From assembly GCA_027605045.1 (NCBI GenBank), contig JAQFWX010000015.1, positions 1,117,877 to 1,181,876 of the forward strand: 64,000 bases of DNA, given 5' to 3'. The position numbers and the translations under genes are program-made. This stretch comes from Phallus indusiatus. Its lineage: Eukaryota > Basidiomycota > Agaricomycetes > Phallales > Phallaceae. The notes under the pieces were generated by a model. The model did not search any database and was not told the origin of the DNA. It saw only the letters and a program-made list of their open reading frames with translations. Below, in pieces: positions 1-64,000 of the stretch; the first letter of the stretch is position 1; each line of letters starts with the position of its first letter.

Positions 1-3000
1 CACCAGCATCTGCGTTAGGAGAAACCTGTATTACGTATTGGTATGGATCAGTGGAGCCTAGCATCGCGGTCATTTTCAAGCAAGAACATCTACAAAAGGA
101 TGTACCAACGTTTCTACCTTGATTCGAAAACTGCGCCGTTGCTTCAGTGCAACAGTCGTATTGGCAGTGTCGCCTATAAACGATTTGTTCACGACTAGTA
201 CAGTAGCAATGGTTAAACACAAAAGGTCATCAAGTCGAGGAAAGAATTGCATACCAGTAGTCTTCCTCACAGCTGTGTTGCCCATCAGTTTTCCCCCATT
301 TGCCATTGGGCGACGCTTGTGCCTGATGAAGAAGATCCGCAAATTGCTTTAGTCTGGTCATGGACGGACCCTCCTATAACATCATTGGCTGAAGAATTGT
401 TCGCGTCGTTCGCATTTATGCAATGTACCTTAGACAGGTGGCGTCATTGGAACCATCTGCACTGGCTATAAAAACTTGTATTAGACACGGGAAGTGGAAT
501 AAACGGAGAGAAATCGTACCCGTGGAAACGTATGCCGCGTGTCAACATTCAGTTTAGCTAGTCTCTTCTCCGATGTTATCATTCCAAGTCAAGAATTCAC
601 GCATTCCCATTTTCGAATCGTTATTGCACAATTGTGTACTGAGTTCGGCAGCCACCGTTAGGCTCCAATCGTAACAATTCCAGAGAAGGACCTACCAACA
701 ATCGCACAAGAAGAAACTTACCTTGTGTTGATCATCGTCAGACCTCTTTCCAGCTATTCCATCCCCTAACACGCCTCTGCTGTCTTCAAAGTGCCTTTTC
801 GAAGGTATATATTACGGTCCGCGAGTTAGATAGAAGCAATAAGACGACGTCGAGGTGATTGCTAAAGTTTGAATAAGTTGTCTGGCTGTCCTAAATTTGT
901 CGTTACCAGCCAAGATTTACTTACTAGAGGATTGCGCCACGAGGAATACCTGTACATGCGGCATGGCGGCACTAGTGCACCCCAAACAGACGAATATCCA
1001 GCGTGAACTAACCGAAACATTATGGTACCAGTCAATGTGAGTCCTTTACATGCTTCAAGAAATAAGAAATGACTTGCCTGAGCAATGCGCCACATGGAAT
1101 ACCCGGTACAGGCCGCATCATGGGGTGACATGTGACATCTTGGTAGGGGTAAGCGAGGGTCGTAGGTAAGTACTAGAGGCACCCAAGGTCGCCAACTCCC
1201 TTGCATGTAGGATGGAGCGTAGTAACAGTTTCTTGTAGATTGTCTGAAAACTAATTCACCCACGCCAATTATTTTATCAATACTGGTATTTAATATTCAC
1301 CTGAGAATTACGAAAATTACGAAAACACATGAATTTTCTCCTACGACTATCCTCATGTGTCACATCCCGGAAACAAGAATTAGTTATCTAAGATAAAGTT
1401 TATATGTTGCACTTAAAAGATCAACCCATCTAATACCCGAATTGCTTGAAGCCACACTTCTAAGATTAGTTTGAAGTAAACCTGCAAAACGTGCTTCCGC
1501 CGCAAGCAACAAAACATCTGTAACCCACTACCCAATGTCGTGGCGCAAGAGTTTAATAAGATATCTGTTCTTTCATGACCACTCAACCAGTCAGTAGAAA
1601 CGCACTATACTTGACAAGGAGGAAATGTCAGTACCACGCCACGTCGGATTTCAAGATGAATACCATCTGGCTGGCGTGGAAACTGAATCCATGGTTTTCA
1701 TACTTCTCCAAAGCGCAATCGACATGACAGATCACAGTCCCCTTTCACCCATATGTGCTAGGAAACGAGGCAAACAACATATTTTAATCTCACAACGGCT
1801 TTTCATAGACGTGAGCGCGTGTAACATGGTCGTTGTTTATAAGATATGCTTACTGAAACGGGACTGCAGAATGGTTTTGATAGGGTTGCTCTTACACAAA
1901 ACCACTTGGATGCATCTCAAATGCCCGTGAACCTTTAATAGATGTTATGACGTGGTGAACTTCTCAACGCGCAGAGTATCAGCCAGGACGACACGCGATG
2001 AGATGATTACAACCCAGGCTAGATAAAGCTTGTAGTATCTCAGCCAGCGACACAAAACCAAAGCTTACGTTTCCCAACAATCATGTAAAAAATGGCAACG
2101 CCTGTGATCCTCCGATGTAGAACTTGAGGTCGGTGACACTTTGGAGTCGACAGAACGTAGCATGTTCATTCACGGAGACGAAAAACTCTTCGATATCCCA
2201 TAAAATGACAATCGACGCTTCAAAACCATGAGCAGTCAGTCCAACAATCATCGATCCGATCTTGCAAAACCGGCTAACGGGGACTGGCACTGTTCAATGC
2301 GGACGTTGCCCTTTCGGGCTCGAATATGTGATATTTTGCAGAAGGAAGTCGGTGACATGGCTGGTAAAGATATAGACAGTCGCTCGAACAAATGATGTCC
2401 ATTACGGTCTGAGGAAAACGTTCTTAAGAACAAGTATCGAACATGGAGTCAGAAAGGTCTCTTTAACAATGAAAACGCTGCGAAACTGAATCGGTATGAG
2501 CCTTGATCGCAGCCTGAGTTTGATAGCTTGATCATCGACTAAGGAAGGACGCTCCCCTCGCGTTGACGTCAGGCCATTCGTTCCAGCGATGGTGTATCAC
2601 ACATGTCACGGTCACGTATGGTGAGACAGAAACAAATATATACAAACAAGTGTCAAATTCTACGGGCAGAGCCCTTGCTACATGCAAGGGAACACTGCCG
2701 AGTTGTTGCGAAAACCGTGTACGGCCCTAAAACTAGCGAGCTTATGATATTTCAGCGCGAAAAAAGATCGAAGGTGGTATTTTACCAAACGTGCTGCCAA
2801 TTAGTCGGGAAAGCCATACCTCTCGAGACAAAGGTGGCGGGAACAATAGCGTGGGCCCTTTCGCCCGATTGATGGAATATCTAAGCCTAAGTCATTTATC
2901 AATTAAAGAACGATAAACAAACAAAACATATCATCCTGAATGTCTTGTTTTCGCGTAAGCTGTAGTGAGAGTGGTTATGGTTTTATTTTAGTCTTGAGAG

Positions 3001-3155
3001 AAGACCTTGAATACAAAACCTGTTAGTCGTGCTGACATAGTGCCAAGAGGGTTAATCACGGACATGGAGTACAGACTTCTTCGTTATTGTATACAATTTG
3101 GTAGAGAAACGAAAAACGAAATCTATGTTCTGGAAGCTCATACATTGGTATTATA
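1..3155. other. No gene supported
   Basis: About 3.2 kb with only short, compositionally random open frames and no convincing chain of exons joined by GT/AG introns. An imperfect direct repeat of about 40 bp (near 933-972 and 1083-1122, both beginning TGCGCCAC) is the only structure I noticed. Probably intergenic. Confidence 0.5.
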
Positions 3156-4139
3156 TTACATAAGTTTAAAATAAGAAGCCAGCGATGCTAGAAGTTCCCG
3201 AGTCTGATCAAGAAAAAAGGCAATGTATTGTTCGAAACAATCGTCGCATGTATTGTTGTTGACATTACGAGTCGCCTCCGAAAGTTGTTCCAAAGGATCG
3301 AAACGCTCAGGTACCGGTAATACTTTTGAGTTCTCAGCGGTTTTCAAAGACGTCAGGAGTTTGTCGATCTGGTCCTCAGCTTCGCGCATACAAGGGTTTG
3401 CCACGTTTGACAGTAAAAGACGTCTGCTACGCCTTGTAACCTTGTCATGGGGAATGCATTCCGGCACGGGTACGGTGTGTAGGCAAAATTGTGAAAGAGT
3501 TTGAATGATCTTTCGACGACCATAACTAACAGCACGGCTTTCAGAAGAATTGAGCTCATCCTTCAGCTCAACGCTACGAAAAGCTATGTTGAAATAACAT
3601 GCTGCGGTTAGGTCTCTATAACCGGTTCTCTGAGAAAACCGAAGGAGAGCTAATATGTCACCCGAAGGGGCGACCTCCCTCAGACCGCGAATAAGCTCCC
3701 CTAAAGAAAAGATATTGCGTCTAATATCTTGATGGATAAGGGCGAACAACGTAGCGCCACCATATTTGAACGCCATCCGAACTACAGGGCAATAATCACT
3801 GATTGTTGCCGTAGCGTGTGGTGCGGTTGGAGTAACGCTGTGAAACATTGAGAGGTCGGGATAGGCGAAACATGAAGGTTCAACATACAATCCATTATAG
3901 ATTAATTTAAGACCTGCGAGGAGTATATTAAGATCTTCGCGGGGAATCTCATAAGAGACATTCGTCGGGGTTCCCGTTCCCAAAGTAAAGTTGTAAATGG
4001 GAGTCAAATACGTTTGTACGAGAGTCGTACGCAAACGAAACACAGACGATCCACATATAAGCTGGAAGGTTCCATTGGTATGAAAGGAAATAGGATGATT
4101 TGTCAAGTTGAAAGTTTGGATCGTTGAATTATGAGCCAT
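3156..4139 (-). CDS. Hypothetical protein, BTB/POZ-like layout
   Basis: This intronless frame encodes about 327 residues. I start it at the ATG at 4139 (MAHNSTIQ) because the six bases upstream need a non-ATG start. The first ~90 residues resemble Agaricomycete BTB-type proteins: a short 'condition' segment (FHTNGTFQLICGSSVFRLR), a variable strand region, then a helix after an I-P-x-E-D-L-N motif. A later segment (YCPVVRMAFKYGGATLFALI) matches in style the BACK-like helix that follows BTB in this fungal group. Such proteins are often adaptors for cullin-3 ubiquitin ligases, but nothing here proves that. No signal peptide or membrane segment is visible. It stands alone, with about 3 kb of gene-poor DNA on each side. 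An F-box-like or unrelated helical protein remains possible. Confidence 0.5.
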   Translation of the reverse strand: MAHNSTIQTFNLTNHPISFHTNGTFQLICGSSVFRLRTTLVQTYLTPIYNFTLGTGTPTNVSYEIPREDLNILLAGLKLIYNGLYVEPSCFAYPDLSMFHSVTPTAPHATATISDYCPVVRMAFKYGGATLFALIHQDIRRNIFSLGELIRGLREVAPSGDILALLRFSQRTGYRDLTAACYFNIAFRSVELKDELNSSESRAVSYGRRKIIQTLSQFCLHTVPVPECIPHDKVTRRSRRLLLSNVANPCMREAEDQIDKLLTSLKTAENSKVLPVPERFDPLEQLSEATRNVNNNTCDDCFEQYIAFFLDQTRELLASLASYFKLM

Positions 4140-7100
4140 GGACAAAAAATTAGAAGAGCGTGGTACGAGTCTACTTGGACTTGGTACTTACAGACCGTTA
4201 ACGTTGAGCTAGGTTTTATACTGCAAATATATACCTGCCCCACGAGGTAATCGAGATAAAGGTAGAGCAAGGAAAGGGAATATCCATGAGCCACGACAAA
4301 GATTCTTTGTGTATTCTTTGTGCGTGAACAAGTCTGCAGCGGGAAAGCACGGCCGGAAGCCCAGGGCCCATTTCAATTAAGGATATTCAACCGAGCTCAG
4401 CCATTATATTGCCGAACTTTAATAATGCGTCGGCACAGGCGCTATTATAACAGGGTCTGCCGAGATTCCGTATATGTATGTGTTCCTACGCATGCTATCT
4501 CTACAATGTCGTCTCGAGAGGGACGGTTGCTAGAAAGCTGAGACGAGCACGATAAAGATTGAGATGAGCTATATAATTCTTCCTAATGCGAATGTGTCGT
4601 CTCTTCCTTTGTCTCAAGTTCACCACCAATTATAGACAGCGTTAGATAGAGGACCCTGATGCCCGGACTTGACAAAAATAGTAATGAGGTAGGCGAGGGC
4701 CGACTTTGCGGCAGGGACCAAAGCTTTTGACGGAATGGTATTAATTTCAAACTCCTATAATACAACCACGAAAATTCCTGCATCATAACTGACAATCGTC
4801 CTGATATAATTATAATTTTTAGAACTTAGTGTGCACAACTTACGAAATATCCTATCCAAACTCGAATCGTTAGAAGATAGTACTGTTAGGGAAGTGGTGT
4901 CGGTTTCGGAAAAGTATATCTCTTTCTCAAACTTTGGAACATACGGTCGCGTTTTTCGACATTAGCAGTCTGAGGCTCTGTGTTGAAAAAAAAAACTTTG
5001 CCACTGACACCGATTTCGCAGGATTTTTGGTATATGTCTTGACGGAATCTGTTCATTTAAAATGAGAGAATGGCAGTCACCGTCGACCGACATATCTTTT
5101 ACCGGAATGTATTTATGGATAAATAAGATCCGGGCTTAAACTCGCGAGAAAAGCGAACCCACAATTCTTCTACTTCTCCAAAGCATTTATACCTCCATCT
5201 ATTTTTGCCTTTATCTTCTGCAGCTTCTACGGACACTTGTTTGCAGCAATGTTCTTATCACATACCCTATACATCACCACACCAGTCGTCTCCATCATCT
5301 TTACTGTCTCTTGCCTTTCACCCTTGGCTGACGTGCCCGGAGTGACCAATATGCAAAATATCTAAGCTCTGGAGCTTGTATATCGCTTGCACAATCCAGT
5401 TATATTCAGGTACTGCACGCTCAATACAGTCCGAACCATCTTCACATTGTCGATGCCTCGGCTGTGTCTACAGTCCTCGGAGCAAAATACTTCGAAAAAG
5501 CAAAACATAATACATATTCTTTCAACTAAGAAAATCTATGTTGCGCTCGACATGTAGCTTTTGATAGGTTACCAAGTTGTCGTACCGCTCGGTGGATTCG
5601 GAGCAATAGGTTGGCAATAGGTCTAATGGTCAATTTCCATGAAAGGTCTAGGATTGAGCTATGAACTCAGAAGAAATGCAAGGTGACTGTAGTATCTTCT
5701 CGAAACATTATCAATTCGTTTCTCTCCTCAATGAGAAGTAATCCACTCACAATCAGAGAGGCTTTAGTGGTGGACTTTTTGACGTCGAAATACGCTATTT
5801 GCCCTCTTTCCATACCATGCCGAAAAGGCTACAGTCACTTGGAATCACTGGGATTGTGTTAATTTTTTTCTTTAAGCGTTTAGACTAAGAAACACCCACG
5901 TAGATCAACCATGACATTAAACCTGAATGAAAGAAAATAAGAGGTTGGAGATGAGAAAATGCATTGCTAAATCTGAACGTATGCCAAAAGAGAAGAATAC
6001 AGTGACTGATTGATCATGGTAGTTTGACAGCTATAACTCAATTCAATTTATTAAATACGCTTACTTAAATGGAACTGCAGAATAATGTTAAGGGGGCTGT
6101 ACACAACACTGCGCACACACAACCATCTGGATATATCTCCAAAATGTCATAATAGAGGTTTATGACGTGAAGCAATCCCGAGAAGGGCAATTGTACTACG
6201 CAGGCACGACCTAGATTTCAAAATCACTAGAACGGTTGTATCCCAGGTCAGATAAATCCTTAACATCACAGACCGGCCAACAGTAAATCTAAATCTGAAA
6301 ACATGTTCGCGAAAACTGCAATGCATGTAGCCCTGATGAAAAACTGGGAAGCACAGACAGGGAATGTAAGGAATGCCTGGAGTGTGGATAATGGCTTTTT
6401 TGAGTGTTGTTTAAGTGCACTGATGCCCCAATTTCTGATCGAGTTTTGAGGATTCTGAAGCCTTCTGAAACCCGCACAACGAATGTCGTCACGCGTCACA
6501 CCGTTGCGTTAATACATACGACCTTCAAGCTTCAATATTCAATACCAAGGTTAATATAATGAGTAAGTGCATGTCTCTTCGGTGTCAGTTATTCTTCCTG
6601 ATTATTGATTAGTTGGAACTACTTCCCCTACGACAAAGCTTACTCCGATCCGTGATTCAAGTGTCGAGGCCGACAATTCTGAGAGTACATTTGAGAAGTC
6701 CGCAGCAGAGCTCAATGACTTGGAATGGCGAGAGTTTTGTGCGGCCAAATTTGTATGTATATGTTAACTTTGGTCGCTTTAATTACCACTCAGTCGTCGT
6801 GCAATATAGGAGGAGATATGCAAGGCAATTGACCAACTGAGCCACGAGCTCCGGTCGGCGGATATCCACAAAGGGAAGCACCCAAGGCCCGCGAATGTTT
6901 GTTTGCCTTTCTTCATCTAAACGAATCTTTTTTTTGATTTCATCTACGATGCTGATAGTTCGCTTCATTCAAAGCACTTTTGCAATATATCGGGATTGGC
7001 ATATGTACCCTCCTCATCGTAAATATGTTCAAACACCCAAATTGTTCTGACGGTAAATTAAATATCTATCTTTGAATGATCACTTAAAGTTTTCCAATCT

Positions 7101-7666
7101 CCACTAGCACAATCAACTCCCGTAGTTGATGAACCAACGGTCATTATGAGGACGGCAGAGCCTGTAACGTGGTCTCGCAGATTTTTACCACTAAAGATTT
7201 CGTGGGGTCAAAGCGACTTAGACTAATGCGTTGTAATAATCAAATGTAACTGCAAAATAAATATGGTTTGTCACTAAACAAGTGTCCTGGAAAATTCCTT
7301 GAAATGTTTGCTCAACCTGTTCGCTCAAGTCAAATCAAAAACATAATTTTGGAGACGCCCGGAGAAAACCGCGCTCGATATTTCTTTCATCAAGGAAACG
7401 GAAATGAGTCAGAGCAAGTACAAATTTAGAAAGACCCCGCCTTGTAATACTTACAGAGAGCCACGGCTATAAATTAATTTATGGTGGTATACATTTTCGA
7501 AGAGCGGCCATAATAGCGTTTTAGCTCGTTCACTGGCACCTTCCGGCACTGTTACCCTATTTAGTGTGGAGCGACTAGCGCCTAAGCTTTTTGCTTGTAC
7601 ATATGACGGATCCAGATCGATATCGGATCATAGTACTTGAGGTTCTTTGTTCTACTTGAGTCAAGT
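4140..7666. other. No gene supported
   Basis: About 3.5 kb of AT-rich DNA with only short shadow frames and no exon chain. The part just left of 4300 should contain the promoter of the minus-strand BTB-like gene, and the part just left of 7667 that of the coiled-coil gene. I could not place a defined promoter element. Confidence 0.45.
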
Positions 7667-9018
7667 ATGAGCGACTTTCCATACTACGAACATAAATGCG
7701 CAAACATTGTGGAGCGCATAGATGAATTAGAGAACCATATGGACCATATACGCGTGCAATATCAGGATACCGATGAGAAATGTGATAGCGGGCTAAAGGA
7801 GCTCACAAGGAGAATAGGCCAATTGGAGAAGCAGCTGGACCGTCAAGAAGTGCGCTTTCTTCGTTTTCTTGTCTTATGACTGACACAGCCTAGCAGAAAT
7901 ATATAAAATACTTGAAATCTCAATTAGGAAATTTTTTGGAGCCAGGTAAAGATTTCATTCCATTGAGCGAAGTTATATTATACCTGTGTTCGACGAATTC
8001 CCGGATGATTCCGCAGACCCGATCACCAAATCTCAGAATTCAAGAATCACTAATGCTGTCGAATCCCATTACGAAACTGATTTTTTTACGGGAAGTAAAC
8101 GAGATGCGAGCACTTCAAGAGTATCGTCTACTGACCCTCAGCAGGGTGAGGGACAATATATGCATGGCGGTGACAGCTATAGTGAGTTATTTATTGTACA
8201 TATCAAGACGAGACTACCAGTTCACGTTCATAGCCTCCAACATAAACGATATTGCGAAAACATGTATTCAAATGGAAAAAGGAATCCAAAATCTACGAGA
8301 CGAATTCAAAAGGCTTGTTGAGAACCTGCCAGCTCAGAATACCAACGAAACCCAGGCGAACGTCGCTGATCTGCTTCAAAAGGCCCTCATCGCCACCGGA
8401 TTAATTCAGCAGGAAATTGAAGATGTGTCTGACAAGCATAACAGGATGGTAAGGAAGGCAAGTCTAAAGAATGCTGAATTAAGCGTACTTCTATCAGGCT
8501 AGTACTGCTGTTTGTGTGACATCTCCAAGCACTGTTTTAAGATCTCTTCAAGAGGAACTGAACGATCAAGTAAGTTATCTTATCTCTATTCAATAATTAT
8601 ATTAACAGGGTTAATACACAGAATTCAGCAGTTTGGGAGTACGAAGATCCCAGCCTCACCCCGAAAGAGACAAGCTTAGAAGTGTGTAATGAAGATTATC
8701 GTTCTAATCAACCAGATCCTCAATAAAAATAGGCAAACAGTGTTGTTCCTGAAAAGCTGTTCCCTAACTTTGCTTTATCTCCTCGCCGGATGTTTACGCA
8801 ACTGAAGAAAGACACCAGGGTGAGATAGCAGACATTCTTCATATTTTCTCCTTAACGCATGTCAACACTGTCATTAGATCCAATTTCATAGGCTCTTTAC
8901 CGAGTCGATGGATCAAGAAAACGAGAAGGACGCGTTTATCAGATTTTCTTGGTCGAACGCGTTTTTGCTGGTTTTGCTCCTGCTCCTTCTATCTTCTGTC
9001 TACGATATTATATTTTAA
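7667..9018 (+). CDS. Coiled-coil protein with C-terminal membrane anchor, multi-exon
   Basis: I do not recognise the family. The ATG at 7667 opens MSDFPYYEHKC and runs into heptad-like helices (IVERIDELENHMDHIR; RRIGQLEKQLDRQE). Introns that keep frame are 7850-7896, 7946-8016, 8182-8233, 8449-8497 and about 8570-8621, all 47-71 nt with good GT/AG ends. The middle exons encode a polar linker and a second helical block (EKGIQNLRDEFKRLVENL). After a GTGAGA intron near 8820-8877 the last exon reads IQFHRLFTESMDQENEKD, then a hydrophobic stretch (SNAFLLVLLLLLLSS) and a five-residue end (VYDIIF). That is the layout of a tail-anchored protein facing the cytosol. The splicing between about 8498 and 8760 is unresolved: two frames are open and only one joins the final exons. 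The stop TAA at 9016-9018 overlaps the stop of the convergent gene. Confidence 0.55.
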
Positions 9019-10140
9019 TCCTCGTTCTTATGGCGTTTATTTACTGGTAATGGAAGATTTTCCAATTTCCGCTTACTTGAGCGCAGCGTATATGTGTGAT
9101 TAACTATAGGGGTTTTCTTATCTGTCATGAGCGGTACGTGTACCTCTGAGTTTCTCCCTTGCTTCTCCACATCTCCCGCCTTTCTTGGATCCGAAGAACT
9201 TGAAGAAAGACATTTTCGAGGGCGTAATGAGTATCTTGTCTGACGAAAGCTAGTTTCTGACGGTTGAGCTGGAGATTCCACATCTTCGTACTCGTCGACT
9301 TCCATCGATGAAGTCTCCGGTATTGTGTGGCACATGCGATCTTTTCTTATCTGCGCGAGAGTTAAAAACATCAGTCTGTGACTATGATGATCGTCTACCT
9401 GATCACTTTCTGACTCCTCGTCGATATCAAGACCAAACGGAATTTCTCTGAGAATTTCTATCTGATCACTTTCTGACTCCTCATCGATGTCAAGACTGAA
9501 CAGAATCTCCCTGAGAATTTCGACGAAGTTTGAAGGTGAGGAAATCCTAATACGGGATAAAGTTTCGTCCTAAAGCGTATGTCAGATGCCATACATGTTA
9601 GTAAGACTACTAGTATTGAATCCCAGTCTATGACCTACTTACCTTTGGATCTGATATTGATTCCTCGCGTCCTATTTTTCCCAGATCTTGGGAACATTCC
9701 GAGTCAGAACTGTCAAGTGCAATCGTGCGATCCTCTCCTTTCTGGTGAGCCACCGCTGCTCCTCCCCATACTGAGATTAATCTCACCTCTCCTATGCCAT
9801 AAAGGACGTTTCATCCTTCTCTCTAACCGTTGGCGTTCTTCTGGACTTGTCAGATCCGTCCTTTGCGCAAGAAGATGAGCTATGTGAGGTTTCATTCGAT
9901 ATTGTTTCTCCCACCTTCTCATTACAGGTCGACACGGATCGTTTTGTAACATTACAGTGTGATCAGAGGTCGGAGGACCACATTATAAGAACATGTACGA
10001 CATATCCAAAAAGATACCGACGGTGCTGATTGTGTATTGATGACAGACAAAGGATTCGTAACCTGCAAGGCTGCAATTCTCATTTCTTTGTCAACAGTTG
10101 AAACTTCAAGCCTGGCCTGATGCTTTGTTTGACCGCCCAT
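9015..10140 (-). CDS. Acidic, serine-rich hypothetical protein with 21-residue tandem repeat
   Basis: The likely first exon is 10140-10063 (MGGQTKHQARLEVSTVDKEM). The part between 10062 and 9742 is unresolved. From there the exons 9741-9643, 9569-9399 and 9350-9015 join in frame through introns of 73 and 48 nt with GTAAGT and GTAGAC donors. The protein is rich in acidic and serine residues (EEDSDSD-like stretches, EESESDQ twice), carries two copies of a 21-residue unit, and ends with two short basic motifs of similar form (RYSLRPRK and YTLRSSKRK). That composition suggests a nuclear or chromatin protein, but I recognise no domain. Its stop at 9015-9017 overlaps the stop of the plus-strand coiled-coil gene, so the two 3' UTRs must be antisense to each other. 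Confidence 0.5.
9399..9524. repeat. 63-bp in-frame tandem duplication
   Basis: Two adjacent 63-bp units (9399-9461 and 9462-9524) differ at a handful of bases. On the minus strand each encodes a 21-residue unit of the form (V/I)EILREI-x-F-x-LDIDEESESDQ. One unit ends exactly at the splice donor next to 9398. Confidence 0.85.
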
Positions 10141-10149
10141 CTCGGGCAA

Positions 10150-11412
10150 CTTTGACTAAGGAGTCTCAGCCTCTTGCCATCAACGCAACATCTGAGTTAC
10201 TGTGGTCCAGGAGGACACTTTCGCGAACCGGCATGAGTTTTGAATTTGGTTAACAAGGAAGAACGTTTGCTCCCAGGACCTCCATTTCGATATCACGGAT
10301 CATGTGAATTACCTTGTTCGTTCTCAAAGAAGTACTGAGATCTCCCATCACCTCAATATGTCGGGATGATACAGCCAGGTGTTTACCTGCATGCAGCCGA
10401 GAGCAGATTCATTCGGCGTCACGCGCCACATTCAAATTTGTTTCTCAATCTCAGGGGCTGGTGCCCAACCAGTGCCGTCGCACGTTCAGCTCCGAATTTC
10501 CAAGCGGCTATGCGGCAAAACGATGGTAACTTTTTTAACTAGACCAATGCTCGCGTCCGCCCCTTGTAGGACTCTCAAAAAGCCAAGTAGGTATACGATG
10601 CTGAAATATCCTATTCATAGGTCCGAATCCTAAAAACACAGACGCAGTCAGATGTTTGCAATACCTCACACCTCAATGTATGGAGATTCCGGAAACCCCC
10701 GTCCGGCGTGTCCCTTTATCGCACACGCGACTCCCTTGTGTTTCTTGCCTTTTCCAGTTCCCGTCGGAGCATGAAAAGACTTGTGCCGAATCTCGACACG
10801 TTCAGCGTATTCGTGAGAGTGTGAATGTAATCAGTTTAGGTCTTCACTGCCAACGAATGAACCGAGATTCACTGCCGTCTTCCTTTGTTCAAGGTTCAAA
10901 GACCGATCAAATTTGTTGTCAGCAGTCCTCTATAATCAGACATTACATTGTTAAAGCCCTAAGAACACTTGAACCCAGTGTTACCGTAACACTCCTTTGT
11001 TGACGGTACGTGAGGCGCGTTTCTGGATCCGATGTCTTGACGTTCGTGTTTTGCAAGTAACAGTCTCAAACTCCTCGGTAAAAAATGCCCATGGGAATCT
11101 CCAGCGATCGCATTTCCTTTGTTAAACGGCCTTTTAATCCGCAAACGACAATTGCCTGCACATGTCGAATAATTTACGTTCTTGCACATCCATCTTACCC
11201 GACAGAATTATTACTCTTGAAAGCCAGTGGGAAAAAAAACGACTAAAAGATCGTGACAAGTGGTCAAGTCGACGACAACCCTCGGTCTTACAGCCTTCCG
11301 TACGTGTTTCGCAACTTATACTACTAGTAGCACGCGTATTTACTACTATATCCCACATCAGTCATACTCCGATTCTGAGCGTCGTAGGCTCGAGCGAAGG
11401 AATACCATATTA
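10150..11412. other. No gene confidently supported
   Basis: Several 60-115 codon frames are open on both strands, but none shows convincing composition or joins into an exon chain. The left end should hold the promoter of the minus-strand acidic-protein gene (start at 10140). The right end should hold the promoter of the plus-strand gene that starts at 11413. Confidence 0.4.
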
Positions 11413-13729
11413 ATGGCATCCCCATCCGGCGGCGCACCACTTAATCAAGAGGTAAGGAACAATCTGCTATTGAGATCCAAACTCAAGCTGTGTATCAGGA
11501 ACCACCTTCCAACGAGGTGCCTAGGTCTGAATGGAGTCAGTGACCATACAGATATTTGCCTTTAGTTTTCTGACCCCTACGCAGATACTGCAATGGAAGG
11601 TACATTCTTTATTTCCCCGCCTAGATAGCGTTATGTTTATCGCATGTGAACCCATGGTCTACTTTAGTTGAGGACCTTCCCGAATGTAAGTGTATTGTTT
11701 TAGTACTTCTCATTTGCATTTTGACTTTATGTGTAGATGACATATTTATGGCTGCAAATCAGTCAAGCGAGCGTGATTCCGCTGCTCAGGCAGGCGAGTC
11801 GACGGTGAGTTTTTTTTTCGACGAGATATTAATTCTGGCTTATCATCCACCAAAGAATCATTCGTCGGATAGAACCGGTGGTCCAACTAACTCCGGAAAT
11901 ACCAACACTGGTGGTTCGAATACAGCTGCGACCGGATCAGCGGTGGGTAACTTCGCTTTATTGATGAGGATATTCACGTATATGTACACAGTCTTCTGGT
12001 TCAGCCGAGTCGTTAGCATCCCAGATTGTGACCGGAGTAATTAATGTAAGGAGTCTTTGATCCCTCTGAGCTATGCCTAACATCCAACCCGTATACAGGC
12101 TGTAAGCGTCATATTATCGGTTATAATGTCCATAGGTTTATCACGATCAGTTGGGTCCATTAATTCGCGACGTGGCCAGAGAGAAGCAGTCTCGTAGACC
12201 GCGAGCTGATAGGCCGACCGACGACATTGACGAGGGCGACAGAGGGGGAGATGACGATGACGAGAGTGACGTCGACGGAGACAAACTCAATAACGGCCCA
12301 ACTAGTAGAAGCGCCGCTGCAAACCGTCAAAATGTTCGTGTCTTGTCATTGAGTCTATGTCATTTCTTGATGTCTGTATCAGAAAGCGATTCGTCAGCAC
12401 ATGCGTAAACTGATGAAGAGACGACCTGATGATCCGTTACCTGGACCTCCGTCAGATGAAGAGATTGAAATGTTCGCTGAAGGAACCCACATGGGTCCTT
12501 CAGAAGAGGATTTAAGGCTGTTCACGGGTTATGACCCGCGGGTTTGGGTACCTGTTTTCAGGTACCCTTGGTCACCCAGACCCAGACCCGCACCCTTGCG
12601 GGTTTTGCCCACGGGTACCCGCGGTTTTAAGTGCCATACCCGCACCCGAAAAAAACCCGTTTTTTTTTGGGCACCCGCGGGTTTTTTGGGGTACCTGCAG
12701 GTACCTGCGGGTTTTCTATATAAAAATTTTCCGAAATTTGATGTTCAAACCCGCGGGTTTTGCAAAAAAATTTCAAAACCCAAACCCGCACCCTCGGGTC
12801 TTAAGCGAAATTAAACCCGCGGGTTTGGGTACCTGAACCCGCGGGTATTGTGACAGGTACCTGTCACAGGTACCCGGGTATACCCATACCCGTGAACAGC
12901 CTTAAGAGGATTATCTTCTGGATTATTACGGGAGACCCCGTGGCGACTGGAACGCGGCTGCGTTCGGCGTTTTCATCAACTCTTTCCTGCGATCTCCGCT
13001 GAGCAGGGCTTTTGAAAATACTCGAGAAAATCTACCTGATTTGACCGAGTTAGAAAGAGAAGATATGCGCATGACGAAACAGGACAATATTCATGAACGA
13101 TTCATAACTCACCTGAAAAGCCTCAGGCGAAAATATCGGAGCCAATGTCAATACGACGCTGATCCTCATGTCAAATCTGCAGACTTGAGTCGTTCAGCTC
13201 GAGACCGCCGTAAATTACAGGTGAGTAAAAAGTACACCGTTGTATTCAGTTTCTCATATCCGTCATCCGTAAGCTCTATTATCGAAGGTTATTCGTCGTG
13301 AAGGACCATCAAGCGCTGCACAAACATATTAAACTTATCCGGCAGCTCGGGTCCCAAGGGATGAGTTCCGACGAGTCATCTTTTGAGGATGACCAACCTA
13401 AGTACACGGTCCTTAAACGAGTTTGGAGGTCACGTAAACTCACACTATTTCTCCACGATTTGGACGCGATCCATCTTGCCACAACACGCGTTGATGAATT
13501 CGGCCGCCCTCGCCGAGGCAATTGGCCCCATATACGTCAAAGATCAGAAAGGGCGTCGGTTCGAGGACCAGTGCGAAGTCTTTGTCGATCCGCTTACGAT
13601 CGTAACTGGTTGGGACAATTGTCCATATTCGAGAAGGCTCAATTACGTATGCGGGACGGGGATATCGACTTAAGTCTTCCTGAGGAGTTCAAACGTAAGT
13701 GCGGCGGACCTACTTCAAGCTCCACATAA
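11413..13729 (+). pseudogene. Agaricomycete family protein (GMSSDE/GNWPHIR motifs), broken by a MITE
   Basis: About a dozen exons can be chained from ATG 11413 (MASPSGGAPLNQE) with introns of 45-60 nt, for example 11452 onward (GTAAGG) and the GTGAGT intron after residues ARDRRKLQ. The central part is acidic (DDIDEGDRGGDDDDESDVD). The last exon reads KLIRQLGSQGMSSDESSFED and later RPRRGNWPHIRQRS and SAYDRNWLGQLS. I recall this layout (G-x-x-GMSSDE, then W-R-S, then a WPHIR block, then N-x-YD-x-x-WL) from an expanded Agaricomycete family of unknown function, often near transposons. A 391-bp MITE sits inside an exon at 12514-12904. Removing it with one 8-bp duplication restores the frame (EEDYLLDYYGRPRGDW), but as it stands the frame stops at about 12812-12814. 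The allele therefore looks recently inactivated. Confidence 0.6.
12514..12904. mobile_element. hAT-type MITE, copy a
   Basis: A 391-bp non-coding element with 17-bp terminal inverted repeats (TAAGGCTGTTCACGGGT at the left, its complement at the right). It is flanked by an exact 8-bp duplication AGAGGATT (12506-12513 and 12905-12912). The 8-bp duplication and the terminal TAAGG fit the hAT superfamily (consensus YARNG). The interior is unusual: repeated short palindromes such as ACCCGCGGGT and blocks of GGTACCTG/CAGGTACC. It carries no transposase, so it must move in trans. It lies in an exon of the 11.4-13.7 kb gene. Confidence 0.88.
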
Positions 13730-14453
13730 TAGCTAGGTGGAAATTTCAAGTCTTCTATAATAAATAATAATGTAATCGGTAACACCATGTCTTGATATAC
13801 ACAATATATTTTCGTGATTCTAGTGTAACAACGTAGGCCATCGGATGACTGACAATCAAATGAAGACGCGGGTGGGGTGAGTCGGAAGCAAGTTCCATGT
13901 TATTAGTAACAGCGCAGTGAGTAGCTCATTATCAAAAGCAGTTCGACATGACCAGGCACTGTTTCTGAACCAACGTTGTCACATGTTCCCTGCACCCGAG
14001 CAGGGATCTGGATCTGAACCGTCATACGGTACCGAAAATCTGGTGGTGCAGGGATTTGCCGCGCCGCGGCACATGTCACGTATTACATAGCTGAGTTCGT
14101 GTTTGAACACGTGCATGATGCATCGATGAACCTCCGCGCTTTACCAAAGCAGATGCTTCCACCTGCAGGCCTGCCAGTGATCCTCCGCGCAGCTGATTTC
14201 TGTTTGGACGAGCGACATTGACAGGGAGCTGGTACTATGCATCAGCTCATCGAAAAGCAGATGGGTGGCATCGTATCTGGAGTCTCCCAACCCCCATTCC
14301 CCTTCGAACAGTTTGCCAACGGTAGTGTTGTAGTTCGGAGTCACGGCTGCACTATCGATATTATGTAATGGAACGCGTCAGACCATCAAGACACATTGCA
14401 CAATATTGAGGCTGACTCACTGACGACATGAGCATTAGACTCCGAGCGCGCGG
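13730..14453. other. Intergenic, no gene seen
   Basis: Spacer between two plus-strand genes of similar style. It contains short inverted repeats such as the GCCGCGCCGCGGC-type run near 14058 but no supported coding region. Confidence 0.45.
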
Positions 14454-15820
14454 TTGCCCGATGATGAGGAAAGAGTCTACGTGCATTGTATGTCATCGCG
14501 CTCATCCGTCGGTATGAATAACATGACATTATTAGCATCTAGATCATGTATGTCGCCGATAGAAGGTGGAATCTCGAATGGGTCGCGAACAAAAGAAGCT
14601 GAACCTAAGTCTTCAAGTCAGAATGTATCAAAGAACTTGAGTCCCCGAGGAAAATGGCCTTAATCTTTGCGGTGCAGACAAAGGAAACGACGTACTATAT
14701 AACTCGTGTCAGCCAGGACAATTGAAACATCCACCACTACACTTAATGCCCCTCTCTGACTTATTATTTTTGTTCAAACCCGTAACCGGCCAGAGTGCAG
14801 TTGATGAACGGATTGATGTGGACATTACAAGTCGTACTGTTCGTGAAAGTCATGGGCATAATGATGTGTCCACTGCGGCCGGTACGTCCTCTTCTGCCGA
14901 AGCCACTCGATGGATCCTGTTCGATGAAGATGAGGAGCAATCAGACCGTAAGTGGTTGTAGAGTTCTATGTGCTATTGCATTTCTTGTTTACCCTTCCCA
15001 CCAGATGTTCTCGAAGAGCACCCAGATATTGAAGACTACACAGATATGGAAGATGTCCAACACGAGCTCTTTACTCCCGAAATCAAAGACGCTGCAGACA
15101 GCATCCCTATACAGGCTACGTCTTCGCCTCACGCAATCAATTTAGATCCTTCATTGCCTTGCGCCGTACAGAACGACTCGTTTAATGACACGGGGAAGTT
15201 CGCATGTCTCCTCCCTGTTGATTCAATTCCCAAACCCAAAGGAAGCGTAGGGAAGCCCGGACATGGCGGCTATTCACTGTCTGACGTTCTCGAATGGAGT
15301 ACTGTTGATTATAAGGAAGTACAGGTACCGATAAACCTCCTGTTTTGACTCTCAGATAATTAACTCTGTTGGACTAAAGAGATACTTTAAAAACATGGCA
15401 AAAGCCAGACTCAATTTAACTGTCCCTTGGGGAGCACAAGACCCTGTCAATGTAGCTCGAATTTGTGACGAAGTATGTCTTAACAACGTAGTTCTTCCGG
15501 CAACGTTTATTCATATACAGAAGGCGGATGACAAGTACCCCGTACTCAAATGTTATTCCGGACGCTGGGTCACCAAGGATTTCCTCTCAATTATACATCG
15601 GAATTTGTACCGAAAATTTAGGATTATGCACAAAGTGGAAAAACCTCCGGTAAGCAGTTCCCGTGTCTTCTCTAACGACAGCTAGTCATAACTGCGTAAT
15701 AGCCGCCACACCCAATACGCACCAAGCGACGGAGCAAGGTGAGGGTTACTTTTTGTGCTCACAAATGACCCAGCCAAAGCCTTATAGGTCTCATCGAACT
15801 CGGGGCGACAGCGACATTAG
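14454..15820 (+). CDS. Agaricomycete family protein of unknown function, multi-exon
   Basis: The 5' end is uncertain: a plausible first exon opens near 14454-14490, with the next acceptor before 14800 (SAVDERIDVDITSRTV). From there the chain is clear. It runs through a GTAAGT donor near 14949 to HVLEEHPDIEDYTDMEDV and GGYSLSDVLEWSTVDYKEVQ. A GTACCG intron leads to RYFKNMAKARLNLTVPWGAQ and KYPVLKCYSGRWVTKDFL. After a GTAAGC intron comes a short basic C-terminus (PHPIRTKRRSK) with the stop at 15818-15820. The pattern 'L-D/N-L-T-x-P-W ... YPVL-x-x-Y-x-x-x-W-x-x-x-D-x-L' is one I recall from Agaricomycete proteins of unknown function, so it may belong with the gene at 11.4-13.7 kb. The basic tail could be a nuclear signal. 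Confidence 0.55.
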
Positions 15821-18800
15821 ATTGGTTAAATCAAGCCATCATCCTTATCAAAGCCACTCGCCAAATAATACATCAGCTGGTGTGTATGTATTTAACTTCA
15901 ATGAGATATGGAGCAAGCTGAATCTAACATACTGTGCGTTGTTAGAGGAACGGGTTATTCGTTGAGAGCATAGTACACTTGTAGTGCTTTGGGGGGCCGG
16001 ACTGCTGGGTAAAATGAAACTATTCCTTCTATGTATTACGCATCATAATTACAAATATATCTCTCCATGATATGGTCGATTTGTAACATTTCCAGCCACT
16101 CCTCATTCAGAAACACGGGATAATGCAACATCATTCGCACGTTAGACAATTCAGTGTTCACATCGACGACGGCTCGGAGACCCGAAACTATACATCTTGC
16201 CAAGGATTTTCTCGTCTTTAATACCATTGAACGTGTGAGAATCTGCGTACTAGTGATATTATATTTGGGGAGATACGACTAAGTAAGTCGCAGTAAGTCG
16301 CAGGGTTCAGGTAAGTTGCTTGAGCCCTAAACGGTGGACACAATGTGATGTGAACGTCTGAAAGCCAGTCGGGGACGATTGATGAAGAAGAGGTAATCTG
16401 AGGCTGGGCAGCGTCAATGTCGGTGGGTGCTGGATCTGTTCATGCAGAATCACGGATGAAGAACGAGAACGAGAACAGGTGTTAGAGAGGATGTGTCCAT
16501 TAAACTATTGAAACGAGGGGGTCTTATAAAGGCGAACGCGAGATTGCATCAACAATGGAGGCTGAGACTATTATTTAGAATGCGATAAGCAATTACAGTA
16601 TGAAGTTGTCTCACTCGAACTCTTTTTCAAGTGCTGAGAGCTGCATCATTTGAGCTTCATCTGCTTGAAACTGCAAATTCCCCGTCGTCCCAATATTGAT
16701 CTTCACTGTCGCTTATGCTACTTTTGCTTTGTCTACTGCATTTCTATGGTTCTATTCCCGTGTGATTTTTCACAACCTCGTTCTTGGCAATGCAACGGCC
16801 GTTGTATTGAATGTTCAATCCGCTTTATGACGTTCTGCGCATCACTCCATTATGAATATCAAGTAAGGTAAAGAGGAGTAAGTCTTACTTCAAGACTGCT
16901 TCGCGACGAAAGCGGAACAAGTAAAAGTTGTGACCAAATACCATCAAGAGTGTTGAAAACGGTCGCCTCGTCCAGTTCCGATAGACCAAGAATTGAGTAC
17001 AAGAGACAAATCCACGACGGGGTCGATGGTTTAAAGGTGAAAGCAAATAGCTTGTCTACTTGCGGGACGGGCGATCCACCCAAATACTGAATCCGACAAT
17101 TGGTCAAAAATGGTATTACTTGATTTATGATCATATAAATCCCAAAAGCGTACGGCCGGTCCATGCTTCCACATAAAGCGAAGGTGTGCGTGAGATTAAA
17201 CATACCAGCGGTCAATAGGGAAGATATATCCTCCGCTTCAGGCCTAGGAACAGTTGACGAACCAGGATCATCGCGGTGATACGGCGTTTTGCGCTAGTTT
17301 GCGGGATGTATATTACCACCCGCATCCTCGCGAGAACATATTTATAATGTTACGAATAAAGGTCTGAAAATGAAGGGCCGAAATGCGTAGGAAAAACGGG
17401 AGGATATGAAGGGAATGATATGCCTGGATGAAAATATCAAGATGCATGTCTGAATTGAAGGGAAGTCCCTTGGATAATGAACGAAAAAAAACGTATAAAA
17501 TCAGCCAGCTGTTCTTCCCATGTCACTGTGTTGAAATCCGATCCAGTACCCTGACGGTGTGAGCTCGTTTGACGACTTTTGTAAGATACCAACTTCTCCC
17601 AGCTTGTCGTGTTGACTCTGCATCAATGCCTGCTGCCAAAAGGCTGTTGATATCAGAGATCTGGAGTCGGACAAGTAACAGCAAGAGATTCAATATGGAC
17701 ATCCTAATTCAATCAATTCAGCTGACGCCACGATGAAAATTATAGAAAAATACGCACTGCAAATGATATTCCGCGTCTTACACGAGACCAGCTTTCCTCA
17801 GCAGGACTACGTGCTTGCCGTTTAGCAGCCCTTTTGACATCTGAACAAACATGATGATGGGTATGGACCAGTAAACTCGCACCCATTTTCGATTCCTTAA
17901 TTGCACAATCATTCAGAAACCCTATAACAAGCAGACGGCAGTTAGATTTGAAACTTGGTCGGAACCTTTCGGACATAGTTGATTTCAAATAGACGCTTAC
18001 CGTGCAAGTCCATGCTTGCGTCATGTCAAGCACTGAGCCAAAGATGATCATACGTCTCCCCTTTACCAACTCGCCTTTCGCGCAATGGTTCTTGTTGCCA
18101 CTTTGCAAACCAACAAAACAATGCCTTCCTTAGACGAAACAAGGCTCAAAAACACTGCGAATCCAAAGTCGGCTAGTCACCCAGAAACCCCTTCTCCCGT
18201 ATCTCCTGCACCCCTAACAGGCTCTAGATCACGCATTCCTCTTCTAACATATCCGCTCTATCCCGTCTTGCTTATCCGAAAAATCCAAGAAAGCAGGCGA
18301 AACAGCAGAGGCGTACAACTTTGTGTTCTCGACAACTAAGAATGACGGGTAAAGGTATGTTCAGTTTTTTGGTATACTTCCATCAATGAGACTGATTCCT
18401 ATTTCCAAAAATGCTCCAAGCGGCATCTTCCTCAGCGGCCCAACCACCGGTACCCACACCTTCTTCGCGAACTAGATCTCCTTATTCACCCTGCAGCTCC
18501 TGCATTCCCACATCTTCGCCGTCTACTCAGGCACCACCACCGATGGAGGCGAATTCTCGCGGCGCACTGCGCCAATCATCCTGCTCTAGCAACACTAGAA
18601 CATTCGCTTCAAGTTCACTGCATCCTTGTCGTCGTCGCTGTAGCTTCCAATCACACCTCTATGCCTCTCGTCACCTAATACAGCGCCCAATTCTTCTTGC
18701 CTAACTCCAATTAAAACCTCTTCGCAGGCCTGCTCCCGCCGACGCAACCCTCTCCGACCGCCTCAAACCTAACACCCACCTCAGAATCACCACATTCATC

Positions 18801-19177
18801 CTTTCAACCGCCCGCATAATTTGCTCCTAGATTACGCTTGTGCAAAGTCTGTCTGTCCCTTGAGTACCTGAGTACTGGAGTCCTTGACAGGTGACTGTTG
18901 AAACGTTGACCGGTGAGCGCTCTCGCCTAACGCTTAAGTGAGGTCTGGAATACCTACGTTCTCTTCCAGATTGCACGCTCCCTACACCCAGATGACAAGT
19001 CGTCGCAGATACATTCCAATGTTACTTGTATTTCTACAGTTCATACAAAGCCATTGTCATTTGAACTCGCGGTCCAAAAGTTTTGGCCCTGAAGCGGGTG
19101 GATTCAGCCGGCACCACTACAATGATTATTTAAGACCCGTATAAGCCCTCCCATTGTTTTATCTCTTTTCCGCTTCC
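15821..19177. other. Gene-poor stretch with weak small-gene candidates
   Basis: No gene is firmly supported. On the minus strand, 16859-17215 encodes a hydrophobic-rich frame that may be an exon (MDRPYAFGIYMIINQVIPF), and 17740-18010 has a good GTAAGC donor and GTTATAG acceptor joining a short start (MDLHG) to a basic region (SDVKRAAKRQARSPAEESW). On the plus strand, 18085-18710 is Pro/Ser/Thr-rich in more than one frame and may be low-complexity noise. A short tandem AAGTCGCAGT repeat lies near 16280-16300. Confidence 0.35.
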
Positions 19178-19342
19178 ATGTCTCAACCTCAAACCAAGAC
19201 ATATTCAAGCTTCCTGGTAGTACCAGGAAAATCTATTCGAAGAGAATTTGAGAGAAGTTGCATTATTAACAAAGTCTATTTTCCCGAAACAGATGACAAC
19301 GGTAGTGCCGATCGAGTCCAGCTGTTAATGACGGAGGATAAC
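19178..19342 (+). pseudogene. 5' end of split host gene 1
   Basis: ATG 19178 opens a 55-codon frame (MSQPQTKTYSSFLVVPGKS...) that runs straight into element A1. The last five bases, ATAAC (19338-19342), are the A1 target site. Their partner is not on the other side of A1 but, inverted, at the outer edge of A2 (GTTAT, 40172-40176). Joining 19342 to position 40171 read on the minus strand keeps the frame for 14 further codons (MPSPIQICELIQHE) and then meets a GTAAGG splice donor. This is therefore the first coding exon of the gene whose remainder lies at 38728-40171 on the minus strand. I recognise no domain in this part. Confidence 0.75.
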
Positions 19343-19741
19343 TGTTAGGGCTACTCAGCTCAGGCTAGAGGGAGGGGATCCTAAGATAATATATTGCGGA
19401 AAACACTAACTACTCACCTAGAGGGAGGGGATCCTAAGAGAACAAGCTTAGGGACCCTCACTCTAGGGACAGCGACTATATACATGAAAAACGATAGCGC
19501 GGCGTGCGGCCCTGACACAGCTAAGTGCTAGGCGCCCGAACCGAACCTAAGCGACGTGATGTCACGGGCATCACGCCGAGTACGAGCGCGCGACGCGCGC
19601 GAGTAAAGAAAGTGAAATAGAGGCAGAACGAGGAAACGGAAAATGGAAGTAATGGACGGGAAATGTAAATGAAATAGAAATAAATATATACCGATGATAA
19701 TAAATAAGGAAAGTAAGGGGACGCGGTAGCGTACCCTGACA
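19343..19741 (-). repeat. LTR of A1 (3' LTR)
   Basis: 399 bp, identical by eye to 25165-25563. It contains two direct copies of a 22-nt CTAGAGGGAGGGGATCCTAA block (19364-19385 and 19418-19439), 54 bp apart. Confidence 0.95.
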
Positions 19742-19752
19742 CCATCCCCCCT

Positions 19753-22700
19753 TCAACGAGGCGGCGTCCCGACGCCTGTAGCTTCGACTAATGACGCTTG
19801 TAACTTAGAAAAATCAAACCGAGGGCGACGATGGAAAAGAAGGCCATTTATCGAGCGTGGCGCACTCGGATGTTCGCGGTGGAATTCCTTAATGAGATCT
19901 GGGGCTGCAATATTCGACTCGGGTTCCCACTGATCGTGCTCGGGACCATAGCCTTCCCAACGCACCTTATACTCGAGTCGTCTCCGGAAGACACGACTGT
20001 CCAGAATCCGTTCCACGACGTAGTGTTCACCGTCGTCTCTGACCTCAGGAGGTGGTGGAGCCTTAACACGACGACCCGGGATCGTATCTTCGACCTTTGG
20101 ACGTAACTTCCCGACATGGAAGACGGGGTGGAGTCTTGACATCGACAGTGGTAGACGTAGCCTGTATGCATGGGATCCGACCTTGTTGACTATCGGAAAT
20201 GGGCCTAGGTACCGATGCGACAATTTGGCGGAAGGTCTGGTGGTGCGGATGTCGCTCGAATCGAGGTATACCTTGTCGCCAACCTTGTATTCAGGTGCTG
20301 GGATGTGTTTCCGATCGTAATACTTGGCCATCTCGTCTTTCGACCTGGCTATAGCGGCCTTGGCTTCCTCTATCGTCGATTCCATACGCGTCTTGAACTC
20401 GTTGACAGATTCGATCTTCGAGTCGGCAACCTGCGGTTCGAATCCCATACGAGGATGTCGTCCAGTGTCGAGCTCAAAAGGTGTCGAACGCGTGGCTGAG
20501 TGCACATGGTTGTTGTATGCGAACTCAGCCATGGGCAGCAGCTGGTCCCAGTCGTCCTGTCGCTCTGAGGTGAAGAGCCGAAGATACTGCTCGACTTCTG
20601 CATTGACGCGTTCTGTCTGACCATCGGTTTGAGGATGATATGCAGTAGAGGGTGCAAGCCGTATGCCAAGGAGCCTAGAAAGCTCCTGCGTGAAGCGGGA
20701 CGCGAACTGGGGGCCCCTGTCAGAGATCACCTTCATGGGAAGCCCATGGAGCTTCCAGACGTGCTGGAGGTACAGTCGGGCCAGACCTGTCGCGTCAAGT
20801 GTCGTAAATGTCGGCACGAAATGAACCCGTTTGGTGAGAGAGTCGACGACAGAGAGGATCGCGTCGAAACCGTTGGATTCTGGCAGCTCCACGATGAAGT
20901 CGACTGAGATGTGTTCCCAGGGTCGACTTGGCACTTCTGTGGGTCGGAGAAGTCCATAGGGGGCATGACGAGACGGTTTCGTACGTAGACACATGTCGCA
21001 GGCCTCTACATAGCGTTGTACATACCTAGAGACACCTGGCCACCAAAAGGTGCGCGAAACGAGCTCAAGAGTCTTGAAACGACCCGGGTGACCACCGAGT
21101 TTGGTGTCGTGGTGTCTGGAAAGGATTTTCCGACGCAATTCGTCCACATTTGGCACATAAACCTTGCCGCGATAGTAGAGGAGGTCCTGGTCTTCAAACC
21201 ATTCCGACGAGTGAGCCGAACGACCACCCAGTGCACGAAGTGTTGCAACGGCTTTGGACACACTATCCTCAACCTTGCCTTCCCGATTGGCCTTGCGAAT
21301 CTGGCGTAGAAGATCCTCCTCCTCCCCCTTAAGACGGAATGTTTGCAGAGCATTGATTGCAAACATTTCGGGTCGGATTAAGGTGACGCCACGATTGTCG
21401 TCCTTTCCCGAGCCATGATCTGGGCGACGGGACAAGCCATCAGGTTTACCCATCGACTTACCCGGTATATGCTGCAGAGTAAAGTCGAATCGTGAGAGAT
21501 ATACTGACCATCTGGCTTGACGACGATTGAGGTTACGCGCGGACATGAAATACTCGAGATTCTTGTGATCAGTCCGTATGTCGATAGGGTGAGACGCGCC
21601 TTCAAGAAAGTGTCGCCATTCCTCTAAGGACCGTATGATAGCGAGCATCTCCTTGTCGTGAATCTCGTAGTTGCGTTCAACGGGACTGAGGGCCTTCGAG
21701 AAGAAAGCAACTGGGTGCCATTTACCGTCTTCGCTCGACAACTGTGAAAGAACTGCGCCTGTTGCAAAGTCGGAGCTGTCTGCTTCAACCCGGTAAGGAT
21801 TAGCGGGGTTGGGGATGAGGAGAATAGGAGCAGAGGTGATTGACGACTTCAGAGTATCGAAAGCGTGCTGACAAGTGTCGGACCAGACGAAGGACGTATC
21901 CTTCTTGGTTAACCCGAACATGGGATTGGCAATACGCGCGAAATCCTTGATAAACCGACGGTAGAAGTTGGCGAAGCCCAGGAAGGACTGGACCTCCGTG
22001 ACGTTCTTCGGGACAGGCCAGTCTCTGACACCCGAGACTTTCGCGGGATCCATCTCGACGGTGTTCTCGGAAATGACAACACCCAAGTACTCGATCTTAG
22101 TCCGGCAGAACTCGCACTTCTCTGCCTTGAGATACAGTTTGTGTTCACGGAGACGTTCGAGAACGCGTCGTGTCACCCTGTCGTGCTGTTCCCGATCCCG
22201 AGTGTAAATGAGAATGTCGTCGATATAGACGGCAACGACACCTTCCGAGATCATGTCTTCAAAGATCTCATTCATCATTGTCTGGAAGGTGGCAGGACTG
22301 TTAGTGAGACCAAAAACATCACCAAGGGCTCGAAGAGGCCACGATTGGTGCGGAAAGCGGCCTTCCACTCATCTCCTTCCTTTATCCGTACGTTGTTGTA
22401 ACCCCAGCGCACGTCCAGCTTGGTAAAGTACCGGGCACCTTGCAGTTTGTTGATGAGTTCCGAGATCAGAGGCAGCGGGTAGCGATTCTTGATTGTCATG
22501 GCATTCAACGCGCGATAGTCCTGAATAAGGCGAAGAGAGCCATCTTTCTTCTTAATGAAGAACACCGGGGACGCCATGGGCGACTTGGAGGGCCGGATTC
22601 GTCCAGACGCAAGGTTCTCTTCCAGAAACGCATCTAACTCGGCCTGTTCGTTAGGTGACAGCGGGTAGATCTTGCAAGACTTGGGCTCGGAACCTGGCAC

Positions 22701-23696
22701 AAGTTCTATCGGGTGATCCCACTTCTTCGACTGCGGCAACGAATCGAATGACTCCTTCGAGAAAATGTCGGCAAAGTCGTGGAACATCTCTGGCACGATG
22801 TCCCGAAAACCCTTGGGAGCTGGTGCGTCTGCGTTGTTGGCGTGGGCCTGAGCCAGTCGCTGGGAGATAGTCTCGGTGGCATATATGCGGTGAGTGTCGG
22901 GCTCGTCGGGTAGCATTGATATCGCGAACAGTCGATCACCCTCTTCAATCTCAGACTCGACATCAACCAGGTCTGGTATATCAGGATCATCGGCCTCAGT
23001 GTTGTCGAGCTCTGGTAAAGGTGCGCGTCGGATCTGTTGGAACGCGCGCTTAGAGAGCTTACCCGCTGGCCAGCGTGGAGCACAAGACCGACAACTGGGG
23101 CTGCAGCGCATGAACTCCACTTGACCAGTTGTGTAGTCTATGACGGGATTGTGAGCCTTGAACCACGGCAGCCCAAATAGGACGGGATACTTGAGCGAGG
23201 TAACGGCGAACAAGGTGCGTTCGGAATGATCCCGAAATCGAACAACCAGGTCAACGACGTGGGTGATAGAGCCAGCGTGGTTGGGCGTACCATCAACGTT
23301 GAACACGGGAATTGGTTTAGCAAGACGCACGGAGGGAAGCCGATGTTTCTCGACAAAGTCGCGGTCGAGGAACATACCGCTAGCTCCAGTGTCCAGCATG
23401 GCCTTGCTGTGCAGCAGGGCTCCAGTGTCAACACTCTGTAGTTCCACCGGGATCTCTAGCTTCTGCGTACCAGCAGTAGCTGCGAGTCGGTATTCGCTTG
23501 GCAACGCGCGACGTTGAGAAGGCGACAGCATACATGGAGTTGAAACAGAGCGTGTAGCAGGTGGAGACGATTCTTCGGGTTTAGCAGGGGATGCAGCAGG
23601 GGTAGTTAGATTCGAATCAGAAGTGTCATTTTGTTCGCGATCTATGTACAAAATGTCGAATCTATTAGATGTCGGCAACGAGGGTGCATCGTTCAC
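19753..23696 (-). pseudogene. pol: Pol of chromovirus A1, one frame break in RT
   Basis: The first frame (23696-22275) holds the aspartic protease (LDTGASGMF) and the start of RT (SPVFFIKKKDGSLRLIQDYR). The second (22368-19753) holds the rest of RT (YIDDILIY), RNase H (EADSSDFATGAVL, IHDKEML, RTDHKNLEY), and integrase with its HHCC zinc region (HPGRF ... CDMCL) and the D,D,E core (VDFIVELP, SDRGPQF, HPQTDGQTERVN). A GPY/F region (YLGPFPIVNKVG) and a chromodomain (YKVRWEGYGPEHDQWEPESN) close it. The break is in the conserved F-G-L-T-N-S-P segment: a run of five Ts (22312-22316 as As on the plus strand) where six would keep frame. The same five are present in A2. Confidence 0.9.
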
Positions 23697-25003
23697 TCGT
23701 CGCCGTTTTGAAAATCCTCTACCTCTGCTGCAGCTACAGTCTCTCCCTCTGTCAGAGCAGAGTCACCACGTGTCTGGGCTTCTAGCGCATCTTTCTGGGC
23801 CAGCAGATGCGCGATACTGTCGTCTAATTCCTCGGGTTGAAGATATCGGATGTCATACGCACGAGGGCATTCGCGAGCCCAATGGCCTGCTGCTCCACAG
23901 CGACGACACCTGGTTGATTCTGGGCCAGCACGTCGACGGGCAGCGTCAACGTCCATCGGATCATGCCTAACCTGTGGTGCAGGAGCAGGAGCCGCAGGTC
24001 TTGGAGGCAACGTGGGCACGATTTGAGATGCTGGCCTGGGAGGTGGATAGGGAGGAGCCTGATAGGAAGGGGCAGGGGGCCTCCTCTGGATCTGGAGGGT
24101 CTGATACGACGGAAAAGGGTTGGGGCGAGGTCGATTAATGGGGACAGCTGCGGGATTTGTCTGAGCCGTTCCAGAGCCCACGAGTCGACGGCGAGCAGCG
24201 GTGAAGGCCTCGTTGGCACGCCTGTCCATGTCAAACATGCGTGCTTGCCTGATCCAGCCTTCGTAGTCGTGGAGTGCGGGTCGGTCCTTCATCGTCGCTA
24301 CCAGAGATGCAATTGCCGGGTCTAAACCATTACGAAAGTACGTGTTAATGGCGAGACCTTCCGTAAAGCCAGCGTGCTCAATGAGTACGCGGAAGGCGTC
24401 TACATATTCCTCTACAGTCCTGTTGCCTTGGACATAGCGGTTGGAGTAGAGGGTGTTGATGGCGTCTTCTTGCTCGGATTGTGGAAAGAAATCGGCCTTG
24501 AATCTTTCCCGGAAGGCATCCCAGTCAGCGAAGGGCTTCTCTCCTCTTTGATACCTTTTCAGCATAGATTCGCTGAAGGTAAGGGCGCGACCTTCGTTCA
24601 TGTACGACATCGCCCAGCCGATCTTGAGTTCATCAGTCTCGAAATCGCGACTGCATATACTCATGTAAAACTCGACAGTGTTCCAAAAGGCGCGACCCTT
24701 GGAGCGATCTCCGTCGAACGAAGGAGGTACAGCAGGTCGGGTATTTCGGGAAGAACGTGAACTGGCTTGATGCTCAGGAGCCGGTGGTTGTCCAGACGAG
24801 GACGCGTCGCCCACAGGGGAGTTTTGGGTTGGAGCAGCTCTAGCCGCGTCTCGGATGCTCTGCAGCACCTCAATCATCTGTGAGGCCTGGGATTCCTGTC
24901 TTGCCAGGCGGGCATCCATTTCCGCGAACTGCCGCATAATAATAGTCGCCACATCGTTGAGGGTGACGAGTGGGGGTGCAGAGGGTGGAGGAGAAGAGTC
25001 CAT
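23693..25003 (-). CDS. gag: Gag of chromovirus A1
   Basis: 436 residues from the ATG at 25003 (MDSSPPPSAPPLVTL); the longer upstream frame has no supporting context. A helical N-terminus (VATIIMRQFAEMDARLARQ) leads into the capsid retrotrans-gag region (RAFWNTVEFYMSICSR ... WDAFRERFKADFFPQ ... YVDAFRVLIEHAGFTE). A proline-rich linker follows, then one CCHC zinc knuckle (CRRCGAAGHWARECP), which binds the element RNA. The stop overlaps the start of the pol frame, which lies in the -1 frame. The frame is intact and the same length as in A2. Confidence 0.92.
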   Translation of the reverse strand: MDSSPPPSAPPLVTLNDVATIIMRQFAEMDARLARQESQASQMIEVLQSIRDAARAAPTQNSPVGDASSSGQPPAPEHQASSRSSRNTRPAVPPSFDGDRSKGRAFWNTVEFYMSICSRDFETDELKIGWAMSYMNEGRALTFSESMLKRYQRGEKPFADWDAFRERFKADFFPQSEQEDAINTLYSNRYVQGNRTVEEYVDAFRVLIEHAGFTEGLAINTYFRNGLDPAIASLVATMKDRPALHDYEGWIRQARMFDMDRRANEAFTAARRRLVGSGTAQTNPAAVPINRPRPNPFPSYQTLQIQRRPPAPSYQAPPYPPPRPASQIVPTLPPRPAAPAPAPQVRHDPMDVDAARRRAGPESTRCRRCGAAGHWARECPRAYDIRYLQPEELDDSIAHLLAQKDALEAQTRGDSALTEGETVAAAEVEDFQNGDE

Positions 25004-25151
25004 GAGAGAGAGAAAGGAAAATGGGGTTTTTAAGATGGAGCAGAGGGGTCGGTTATAGACGGGACTCGAGGGAAAATACGACACTGCGATAGTCGGTGTC
25101 GAGCGATTTTTCGATAGCGAGTGTCGATAAAAACGGCCAGTCTGCGAGTGG

Positions 25152-25162
25152 AAGCTTGTTCT
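25152..25162 (-). promoter_or_regulatory. Self-complementary primer-binding site of A1
   Basis: AGAACAAGCTT on the minus strand, two bases inside the 5' LTR. It is the exact 11-nt reverse complement of AAGCTTGTTCT in the same LTR. It does not look like the 3' end of a tRNA, so priming by the folded-back 5' end of the element RNA, as in Tf1, is expected. Confidence 0.75.
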
Positions 25163-25164
25163 AC

Positions 25165-25563
25165 TGTTAGGGCTACTCAGCTCAGGCTAGAGGGAGGGGA
25201 TCCTAAGATAATATATTGCGGAAAACACTAACTACTCACCTAGAGGGAGGGGATCCTAAGAGAACAAGCTTAGGGACCCTCACTCTAGGGACAGCGACTA
25301 TATACATGAAAAACGATAGCGCGGCGTGCGGCCCTGACACAGCTAAGTGCTAGGCGCCCGAACCGAACCTAAGCGACGTGATGTCACGGGCATCACGCCG
25401 AGTACGAGCGCGCGACGCGCGCGAGTAAAGAAAGTGAAATAGAGGCAGAACGAGGAAACGGAAAATGGAAGTAATGGACGGGAAATGTAAATGAAATAGA
25501 AATAAATATATACCGATGATAATAAATAAGGAAAGTAAGGGGACGCGGTAGCGTACCCTGACA
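25165..25563 (-). repeat. LTR of A1 (5' LTR)
   Basis: 399 bp. On the minus strand it carries a TATATA box (25304-25299) and, 33 nt further, AAGCTTGTTCT (25271-25261), the predicted RNA start. It ends two bases before the primer-binding site. Confidence 0.95.
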
Positions 25564-25596
25564 TAAAGCTGCTGAGAGAACACGAGCACTCGACAT
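25564..25596 (-). pseudogene. First 11 codons of split host gene 2
   Basis: The ATG at 25596, in the strong context GCCACC-ATG, begins MSSARVLSAAL and hits the A1 LTR after 33 nt. Its last five bases (CTTTA) are the target site whose partner is at 46379-46383 beyond A2. Joined to 46384 the frame continues RNGTFSEIRLVFEDH and then splices normally. A MITE lies 34 bp upstream of the ATG. Confidence 0.72.
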
Positions 25597-25630
25597 GGTG
25601 GCGTTGAGGAACTTTTGCGCACCTCCAATC

Positions 25631-26022
25631 TAAGGCTGTTCACGGGTTATGACCTGCGGGTTTGGGTACCTGTTTTCAGGTACCCTTGGTCACCCAGACC
25701 CAGACCCGCACCCTTGCGGGTTTTGCCCACGGGTACCCGCGGTTTTAAGCGCCATACCCGCACCCGAAAAAAACCCGTTTTTTTTTGGGCACCCGCGGGT
25801 TTTTTGGGGTACCTGCAGGTACCCGCGGGTTTTCTATATAAAAATTTTCTGAAATTTGATGTTCAAACCCGCGGGTTTTGCAAAAAAATTTCAAAACCCA
25901 AACCCGCACCCTCGGGTCTTAAGCGAAATTAAACCCGCGGGTTTGGGTACCTGAACCCGCGGGTATTGTGACAGGTACCTGTCACAGGTACCCGGGTATA
26001 CCCATACCCGTGAACAGCCTTA
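25631..26022. mobile_element. hAT-type MITE, copy b
   Basis: A second copy of the 12514-12904 element, differing by a few substitutions, with the same terminal inverted repeats. It has an exact 8-bp duplication CTCCAATC (25623-25630 and 26023-26030). It sits between the divergent starts of split gene 2 (ATG 25596, minus) and the Plavaka-like gene (ATG 26117, plus), so it probably lies in their shared promoter region. Confidence 0.88.
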
Positions 26023-26116
26023 CTCCAATCGCTGAGTAAGCCACGTGAGGTAACGCGCACCCTCGAACTTTGAAGAACTCTGAAGTGGTCAACCAGTGCA
26101 CAGTTGTGAAAATATA

Positions 26117-27848
26117 ATGAGTAGTTTGGATCCGGGTGGTAAGATATTCCAAGAATATTTCTTTATCTTATTGTATTATTTCAGAATTTGAACTGGGTGA
26201 GAGTTTTGCTCGTTGCCGCTTATGTCCAGACATGAAGTGGATGCCAATGGCGAATGCACGCAAGCATGCCATGACTAAAAAGCATCGCGCATGTAACAAA
26301 CAACTCGATTATGTTTTTACAACCAAGACCAATAAAACACGTGTAAATTCGATATCAGGTAGGAGCTTATGCTATCTAATCACTATCAGCTTTTGAGATT
26401 TTGCACTTCATGAATCATAGAACCAAGATCTTGCTATAAGATGCCGCTATCGTTTGATTATGCAAATATCGATGAATCTGCCACATGCTCTCAGCAAATT
26501 GACAATCAGTATCCGCAATTATTCAACCCTTCAATCATGGGTGAACCATTCACGACAGTCCAGCAACAAGTCAGCGACTGTATTGAAGAGTTGGGATTGT
26601 TCCCGTCTTTAGCCGTGGAAGAAGAACTACCTCTGGAGGACAATTGGACGCCAAATGAACCGGAAAAAGACCTTCCATATTCATTACATGGTACGTGTTG
26701 TCTCTCCCTTTATCGTCCCTCTTTAAATGAAATTGTAGATGAGTCAACGCTGCGAAGTGCGCCTAACAGAGCACCTAAGGAATGTGAGAAAGACCAAACA
26801 AAATTGTTGAACCACGGTGAATGGGCTCCATATCCATCTAAAGCGGTATGTGTGCCATATTTTTATCTCTCTCTCTAACTATCTTACAATTATATGTATT
26901 TATTTTGAAGATATTTTTGACCGACCTCTTATTCACCTCCCCCAGGCTAAGGTTTTCTGAAACCCAGAAAAGGCAATCTTACGCTGGGGAAATGATCTTG
27001 GGGCACAAGATGTTCCAACGTTGACTGCGTTACAGAAGGTACAGGAGGCTCTTCGTGCTGCCATTGGCAACCCAACGACAGAGAAACGTACGCCCAATGG
27101 AAATCTCTTTTACATCAATGAAATCAATTCTGCAATCGCCAAGGTTCGTATATTGGTGTCGTTTATTAGGTTTTCTGATTGTTTTTTTAGGATCTTGCAA
27201 ATCCTCTAGTCCGCCCTCATTTGATCTTCTACCCCCAGCGGTTTGACAACGGCATTATGTCGCAAACATGGCATGGCGCAAAATGGTTGTCCGAACTGCC
27301 AGATGACATGCTTACACCAATGGCAATTCATCCGAATGGGCAGCATTTCTACGTCGAAGAATTATGTATGTGCCAGGACGGTTCATTGTTCATACCACAA
27401 AAGTGGTTTCTCAGGGAAGGAAATAGGCTATGGGCGAGTGGGGTAGATGTCAAGGAAACACCGGTGAGCATCGCACGGCAATTCTTCTTTCATTTATAGC
27501 TCAAATAATTATCACAGGCTGGACTACTTGTCGACACTCAATGTATCAACGAATATGCGCTTGAAGATTTACAGTTCAATTATCTCAGATTAGAAGAGCA
27601 AAAAGAAATTAAATTTTCTGGTATGGTTGATCTCGCACTTGTAAATAATCTCACAGGTCACGGCTCTTCTAGATGAATCATCCTCGTTTGCTGAAAAAAT
27701 GCCCAATCACAAACGTGTTTTGGCTGCTGGGAGACCTTACTACACACTCCCAGTTATGCTTTTCCTTGACGATGTGTCAGGAAATGTCTCAAAGCAATGG
27801 AACAAACATAATGTTTGTTATATGTCGAACGCCTCCCTTCCACGCGAA
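26117..27848 (+). pseudogene. 5' half of a Plavaka-like transposase gene
   Basis: ATG 26117 and introns 26139-26184, 26359-26420, 26691-26738, about 26846-26910, 27144-27190 and one near 27464-27517 join exons in frame. An N-terminal zinc-finger-like C-x2-C...H-x5-H segment (CRLCPDMKWMPMANARKH) is followed by FLTDLLFTSPRLRFSETQKR, YVEELCMCQDGSLFIPQKWF and VMLFLDDVSGNVSKQWNKHN. I recognise this order and the last motif from fungal Plavaka transposases, whose catalytic core lies further downstream. Here the gene is cut by the LTR of element B after SNASLPRE. One base is missing near 26985 (between RFSETQKRQS and the WGNDLGAQDVPT block), and the join near 27610-27660 is also out of frame, so it was probably already dead or the sequence has indel errors. 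Confidence 0.65.
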
Positions 27849-28167
27849 TGTAACGGATCCACCGTATGCGGTGGATTGAGTATATGCCACTTGGGCATAT
27901 GCAGAGGGCTTCGCCCTCTGCAGTAATTACTATTAGTACTTCTAATAATAGAGGCGCTTAACGCCTCTGGCTCGCCGTGACGCGGCGAGCCATTATGTAA
28001 TAACTGTACATTAGTAGTAGTTACGCGCGTGCTGATTCAGCACGCGCATTTTGTTTTTACACCATAATAATACAGCACCCTTGGTCTGTTATATTGGTGT
28101 GAGGACTACAGCGTGATAAAACTTGTGTACCGTACGCGGTACACTATAAAAAGTAACGAGCGTTACA
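27849..28167 (+). repeat. 5' LTR of element B
   Basis: 319 bp made largely of consecutive perfect hairpins: 27857-27876 (8-bp stem), 27882-27900 (7), 27900-27922 (10), 27968-27992 (10), 28025-28047 (10), 28125-28144 (8), plus shorter ones. Confidence 0.93.
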
Positions 28168-28252
28168 TCTTTTTTAACACCAAAGGCGTTAAAAACAACC
28201 CGCCGCTGTATTAAGCAAGCGAAATTAACCCTTCCTATTACAGGAGGATTCA

Positions 28253-31200
28253 ATGGCTCCTACTACCAGGAGTCAGAGTGCACCAGATCGTGGTACACCT
28301 GATTCCAATCAGCCTGACCCACCCGGGCCAGTGCAAACCGAAAATCCCGACCCGTCTAGGGAAGGAACCCTCGAAGGAGAGTCATCCACATGGGAGAGAG
28401 TGGATGCATCAACACAAAATCCCACTCGTCCTGCGTCGCAGACGATGGAACATCAGCCCCAACTCGCTGATGAAGAAGATGAGGACGTAAAGTCCGTAGC
28501 ATCTGGTCGCTCCAGACTTAGCGTCAGGAGCGACAGGTCCATCCGAAGGGACGAGACGATGAACGCTGTTCACGCATCGTTACTCGATGGCGTGAGGAAC
28601 GGGAATATGTCCCCGTCAGAACTGCAGAGACTAGCTCGATTAATCGAGAATGTCAACGCAGGAGTTGAAAACCCCGAGCCAGAGCCTGTTACCACGGGCT
28701 CTGACAGGGACCAAGTCAGGACAACAGACTTGTCTCCTGAAGCAGAGCCTGCACGAGCACGCTCTGACAAAGGAAAAGCAGAGCGGTAGACCCGCCTGCA
28801 CCAGGTACGGGATCTACTCGCCCTAGACCAGCAGGGCCGACGAGTCGCCTTGCCTATCAATTCACAAACCCAGCCCCACAAGCTAGGTTTGCTACACCGA
28901 CGGGACCGACATATGCCAGTCCGTCACCAGCGACAGCTGGTAATTCCCAATCCCCTGAGCCTGCACCAACAGGCACCAGACAACGTTCCCAGAACGTTAC
29001 CCCAGGACCGAGTACGCGTCCTGATAGACCTCCTACTCAAGGAGCTACAGCATATACAGCTCCTAGAAACCCCGGCCCCGAAATAGAGGCTGGCAGAGAA
29101 ACAGTGAGACGAATGCACCGTTTCACAAGACAACCGCCTCACGAGTCTGACGCGGTTGGTGACTATATCGATACCGAGATAGCCACGCGACTGGTGAACC
29201 AGTCGCGAAATGGAGCACCCCACGAGAGGATGCTGAAGTGGTCGCCCAAGCTGCCCTCGAATACCAGAGGATAGCAAGGCTACTCTCCGACAGAGCAATC
29301 CGTACGCATGCACGGGCTGTGGAGACGGCCACTAACGCGCTCGAGGAAGCTGTAGCAGGCTCTCTCGAGACTGACACTCCCAACGAGCAGCAAATGCGGA
29401 TCATCCAAGATAGGATCCGCATCGCGAGGGACGCGCGTATGAACGCGGTCCGCCATGCTCGTGTGCTTGAAGGTGGCTATAATGCCATCACTGGCGATAG
29501 GATCCCATCGCCAGACCCAGCCACAAGCTCAAGTCGTCCAGACGACAGAGCATCACCCCTGGCAGACAACTGCCAAGGCAAAGTGCCGAGCCCAATGGGC
29601 AGAGGCAAGCATCTGCTAACCCAGCAGAAGCACCACGTATCGATCCATATGATGGATACGCTCGTCGACCACAGTATGGCGAGGATCTCCGCGCCACACC
29701 GTTCGATGAGGAACGTGTTGAAAGGTTTGACCCTTTCAACGACGACGCCCAGTACTTGAGGGCGTCATAGCCATGGTTCAAGAAGCCCTGATTGCAAACA
29801 GGGATATGATGCCAGGCAACTCGCCCCTTGCGAAAGCAGGAGCGAAGATAGGGCTCCTGCCCACATATAGCGGCTCGTCCAGAGCCGAGGACTTCGACAA
29901 CTTTGTGTCGGGTCTGTTACGCTGGCTACGCGTAAACCACCTGCTTGGAGAAGTCAGCCAAGCAGAGCAACTCTCCTTTCTAGGCATGCGCCTAGAAGGG
30001 TTGGCACAAGAGTGGTTCACCCAGAACGTGGAACGAGGTACTCGTCCCATGCATGAGTGGACCCTAGTCCCCGCTTTACGGAGACTACACGAACGATTCC
30101 TCCCACCCCACTCGAGAAGTGAGGTGGCGATCCAGTTCGAACGCGAACGGCAAGGATCGCACTCTGTACACGAATACATGAGTGCGTTACTCACGCTAGC
30201 CAACAGACTAGCGCACCCTCCTGATGATTATACATTCAGGAGGAGGTTCCTTGATGGGCTGAACCACAGCCTCGCCGCTGAAGTAGCATTCAGAGGCGGT
30301 AGTCCTGAGCAGATGTCTGCTAAGGAACTTCTTGCACTCGCCATCCAAGTAGAGGAGGCGTTCAAGAAGTGGAGGTCGATAACGGCCTCCCAAGGAAGCA
30401 CTACCCGTCCAACGGGTAGTAGTGGCAGTAGTGGTAGTGGCAGCAGCAGCAGCCACACCAACTTGGCCAGACAAGCGCATTCAAACAATATGCGCTTGAA
30501 CCAGAGGAACCAAGGTCCCTCTGCGCGTCCTCATGAGACGCGAACTAATGGCAATTCCCCATTGGGGAATCGCCCCTCGAGCTCATCAAGCTCGAGAAAT
30601 CATAACTCGCAGCCCACTAGGACTGCCCCAACTAGTACGAACAATCGCACTAGCACTACCCCTCCCACGTGTTTCAACTGTGGGCAGGTGGGACATTACA
30701 GAAATGCGTGCCCCAGACTGAGACAGGTACGAGCCAATGTGGGTCGTATCGAAGAGGTTGAAGAGACCTCTGGCGAGACATCGAACGATGCCCCGCAGGA
30801 GAACGTGGAAGACCCCACAGCTGAACAAGCTGTGGAGGAAGAGGTGGCCCAAGACGAGCCCACCAACGACCCCGTCGAGGACGACGAGGGCATCCAATAC
30901 CAATGGGACGATGATGACAATGGTCCCAGTGTATACATGCTCCTCACAATTGGTGACGAGTATGAGGAGCGCAGACTGCACTTCGCGGTCCACAAGTCAT
31001 CGCCATTGGATGACAATGAGTCCTCGCTCGCTACGAGCAAGGAACCACTCTATGACCATACGGCTAGAGTGAGCTCTCGTGCCCCAACACGAGACAGAAA
31101 CGCATCGAGACCCATTGAGGGTTTCTGGCCAGTCAATGGCCAATTGGCCCACTGCCTAGTCGACAGTGGATGCCAGGGGATGATCATGTCCCCTCATTTC

Positions 31201-31647
31201 TCTCTTGCCACCGGGGCAAGAACCTTCAAGCTCGACAAACCTGTCGTGCTGCAGCTGGCCGTTAAGGGCAGCAAGTCTTCCATCCAGTATGGAACGTACA
31301 CCCGAATCCAATTCGGAGGTATCGATGTCCAAGAGTACTTTGACATCGTCAACATCGATCACTATGATGTGATCATTGGCGTCCCATTCCTGAGACGCTA
31401 CAACATCTGCCTGGATTTCAGCAGAGGTACAATCACCCGCGACGGCGAGGTGATTGACACCAATCACCATGTGATTGGACACGCTCCTGAAACAGGAGCG
31501 ATGGTGCTAGCCAGCACCCAACATTCCAGCTCCTCCGTCCCTGAGATGACGGAAGAGAATATCCCAGCACTCATCGAGTACTGGAAGAACAAGTACAGTG
31601 ACCTGTTCGGTCCTGTCCCTTCCCGACTTCCCCATTTCGGGAAGTGA
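28253..31647 (+). pseudogene. gag: Gag and protease of element B, frame-broken
   Basis: ATG 28253 (MAPTTRSQSAPDRGTPD) opens a Pro/Ser-rich frame that ends at 28787. The reading then continues in other frames (PAPGTGSTRPRPAGPTSR; VVAQAALEYQRIARLLSDR), with at least three shifts before the long frame 29773-31647. That frame holds a capsid-like region (SRAEDFDNFVSGLLRWL ... PMHEWTLVPALRRLHERFL), a CCHC knuckle (CFNCGQVGHYRNAC) and a protease with the active-site triplet D-S-G (CLVDSGCQGMIM). The D-S-G in place of D-T-G is tolerated in retropepsins. The frame ends at a premature stop just after LPHFGK, where one missing base would let it run on into RT. Confidence 0.8.
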
Positions 31648-34600
31648 ATCACCAGATTCCTCTTATTGAGCCCAATAAGAAGATCCGGTACCACCTTCCC
31701 AGGTGTCCGGATGCGCTCAGCGCTACTCGCTGAAAAGATTCAGCGATACGTAGCTGCAGGCTGGTGGGAACCAACTGTAGCTACACAGGCAATCCCTATG
31801 CTTTGCCTGCAGAAACGAGCCGTAGTCCTAGCACTACGGACCGTGTTCGATCTGCGCCTGCAGAACGAAAACAGAGAAGGACGTAACGCCCTTCCCTGAC
31901 CAGGAAACCATCCGCCAGAACGTGGCGAGACACAAATACAGATCAAAAATTGATCTGACTGAGGCGTACGAGCAAGTACGCATAGTCCCAGAGGACGTCC
32001 ACAAGACGACCTTTGCCACCATCTATGGCACTTTCAAGAGCCATGTCATGCAGCAAGGAGACTGTAATGCCCCATCGACGTTTCAACGTCTGATGACTCA
32101 CATATTTAGGGACTGCATCGGTCGTTCGACGGATGCATACATAGACGACGTGTTCGTCTATTCAAACACAATAGATCTGCATCAGCAGCATCTAGAGAAT
32201 GCCTTCTCGCGTCTGCGAGAAGCACAACTTTACCTAAGTAGTCGTAAAGTTGATTTGTACTCTAAGCGACTGGAGTGCTTAGGCCACATCATCGACGATG
32301 ATGGCATCCATCCCGATCACGAGAAGATGGACAAAATACGTGAGTGGAGAACTCCACGCACGTATAATGATGTCCAGAAATTTCTGGGCCTCGTACAATA
32401 CGTTGCGGCATACCTACCAGGGGTAGCCGCATACACTACACCACTATCAGGGTGTACGTACAACAACAGACCGTTCGTATGGACGCCGTTGTTGAACAAG
32501 TGCTTTGATTCAATCAAAGCACTCACGCGAAAGGCTCCTATCTTGAAGCCTATTAACGTGGACGACCCAGATCCAATTTGGGTCGTAACCGACGGCTCTA
32601 AATGTGGCGTCGGTGCCTATTATGGGCAAGGGCCTACATGGCAACGTAGGCCAGCAGGGTTTCTCTCGAAGAAGTTCACCCCTGCTCAATACAACTACCG
32701 CACCCATGAGCATGAGCTCATCGCGGTACTTGAAGCCTTCCTCAAGTGGGAAGACAAACTACTAGGGCGTAGATTCACCCTAGTAACGGACAACGAGGCC
32801 ATGGTCCACTTCAAGACCCAGCCTCGCATGTCACCGCGTCAAGCACGGTGGTATGAATACCTGTCTCGCTTTGACTACGAGACGATTCATGTCAAGGGCG
32901 TCACTAACAATGTCGCCGATGGCCTCTCTCGTTATTACGAAGAGGACACTCCGGATGAGGTTCACCCTCCGGAGGTATACGTCAATGCTGACGTTAGACT
33001 TGATCCCGAAGGGGATCATCTTCCCATCGAAAGAAGGGATGAAGTGAGAGTGAACGTTATTACACGTTCACGAGTACGAGAGGAACCTCGAGTTGAAGGT
33101 CCCTCAAATACTACACCTTCTGATATTACAGAAGCGCAATCCGATGAGGATATACTTGCTCTAAGTGCAGAGCAAGACAGCAAGCTTCTTAAAGCCAAAA
33201 TTGAGGGCTTTGCTGAATTCACCTCGCTGATACAGCAAGGTTATCACAAGGACCCAGTATTTAAGCTGGTTCTTGCCAACCCGAACGCTCACAAGGCGTT
33301 TGGAATTAAAAATCAACTGATCTTTACCAAGAATCAGTTCCTCCGCGATGTATTATGCGTCCCCATAACGCATTTTACAAGGGGAGGAGGATCACTGAGA
33401 TTATAATCAGTGAGGCCCACCAAATTGTTGGGCACTTCGGACGTTACAAAACGTCTCAGTACGTTAGACAAGCGTACTGGTGGAAATCGATGATTGAAGA
33501 CATCGATACGTTCTGCAGATCCTGCGGAACGTGCCAGACCAATAAAGGGGAGAATAATCACCCCAGTGGTCTGTTAAAACAACTCCCGATTCCCAATAGA
33601 CCTTGGGAATCGATTGGAATGGACTTCGTCGGTCCATTACCCGTTTCAAACGGCCACGACTTCCTATTCGTCGTGATTGACAGACTGACCTCTATGGTTC
33701 GTCTGATGCCAACCACCACCAAGCTGACCGCCAAGGGCACAGCCTGGTTATACCTCAGTGAAGTCGTAAGACTCCACGGTGTCCCTGACTCAATCGTGAG
33801 TGACAGGGATGCACGATTCACTGCCAAGTTCTGGCAGGAACTGCAACGCCTAATGGGGACACGATTGCTCATGTCCACGGCGTTCCATCCGCAAACGGAT
33901 GGATCTACCAGCGAGCCAATCGCTCGATTGGCCAAATACTTCGTTCCGTGATACAGAACGATCAAAAAGATTGGGCCGAAAGGATCCCAATGGTGGAGTT
34001 TGCTATTAATAGCAGCACCAGCGAAACCACTGGTTTCGCGCCGTTTGAACTCAATTACGGCTATCTTCCCAGTTTGGGAAGGAAAATTGAGACGAACACC
34101 AAATTCAAAGGTGTTCAACACTTTGCTCAACAGGCAAAGTGGAATCTCATGATAGCGCATGACGCTATCATAGCCAGTCGCGTTAAACAGGCTCACTACG
34201 CGAACAACTCACGGCGCGATGCACCGGAGTATAAAGAGGGTGACCTCGTCTATCTGTCGACGAGGAACCTCAACCTCCCCAAGGGGAGAGTTAAGAAGTT
34301 GATCCCGCGTTATGTGGGACCATACAAAATATTGTCCGCTAAAGACAATATCACAGTGAAACTTGAGCTCTCTGAGGAGCTCAAGCAACGTCGCATAAAT
34401 CCCGTATTTCACGTGGATTTGATTAAACCTCACATCGCTAATGACGACGAGAGGTTTCCACGCCGCGATACACTCACGGCGTATGATTTTGGACAGCCAG
34501 ACGATGCTGAATGGCACGTCGAGGAACTCCTAGCTCATCGCTGGAGTGGAACTCGCGAGAAAGATCTCGAGTTCCTAGTCCAGTGGACCCTTGGGGATAC

Positions 34601-34811
34601 CACTTGGGAACCTTACAGTAACTGTAAGGACTTGCAAGCTCTAGACGAGTACTTGCAATTACGAGGCGTAAACGAGCCTCGGCAGCTGCCACGACTATCC
34701 AATCACGGAGAGTCGCGGACCAGCAACAAGCGCCCAGATCCCACTCGGGATCTGCTTGAAGATCCCACCCACAGGGATCCACTGGCACTTCACTGCTACG
34801 CGGTGAGGTAA
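31648..34811 (+). pseudogene. pol: RT, RNase H, integrase and chromodomain-like end of element B
   Basis: Two or three frame breaks lie between 31648 and 31922. The long frame 31922-33406 then carries RT (YRSKIDLTEAYEQVRI, TDAYIDDVFVYS) and RNase H (VVTDGSKCGVGAYYG, HEHELIAVLE, TLVTDNEAMVHF). A further shift leads to integrase (33355-33951): an HHCC region (GHFGRYKTSQY ... CRSCGTC), then GMDFVGPL and VSDRDARFT. At the third catalytic residue the Glu codon is reduced to two bases (33910-33911), which breaks the frame. The end (33948-34811) carries a GPY-like region (RYVGPYKILSAKDN) and a divergent chromodomain (EFLVQWTLGDTTWEPYSN). As read, no active integrase can be made. Confidence 0.85.
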
Positions 34812-34891
34812 TTTTCACTTGGGCGCTCCATGAGGCCGCCCAAGTATATAACCCAAAAGTCCGTTCACGGTCTTTTCTCCTCAACACCCCC

Positions 34892-36644
34892 ATGCCTGAC
34901 AGCAAGGGAAAGCAACGCGAACGATCACGCTCGCGGTCGCCTACGCCGCAACCTGTTAGTAGGTTCAAAAAGCAGAGGCTCAACTGGCCCTGCAAAGGTC
35001 CGAATGGACCTTAGACGCGATGGACGGATGCATATCCGTCTATCATAACAATGATAGTTGCACTGCGTGCAACGACTTTGCCAGTCACCTGGCAGGCCCC
35101 GCTGGCAGCGGGCAATCATCCTTGACCATGATATGGTCAAGCAGGCCGTCTACAAGGCCTTTCCCTTCATAAGGAGGGAGTACTATCATCTAGACGAACG
35201 TCTAGAAGAAGCTGAAAAGGACGTCAAGTCCTTGACAGACCACCTCGACGATGCGAATCGTCGTATCTGCGAGCTGAAAGCTCGCATTGCTGAACTTGAA
35301 CGTTCAGCGTCGACGGCAGGCCCGTCGACTACCCCATCGACCTCCAAAAAGCGGTCGAGAGACCAGGCCGATAAAGCGCCTGAACCATCCCAGGCAGCCC
35401 CTTTGCCTGATATTTTCAACGACATGTCGTCTGACGACGACATGGAAGACATAGTCGATGATAACGACTATGATGACGACGCCTCCATCGCGTCGTCCAC
35501 CAAACGCAAACCTCAGCGTACCTACGCTGATGCAACCAAGGCATCGGGCTCTCGCGATGCTGCCCCGGTTTCTCCAAGGAAACCCTCTGGTCCGTATCCA
35601 CGGACCAAGCCAGGATGGGACTCCAACCGGGACCCATGGCCCTTCTTCGTCAAGGGCTTCGACCCCACTGTTAGTGGGGATCACTCTCTGGTGCCTGGCA
35701 CCCCCAATCCTACTGCATGGTATAACACCTGCAGCCTCGACGAACCATTGTTCGTCGAGATTGGAACCCGGGTTTGGACCGACCCCCCGGTGTTCACGTA
35801 CCCCGATGACAGGGGGGTTCACATGCGTATTTCATACGCATGGACTCGCTGGCGCAGATCCATGAAGGAGCGTCGCCTGGCGAGAAAGACCGCCAAGCTT
35901 GAAGCTATGGAGGCTGCCGCCAACCGTCCATCGGTGGTGTCTATCTCGGGAGAACTCATACACCCCGAGATCAAGTATTTAATCAATACTTGGAATGCGG
36001 ACCCTAACCAGGTCCTCCTTACATCCGACTAATGTCGGATGGATCATTAAACCCTCAAGATGTTGAGGTGTTCGCATGGCTCAAACGAGTCACACGTACT
36101 CGTGAAGTACGTGCCAAGTTCCTCGAGAAGGCGGCTGAGTGCCTCCTCGACCCCGCACTTACTGTGTGGGAAGAAGTTCTCGGTGGTAAGGGTAATTCCT
36201 CCACCCACCTGCCTTCCACGCTTATGGAAGGCTACACTGCTCCTTCGAGTGCAAATCCCCCTCCTCCATTACCATAGAGGAGGTGATTCGCTCCATGCAT
36301 GCCAATGGAGCGACGACAAGACGCGTCACTGAGGTGATCGCGCCCCTTCTCCAACGATACGCCAATGGAGAAGATGTCAATCGCATCGCGCATGACTATC
36401 GCGTGCGCCGTGGACTGGATCGTCCAACAAAAAGGCGCGTACGACTCAGTCGTCCGCCCCCGCCGTCCATGCGTCGGCTTCACCTGCCAGCATCGTGGCA
36501 GGCCAGCCTAACAAGGTCTACTCCCCGTCCGTCCCAATTCAGATGACGGACGAGGAATTGTTAAGGCCCCCTGAGGACCTTGACGCGCCGCATCCGAGTG
36601 CCTCGGAGAGCATGGAGATTGACTACAGCAATCCCTCTGACTGA
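34892..36644 (+). pseudogene. Extra ORF (ORF3) of element B downstream of pol
   Basis: ATG 34892 starts MPDSKGKQRERSRSRSPTPQ, an Arg/Ser-rich head. After a one-base shift the reading gives AEAQLALQRSEWTLDAMDGC and a C-x2-C/H segment (SCTACNDFASH). The long frame to 36032 has a coiled coil (YYHLDERLEEAEKDVKSLTD), an acidic patch and a globular-looking region (WPFFVKGFDPTVSGDHSLVP ... RISYAWTRWRRSMKERRLAR). Further shifts lead to MSDGSLNPQDVEVFAWLKRV and a clear acidic end (ASESMEIDYSNPSD, stop 36642-36644). No transmembrane segment or signal peptide is visible, so it is not envelope-like. I know no family for it. A nucleic-acid-binding or chaperone role is only a guess from the RS-rich head. 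Confidence 0.6.
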
Positions 36645-36706
36645 TTACAGTCAGACGCCTCCTCTTCGCGATCCCATGACTTGGAGTCCAAGTCACAAGG
36701 GGAGGA

Positions 36707-37026
36707 TGTAACGGATCCACCGTATGCGGTGGATTGAGTATATGCCACTTGGGCATATGCAGAGGGCTTCGCCCTCTGCAGTAATTACTATTAGTACTTC
36801 TAATAATAGAGGCGCTTAACGCCTCTGGCTCGCCGTGACGCGGCGAGCCATTATGTAATAACTGTACATTAGTAGTAGTTACGCGCGTGCTGATTCAGCA
36901 CGCGCATTTTGTTTTTACACCATCATAATACAGCACCCTTGGTCTGTTATATTGGTGTGAGGACTACAGCGTGATAAAACTTGTGTACCGTACGCGGTAC
37001 ACTATAAAAAGTAACGAAGCGTTACA
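36707..37026 (+). repeat. 3' LTR of element B
   Basis: 320 bp. It differs from the 5' LTR by one A/C substitution (CCATCATAATAC versus CCATAATAATAC) and one extra A near the end. It is preceded directly by the purine tract at 36697-36706. Confidence 0.93.
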
Positions 37027-38070
37027 TTAATCGTAGAATTGACTGAACGGTTCGGATGTCCGATGGAATTGATGCTAACAATCTTTCACTTCTAGCAGGG
37101 GAGTACCCAGCCAGCGAAAGCGTTGTCCTGATGACGCTACTCAGCAGCCTGACGAAGAAATTGCAGCGATCCCTTGAGACATGACAAGAAGTATGTAGCA
37201 GCGCCGGGAGAATTAAAGACTGGAAAGCAATTATTTGAGGGAGAGTGGAAGGGAATTTTATGTCCATGAACCGTGCTATATATTTGGTAATTAGCAATGT
37301 TTGTTTTATACGAAACATACTAAACGCGCACCAGTTGAGATAGTCAATCCACGGCCCTTATCGTCAAATGTAGCCCGATTTGTGGAAGGGTTTTTCCGTT
37401 GATAATTCCATGCAATCTCCTTATAGCTATCGATTTTTTTGAGACCGTCCAAAATAAGAGGAAGGAGAGAGGGTCGAGATGAACCCAATTCTTCCAACGC
37501 GTCGACAGCTTGGTACATCTCGCACAGCCATTCTTCAAAATGGAGTAGCGATTCGTTCTCCAGTTGACCCCTCTTCAGGGTACACGGACCCAGATTAATG
37601 GGAAATGTGGTTGTTAAGGAAGATATGAAAGGCTGGTCAACTGTGGGCGGCGAAACGAATTCGAGAAAGCGAGGAGGTTCGAACGACGACAATGCGATTG
37701 AGAGATTCGTTTTATAATGTAAAAGATCCTCCGAAATCGGATCTTTTTCCTGAAGAGACTGAATTGACGTGGTGTGAGGTTTTTCAGCAGAGACCTGACA
37801 TGTTGCCGGGTCATTCGATAAAACGGGAGTGTCAAGGCTTCTGGAGTGAATACCACTCTGAGCCTGATGCTGGTGCAAGTGAATATGCGCATCACCACTC
37901 ATCAGATCACTTGAACCGCTGGGTTTCTTTGGTTGGCGATTCTCTTGAGAGTCTCTTTGACGATGTCGACTCCATGTCGTTGGGGGGATGAAGAATCCTT
38001 GCACCCTTTCTCCTGTCTCTGGATCAGTATCGACTAATAACTGACATTCAGAACATAGGCAAAGCTTCAT
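37027..38070 (-). pseudogene. 5' half of a Tnp2 (CACTA)-like transposase gene
   Basis: ATG 38070 opens MKLCLCSECQLLVDTDPETG with a C-L-C-x2-C...H pattern (SRHRQRD) typical of the N-termini of Agaricomycete Tnp2/CACTA-like transposases. A Ser-rich linker follows, then FEEWLCEMYQAVDALEELGS. An intron (37276-37331) leads to FPSTLPQIIAFQSLILPALL and IPSDIRTVQSILRL, again a familiar order in this family. The catalytic part should follow but is replaced by the 3' LTR of element B at 37026. There is no target-site duplication. What remains is about 329 residues, in frame. Confidence 0.6.
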
Positions 38071-38727
38071 TGCGGGATATGTGGATATAAAGTACAACTC
38101 GAGCTGTTAGATTGGAACGATAAAGACAAAGGGTCGTCAAAGAGCCAGCTGGGGTGTCTTTGGTCCTAAAGGTCTGATGAGCCCGGGGCAGAATTCGTGT
38201 CCCATGCCACATTGCTAATGTATAATATACGTTGTCAATGCGTACTAATAATAACCGAAGACGTCGAAAGCATGGCAAGAGATGTTTTTTTGACGTAAAG
38301 GCTCTTCAAGATTTAAACTTCGCTGACTAATCGGGTGAATGCCGCGTAGACCTAAGTCTCTTCATATCACAACATGAATTTATTTAAGCATGTAAATCAT
38401 AAAGGTATGGTCTCTCTTAATTATCGCATATTCCAATCTCATTCATCCGAGTGATGTACCTCTTTGGCAAAACAGTCTGGGCATTATGTCAGAAAGAAAG
38501 GTTGGTGATATCCGACATCAAAAAATCTCACCGAGGAAAATATCTGAGGTTATAACTGATTGCTCTGGTTCGTTGGCCCATCGCTGAGGGATGAATATTA
38601 GTCTTCTTCCTCCTCCGCGCATTCCCAAAAGAGCCTTTCTCAAGCCTAATGAAATATAATCTGCCTAAAAAAACAAACGATCGCGATCTACTAACCTGGA
38701 ATAGGAACACAGGCTGGCACGTCCATT
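38071..38727. other. Intergenic, no gene seen
   Basis: Spacer between the start of the Tnp2-like fragment and the stop of split gene 1. No supported frame. Confidence 0.45.
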
Positions 38728-40171
38728 TTAATCTTCTTCTAGGGGCCGGTTAATCAGTTTTACGAGTGCGCCGAATTTGCCACATACCAACTTTTCTCGG
38801 GAATTTAGGATAATAAGGTTATCTAATGTGGTACCGAGGATCTGAACTTCCAGGTAAGAGCGCGGATGGACCTCTGGACCTTGACCAATGATCATGTCAA
38901 TGTACAGCACTTCGGCACTATCAGCAGTTTGAATTAGATCGGCTTGCGGTAGTAAATTCCGGACCGGGACTTCATTTAAATCGACTGAAGGGGTCGGTTT
39001 CATTGGCATCTTCCCTTTTCCTTTGAATGTCGAGACGACTTCATCCCCCGTACGCGTCTTCATTTTTTTTTTGCTCCTGACAGATATCTCATGACCTTCA
39101 AATAAACCAGTAAAATAATTAACGTACGACATAGATGGTTTCATATCCCCCGTATGTGAAACACGTTTCCTAGATCATCGTTGAAAGAGAATACAAAAAC
39201 GTCAAGGAGGCATACCGTTTTTGGTGACTGGAACGATCATCGTCACTGTAAAAAAACAATTTGGCGGATGTACATGTAATGTTGAGAGTGAAAGATCATA
39301 CCTTTGTTCGATTTTTATCACAGGATGCTTCATACTTCGTAATTGCTTTGCGGCGGAATCTCGCTTGCGAGAAATCGGCCTCAATGATTTTCCCTTTGTG
39401 CTCGAGACATGCCTTGAACTTGAGCTTTGTAAATGCGTCGCGGGAGAACCTCTCTTGCGGGAATTTGACCTCAAAGATCTTGTCTCTGTACTTGGAGTAT
39501 CCGACTCGGCTATAAGTGATGTCGACATCATGATCAATATAAGACAAGACGAAAGCACTCACATTCGTACTTGTCTGAGTCCTCTGAATGATATTTTTCC
39601 TCCGGATCAACATCGACTGAGTCAACTGAGAAGGATGATGATATTAGAAAAACGCGGCGAGAGAGATTTGCTCTCACATTCATCCGTTCGCGCTGAAGGG
39701 GACGTGGGAGATTTTGAAGACGAATTATCCCTGGTAACGGAAGCGTCGGGACCAGCTAATGATATTTAAGCCTTGAAGAACAGGGCAAAAATAAAGCTTA
39801 CATCCATGCGATCCCGTGTCCTTGAGATTGAGTCTCGACGGAGATTGAATCTCCTTAATCTGAACTGTAGGCACTACGGCGAGGAAAAATAAATACGGAA
39901 CAACTCAAAAAGGACGACAAAGGTACATTGCTCTTCTGTGCACACCATCAAGGACCTTTGATACCATTTAGGTCAAATTGTTCGTATAGGGCTATTTAGT
40001 TGTTACATACCAAAGCCCGTCAATCTTGAATGTCAATAACCGCTTCACCGGTAAACTATGAGACAGTTCGACAGACACAACCTTTTAGAGTCTTTGAGCA
40101 CCAGTAATTCATTAAAACGAGAACCTTACCTCATGCTGTATGAGTTCACAGATTTGAATGGGTGATGGCAT
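38728..40171 (-). pseudogene. 3' part of split host gene 1
   Basis: The reading resumes at 40171 (MPSPIQICELIQHE, to 40130, GTAAGG donor). One or more unresolved introns follow to a Ser-rich exon near 39750 (DNSSSKSPTSPSARTDE). GTGAGA and GTGAGT introns then join, in phase, FDSVDVDPEEKYHSEDSDKY, a block with two related units (SLRSNSRKRGSPATHL and SLRPISRKRDSAAKQL), and SDDDRSSHQKR. The final exon runs to 38728 (SYLEVQILGTTLDNLIILNS ... KLINRPLEED). The acidic, Ser/Arg-rich middle suggests a nuclear protein. The C-terminal ~110 residues look folded but I do not recognise them. The phases are consistent from exon to exon, so the gene appears intact apart from the break at the A2 LTR. Confidence 0.65.
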
Positions 40172-40176
40172 GTTAT

Positions 40177-40569
40177 TGTCAGGGTACGCTACCGCGTCCC
40201 CTTACTTTCCTTATTTATTATCATCGGTATATATTTATTTCTATTTCATTTACATTTCCCGTCCATTACTTCCATTTTCCGTTTCCTCGTTCTGCCTCTA
40301 TTTCACTTTTTTACTCGCGCGCGCGCTCGTACTCGGCGTGATGCCCGTGACATCACGTCGCTTAGGTTCGGTTCGGGCGCCTAGCACTTAGCTGTGTCAG
40401 GGCCGCACGCCGCGCTATCGTTTTTCATGTATATAGTCGCTGTCCCTAGAGTGAGGGTCCCTAAGCTTGTTCTCTTAGGATCCCCTCCCTCTAGGTGAGT
40501 AGTTAGTGTTTTCCGCAATATATTATCTTAGGATCCCCTCCCTCTAGCCTGAGCTGAGTAGCCCTAACA
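40177..40569 (+). repeat. 5' LTR of A2
   Basis: 393 bp. It shares with the 3' LTR of A2 a CACTTTTTTACTCG junction where both A1 LTRs have CACTTTCTTTACTCG. It also lacks a few bases of a CG-rich run. Confidence 0.95.
40430..40473 (+). promoter_or_regulatory. LTR core promoter: TATA box and predicted RNA start
   Basis: TATATA at 40430-40435 lies 33 nt upstream of AAGCTTGTTCT (40463-40473). That 11-mer is the reverse complement of the PBS. In Tf1-type elements the RNA 5' end is the primer, so 40463 is the expected transcription start, at a normal distance from the TATA box. Confidence 0.65.
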
Positions 40570-40571
40570 GT

Positions 40572-40582
40572 AGAACAAGCTT
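40572..40582 (+). promoter_or_regulatory. Self-complementary primer-binding site of A2
   Basis: AGAACAAGCTT, two bases after the 5' LTR, pairs perfectly over 11 nt with the predicted RNA 5' end (40463-40473). The pairing stops exactly there on both sides. Confidence 0.75.
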
Positions 40583-40732
40583 CCACTCGCAGACTGGCCG
40601 TTTTTATCGACACTCGCTATCGAAAAATCGCGCTCGACACCGACTATCGCAGTGTCGTATTTTTCCCTCGAGTCCCGTCTATAACCGACCCTCTGCTCCA
40701 TCTTAAAAACCCCATTTTCCTTTCTCTCTCTC

Positions 40733-42043
40733 ATGGACTCTTCTCCTCCACCCTCTGCACCCCCACTCGTCACCCTCAACGATGTGGCGACTATTATTAT
40801 GCGGCAGTTCGCGGAAATGGATGCCCGCCTGGCAAGACAGGAATCCCAGGCCTCACAGATGATTGAGGTGCTGCAGAGCATCCGAGACGCGGCTAGAGCT
40901 GCTCCAACCCAAAACTCCCCTGTGGGCGACGCGTCCTCGTCTGGACAACCACCGGCTCCTGAGCATCAAGCCAGTTCACGTTCTTCCCGAAATACCCGAC
41001 CTGCTGTACCTCCTTCGTTCGACGGAGATCGCTCCAAGGGTCGCGCCTTTTGGAACACTGTCGAGTTTTACATGAGTATATGCAGTCGCGATTTCGAGAC
41101 TGATGAACTCAAGATCGGCTGGGCGATGTCGTACATGAACGAAGGTCGCGCCCTTACCTTCAGCGAATCTATGCTGAAAAGGTATCAAAGAGGAGAGAAG
41201 CCCTTCGCTGACTGGGATGCCTTCCGGGAAAGATTCAAGGCCGATTTCTTTCCACAATCCGAGCAAGAAGACGCCATCAACACCCTCTACTCCAACCGCT
41301 ATGTCCAAGGCAACAGGACTGTAGAGGAATATGTAGACGCCTTCCGCGTACTCATTGAGCACGCTGGCTTTACGGAAGGTCTCGCCATTAACACGTACTT
41401 TCGTAATGGTTTAGACCCGGCAATTGCATCTCTGGTAGCGACGATGAAGGACCGACCCGCACTCCACGACTACGAAGGCTGGATCAGGCAAGCACGCATG
41501 TTTGACATGGACAGGCGTGCCAACGAGGCCTTCACCGCTGCTCGCCGTCGACTCGTGGGCTCTGGAACGGCTCAGACAAATCCCGCAGCTGTCCCCATTA
41601 ATCGACCTCGCCCCAACCCTTTTCCGTCGTATCAGACCCTCCAGATCCAGAGGAGGCCCCCTGCCCCTTCCTATCAGGCTCCTCCCTATCCACCTCCCAG
41701 GCCAGCATCTCAAATCGTGCCCACGTTGCCTCCAAGACCTGCGGCTCCTGCTCCTGCACCACAGGTTAGGCATGATCCGATGGACGTTGACGCTGCCCGT
41801 CGACGTGCTGGCCCAGAATCAACCAGGTGTCGTCGCTGTGGAGCAGCAGGCCATTGGGCTCGCGAATGCCCTCGTGCGTATGACATCCGATATCTTCAAC
41901 CCGAGGAATTAGACGACAGTATCGCGCATCTGCTGGCCCAGAAAGATGCGCTAGAAGCCCAGACACGTGGTGACTCTGCTCTGACAGAGGGAGAGACTGT
42001 AGCTGCAGCAGAGGTAGAGGATTTTCAAAACGGCGACGAGTGA
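40733..42043 (+). CDS. gag: Gag of chromovirus A2
   Basis: 436 residues, same sequence as the A1 Gag as far as I can see, ending in the overlap with pol (TGA at 42041-42043). It contains the capsid region and the CCHC knuckle near 41830. The leader between PBS and ATG differs from A1 by small indels only. Intact. Confidence 0.92.
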   Translation: MDSSPPPSAPPLVTLNDVATIIMRQFAEMDARLARQESQASQMIEVLQSIRDAARAAPTQNSPVGDASSSGQPPAPEHQASSRSSRNTRPAVPPSFDGDRSKGRAFWNTVEFYMSICSRDFETDELKIGWAMSYMNEGRALTFSESMLKRYQRGEKPFADWDAFRERFKADFFPQSEQEDAINTLYSNRYVQGNRTVEEYVDAFRVLIEHAGFTEGLAINTYFRNGLDPAIASLVATMKDRPALHDYEGWIRQARMFDMDRRANEAFTAARRRLVGSGTAQTNPAAVPINRPRPNPFPSYQTLQIQRRPPAPSYQAPPYPPPRPASQIVPTLPPRPAAPAPAPQVRHDPMDVDAARRRAGPESTRCRRCGAAGHWARECPRAYDIRYLQPEELDDSIAHLLAQKDALEAQTRGDSALTEGETVAAAEVEDFQNGDE

Positions 42044-45000
42044 ACGATGCACCCTCGTTGCCGACATCTAATAGATTCGACATTTTGTACATAGATCGCG
42101 AACAAAATGACACTTCTGATTCGAATCTAACTACCCCTGCTGCATCCCCTGCTAAACCCGAAGAATCGTCTCCACCTGCTACACGCTCTGTTTCAACTCC
42201 ATGTATGCTGTCGCCTTCTCAACGTCGCGCGCCAAGCGAATACCGACTCGCAGCTACTGCTGGTACGCAGAAGCTAGAGATCCCGGTGGAACTACAGAGT
42301 GTTGACACTGGAGCCCTGCTGCACAGCAAGGCCATGCTGGACACTGGAGCTAGCGGTATGTTCCTCGACCGCGACTTTGTCGAGAAACATCGGCTTCCCT
42401 CCGTGCGTCTTGCTAAACCAATTCCCGTGTTCAACGTTGATGGTACGCCCAACCACGCTGGCTCTATCACCCACGTCGTTGACCTGGTTGTTCGATTTCG
42501 GGATCATTCCGAACGCACCTTGTTCGCCGTTACCTCGCTCAAGTATCCCGTCCTATTTGGGCTGCCGTGGTTCAAGGCTCACAATCCCGTCATAGACTAC
42601 ACAACTGGTCAAGTGGAGTTCATGCGCTGCAGCCCCAGTTGTCGGTCTTGTGCTCCACGCTGGCCAGCGGGTAAGCTCTCTAAGCGCGCGTTCCAACAGA
42701 TCCGACGCGCACCTTTACCAGAGCTCGACAACACTGAGGCCGATGATCCTGATATACCAGACCTGGTTGATGTCGAGTCTGAGATTGAAGAGGGTGATCG
42801 ACTGTTCGCGATATCAATGCTACCCGACGAGCCCGACACTCACCGCATATATGCCACCGAGACTATCTCCCAGCGACTGGCTCAGGCCCACGCCAACAAC
42901 GCAGACGCACCAGCTCCCAAGGGTTTTCGGGACATCGTGCCAGAGATGTTCCACGACTTTGCCGACATTTTCTCGAAGGAGTCATTCGATTCGTTGCCGC
43001 AGTCGAAGAAGTGGGATCACCCGATAGAACTTGTGCCAGGTTCCGAGCCCAAGTCTTGCAAGATCTACCCGCTGTCACCTAACGAACAGGCCGAGTTAGA
43101 TGCGTTTCTGGAAGAGAACCTTGCGTCTGGACGAATCCGGCCCTCCAAGTCGCCCATGGCGTCCCCGGTGTTCTTCATTAAGAAGAAAGATGGCTCTCTT
43201 CGCCTTATTCAGGACTATCGCGCGTTGAATGCCATGACAATCAAGAATCGCTACCCGCTGCCTCTGATCTCGGAACTCATCAACAAACTGCAAGGTGCCC
43301 GGTACTTTACCAAGCTGGACGTGCGCTGGGGTTACAACAACGTACGGATAAAGGAAGGAGATGAGTGGAAGGCCGCTTTCCGCACCAATCGTGGCCTCTT
43401 CGAGCCCTTGGTGATGTTTTTGGTCTCACTAACAGTCCTGCCACCTTCCAGACAATGATGAATGAGATCTTTGAAGACATGATCTCGGAAGGTGTCGTTG
43501 CCGTCTATATCGACGACATTCTCATTTACACTCGGGATCGGGAACAGCACGACAGGGTGACACGACGCGTTCTCGAACGTCTCCGTGAACACAAACTGTA
43601 TCTCAAGGCAGAGAAGTGCGAGTTCTGCCGGACTAAGATCGAGTACTTGGGTGTTGTCATTTCCGAGAACACCGTCGAGATGGATCCCGCGAAAGTCTCG
43701 GGTGTCAGAGACTGGCCTGTCCCGAAGAACGTCACGGAGGTCCAGTCCTTCCTGGGCTTCGCCAACTTCTACCGTCGGTTTATCAAGGATTTCGCGCGTA
43801 TTGCCAATCCCATGTTCGGGTTAACCAAGAAGGATACGTCCTTCGTCTGGTCCGACACTTGTCAGCACGCTCGATACTCTGAAGTCGTCAATCACCTCTG
43901 CTCCTATTCTCCTCATCCCCAACCCCGCTAATCCTTACCGGGTTGAAGCAGACAGCTCCGACTTTGCAACAGGCGCAGTTCTTTCACAGTTGTCGAGCGA
44001 AGACGGTAAATGGCACCCAGTTGCTTTCTTCTCGAAGGCCCTCAGTCCCGTTGAACGCAACTACGAGATTCACGACAAGGAGATGCTCGCTATCATACGG
44101 TCCTTAGAGGAATGGCGACACTTTCTTGAAGGCGCGTCTCACCCTATCGACATACGGACTGATCACAAGAATCTCGAGTATTTCATGTCCGCGCGTAACC
44201 TCAATCGTCGTCAAGCCAGATGGTCAGTATATCTCTCACGATTCGACTTTACTCTGCAGCATATACCGGGTAAGTCGATGGGTAAACCTGATGGCTTGTC
44301 CCGTCGCCCAGATCATGGCTCGGGAAAGGACGACAATCGTGGCGTCACCTTAATCCGACCCGAAATGTTTGCAATCAATGCTCTGCAAACATTCCGTCTT
44401 AAGGGGGAGGAGGAGGATCTTCTACGCCAGATTCGCAAGGCCAATCGGGAAGGCAAGGTTGAGGATAGTGTGTCCAAAGCCGTTGCAACACTTCGTGCAC
44501 TGGGTGGTCGTTCGGCTCACTCGTCGGAATGGTTTGAAGACCAGGACCTCCTCTACTATCGCGGCAAGGTTTATGTGCCAAATGTGGACGAATTGCGTCG
44601 GAAAATCCTTTCCAGACACCACGACACCAAACTCGGTGGTCACCCGGGTCGTTTCAAGACTCTTGAGCTCGTTTCGCGCACCTTTGGTGGCCAGGTGTCT
44701 CTAGGTATGTACAACGCTATGTAGAGGCCTGCGACATGTGTCTACGTACGAAACCGTCTCGTCATGCCCCTATGGACTTCTCCGACCCACAGAAGTGCCA
44801 AGTCGACCCTGGGAACACATCTCAGTCGACTTCATCGTGGAGCTGCCAGAATCCAACGGTTTCGACGCGATCCTCTCTGTCGTCGACTCTCTCACCAAAC
44901 GGGTTCATTTCGTGCCGACATTTACGACACTTGACGCGACAGGTCTGGCCCGACTGTACCTCCAGCACGTCTGGAAGCTCCATGGGCTTCCCATGAAGGT

Positions 45001-45940
45001 GATCTCTGACAGGGGCCCCCAGTTCGCGTCCCGCTTCACGCAGGAGCTTTCTAGGCTCCTTGGCATACGGCTTGCACCCTCTACTGCATATCATCCTCAA
45101 ACCGATGGTCAGACAGAACGCGTCAATGCAGAAGTCGAGCAGTATCTTCGGCTCTTCACCTCAGAGCGACAGGACGACTGGGACCAGCTGCTGCCCATGG
45201 CTGAGTTCGCATACAACAACCATGTGCACTCAGCCACGCGTTCGACACCTTTTGAGCTCGACACTGGACGACATCCTCGTATGGGATTCGAACCGCAGGT
45301 TGCCGACTCGAAGATCGAATCTGTCAACGAGTTCAAGACGCGTATGGAATCGACGATAGAGGAAGCCAAGGCCGCTATAGCCAGGTCGAAAGACGAGATG
45401 GCCAAGTATTACGATCGGAAACACATCCCAGCACCTGAATACAAGGTTGGCGACAAGGTATACCTCGATTCGAGCGACATCCGCACCACCAGACCTTCCG
45501 CCAAATTGTCGCATCGGTACCTAGGCCCATTTCCGATAGTCAACAAGGTCGGATCCCATGCATACAGGCTACGTCTACCACTGTCGATGTCAAGACTCCA
45601 CCCCGTCTTCCATGTCGGGAAGTTACGTCCAAAGGTCGAAGATACGATCCCGGGTCGTCGTGTTAAGGCTCCACCACCTCCTGAGGTCAGAGACGACGGT
45701 GAACACTACGTCGTGGAACGGATTCTGGACAGTCGTGTCTTCCGGAGACGACTCGAGTATAAGGTGCGTTGGGAAGGCTATGGTCCCGAGCACGATCAGT
45801 GGGAACCCGAGTCGAATATTGCAGCCCCAGATCTCATTAAGGAATTCCACCGCGAACATCCGAGTGCGCCACGCTCGATAAATGGCCTTCTTTTCCATCG
45901 TCGCCTCGGTTTGATTTTTCTAAGTTACAAGCGTCATTAG
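42040..45940 (+). pseudogene. pol: Pol of chromovirus A2, several frame breaks
   Basis: Same domain order as in A1. Breaks relative to a full frame: five Ts at 43417-43421 in RT (shared with A1), loss of two Ts at about 43870, one T at 44683-44685 in integrase, one C at about 44767-44770, and one C near 45903 after the chromodomain. A three-base loss near 42230 removes one residue without shifting frame. Protease, the RT catalytic YIDD, the RNase H residues and the integrase D,D,E are each still readable within their fragments. Confidence 0.9.
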
Positions 45941-46383
45941 TCGAAGCTACAGGCGTCGGGACGCCGCCTCGTTGAAGGGGGGATGGTGTCAGGGTACGCT
46001 ACCGCGTCCCCTTACTTTCCTTATTTATTATCATCGGTATATATTTATTTCTATTTCATTTACATTTCCCGTCCATTACTTCCATTTTCCGTTTCCTCGT
46101 TCTGCCTCTATTTCACTTTTTTACTCGCGCGTCGCGCGTCGACGGCGTGATGCCCGTGACATCACGTCGCTTAGGTTCGGTTCGGGCGCCTAGCACTTAG
46201 CTGTGTCAGGGCCGCACGCCGCGCTATCGTTTTTCATGTATATAGTCGCTGTCCCTAGAGTGAGGGTCCCTAAGCTTGTTCTCTTAGGATCCCCTCCCTC
46301 TAGGTGAGTAGTTAGTGTTTTCCGCAATATATTATCTTAGGATCCCCTCCCTCTAGCCTGAGCTGAGTAGCCCTAACACTTTA

Positions 46384-47054
46384 CGCAATGGTACTTTCTC
46401 AGAAATAAGACTCGTCTTTGAAGACCACACCGATATAACTGATCATGTTTGTCTTATTACATTCTGGTTTATCCGGACTTACTTTTTTTTCGTAGGGTCC
46501 GCTTGAACTTGTTGTTCCTCTCACGGCACCGATGTGTACAGGCTGCCAGAACTTATCAAAAATAACATTAAGAGTGCGTACAATTATTGATCCATTTGAG
46601 ATACCTATTCATCTTGGATTCCCAGCGTCCGTTTACGTTCACTTCAATGCCGTTTCCCTTCGATCCCACCAATTATCCTTGCACTCGTGAACAGTGGACT
46701 GAATGGGCAGCCGGAATTCTCGATTGGTTTAGGGACCTTACGCTAGAACAGAAGACGGATGAGTGGCGGTGGGCTGTTAATCTCTTCTGGATCTGCTACA
46801 TTGGATCCACGCCGCGTTTCCCGGTAGTTGTCAACGAGGAAGTTCACTGGTGTCCCGACATCGTCCCTATCGCAGGTGAACTCATGCATAAGCATTCAGT
46901 AACCATGGCTATGGACGAGTACCTTTTGTGGGAGAAGATAGGTGCAATGCTCATTGGTGAATTGGTAGACTGGGTCGCCCTGAGGACAAAGTGGATTGCT
47001 CAGGGTGTGGATGTAGACGAGTACCACCGTCGCATTGGGGCATATGAATTTTAG
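46384..47054 (+). pseudogene. 3' part of split host gene 2
   Basis: After the target site (46379-46383) the frame from 25596-25564 continues at 46384 (RNGTFSEIRLVFEDHTD) to 46446. Introns 46447-46495 and 46574-46625 (49 and 52 nt) join in phase 0 to GPLELVVPLTAPMCTGCQNL and then to the long last exon, stop at 47052-47054. The whole protein would be about 200 residues. The last exon is rich in Trp (REQWTEWAAGILDWFRDLTL; ALRTKWIAQGVDVDEYH) and looks globular. I do not recognise it. An ATG at 46647 could start a shorter protein from the stranded part. Confidence 0.68.
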
Positions 47055-47492
47055 TATATTGTCAAATAATGTTCTTTTGTGTTTATATAAATACCTCAGT
47101 GGTTCCCCATAACCAAAAACTTTGTATGCAATGGTTTATAACGACTTTATACAATTTATGCTTTCAAATTGGTTTGATTCCGTGGTTATAAAATTTGCTT
47201 CCGGACGGAGCCTCAAGCTCTTCACCGGCACAGAAGCCGTGCCGAAACTTGGCCGAAACTCGAAATTAGGCGACCGTTTTTAAGTGGCAAAATGCCAGCA
47301 CGACGCCGCGCAATCAATCCTGAGTTCAAGTGCCGAAATGGCGCTACGAACGGGGGTAAACAGTACTATATGGGTAGCGAATCGCTACTTCATCTTTTTT
47401 GCCATTAATGGCGCTTTTCCTCCCTGGGCGTGTAGAAAGGAGTTTCCCTGACGACGAGGCGCACTAAGCGATTATCTCCATCTGGGAGGCAA
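47055..47492. other. Intergenic, no gene seen
   Basis: Spacer between the end of split gene 2 and the stop of array gene A. It must hold both 3' UTRs. Nothing else noted. Confidence 0.5.
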
Positions 47493-48951
47493 TCAGGCCA
47501 AAGTGTAACTCGGTGGCAGTTCCACCACATTATCCATACCCAAATTTACAATTCGTAATCCGCTATCTTCGTGCTGAACTCGGACGAGAGGCGTCACCTC
47601 CGCTGAATTCGAATTCGAAGAGCCGGTTATGAGCAGGGGTGAATTGTTTGAACCCTGTGCTGATGCCACTAGGGACTGCGGTTCAGATTCAGTAGATGGA
47701 TCTTGGTGCAGTGGGCTAACAGGTGTTTGAGTATGACTCGTTAGTCTCGTAGTCCCAGATTTCGTTCCTCGAGAAGCTGTGACACTGTTGAGCAATCCTC
47801 GTGTCGCAGGCGCCAGTGAGTGGGCGTGAGGCCGAGATGCGTCTATGGAAAAGGGCGTCACGGATGCGTTTGAAGCTGCTCGTAACCCACTATTCCTGGA
47901 ACGTCTGAAGACGAATAGTAGTGCGATTATCAAACCGATCCCTGCGATACCCCCTACGACTCCTACTATGGCGCTGATGGGTTTTTCTTGTGAAGAGGTT
48001 TTTGAGGGTAATAATGAAGGAGACAAAGAAGAGGGAAGAGAGGGAGATGACGTGGAAGAGGGAAGAAATGAGGAGGTCCCATTTGTAATCAAGAGGTTAT
48101 TTAAAATTAAAGGGGACACGGAGCCGTTTCCAAGGTAGCGGACATGAAGAGTATGTCGTCCTTGTTCTAAAACATTGGTGGTGAAAAGTGGAATATTGAA
48201 AACGTTAGTTGTATTGGGAACTCCAGAAGGGAACCCCTGGAGTATGAAGGGTATCGGAGGACCGTCGTCAATAAAGTATTCCGCGAAAGAAGGCGCACGA
48301 GGTTCAGACCCTAGAATAGATCCAAACCATCCTATCCGATTTCCTTCAAAGGATACATTGACCGAGGCATTCGTAGTTCCTGTTATGTTTTGTTCGAATC
48401 GACCTGCCTGTGACCATCCCGGGCTGTATATTATCGAAGAGTCTATGTTGGGTATTATAATGGTGGCATTATTGAGTGGAACATCGGCCGAAGGCGCATA
48501 TTGCAGATTGTCAAGGAAGAAGGACGAGCCTTGCGCGGAGATATTAACGATAAGCTCGTGAGAAGCATCTGACAAATTACTAGATACGCATAAATGCGCA
48601 TTGTTTTTTTGTGTAGAAATGGAGACGGGAATAGTGAGACCGTCGACTGTGCACTCCAATTTGGGTTGGCTCGATGAACTACTGGTAATAAGTCCGAGCA
48701 CACCAATGTAAGTCCCTAATGAGGTAGATTAGCATAAAATAAAATATGCTTCAGGAGGGGGTTATCAACAACGTACCGCTGAACGAGAATGAGAAACTAC
48801 TATCCGATATTGTCATTTGAAGCGTATTCTCAAAAGGTGGTCCACTGTCACCCAAACTCTGAAAAGAGGAAGAATTGGATGAAGACCAGTCTCCTACATA
48901 GTTTATCCGTGGGTCCTGGTTGCTTACAACAACTAAACGTGAGTTTGCCAT
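47493..48951 (-). CDS. Single-pass membrane protein, array copy A
   Basis: 465 residues in two exons (48951-48777 and 48715-47493; one 61-nt intron). There is no cleavable signal peptide: MANSRLVVVSNQDPRINYVG begins directly with the ectodomain. That region holds two beta-rich repeats, the second with NRIGWFGSI and EQGRHTLHVRYLG. A Ser/Pro-rich stalk (SSFLPSSTSSPSLPSSLSPS) and one membrane helix (AIVGVVGGIAGIGLIIALLF) followed by RRSR point to an outside N-terminus. The tail ends with QHEDSGLRIV and VVELPPSYTLA, containing a PPxY motif that could bind WW domains of Rsp5/Nedd4-type ubiquitin ligases. Function unknown. Unlike its paralogues it has no second ectodomain intron. Intact. Confidence 0.8.
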
Positions 48952-49293
48952 TGTGATTTCAGTCAAGGCGTTGCGTCGTCAAAATTATTGACCCAGGCTC
49001 AGCATCTCTTCTGGCTGAATGCTTGGATATGAAGGCGACACCTCACCTCACCCCGTTAACTCGAACTGCGTGTCCACATCACTTACAGAAATTAGTAAAC
49101 TGGTCGAAATTTATCGCGCCACAGCAGTTTCCAATAGCGATAAGTTAGGTGAGATGGAGAGATGTAATATTGAAGGGCGATATCAAATCTTGTCGCACAC
49201 AATATACATCCTATTGATTAGTAGGTGCCTTAAGCTATTTTAAGTCTTCAGCGATGATGCCTGTTCCATATAACCTAATTTAGTAATATGTTA
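48952..49293. other. Promoter-sized spacer
   Basis: About 340 bp between the start of array gene A and the stop of the esterase gene. It must contain the promoter of gene A. No specific element identified. Confidence 0.4.
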
Positions 49294-50380
49294 TCAATCA
49301 TAGTTTTGTCTGGACACCTGTTTTCCAAATACCCCTTGCAGCGTCCCCTTTGTAGCTTTGTCAAACCATTCAAGAATTGTTTCGTTCACTTCGTCATGTT
49401 TCTGTTTAAACTCAGTACCGCTAACAGTGATCAGATTGTAGTATGAGCATACCCCAATGAAATTATGATTAGCGCCCTCAACCATATGTAACGTATGCGT
49501 GCCCGGATTCCGGAGGGATAATGCGCGATGGTACATAACGCCATCATATCTGAAAACAACAAGGTCAAAATTCAGTCCTGAGACAGAGAAATGAAAGTGC
49601 CAGATACGGAGGAACGATTTCGTCAGCAAGACCCTGGAGAGTCAACACATGAATTTGTTGAGGAAACTGGTCCCACAAATAGCTAACATCCCAAGATGCA
49701 AAACGTTTAACGTCGCCCTCAAATATTTTCCCTATTTTCTCTTGTCCTGCCACTCTCACTTTCCATTCGTAATAACCTTGTTTCTCGATCGATGGTCCAT
49801 AAATAGCAAGACGCTCTTAATCAGAAGAGGGATAGCGATGCTTATCAAGCTCAAAATCATGGAAAGAATAAGAAGGACTTACCTATAATCCTCTTTTAGA
49901 GACAGTTAGACAAGCATCTTAAGGCCTGTAAAAGCTTTACCTTCATGCGGAACCGCCCCGCACAGTTAACATAGTATGAGATGTTACGACCCTCCGGTGT
50001 TGACGCGACCCATTTGAAAGACGAGATAGATCCACGAGAATGTGCAACCACCATATCAACTGTATAGCCTAACTCCTTGCTCAAGAACGCCACGACAACA
50101 CGAATGTCAATTACATCACTTGCGAAGTCGTATATATTCCATGGCCCGCTAGTTTCGTGATTGCCACTGAAAATTGTCTCACATAAAAACTCCTAAATCG
50201 AAAAAAGAGAAACGCTTTACCGGAAATCGAATCTAAAAGAATCTATAGGTAGCATCTTCGCCAGTCGCTTTTGGTATAGGTAATCTTCGTGGCTGAAAGA
50301 ACATTCTTTTAACAACACTCGTATAAGAAAGGCAAGCCGCCGCCGCCGCAAGAATAGCGTACCCCATGACACCATGGCAT
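49294..50380 (-). CDS. Alpha/beta-hydrolase, ectomycorrhiza-regulated-esterase type
   Basis: A multi-exon gene with all three catalytic positions in order. The nucleophile is in VVAHSRGSISSFKW (A-H-S-R-G instead of the usual G-x-S-x-G). The acid is in LTLQGLADEIVPP-YDGVMYH and the histidine in LHMVEGANHNFIG. Upstream exons read HEDYLYQKRLAKMLPIDSF and RFDFR-GNHETSGPWN, joined by a GTAAAG intron; later introns also keep frame (for example the one joining ...IVPP to YDG). The last exon ends ILEWFDKATKG...QNYD. This order matches the fungal esterase family named after an ectomycorrhiza-regulated member; the substrate is unknown. The first exon is unresolved: I could not find the expected HG motif in a good frame, so the start near 50380 is tentative. 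It is the only unrelated gene inside the membrane-protein array. Confidence 0.72.
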
Positions 50381-53300
50381 ATCTATTTCAATAAGATTAG
50401 CCCTTTTCTCCAGTTGACCTTGTTCTCGGTTCCATCAAGGAAGAATTTCCTGAATCAGTTTCTCTGTTGGCAGCTCCGTTTATGGAGGGTTGTTAGGACT
50501 GGAGGAGACTAAACCGGCACTTCCCGCAAATTTGGCGCCGCTTCCAGCTAGGAAGCCATCGTCCGTCCCATCCACATCAACTGTTAAACATGGCGAGCGC
50601 AGGCAGTCCAAAGCTGCTTCCACTATGCTCAGCCCTGTACCATGTACCCTCGAGGGCTGCCAACAGAGCACCATCCGTGGTCCACCTTCAATGTCGAATA
50701 AATAAAGCTGCTCTTCCTCCAACCAACGGCCTTATTCATCCCAGAGCTTATTCGGGCGCCACCACAGTCACCCCAAATCCTCCAAGAGGGCGACATCTGT
50801 GGTCTCTATCTTTTATATTATAGTAACCGTTGAATTCGTGAAATCCGAACAGCGAAAGGAATCTCTCCTGACATTAGAGCGCATCCTCTACCCCTGCCCC
50901 TTCACGCTGGCATAACACGGCAGTCTCTGATTGAAATTCATCTGTCTCTGATGAAGGCTAAAGATCTCCTCGTCTTTGTTTTTTCCTCCACGTCTGTGCC
51001 AATCGTTAAGCCACATCCGTCTCAAGCAGCTTTACCTCACACTCCTAGCACCTTTGCGCCTACAACGACCGTCACTTCTTCTCAAGGACCTGAAACGGCT
51101 CATCCCGCAGCTACGCGAAAGCCTACTACATTCAGCATTCAAGCCTGAGGACGCGGCATGCTCTATATTCCGCTGCACTCACACCACTCCGGTAAACGGC
51201 AGAACGTGTTTTCATCGGGTGCTGCAGTCTAACCTCCAAGGGTAAAATAACAGATTCAGAGCCTGCTCCTGCTCCTGCTTCAATTAACCCTATCCCTACT
51301 ACGACCTGCCCCGCGAATCCAATGCTAGTATCAGTTCTCGAGGCACCTGCCTCTCTTTCTTCGCAATCTCAAAGCCGAACTCGTACTGGGACTAAAACGA
51401 CGCGTCACATTGAAAATGAGGACGGGCTGTACCGAGCACGCAAGAAAACCTTCCTCAAACAAATTGACGGGCGTCTGACGATGTTTGGATCAGAACAGCG
51501 GACTACTCAATAGTCCCCACCCCGCATCAAGTCCGGACGTGCTTCAATGAGTCGCGTCAATCTTCTCGTCCACAATGCTCTTCGACATCATCAAGCTCTA
51601 GTTCTTCTCCAAGGCACACTTGTTCTTATGACGGTCACATCCGTCAGAGAGCACTTCTCACCCAGAATAGGCCCAAGCGAAATGGGCTCTGCCGCGAACA
51701 CGAAACAAAAACGACATGTGCGACGGCCCCAATTTAAGTCAACCCACAAGATGTCGACATTCTTTTGATTACATGCCGTTCGTGATTTCGCCATCCAACG
51801 GATGCACTATACATCGCCCTGAAGAATACAAAACCGTATATCATCATGTTGGGTTTTGTGCGTCGAACTCCATATATAGTACACTAGATATTACGTAATA
51901 GACTCGAGCTCTTCGTCTCCACCATCATGTGCCCCATCTTGTGTCTCCCTCTCTTTCTTCCAACACATCATACTCAAAAACGAACATGGGATAGTGTTTT
52001 AAAGATCGTTCGGAAAACTCCTCAACGTCAAATCTATATGACAAAAGACCGATACTGACGTATTAAAAAACTTTTCTTGCGTATTTCAATTTCATTGACT
52101 GTTGAAAACCAACGATACTCCAAGAAACGATTTGCGACACCAATACCACGTCATGAGAAACCCAGTAGGACGACCACTGGCGGCCTACAATGCTTTCAGA
52201 TTTTCGCGGTCCCCAGAGATACATTGAATCCACATAGCCATCGTCAGGGTTCATATTTTTGGAAGCTCACCCTCTGACTCTTTCATAAGTTCTTGCTGGA
52301 GAGGACGCCTGATCATCACAAAAAGAATGAATATCCGAATAGTCCCGTCAGTCCACTCAGAAATCTTTCGTTTGAAGTTTATATATCATATACTGACGTA
52401 GTTTCCCTGTATAGATTCATAGAAATTGAATTGCATTTTCGCAATTGTGAATCTCTGCATAATATTCAGAGACACCGTGTTTTGAAGCGACCTCGCAGCA
52501 GTATGAACAAGGATGGGCCACATGAAACACTGTTTGGGTGAGCTTTTAAGTTCACCGTCGGTGTAGAGAAGAAGAAGTGAGATTACACCGCGCAGTCTGG
52601 CTGTATTCGTGGTTTGCATACTGAGAGGTTATAATTTTCTTTTAGTCTATCTCCTGTGCCAATTTTGGAGAAAGGGTTCAAAATGTCCCGGGTTGCGCTT
52701 ACCTACGAGACAGAGTTCGGTAAGCGGTCATGATGATCATCTTTTGATCGTTTGTACTTGCGTGTCGGATCAAGTTTATTTCGCCAGTGAACGCATCTAG
52801 TTGATAAATCTTCATCATCACAGGAAATCGGTCCGGGTCGTTGAACAGATTTTACTTGCTGTGTCTAACCCGTCATCCATTCATCTGGCAAAAGCTTGGC
52901 AAAAGCTGAAGCCGTAGATTCAATTTTGTGGGTTGGATGATACTCTTTCGCCATACTCGATAGGTTATGTTTCATTTTTAATGTCTGTGGATTTTTCAAG
53001 ATAGATTGTCACTACGTTACACGTATCTAAAAAACATCTCAGTTTCGTCCACAAAAGACTCAGTTGCGAGAACGGAACACAACATGAATACTGGGTCGAG
53101 AGCCTATGTAAGATTCAAGATTGACCAAGACTTCGTGGTTAAACTGACTTGAAACATTGATGAACGCAAGTTTGTTTCGTTCTCGTTGATTTCCGTCCGA
53201 GTACTTCATGAATGATTTAGTCCGTGCTTGATAGAAGTCTCACCGAGGGGGCATTTCGAGCTTTCTTGTTTCAATCCACCACTGGAAGGTATGTAACCTA

Positions 53301-53749
53301 TTCATTTGTTAGTTATCATAATATCTATCACTCCACATGGAGTTCTGATTGATTGATACCGAAGATGCTCATGCGAATGGGAGTTCAGATCTCAGATTCA
53401 TGGAATTGCCTACGGGTTCACTTAGACTCAGACAAATGCTTCTGAACTCGTTTTTCATAGAAGTTTCAAATACGAAATGTTCGGACGATGATGAGAATAG
53501 ATAAAATATACAACGCAGATCTTACATAATTTATTTACCAAATTGAAAGGGGTTCTAACAGGCTTTTTGATTATGTCGTTATTAACGGTAACGGTAGGTA
53601 AAGTTTGCTTTATCGAGTAGTCAGAGACGTTCCAGAAGGCAGAACCCTAACACACGGAAGAATTAGTATATGCCTGTATCACTATAACAGTGAACACCAT
53701 ATATTGAGTCCCAAAAAGAGCGGAGAATATGTACAGAGGTTACTACATA
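50381..53749. other. No gene confidently supported
   Basis: Between 50.5 and 51.8 kb several plus-strand frames are Ser/Thr/Pro-rich (for example PSTSTVKHGERRQSKAAST; SSQSQSRTRTGTKTTRHIEN). They change frame without clean introns and may be decayed coding DNA or low-complexity noise. 51.9-53.7 kb is AT-rich with nothing recognisable. Confidence 0.35.
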
Positions 53750-55235
53750 CTATGACTCGGAAGATTTTAGAGGCGATCTGACAACAGTATCATCAAATAA
53801 TCGTTGGGGAACACGAACACCACCATCTTCATGTCGAATAGTTATTGTGGGTGTTATCGCTACCTGTGCAGATCCTTCTCGTGGTACAGACGGAATAAAC
53901 TGAGGTGGAAGACCTAGAATTCGGGAGCTCATAGTTTGTCAAGAGGGATGGCGAATATATGTAAGTACCTTGAAGCCCAGCGGTCCGATTCAGTGCCAAC
54001 GGTGTGGCTGCTTGAGAGACAATGTATGGCTGGATAAAAGGTGACTCTATAGCGATCCGCCGTTGTGTTACTTTATTACGAAGATACCTCCTTCCTTTGC
54101 GGAGTCTGAGCCAAATGAATATGATGGTGGAGCATACTAAAATGCCCCCAATACATCCTACAACACCTCTAACGATATTTCTGTCGTGCGATGAACTGCC
54201 GGCAGTATCGATTGGTGACGGTACTAAACTTGATGCAGGCTTTCCGCTACCCTCTCCAATTGAATTTGAAGGAGAAGGATCTGTGAATGAAAAAGATCCA
54301 TTGGTCACGACAAGATAATCCAACGTGAAAGGAGTCAGCCTGGTTTTCCAGTGTATTTAGCCGAGAGCGTGTGAGGACCCATTTCTAGAATTGTAGTCGT
54401 GAAAAAAAGTTGGTTGTATACTGTGGTGGTAGCCGATTGTGGTAGTCCTGCTAATGGGAAGGATGAGAAAGGCTGACCATCTATCGAATATTCTCCCGAA
54501 GACGCATTATGCGGCTCCTCAGTAGGGATATATCCATACCAAGACAATTGAGTTCCTTCGTTATATTATATTAAACTCAAAATCAAAATCAAATGTGTAC
54601 AACTTTCGTACCAATGAACGTCACATTAACGAGGCTATTGGGATCCGTTGTTTGGTTTGCGTTTCCTCCTAAAGTCCCCCATCCTGAGATATAGTCGATG
54701 TCTGGATCGTTATTTTGTATTACTATAAGTGAATCCTCCAGGGAGACACTTGGAGATGGTCGATATCGAATATAGTCCAAATAAAATGGCATTCCTTGTG
54801 AGGTGACGTTGACAACAAGTTTATGTTCCCCATCTAAAATGTTTTCTCGACCGCACAACGACCAATTGTTTTCAAAAGCATCGAAAACATTTGGTGCGCC
54901 GAGACTAATGCCATCGACACAACATCGCCATGTAGGATTCGGGTTTGTGGACGAATTTGCAACATTGACGGTGCCAAATACGCGGACTGAGGAGCCTATA
55001 TAGATACAAGCAACAGTAAGCAGAGGTCTTATCCTGAGAGTAAATGTCGATAATGCTGACCGTTAAATGCAAAACTGAAACTGCTAGTCGATGTTGTACT
55101 GCGTGATGTGGGTGAAAACGTCGGTCCATAATTTCCGTCATTGAGCGCGGATGCGGGCACAGTTGTCCAATTACCGATATAAGTTATGCTCTCATCGTCG
55201 TTTGTAACGAGAACAACGCGCTCTTGGAGAGACAT
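53750..55235 (-). pseudogene. Single-pass membrane protein, array copy B (one-base break)
   Basis: ATG 55235 (MSLQERVVLVTNDDESITYI). Introns after FAFN-G, after VTFI-G and after AGLQ-G are all phase 1. The exons give VRVFGTVNVANSSTNPNPTW, then GTQLSWYGYIPTEEPHNASS and the membrane helix (GVVGCIGGILVCSTIIFIWL). The tail exon reads GLPPQFIPSVPREGS...RHEDGGVRVPQRLF with the stop at 53750. One base is missing near 54335-54340: YTGKPG is followed by a stop, while the next frame continues LTPFTLDYLVVTNGSF, exactly where the paralogues read GQTPFTLDYL. It is either a fresh pseudogene or a sequencing error. The tail keeps the (Q/R)HED(S/G)G motif but not the PPxY. Confidence 0.75.
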
Positions 55236-56351
55236 TTAATAAACGCTCTTATGCAGAATATAACACAAGGTGAACTTCAGAAGCGAAAGGAAGGGAGAGT
55301 ACGCTGTCTTGGAGGATTCAAGACTGGCAACAGAACCGCAATTGACCCATTGACGGAGTAGTTAAGATTCGTAAGTTCATAACCGGGTAAGGATCAAGAT
55401 ATCAACATACATTGTATTTCGCTCTCAGTTTGTCCTCTTGAAGCTTCCAAATGTACTAGTTGCTGTCCACCTGACAGTCTGACCGCGATTCGGTGAAGCA
55501 GTAAACTCACAAAACCAAACAATCTGGTATACTGAACAATGTGATGGCATTAGTACCTTGACTTGTTGGGCAACGCGTCGAGGAAAAAACTCTCTATCGA
55601 GCTCACGTTTCAACTTGGTAGGCACGTGTCGCGAGTGGGTACAGAGCGACGGAAAGGCACAATGAGGAATAAGCCTCAAATCATGATATCCCGCCATGAT
55701 AGTCCGCCACGCGTCACATGTTCACAATTGACCGAGGTATCCATGCCATCCATCGCCTGACGTACAGTTTACTGGTATTTGATGAACCAATGATGAACAG
55801 GATATCAGATGCCATCGCCGCAATAACTTGTACACTGAGCCTTGGAGAAATCCTACGACCAATTAAACCTAATGCTGTTGCGGTAGATAGTGCCATCCAA
55901 CCTATCTTAGCGTTTATATACCGACAAGAAATCATGAACGGTGTGGCGTGGATACAGACGCAGAAACGACTGGACGGAGTTTGAATTGAACTGAGGCTCT
56001 TCAATTTTGACCAAAGCCCTTGTATTTGAATTATTCCCTTTTTTGCAAATACATATGTAACTTGAAACTATTCCTCGGAATTACTATTGACTGAGGTGCC
56101 GGTATTGATTGATTTATCAACGTTTCTTACACATTACTTGTAGGTTCATATTTGCATAGTGCCGATTCATATATTTAGATATTCGAAACAATCTATTTAG
56201 CTTTAAGTTTCGGTGAAGCGGTAATGCAAGGAGGGTTACTATGACGAAACCCTTGCATGCGTTAAAGACAGGATTGTATATTACCCCAGAATGAGTCCTT
56301 AAAAGAGTGAATGACGGTAAACAATAAGTTGGAGGTATTTCGGCGACAATT
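55236..56351. other. Spacer within the array
   Basis: Upstream region of copy B and downstream region of copy C. An open minus-strand frame at 55714-56004 is not convincing as a gene. Nothing else noted. Confidence 0.4.
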
Positions 56352-57900
56352 TCATCCCAAGACGGGCTGGGGTAAGTGAATGCCGCTATCTTTGTGTTGA
56401 ACAGGAGCAATGGGATTAGATTGTCTAGGTTCGACTATTGGCACCAAACCTTTTCGTGGCTGTGGAGGAGTAAACTGAGGGGTCGGAGGTACATATCGGG
56501 AGCGGTCGCCGGCTTGATCTACTGGAGATGTGTTCGGTTGTGCGAAGTGAGTTTATAGTGTCTGAAGACGAGGTTGAACTGGAGCTAACGCTCTGTGGTA
56601 ACGAATGGAGAGACGACTCGGTGCCTTGAAATCCAGCAGTCCGGTTTGACACAAACAATGGGGCTGTTTGAGTCACGAACTGCGGTTGCGTGTAGGATGA
56701 TTCTAGAATGCTATGTACCCTCCCACGTCTTCTGTTTCGTCTTCGCCAAAATCTGAGCCAGAAGAGAAGGAAGATTGTGCATACAACAATGCCTCCAACA
56801 GCTCCTACAGTGCCCCCAATGATGGTTCCGACGTGTGACGAACTTTTACTAACAGTTGCTGGTGATGATGTACCGGGTGTAGGACTTCCACCAGTCCCAC
56901 TCGTAGAATGAGGAGTCAAGGAATTTGTGGACGGAAAAGAGCCGTTTTCCACGATAAGATAATCCAACGTTAAGGGTGTTTGTCCTGTGTCTCCTGTGTA
57001 TCTAGCGGCAAGTATGTGCGATCCCATTTCAAGAGTTGGTGTAATAAAGAGAAGCTGATTAAACAATGTGGTAGTGGAAGATTGTGATAGGCCGAGCAAT
57101 TGGAAAGATGAGAAGGGTTGACCATCTATCGAATATTCTCCCGAAGACGTCGTATGTGACACGTTAGAAGAGAAAATGCCATACCAAGACAATTGAATTC
57201 CTGCATCAGTTTTCAAATTGACCAAGTAGAATCAAATGATCAAAATTCCCATACCGACGAAGGTCACGTTGACGAGGCCATCAGGATCCGTCGTTTGGTT
57301 TGCGTCTCCCGGTGGTTGAGCCAAAGCGCTCCATCCAGAAATATAATCAATTGCGCGATCGTCATTCTGTAAAACTATAAACGAATTCTCGGGAGATACA
57401 TTTGGCGATGGTTGATATTGCACGTAGTCCAAGTAGAACGGCATTCCTTGCGAGGTTACATTAACGACAAGTTCGTGTGCACCATCTGGTATGCTTGCTT
57501 CGCTGCACATTATCCAATTGTTCTCAGGAAATTGAGACAAATTTGGTGGACCTAAACTAATGCCATCAAGAAAGCATTGCCAGGTAGGATTAGGATTTGT
57601 CGACGAATTTGCGATATTGACGGTACCAGCTACGTTTATTGACGAGCCTTTGTTTTTTTTTAGAAAAACAAAATTAGTCAATCTACAAATGATCCTAAAG
57701 ATAGTTTTGTAATGCTAACCGTTGAATAGAAACGCAAAACTGCTTATCGTTGTTGTAACGTGTAATGTGGGCGAGAATGCCTGACCAAAATTTCCGAAGG
57801 TATTGACCGCCTGAGATGCCTGCACCGTCGACCAATTTCCGACGTATGTTATGCTTGAATCGTCGTTTTTGACAAGTATTCCTCTATCTTGAAGACGCAT
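56352..57900 (-). CDS. Single-pass membrane protein, array copy C
   Basis: ATG 57900 (MRLQDRGILVKNDDSSITYV). Phase-1 introns follow LFN-G (begins 57719) and TFV-G, as in copies B, D and E. The ectodomain includes VAGTVNIANSSTNPNPTWQC and IQLSWYGIFSSNVSHTTSSG; the membrane helix is TVGAVGGIVVCTIFLLFWLR, followed by a strongly basic RFWRRRNRRRGR. The tail splicing is unclear. One frame stops at 56425; another continues PPTPQFTPPQPRKG and QHKDSGIHLPQP to a stop near 56352. A third carries VAEIPPTYCLP, matching the PPxY tail of copies A and E, so the 3' end may also contain a one-base break. Confidence 0.7.
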
Positions 57901-59753
57901 TGAGGTTATTCGCGAATGCTTCAAATGGCGGACTATGACGCAAGTTCGTCTGTATAGGCTTGTAGGGAGAAGGAAGTCTTGAAAACAAGGTAAGGATAGC
58001 AATTGATGGGCTCTTCGGAAAGGTACACCAGAACAAAAGGCCAGAAGCTGAGTCATGTGTTTAAATATAGGTGAAAAACGATTCATCACAAATGCTAATT
58101 ATAAGTAGATGGCCTACCACTATCCGTTCTTCAACTTCTGCCTGACGGCAGAAACTCAAAGCACCCGTTCAAATCAACCGTTTAATCGCGGTTCAGTATA
58201 TGTGTGAAAGTATTAAACGGAAAAAATGCGAGAGGAATACTAATGTGCAACGTCACTAACATCTTTGCCTTTCTTGGGGAAGCGGTAGTGAGAAAATCCG
58301 TAGTTGAATCCGCGTTGCAAATCGTTGCTTTGCAACGAAAGAGAAAGATGAGATTAAAAGTGCATCTCAGATCAACCTTCATCTCATGTTGCTGCGTTAT
58401 TTGATTCACGATTCATATCGTGATTTCTGATTGACTGATTCATCGACAATGCACACACATGATATGCTGATACTCAATAAACGGCGGCCTCGCGACAGCT
58501 AATAAGGTTGATGACTAAATATGTCAATCACCAAGACAAGTCCTCAATGTGGATATCATACCTTCAAATAAAAATATTGGCGAAGAAATTGTGAAGATCT
58601 AGTAGAGGTGTCATCTAGTAGAGCTAAGTTGAAACGTTGACGGCGCTGGTTAAACTCGTCGGAGTTTGAATTGAACTGGCTCATCCGACCCGTCCGCGAC
58701 TCCGGCCTCCACGAAATTGCTGTGCTCTTGTGCTCACCGACTGGACAATTTAAAATTATAGCCGAGGGAGAATTAATTTGCACGACTTTTCGCTATGAGA
58801 TTACTTTATTCTTAAATTGATCATTACTCATATCAAATAATCACAGAAAAAACTCCAAGATTCCTCGCAGTCAGGAAGAAGTTCCCTTGTTTGTATTCGT
58901 TGAACTAGAATGACATACTACCTACCATGAATGGCTACTGAAGATCATTTTTGGAGCTCAGTGGGCTGCTCTCCAGCTCTGATTGTAGGTTTTACCGAAG
59001 CGATTCCTTCATAACGCCAGCTTCGATCATTGGGGCGTTCTTTCCCTTGCATCCAAATATGTCATATCAGTTATGAAGCTTTGGCAATTCCCGTGGCGCG
59101 GTCAACGCAGTGTACAAGTCAACCAATGAAGGTATAAATGACGAAAATGGAGGCTAGAAATATGGACACCGACTGGTAGGTCGATCCTTAGTATAGATGA
59201 CTAGGGAGGTGTCGTAGATAGAAACCCGTGTACTGTATATTTCTAGCCGAGGAATCTACACTCGACTACAAGGATATTAAATACAAATACAGGTGTCTGT
59301 GCACCTCAGTGTGAAACTATAGACAAACTAGTATTTAATAACGGGCTGCGCATTCCGCAGCACTAGCGCAATATCTGCAACGCATATACGTGCAGTTTAT
59401 CTTGCGACAATAAATATTATTATGTAAGTAAAACGAGCACAGAAGACTTATGTATTTGGATCAGCCTTACTCAGAGAATCAGATTCCATCGAGGGCAGAA
59501 TGAGATAAATAATATCACTAATCTCACGCTATATATTTGCTCTATGTAAATCCTGGTTCCTTCTATATAAACTGTTACAAAGGTGAGGGGTGTGGTCCCT
59601 TGTATTCGTACCTACTAACTTCGTCGGTCGCGTGTGTCGAATGCAAAGACGTGGAGAAACTCGAAGAGGTTCTGTTCGATTCTATTTGTGGGGACTGATA
59701 TTTGTACACAGGCTCGTGCCTTTCGTCAGTTAGGCTCGATATTAACCGTGGGG
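57901..59753. other. Spacer within the array, no gene seen
   Basis: About 1.85 kb with only short frames. It would contain the promoter of copy C. The part just left of 59753, read on the minus strand, is where the missing tail of copy D would be expected; I see no HEDSG or PPxY motif there. Confidence 0.4.
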
Positions 59754-60971
59754 TTATTTGGAAAATAAATTGTGGTTGTGGGGACCCCGCTCTGTCCTAT
59801 TTGATTGAAATATTTTATTATTATTATCTATATTTCTTCGTTTCCGAGACTTAAGCCAAAGGAAGACAACGAATGAGGATACCAGAATCCCCCCGATAGT
59901 CCCCACAACACCCGCAACGATCCTTTTAACTTGTGGCGAACTGTGGATGGTATCGCTTGTTGAAGATGTTGGACTCGAAGTAGGAATTTCACTGGGTCCT
60001 CTGCTAGAATTTACGGACGTGGAATTCGTGGAGGTAAACGAACCGTTTGCGATGATAAGGTAATCCAATGTAAAAGGCGTTTGTCCCGGACTGCCAGTGT
60101 ATCTAGCGGACAACGTGTGAGTACCCATTTCGAAAACTGTGGTGATGAAGAAAAGCTGATTATATATTGTGACAGAAGATCCTGGTAGGCCTAATAGTTC
60201 AAAAGATGAGAAGGGCTGGTCATCAACAGAGTATTCTCCCGATGATTGCGTATGTGGCTCTTCCGTGGGAATAAATCCATACCAAGATAATTGTGTTCCT
60301 GGATTTTTTTTTAGAAAAAAAAAATGACGGAAAGATGTATTCTGGAAACCTGCGTACCAACAAAGGTCACGTTGACAAGACCCTCGGGATCTGTTGTTTG
60401 GTTTGCTGTTCCTCCTAAAGCTCTCCATCCTGAAATATAGTCAATTGCTGGGTCGTTATTTTGTATTACTATGAGTGAATTCTCTAGTGATACGCTCGGA
60501 GATGGTTGATATTGAATATAGTCCAGATAGAATGGCATTCCTTGTGAAGTAACGTTGACGACGAGTTTATGTGGGCCATCTGGAATGTTTCCTTGACCGC
60601 ACAACGGCCAATTGTTCTCGAAAGCATAAAATACATCCGGTGCCCCAAGACTACTTCCGTCAACAAAACAATGCCAAGTAGGGTTTGGGCCGGTAGACGA
60701 GTTTGCAACATTGACGGTGCCAAATACGCTGACGGACGAACCTATTTTAAAACCACAGTAAGTAAAGGTTTTGCACAATCTCTATAATGCTGACCTTGAA
60801 ATGGAAAAATAAAGCTACTAATTGACGTCGTACTGCGTGATGTGGACGAAAAAGTGGACCATAATTCCCACCGCTATTGAGTGCGGATGCCTGCACGGTC
60901 GTCCAATTACCGACGTACATGATACTGGCATCGTCATTTCCGACTTGGATCGCTCGATGTTCGAAAGACAT
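59754..60971 (-). pseudogene. Single-pass membrane protein, array copy D (broken, short tail)
   Basis: Start at about 60971 (MSFEHRAIQVGNDDASIMYV). In exon 1 a run of five Ts (60849-60853 as As on the plus strand) breaks the frame. A sixth would give NYGPLFSSTSRSTTSISSF, matching copies B and C. Later exons are intact: VSVFGTVNVANSSTGPNPTW, then TQLSWYGFIPTEEPHTQSSG, EMGTHTLSARYTGSPGQTPF and the helix GVVGTIGGILVSSFVVFLWL. The frame ends about 30 residues past the helix (stop at 59754), so the long tail with HEDSG and PPxY motifs is missing. The gene has probably lost signalling or turnover functions even if the homopolymer break is a sequencing error. Confidence 0.7.
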
Positions 60972-62111
60972 TGTCATGGACCTCTGAATGTCAAGAGGCG
61001 GAGGCAGGATGTTTATGAAATAAATATGAAAACTTTAAGTCCATACATTACCATTTTGATAGAGCCATTATTCTAGAAGAGTAAGCTCCGACCGGAAACC
61101 GGCCATAGCACCTCTTTTTCCAAAAATTGGCTTCAAATCATGCGCATAGGCTGTGCATTATATCCAATCAAGTATATAATGAGCATCATTGGCTGTTGAT
61201 GATTGGCCATTACCCTCGATTCGACTGAGATGACTCAAAGGACACCCAATTGCAACTTCGAAACTCACTACGACGAGATTCTGACGAGGTTCGAAACACC
61301 GCGCTACAAAAAATCATCAGTAGGAATTTAAGCCCATCGATAATACCATGCATACCCGGTTGCTGGCGGTCTCAGCTGCGACTTATGCATACACGTGCTC
61401 TGTGTCTATACCAGTCGCGTGTTGATGAGCTCGACTTCAGTAAAAATTCACCTCAGTGATCGAATGGAGAGAAATCTTTTTCTTGGACCAGTAGGCCACT
61501 GGAAGTTTCAAGATGAGATCGGATGTAGCCAACACCCAGATCACCGACTCTCCGGAAGCCGTTTCGTGAGTTTGGAGGCTCATATAAATACGGGTTCTCT
61601 ACGGTGGCTTGAACTGAGTTGACAAGGAACACCCTAGTATGAATACTGAGTAGTTTTACACTTCAATACAGTTCATTTTTCCCCTTTTGTTTCCCCTCAG
61701 AAGTATTATTACTATCACTGAGATTTTATTTACATTTCTAAGTTCCCTACGGAGCGTCTTCCCTCTTCCTGCTAGAACTGTCCGGCTCCCTCAGTAATTC
61801 AATCTAACGATTATATCTCCCAGACATTCAATCGGGAAAGCGATGTAAATAAAACTTCAAGTTTAGTACACCCTAATACACCAGTCGTGTATTTGGACCG
61901 TCAACCGGCTTGAGGTACAAAATGATATCTTAAAGGAAGATTTAAAACTACGTATGTACATATGAGAATTATCAAGAACTGAAAAGTCTCCATATTGCTA
62001 ACTTGAAGAACGAAATGTGTCAGGCTTTTGCACAATAAGAACCAGGCTTCTATATAATGACTTGATGGGCATGTCCTTGTGCAGTAGGAGGTTATGTTGT
62101 ACTAGACGATG
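60972..62111. other. Spacer within the array, no gene seen
   Basis: About 1.1 kb between copies D and E; short frames only. It should contain the promoter of copy D. Confidence 0.4.
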
Positions 62112-63798
62112 TTATTGCTCGGAATAAATTGGGGGTATTTCGACAGGAGGTTGACGAAGAGGCTGGATCAAACGAATACCGCTATCTTCATGTTGGATGA
62201 AAGGGTCAGTATCGGTAATCCCAGTTTCGGCTCCTGGTGCGAGATCGTTTCTCGGTGAACGTGCTGGAATGAAGTGTGCGGAAGAAACTGTGACAGTCAA
62301 TGGGACTGAGGACCTTGACCCAAGGCTGAGGCCAGATGTTTCGCCGGGAGGGTTAGGCGGGATTGAACTATTTAAAGGCAAAATTGGATCAGATGTTGAG
62401 TTTTGGCTGGTGTCCTGCAAATAAGGATGGGTACTAGTGTGTGTTTTACTGTGGTTTCTGGACTGATTGAGTGATGTAAATGGTGCGACTGTCTGCGAGA
62501 CGAGCTGCGACGGCTGTAAAACGTCAATTCGAAAGGGATCTATTGTTTTATCCCCTTTCATTTTACTATAACGACTGCCCTTTGTCCATCTGTTTCTCAG
62601 CCAAAAGACGACGATTCCTAAGATCACAATCCCCCCAACAGCTCCTCCAACACCCTTAATAACAGTTCCTATATGTGAAGATGCTGAATCAAACTCCCGA
62701 TTTGGTGTGTTTCCACCTACGCTTCCCGTGGAAGTTGAAGCTAACGTTGACGATGATACATGTACGATCGATGGCGTTACCGGCGGATCGGTCGTAAAAT
62801 TCCCATCGGTCCCTTTGGGAGGGTTTATACCGGGGGGTGAACTCGAGGCGAGAAAAGAGCCGTTCGTGACATGAAGGTAGTCCAAGGTAAAAGGAGTCTG
62901 TCCCGTACTCCCAGTGTATTTGGCTGAAAGAACATGCGTTCCCATCTCAAGAGTGGGTGTCGTAAAGAAAAGCTGGTTAAATGCTGTATTGGTAAACGAT
63001 GACGGCAGCCCCGGTAGCTGGAAAGGCGTGAAACTCTGGTCATCGATGGAATATTCTCCCGAAGAGGCATCATGCGACTCCTCAACGAGAGTCAATCCAT
63101 ACCATGATAATTTAGTGCCTAAATCATTGGTCTGTTTAAGATGTATCATAAAAGTCTATAAGATTTCCATACCTATAAACGTCACGACAACAAGGCTTCC
63201 AGGATCCGTCGTTTGGTTTGCTGTTTCTTCCACACCAACAGTCCATCCCGAAATGAAATTTACTCCTGGATCGACATTGTTGATAACTATGAGTGAATTT
63301 TCAAGGGAAGCATCTGAAGAGGGCCGATACTGAATAAAGTCTATATACAACGGCATTCCTTGTGAGGTTATGTTTACGACGAGCTCGTGTGCACCATCTG
63401 GAATAGTTTCCTGATAGCATAAAGACCAATTATTTTCAAAAGAGTTGAATATATTCGGCGCGCCAAGACTAACGCCATCGAGAACGCATTGCCAAGTAGG
63501 GTTTGGATCCGTCGACGGATTTGTGATATTGACGGTGCCGAACACCTCTATTGACGTCCCTTTATTCGAAAAAAGCTATGAGTAAAAATATACAGAATCA
63601 TGTTTGAAAATTCTAACCGTGAAATGGAAAAATGAAGCTGCTTTCCGTTGTGGTGCTGTGTAACGTCTGCGAAAAAGCTGGGCCGTTATTCCCAAAGTCA
63701 TTGACCGTCGTAGAAGCCTGAACAACGTTCCAGTCGCCGATGTATACTATACTCGAATCATCGTTTGTAATGAGGAGCACTCGATCCGGGAAATTCAT
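62112..63798 (-). CDS. Single-pass membrane protein, array copy E
   Basis: The most complete multi-intron copy. I start it at 63798 (MNFPDRVLLITNDDSSIVYI) by comparison with the paralogues; an in-frame ATG at 63852 would add 18 residues that do not look like a signal peptide. Exons joined by phase-1 introns give SIEVFGTVNITNPSTDPNPT, then TKLSWYGLTLVEESHDASSG and EMGTHVLSAKYTGSTGQTPF. A long Ser/Thr/Pro stalk, a helix (GVGGAVGGIVILGIVVFWLR) and a tail of about 150 residues follow, ending QHEDSGIRLIQPL and PPVEIPPIYSEQ. The tail thus holds both the HEDSG block and a PPxY. Orientation is inferred from the basic residues (NRWTKGSR) right after the helix. Ligand and function unknown. Confidence 0.8.
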
Positions 63799-64000
63799 AG
63801 GGACTTGGAATTGGTTGAATGTTCGAGTCCAGGTGTCTGTTTCAGCTGACAATAAAACAGTAAACTTGAACAGATGGGAGCATTGCCAGTAGTAGGTTGT
63901 CCAGCTATTATCAATACAAGGTGTTCAAAGTTTCATCACACTGTGTCCCACGGTCCAGCCTCAGAGAAGGATCATATACTAAGTACTCCTGGATATCCAA
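63799..64000. other. Upstream region of array copy E
   Basis: About 200 bp at the window edge, presumably the 5' UTR and start of the promoter of copy E. No motif called. Confidence 0.4.

Follow-up and report, generated by a model that had tools for sequence, protein, structure and literature searches.

The window, a stretch of 64,000 nucleotides from Phallus indusiatus, carries an LTR retrotransposon (here called element B) in which short perfect inverted repeats recur from end to end. Its parts, and the individual hairpins referred to below, are:

27849..37026, plus strand: element B, an LTR retrotransposon of Ty3/gypsy-like type that carries SH3_Tf2-1 and a chromodomain; 120 perfect stems of at least 7 bp (loops 3-15)
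27849..28167, plus strand: 5' LTR, TGTAACG...CGTTACA; the hairpin-densest part, with 7 stems of at least 7 bp (about 22 per kb)
27900..27922, no strand: 10-bp LTR hairpin, the first of three 10-bp stems (the others at 27968-27992 and 28025-28047)
29773..31644, plus strand: gag-protease open frame (matches to Retrotrans_gag, a zinc knuckle and RVP_2); 18 stems of at least 7 bp (loops 3-13) against 1.7 in synonymous shuffles
31832..33403, plus strand: reverse transcriptase-RNase H open frame; 15 such stems against 1.2 in synonymous shuffles
32499..32523, no strand: longest listed stem, 11 bp at loop 3, or 12 bp allowing a 1-nt loop
32631..32652, no strand: hairpin that is shorter in the window copy owing to a 3-nt deletion; in copies L048 and L074 the stem is a perfect 10 bp around a gcaaa loop
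33951..34808, plus strand: SH3_Tf2-1 and chromodomain stretch; 13 stems of 7 bp or more against 0.7 in synonymous shuffles
35058..36029, plus strand: third open frame (324 aa), after pol; 16 stems of 7 bp or more against 1.5 in synonymous shuffles
36707..37026, plus strand: 3' LTR; seven hairpins identical to those in the 5' LTR

Pfam matches and the LTR pair gave the order gag, protease, reverse transcriptase (RT), RNase H and chromodomain between the LTRs, in a scan covering element B on either side of 33404-33948, where the integrase core was expected; the stretch at 33951..34808 is presumed to form the C-terminal portion of integrase. The third open frame had no Pfam match, and Rfam 15 covariance models gave 0 matches to 27849-37026 at gathering score. 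No target-site duplication was present in the flanks (GCGAA and TTAAT), which could be explained by recombination between copies; such a duplication usually accompanies an insertion but does not define the family. Element B is a putative member of the Tf1/sushi-like Ty3/gypsy chromoviruses of fungi; it shares their LTRs, zinc-knuckle gag, protease, RT, RNase H, SH3_Tf2-1 and chromodomain, and differs in the extra 324-aa frame. Species-named protein matches were mostly from fungi presumed to be Agaricomycetes, and one was from Tilletia.

Scanning of 27848-37026 for perfect stems with loops of 3-15 nt yielded 120 stems of at least 7 bp, 70 of at least 8, 22 of at least 9 (three from each LTR) and 9 of at least 10 bp, relative to means of 4.6, 1.15, 0.35 and 0.1, respectively, in 20 dinucleotide shuffles subjected to the same scan. 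All 15 of the stems listed in the first-pass annotation were perfect, with position and length correct, and the three stems of 9 bp or more that it had seen in one LTR were the 10-bp stems given above; its figure of about 13 stems of 9 bp or more was too low. The hairpin saturation of element B was confirmed as real, and exceeds what had been described. Stem density was 8.7-21.9 per kb across all eight tabulated parts, coding and non-coding (LTR 22/kb, third frame 16/kb, gag-RT 10-11/kb, leader/gag-N lowest at 8.7/kb), and the longest listed stem falls within the coding sequence of the RT_RNaseH_2 match. The excess was only local, fading past loops of about 14-20 nt; when loops of up to 45 nt were permitted, 113 of the 131 stems of at least 7 bp spanned no more than 29 nt.

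A shuffle preserving protein and codon use had been named beforehand as able to overturn the claim. Applied to five coding segments (5.8 kb; 150 shuffles; loops 3-13), it left the claim standing, with 69 stems of 7 bp or more observed relative to a mean of 5.8 (maximum 13), and 43 of 8 bp or more relative to a mean of 2.05 (maximum 5). The impression that element A, present in the window in two copies, lacks the excess was borne out: it contained 6 stems of 7 bp or more per copy (4.1-4.25 in shuffles), and its pol gave 1 stem relative to 1.6 expected under the codon-preserving shuffle. Chance, composition or codon bias is a very improbable explanation of the hairpins, since dinucleotide, local-composition and codon-preserving shuffles all fell far below the observed counts, element A was near chance, and the window's outer flanks reached only 1.6-2.1 times shuffles.

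Folding energy followed the same pattern. The mean folding-energy excess (MFED) of 350-nt fragments of element B (n = 25), based on a plain dinucleotide shuffle, was 41.7% on the plus and 32.2% on the minus strand, with a plus-strand minimum of 25.5%, relative to 2.6% and 4.8% in A1 and -0.5% and -1.0% in the 12 kb at the left end of the window. Measured against synonymous shuffles, plus-strand MFED was 32-40% in four segments of element B, 17-19% in three loci of a sister family (see below), 4.5-12% in six other loci matching the RVT_1 model, and 0.5% in the pol of element A. The GC content of stem pairs was not raised (0.560, relative to 0.564 expected from composition), and no preference for tri- or tetraloops was apparent on inspection; folding energy therefore seems not to have been optimised. 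Predicted G.U pairs were at roughly half the shuffled level on the plus strand (37-62% in four segments) and at two thirds of it on the minus strand. Evidence on the strand concerned points both ways: the G.U deficit disfavours the plus strand, yet MFED was greater on that strand in element B, a second copy of it and the sister family.

Imperfect stems were also in excess, with 34 one-mismatch stems of total length 9 or more relative to 1 in each of three shuffles. Among stems with a single internal mismatch, plus-strand C.A mismatches numbered 38 (3.2 in shuffles), G.T 11 (2.3) and others 40 (11.7); under the codon-preserving null the corresponding numbers were 23 (3.3), 6 (2.5) and 26 (10.2), so that G.T was tolerated little more than other mismatches, and C.A more. 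Mismatches other than C.A and G.T remained chiefly where no single synonymous change could repair the pair (synonymously fixable: 9/46, relative to 12.4/27.4 in shuffles, loosest setting), and there are signs that protein coding limits hairpin formation. Selection might have acted on the structure of minus-strand cDNA (or antisense RNA) instead of sense RNA, as the most overrepresented mismatch, plus-strand C.A, corresponds to a G.T wobble on the minus strand and its lead persisted under the codon-preserving null. The sister copy L069 leaned likewise at the loosest setting (C.A 24 relative to 9.9, G.T 11 relative to 7.6); under the strictest setting the lean was gone (1 and 1). We consider a minus-strand target unlikely, given the greater plus-strand MFED and a C.A lean that is partly mutational, since polymorphic pairs within the family also favoured C.A over G.T (27:18 for shared and 37:23 for private pairs).

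Near-identical copies of element B share the hairpin saturation, which is a trait of its lineage. In the same genome, 30 loci that match the RVT_1 model (a mixed set, with several copies per family and assigned to no particular superfamily) had a density of 0.3-2.3 stems per kb, without saturation; a milder excess, of 1.4-3.5 times, was present in six other RVT_1 loci. The sister family, which is about 70% identical to element B in nucleotides and 74% in protein, had about a third of its stem density. Relatives that keep the proteins and lack the hairpins had been named as a second outcome able to overturn the claim; this was seen in part, the hairpins being fewer, not absent. Pairs in element B stems of 7 bp or more were unchanged in the sister family at a frequency of 0.499, relative to 0.488 for random complementary pairs, so that the hairpins, taken one by one, do not represent conserved functional motifs; the sister family's own, fewer stems were preserved in element B above chance (0.669 relative to 0.499). 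Substitution in matched pairs was not demonstrated: in 40 stem pairs both partners differed between element B and the sister family, and 19 of these were complementary, relative to 38% expected (p = 0.14).

Substitutions within the family, the polymorphic C.A and G.T pairs given above included, were compared after exclusion of five of the 30 element B loci (L059, L061, L062, L066 and L067), which had partly non-homologous ends. Informative sites among the 25 remaining copies amounted to raw fractions of 0.034 in stems, 0.043 outside and 0.066 in loops. Transmitted changes included fewer hairpin-breaking substitutions than expected: of the polarised substitutions common to three or more copies (51 of 127 shared sites were left out as not polarisable), 11 of 76 broke a stem of 6 bp or more, where random changes matched for type, though not for codon position, would give 22.6. 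Private substitutions behaved as if random (67 of 257 breaking stems, relative to 74.9 expected, codon class matched). Hairpin gains among the polarised transmitted substitutions numbered 6 relative to 4.9 expected, with low power. An unpolarised test had placed gains among shared substitutions far above chance; it was rejected as invalid, because a loss in the majority lineage is counted as a gain, and its polarised version showed only fewer losses. Private changes of young copies (n = 42; 1 gain relative to 2.5, 16 losses relative to 12.2) are probably uninformative on errors of reverse transcription, because mutations after insertion may account for them. Several tests drew on the same data, and p values were uncorrected.

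The first-pass annotation had proposed either selected RNA structure, with packaging, silencing escape or translation control as candidate roles, or template switching by RT that perfects imperfect palindromes; both remain viable, with proof for neither. We consider it quite possible, if somewhat short of probable, that element B was shaped by selection favouring pervasive structure of the single strand, in the manner of the genome-scale ordered RNA structure (GORS) of viruses. Synonymous and other tolerated changes would have turned much of the element into successive short, local hairpins, copies with a more folded single-stranded form probably leaving more descendants over many transposition cycles. 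The target would be pairedness as such, not particular hairpins, an idea put forward for the GORS of RNA viruses. The folded molecule would be the genomic RNA or cDNA, the benefit may lie in evading host recognition such as RNA silencing or in being protected inside the particle, and selection rather than biased copying would be the cause of the hairpins. For selection speak the outcome of the codon-preserving shuffle, the MFED values, the excess of one-mismatch stems with mismatches left chiefly where no synonymous change could repair them, the contrast between shared and private substitutions, which has a parallel in SARS-CoV-2, and arm codons without a clear excess of unusual residues (see below). 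Against selection count the GC-neutral stems with no tri- or tetraloop preference, the barely lower variability of stem sites, the lack of significant covariation and the strictly local excess; for selection on plus-strand RNA, the G.U deficit and the low tolerance of G.T, while C.A is tolerated, are odd.

A close rival, possible though rather doubtful, is that in reverse transcription or host replication a nascent strand folds back and copies its own arm, so that quasi-palindromes become perfect and the hairpins are a by-product; the element's RT would be unusually prone to this, with purifying selection clearing protein-damaging cases. Such copying would suit the strictly Watson-Crick pairing, the GC-neutral stems, the drop in enrichment with loop length (none beyond about 20 nt) and the density of hairpins where coding constraint is probably low (LTR, third frame), to which the leader/gag-N is an exception; the milder excess in six other RVT_1 loci suits a general process, and template switching is among the mechanisms weighed for coding palindromes of nematomorph mitochondria in the available part of PMC6649704. 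Hairpins of 8 bp or more that are imperfect in the sister family favoured changes in one arm and in adjacent runs (P about 0.03 in two of four measures, n = 20, uncorrected), a lean that was not significant at 6 bp or more and 7 bp or more. The transmitted substitutions showed no excess of gains, and inspection of clustered differences between 29 loci and L039 revealed no clear arm rewriting; an apparent case at 32631 in L073 was rejected as an alignment artefact of the 3-nt deletion in the window copy. Arm polarity was inconsistent: divergence from the sister family at codon positions 1 and 2 (stems of 7 bp or more) was 0.234 in left arms, 0.156 in right arms and 0.160 outside, and codons deviating from homologous proteins (stems of 6 bp or more) leaned the opposite way (17/116 in left and 28/114 in right arms), for which reason rewriting of left arms as proof of minus-strand fold-back was abandoned. 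Unusual residues showed no clear excess in arm codons (45/230 deviant, relative to 104/499 outside; 120 RT and 120 integrase-region homologues). Fold-back also leaves the restriction of the effect to this lineage unexplained. In its strongest form, which we would entertain only tentatively, the RT would habitually fold the nascent strand back and copy it, so that in time all of the element, coding regions too, turned into a chain of perfect hairpins, with protein tolerance as the sole limit; element B would then be a self-structuring genome and the hairpins a mutational signature, possibly co-opted later.

Viral GORS, as described in the available parts of PMC7642675 and PMC3950689, comprises hundreds of consecutive stem-loops genome-wide with high MFED and with pairings poorly conserved between related viruses; in SARS-CoV-2 pairings are likewise poorly conserved, single mutations are random and repeated ones are kept off paired sites (PMC7642675, same parts). 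Element B is similar in having folding energy well above shuffles throughout, structure spanning coding and non-coding parts independently of gene borders, and pairings poorly conserved in a relative. Its polarised shared changes broke fewer stems than expected, yet its stem sites differ little in variability. It differs in its excess of perfect Watson-Crick stems with G.U avoided, and in an MFED of about 42%, relative to a maximum for vertebrate RNA viruses quoted as 23.4% in the accessible text of PMC7642675 (dinucleotide and NDR shuffles, respectively). GORS belongs to positive-strand RNA viruses and is linked to host persistence, whereas element B encodes an LTR retrotransposon set and is therefore not a member, though it looks and may work alike. 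Nematomorph mitochondria likewise have perfect inverted repeats within protein-coding genes, gained and lost dynamically (PMC6649704, in the part available). Those repeats are long (up to 284 bp) and show no excess of imperfect repeats, a feature that element B with its many one-mismatch stems does not share; its stems are 7-11 bp and very numerous, and the host compartment and replication mode are unlike. Quasipalindrome correction by template switching homogenises short inverted-repeat arms and can yield perfect hairpins, genes included (PMC8604942 and PMC7202029, in part), with events in 39 protein-coding genes of yeast in the accessible section of PMC8604942; element B has over 100 hairpins within 9 kb, and no instance of multi-base rewriting was detected in it.

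As a mobile element with pervasive structure, element B is an extreme case, its MFED exceeding the maximum for vertebrate RNA viruses quoted in that part of PMC7642675, and no hairpin-saturated LTR retrotransposon appeared in titles or abstracts among the open-access matches listed. Many copies of it coexist in one genome with a sister family of lower structure and with other elements that have little, which makes directly testable both selection versus copying as the origin of pervasive structure and whether the cell handles a folded transposon transcript differently. Relatives were absent from viral contigs, a protein search with gag-protease gave at least one homologue among the best 8000 candidates by shared words, and genome contigs outside this genome contained two distant loci (31-38% identity), with stems at 2.5-3.5 times chance.

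Perfect short inverted repeats were counted in element B, a hairpin-rich LTR retrotransposon, and in element A, a second element with two near-identical copies in opposite orientation, one on either side of B:

27849-37026, element B
19340-25580, element A, one copy
40168-46381, element A, other copy, in opposite orientation

In a full scan (loops 3-15), B contained 120 perfect stems of at least 7 bp, 70 of at least 8, 22 of at least 9 and 9 of at least 10 (means of 4.6, 1.15, 0.35 and 0.1, respectively, in dinucleotide shuffles), and 28.6% of the element lay in hairpins whose stems were at least 7 bp long. This bore out the first-pass annotation, which had described B as saturated with such repeats, coding regions included, and whose 15 example stems were all exact; its remark that nothing similar was seen in element A also held (6 stems per copy; 4.1-4.25 in shuffles). 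Stem counts in the window's outer flanks were 25 and 18 (12.1 and 11.4 in shuffles), and in the A-B intervening stretch 15 (1.8), mostly because of a different, GGGTACC-type palindromic repeat. Along B, stem density per kb was highest in the LTR (21.9), followed by ORF3 (16.4; a further 324-aa frame after pol, 35058-36029, which has no Pfam match and carries more hairpins per kb than any other coding part), the integrase part (14.2) and the 3' region (13.4). It was lower in RT (10.8) and gag-protease (10.1), with the leader/gag-N stretch lowest (8.7).

Coding is not the cause of the B hairpins. They persisted under a codon-preserving shuffle, a check named in the first-pass annotation: with synonymous codons permuted 150 times in five B coding segments (5.8 kb, loops 3-13), 69 stems of 7 bp or more were found against a shuffle mean of 5.8 (maximum 13), and 43 of 8 bp or more against 2.05 (maximum 5), while A pol had 1 stem (1.6 expected). 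The folding-energy excess over shuffled sequence (MFED; 350-nt fragments, dinucleotide shuffles) averaged 41.7% (+ strand) and 32.2% (- strand) over 25 fragments of B, 42.1% and 33.9% in another B copy, 17.0% and 14.6% in a sister-family copy (L069), 2.6% and 4.8% in one element A copy (A1), and -0.5% and -1.0% in the left-end 12 kb of the window. Six other reverse-transcriptase loci of the genome, found with the RVT_1 model, gave 4.5-12% (+) and -0.4 to 8.5% (-) relative to synonymous shuffles. Comparison with the viral values in the accessible part of PMC7642675 (SARS-CoV-2 15%, HCV 7 to 9%, and 23.4% as the highest among vertebrate RNA viruses) is approximate, the shuffle there being NDR, another algorithm that also keeps mono- and dinucleotide frequencies.

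From a genome search, 40 of the 124 candidates at DNA level and 87 of the 495 at protein level were scored. They fell into a main group with mostly 96-100% protein identity, a sister group with 73-74%, and a few others intermediate or at 70%. The 30 loci of the B family (L039-L068) carried 5.8-13.4 stems per kb, 27 of them 9.6 or more; the three lower-density loci contain non-homologous sequence. Four sister-group loci had 3.7-4.2 stems per kb (6.5-10.6 times chance), and thirty RVT_1 loci, several being copies of one family, 0.3-2.3, with six checked against chance at 1.4-3.5 times. The trait is therefore a property of the element lineage, within which it is graded, and it adds to a mild excess seen generally.

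The excess was spread across stems of 5-8 bp, dropping sharply at 9, and peaked at loops of 3-4, disappearing beyond about 20, with no evident preference among tri- and tetraloops. The GC content of stem pairs was neutral (56.0%; 56.4% expected from composition), predicted G.U pairs were about half (+ strand) and two thirds (- strand) of those in shuffles, and short-range predicted pairs on the + strand were up 1.6-1.9 times; the signal is thus short-range Watson-Crick complementarity, not folding energy. Among one-mismatch stems, C.A was favoured over G.T on the + strand (38 against 3.2 expected, and 11 against 2.3), also under the codon-preserving null (23 against 3.3 and 6 against 2.5). Read from the minus strand, C.A would be a wobble pair; MFED, however, is larger for the + strand, and polymorphisms attribute the C.A lean partly to mutation.

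When B was aligned with the sister family (3.57 kb at 70% identity), its stem pairs had stayed unchanged at about the rate of random complementary pairs (0.499 and 0.488). Both sides had changed in 40 pairs, of which 19 were complementary (38% expected, p=0.14). Stems of the sister family were preserved in B above chance (0.669 against 0.499). Hairpins therefore turn over, some being ancestral and many more present in B. Private substitutions in 25 copies (n=257) fell at random relative to hairpins (16 gains against 15.4, 67 losses against 74.9). For outgroup-polarised substitutions found in at least three copies (n=76), hairpin breaks were half of expectation (11 against 22.6) and gains about as expected (6 against 4.9). 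Of the mismatches other than C.A and G.T in otherwise paired stems, 9 of 46 could be mended by a single synonymous change (12.4 of 27.4 in shuffles); their position mainly at unmendable sites looks as if pairing and protein were pulling against each other. In the 34329-34352 hairpin, one pair occurred in two complementary states, A-T in 19 copies and G-C in six. A patch of about 25 nt over this hairpin, with near-identical flanks, differs in seven copies (L055, L056, L058, L060, L065, L066 and L068; eight differences in L055), perhaps through short-tract recombination between subfamilies.

The strictness of the Watson-Crick pairing, the short spans and the neutral GC content would all fit hairpins made by a nascent strand folding back during copying, a process considered for nematomorph mitochondrial palindromes (in part of PMC6649704) and known in yeast genes (in part of PMC8604942). 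This origin is plausible, if less likely than selection, and is not preferred because an excess of gains and clear one-arm rewriting are missing, with a weak hint of the latter in one comparison. Selection is a tentative but credible source of the hairpins. B resembles the genome-scale ordered RNA structure (GORS) of RNA viruses in being structured over the whole element, lineage-specific, lacking in pair-by-pair conservation and protein-limited, with transmitted changes sparing stems. The folded state as such, and not any one fold, would be favoured in B, as the GORS authors argue for RNA viruses in the accessible part of PMC7642675. The abstract of PMC3950689 associates pervasive structure with evasion of innate sensing by mammalian cells; by analogy, RNA silencing could be the fungal counterpart of this pressure.

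By its domains, B is a Ty3/gypsy chromovirus-like element, with a gag-protease frame with zinc knuckle, then RT and RNase H, then SH3_Tf2-1 and a chromodomain, between LTRs that start TGTAACG and end CGTTACA. Its species-named protein matches were mostly fungi of the Agaricomycetes. The window copy carries a deletion of 3 nt; open-frame lengths differ among copies, and all frames were left unmended. No target-site duplication flanks B (27844-27848 GCGAA, 37027-37031 TTAAT) despite the LTR pair being identical over its first 217 bases, perhaps a sign that copies recombined. At 28141-28195, TATAAAAAG closes the 5' LTR and TAACGAGCGTTACA comes next, an 8-bp hairpin (28171-28195) lying where the primer-binding site would be expected. 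The A copies around B form inverted arms, 100% identical over stretches of up to 1.6 kb. Outside B, a second kind of hairpin-rich repeat, combining A/T runs with palindromes of the GGGTACC and ACCCGCGGGT types, occurs at 12477-12892 and 25664-26040 (98% identical over 300 nt). Several diverged copies of similar open frames (60-82% identical over 219-300 nt), by eye serine/threonine-rich with one hydrophobic stretch, lie at 54339-63464.
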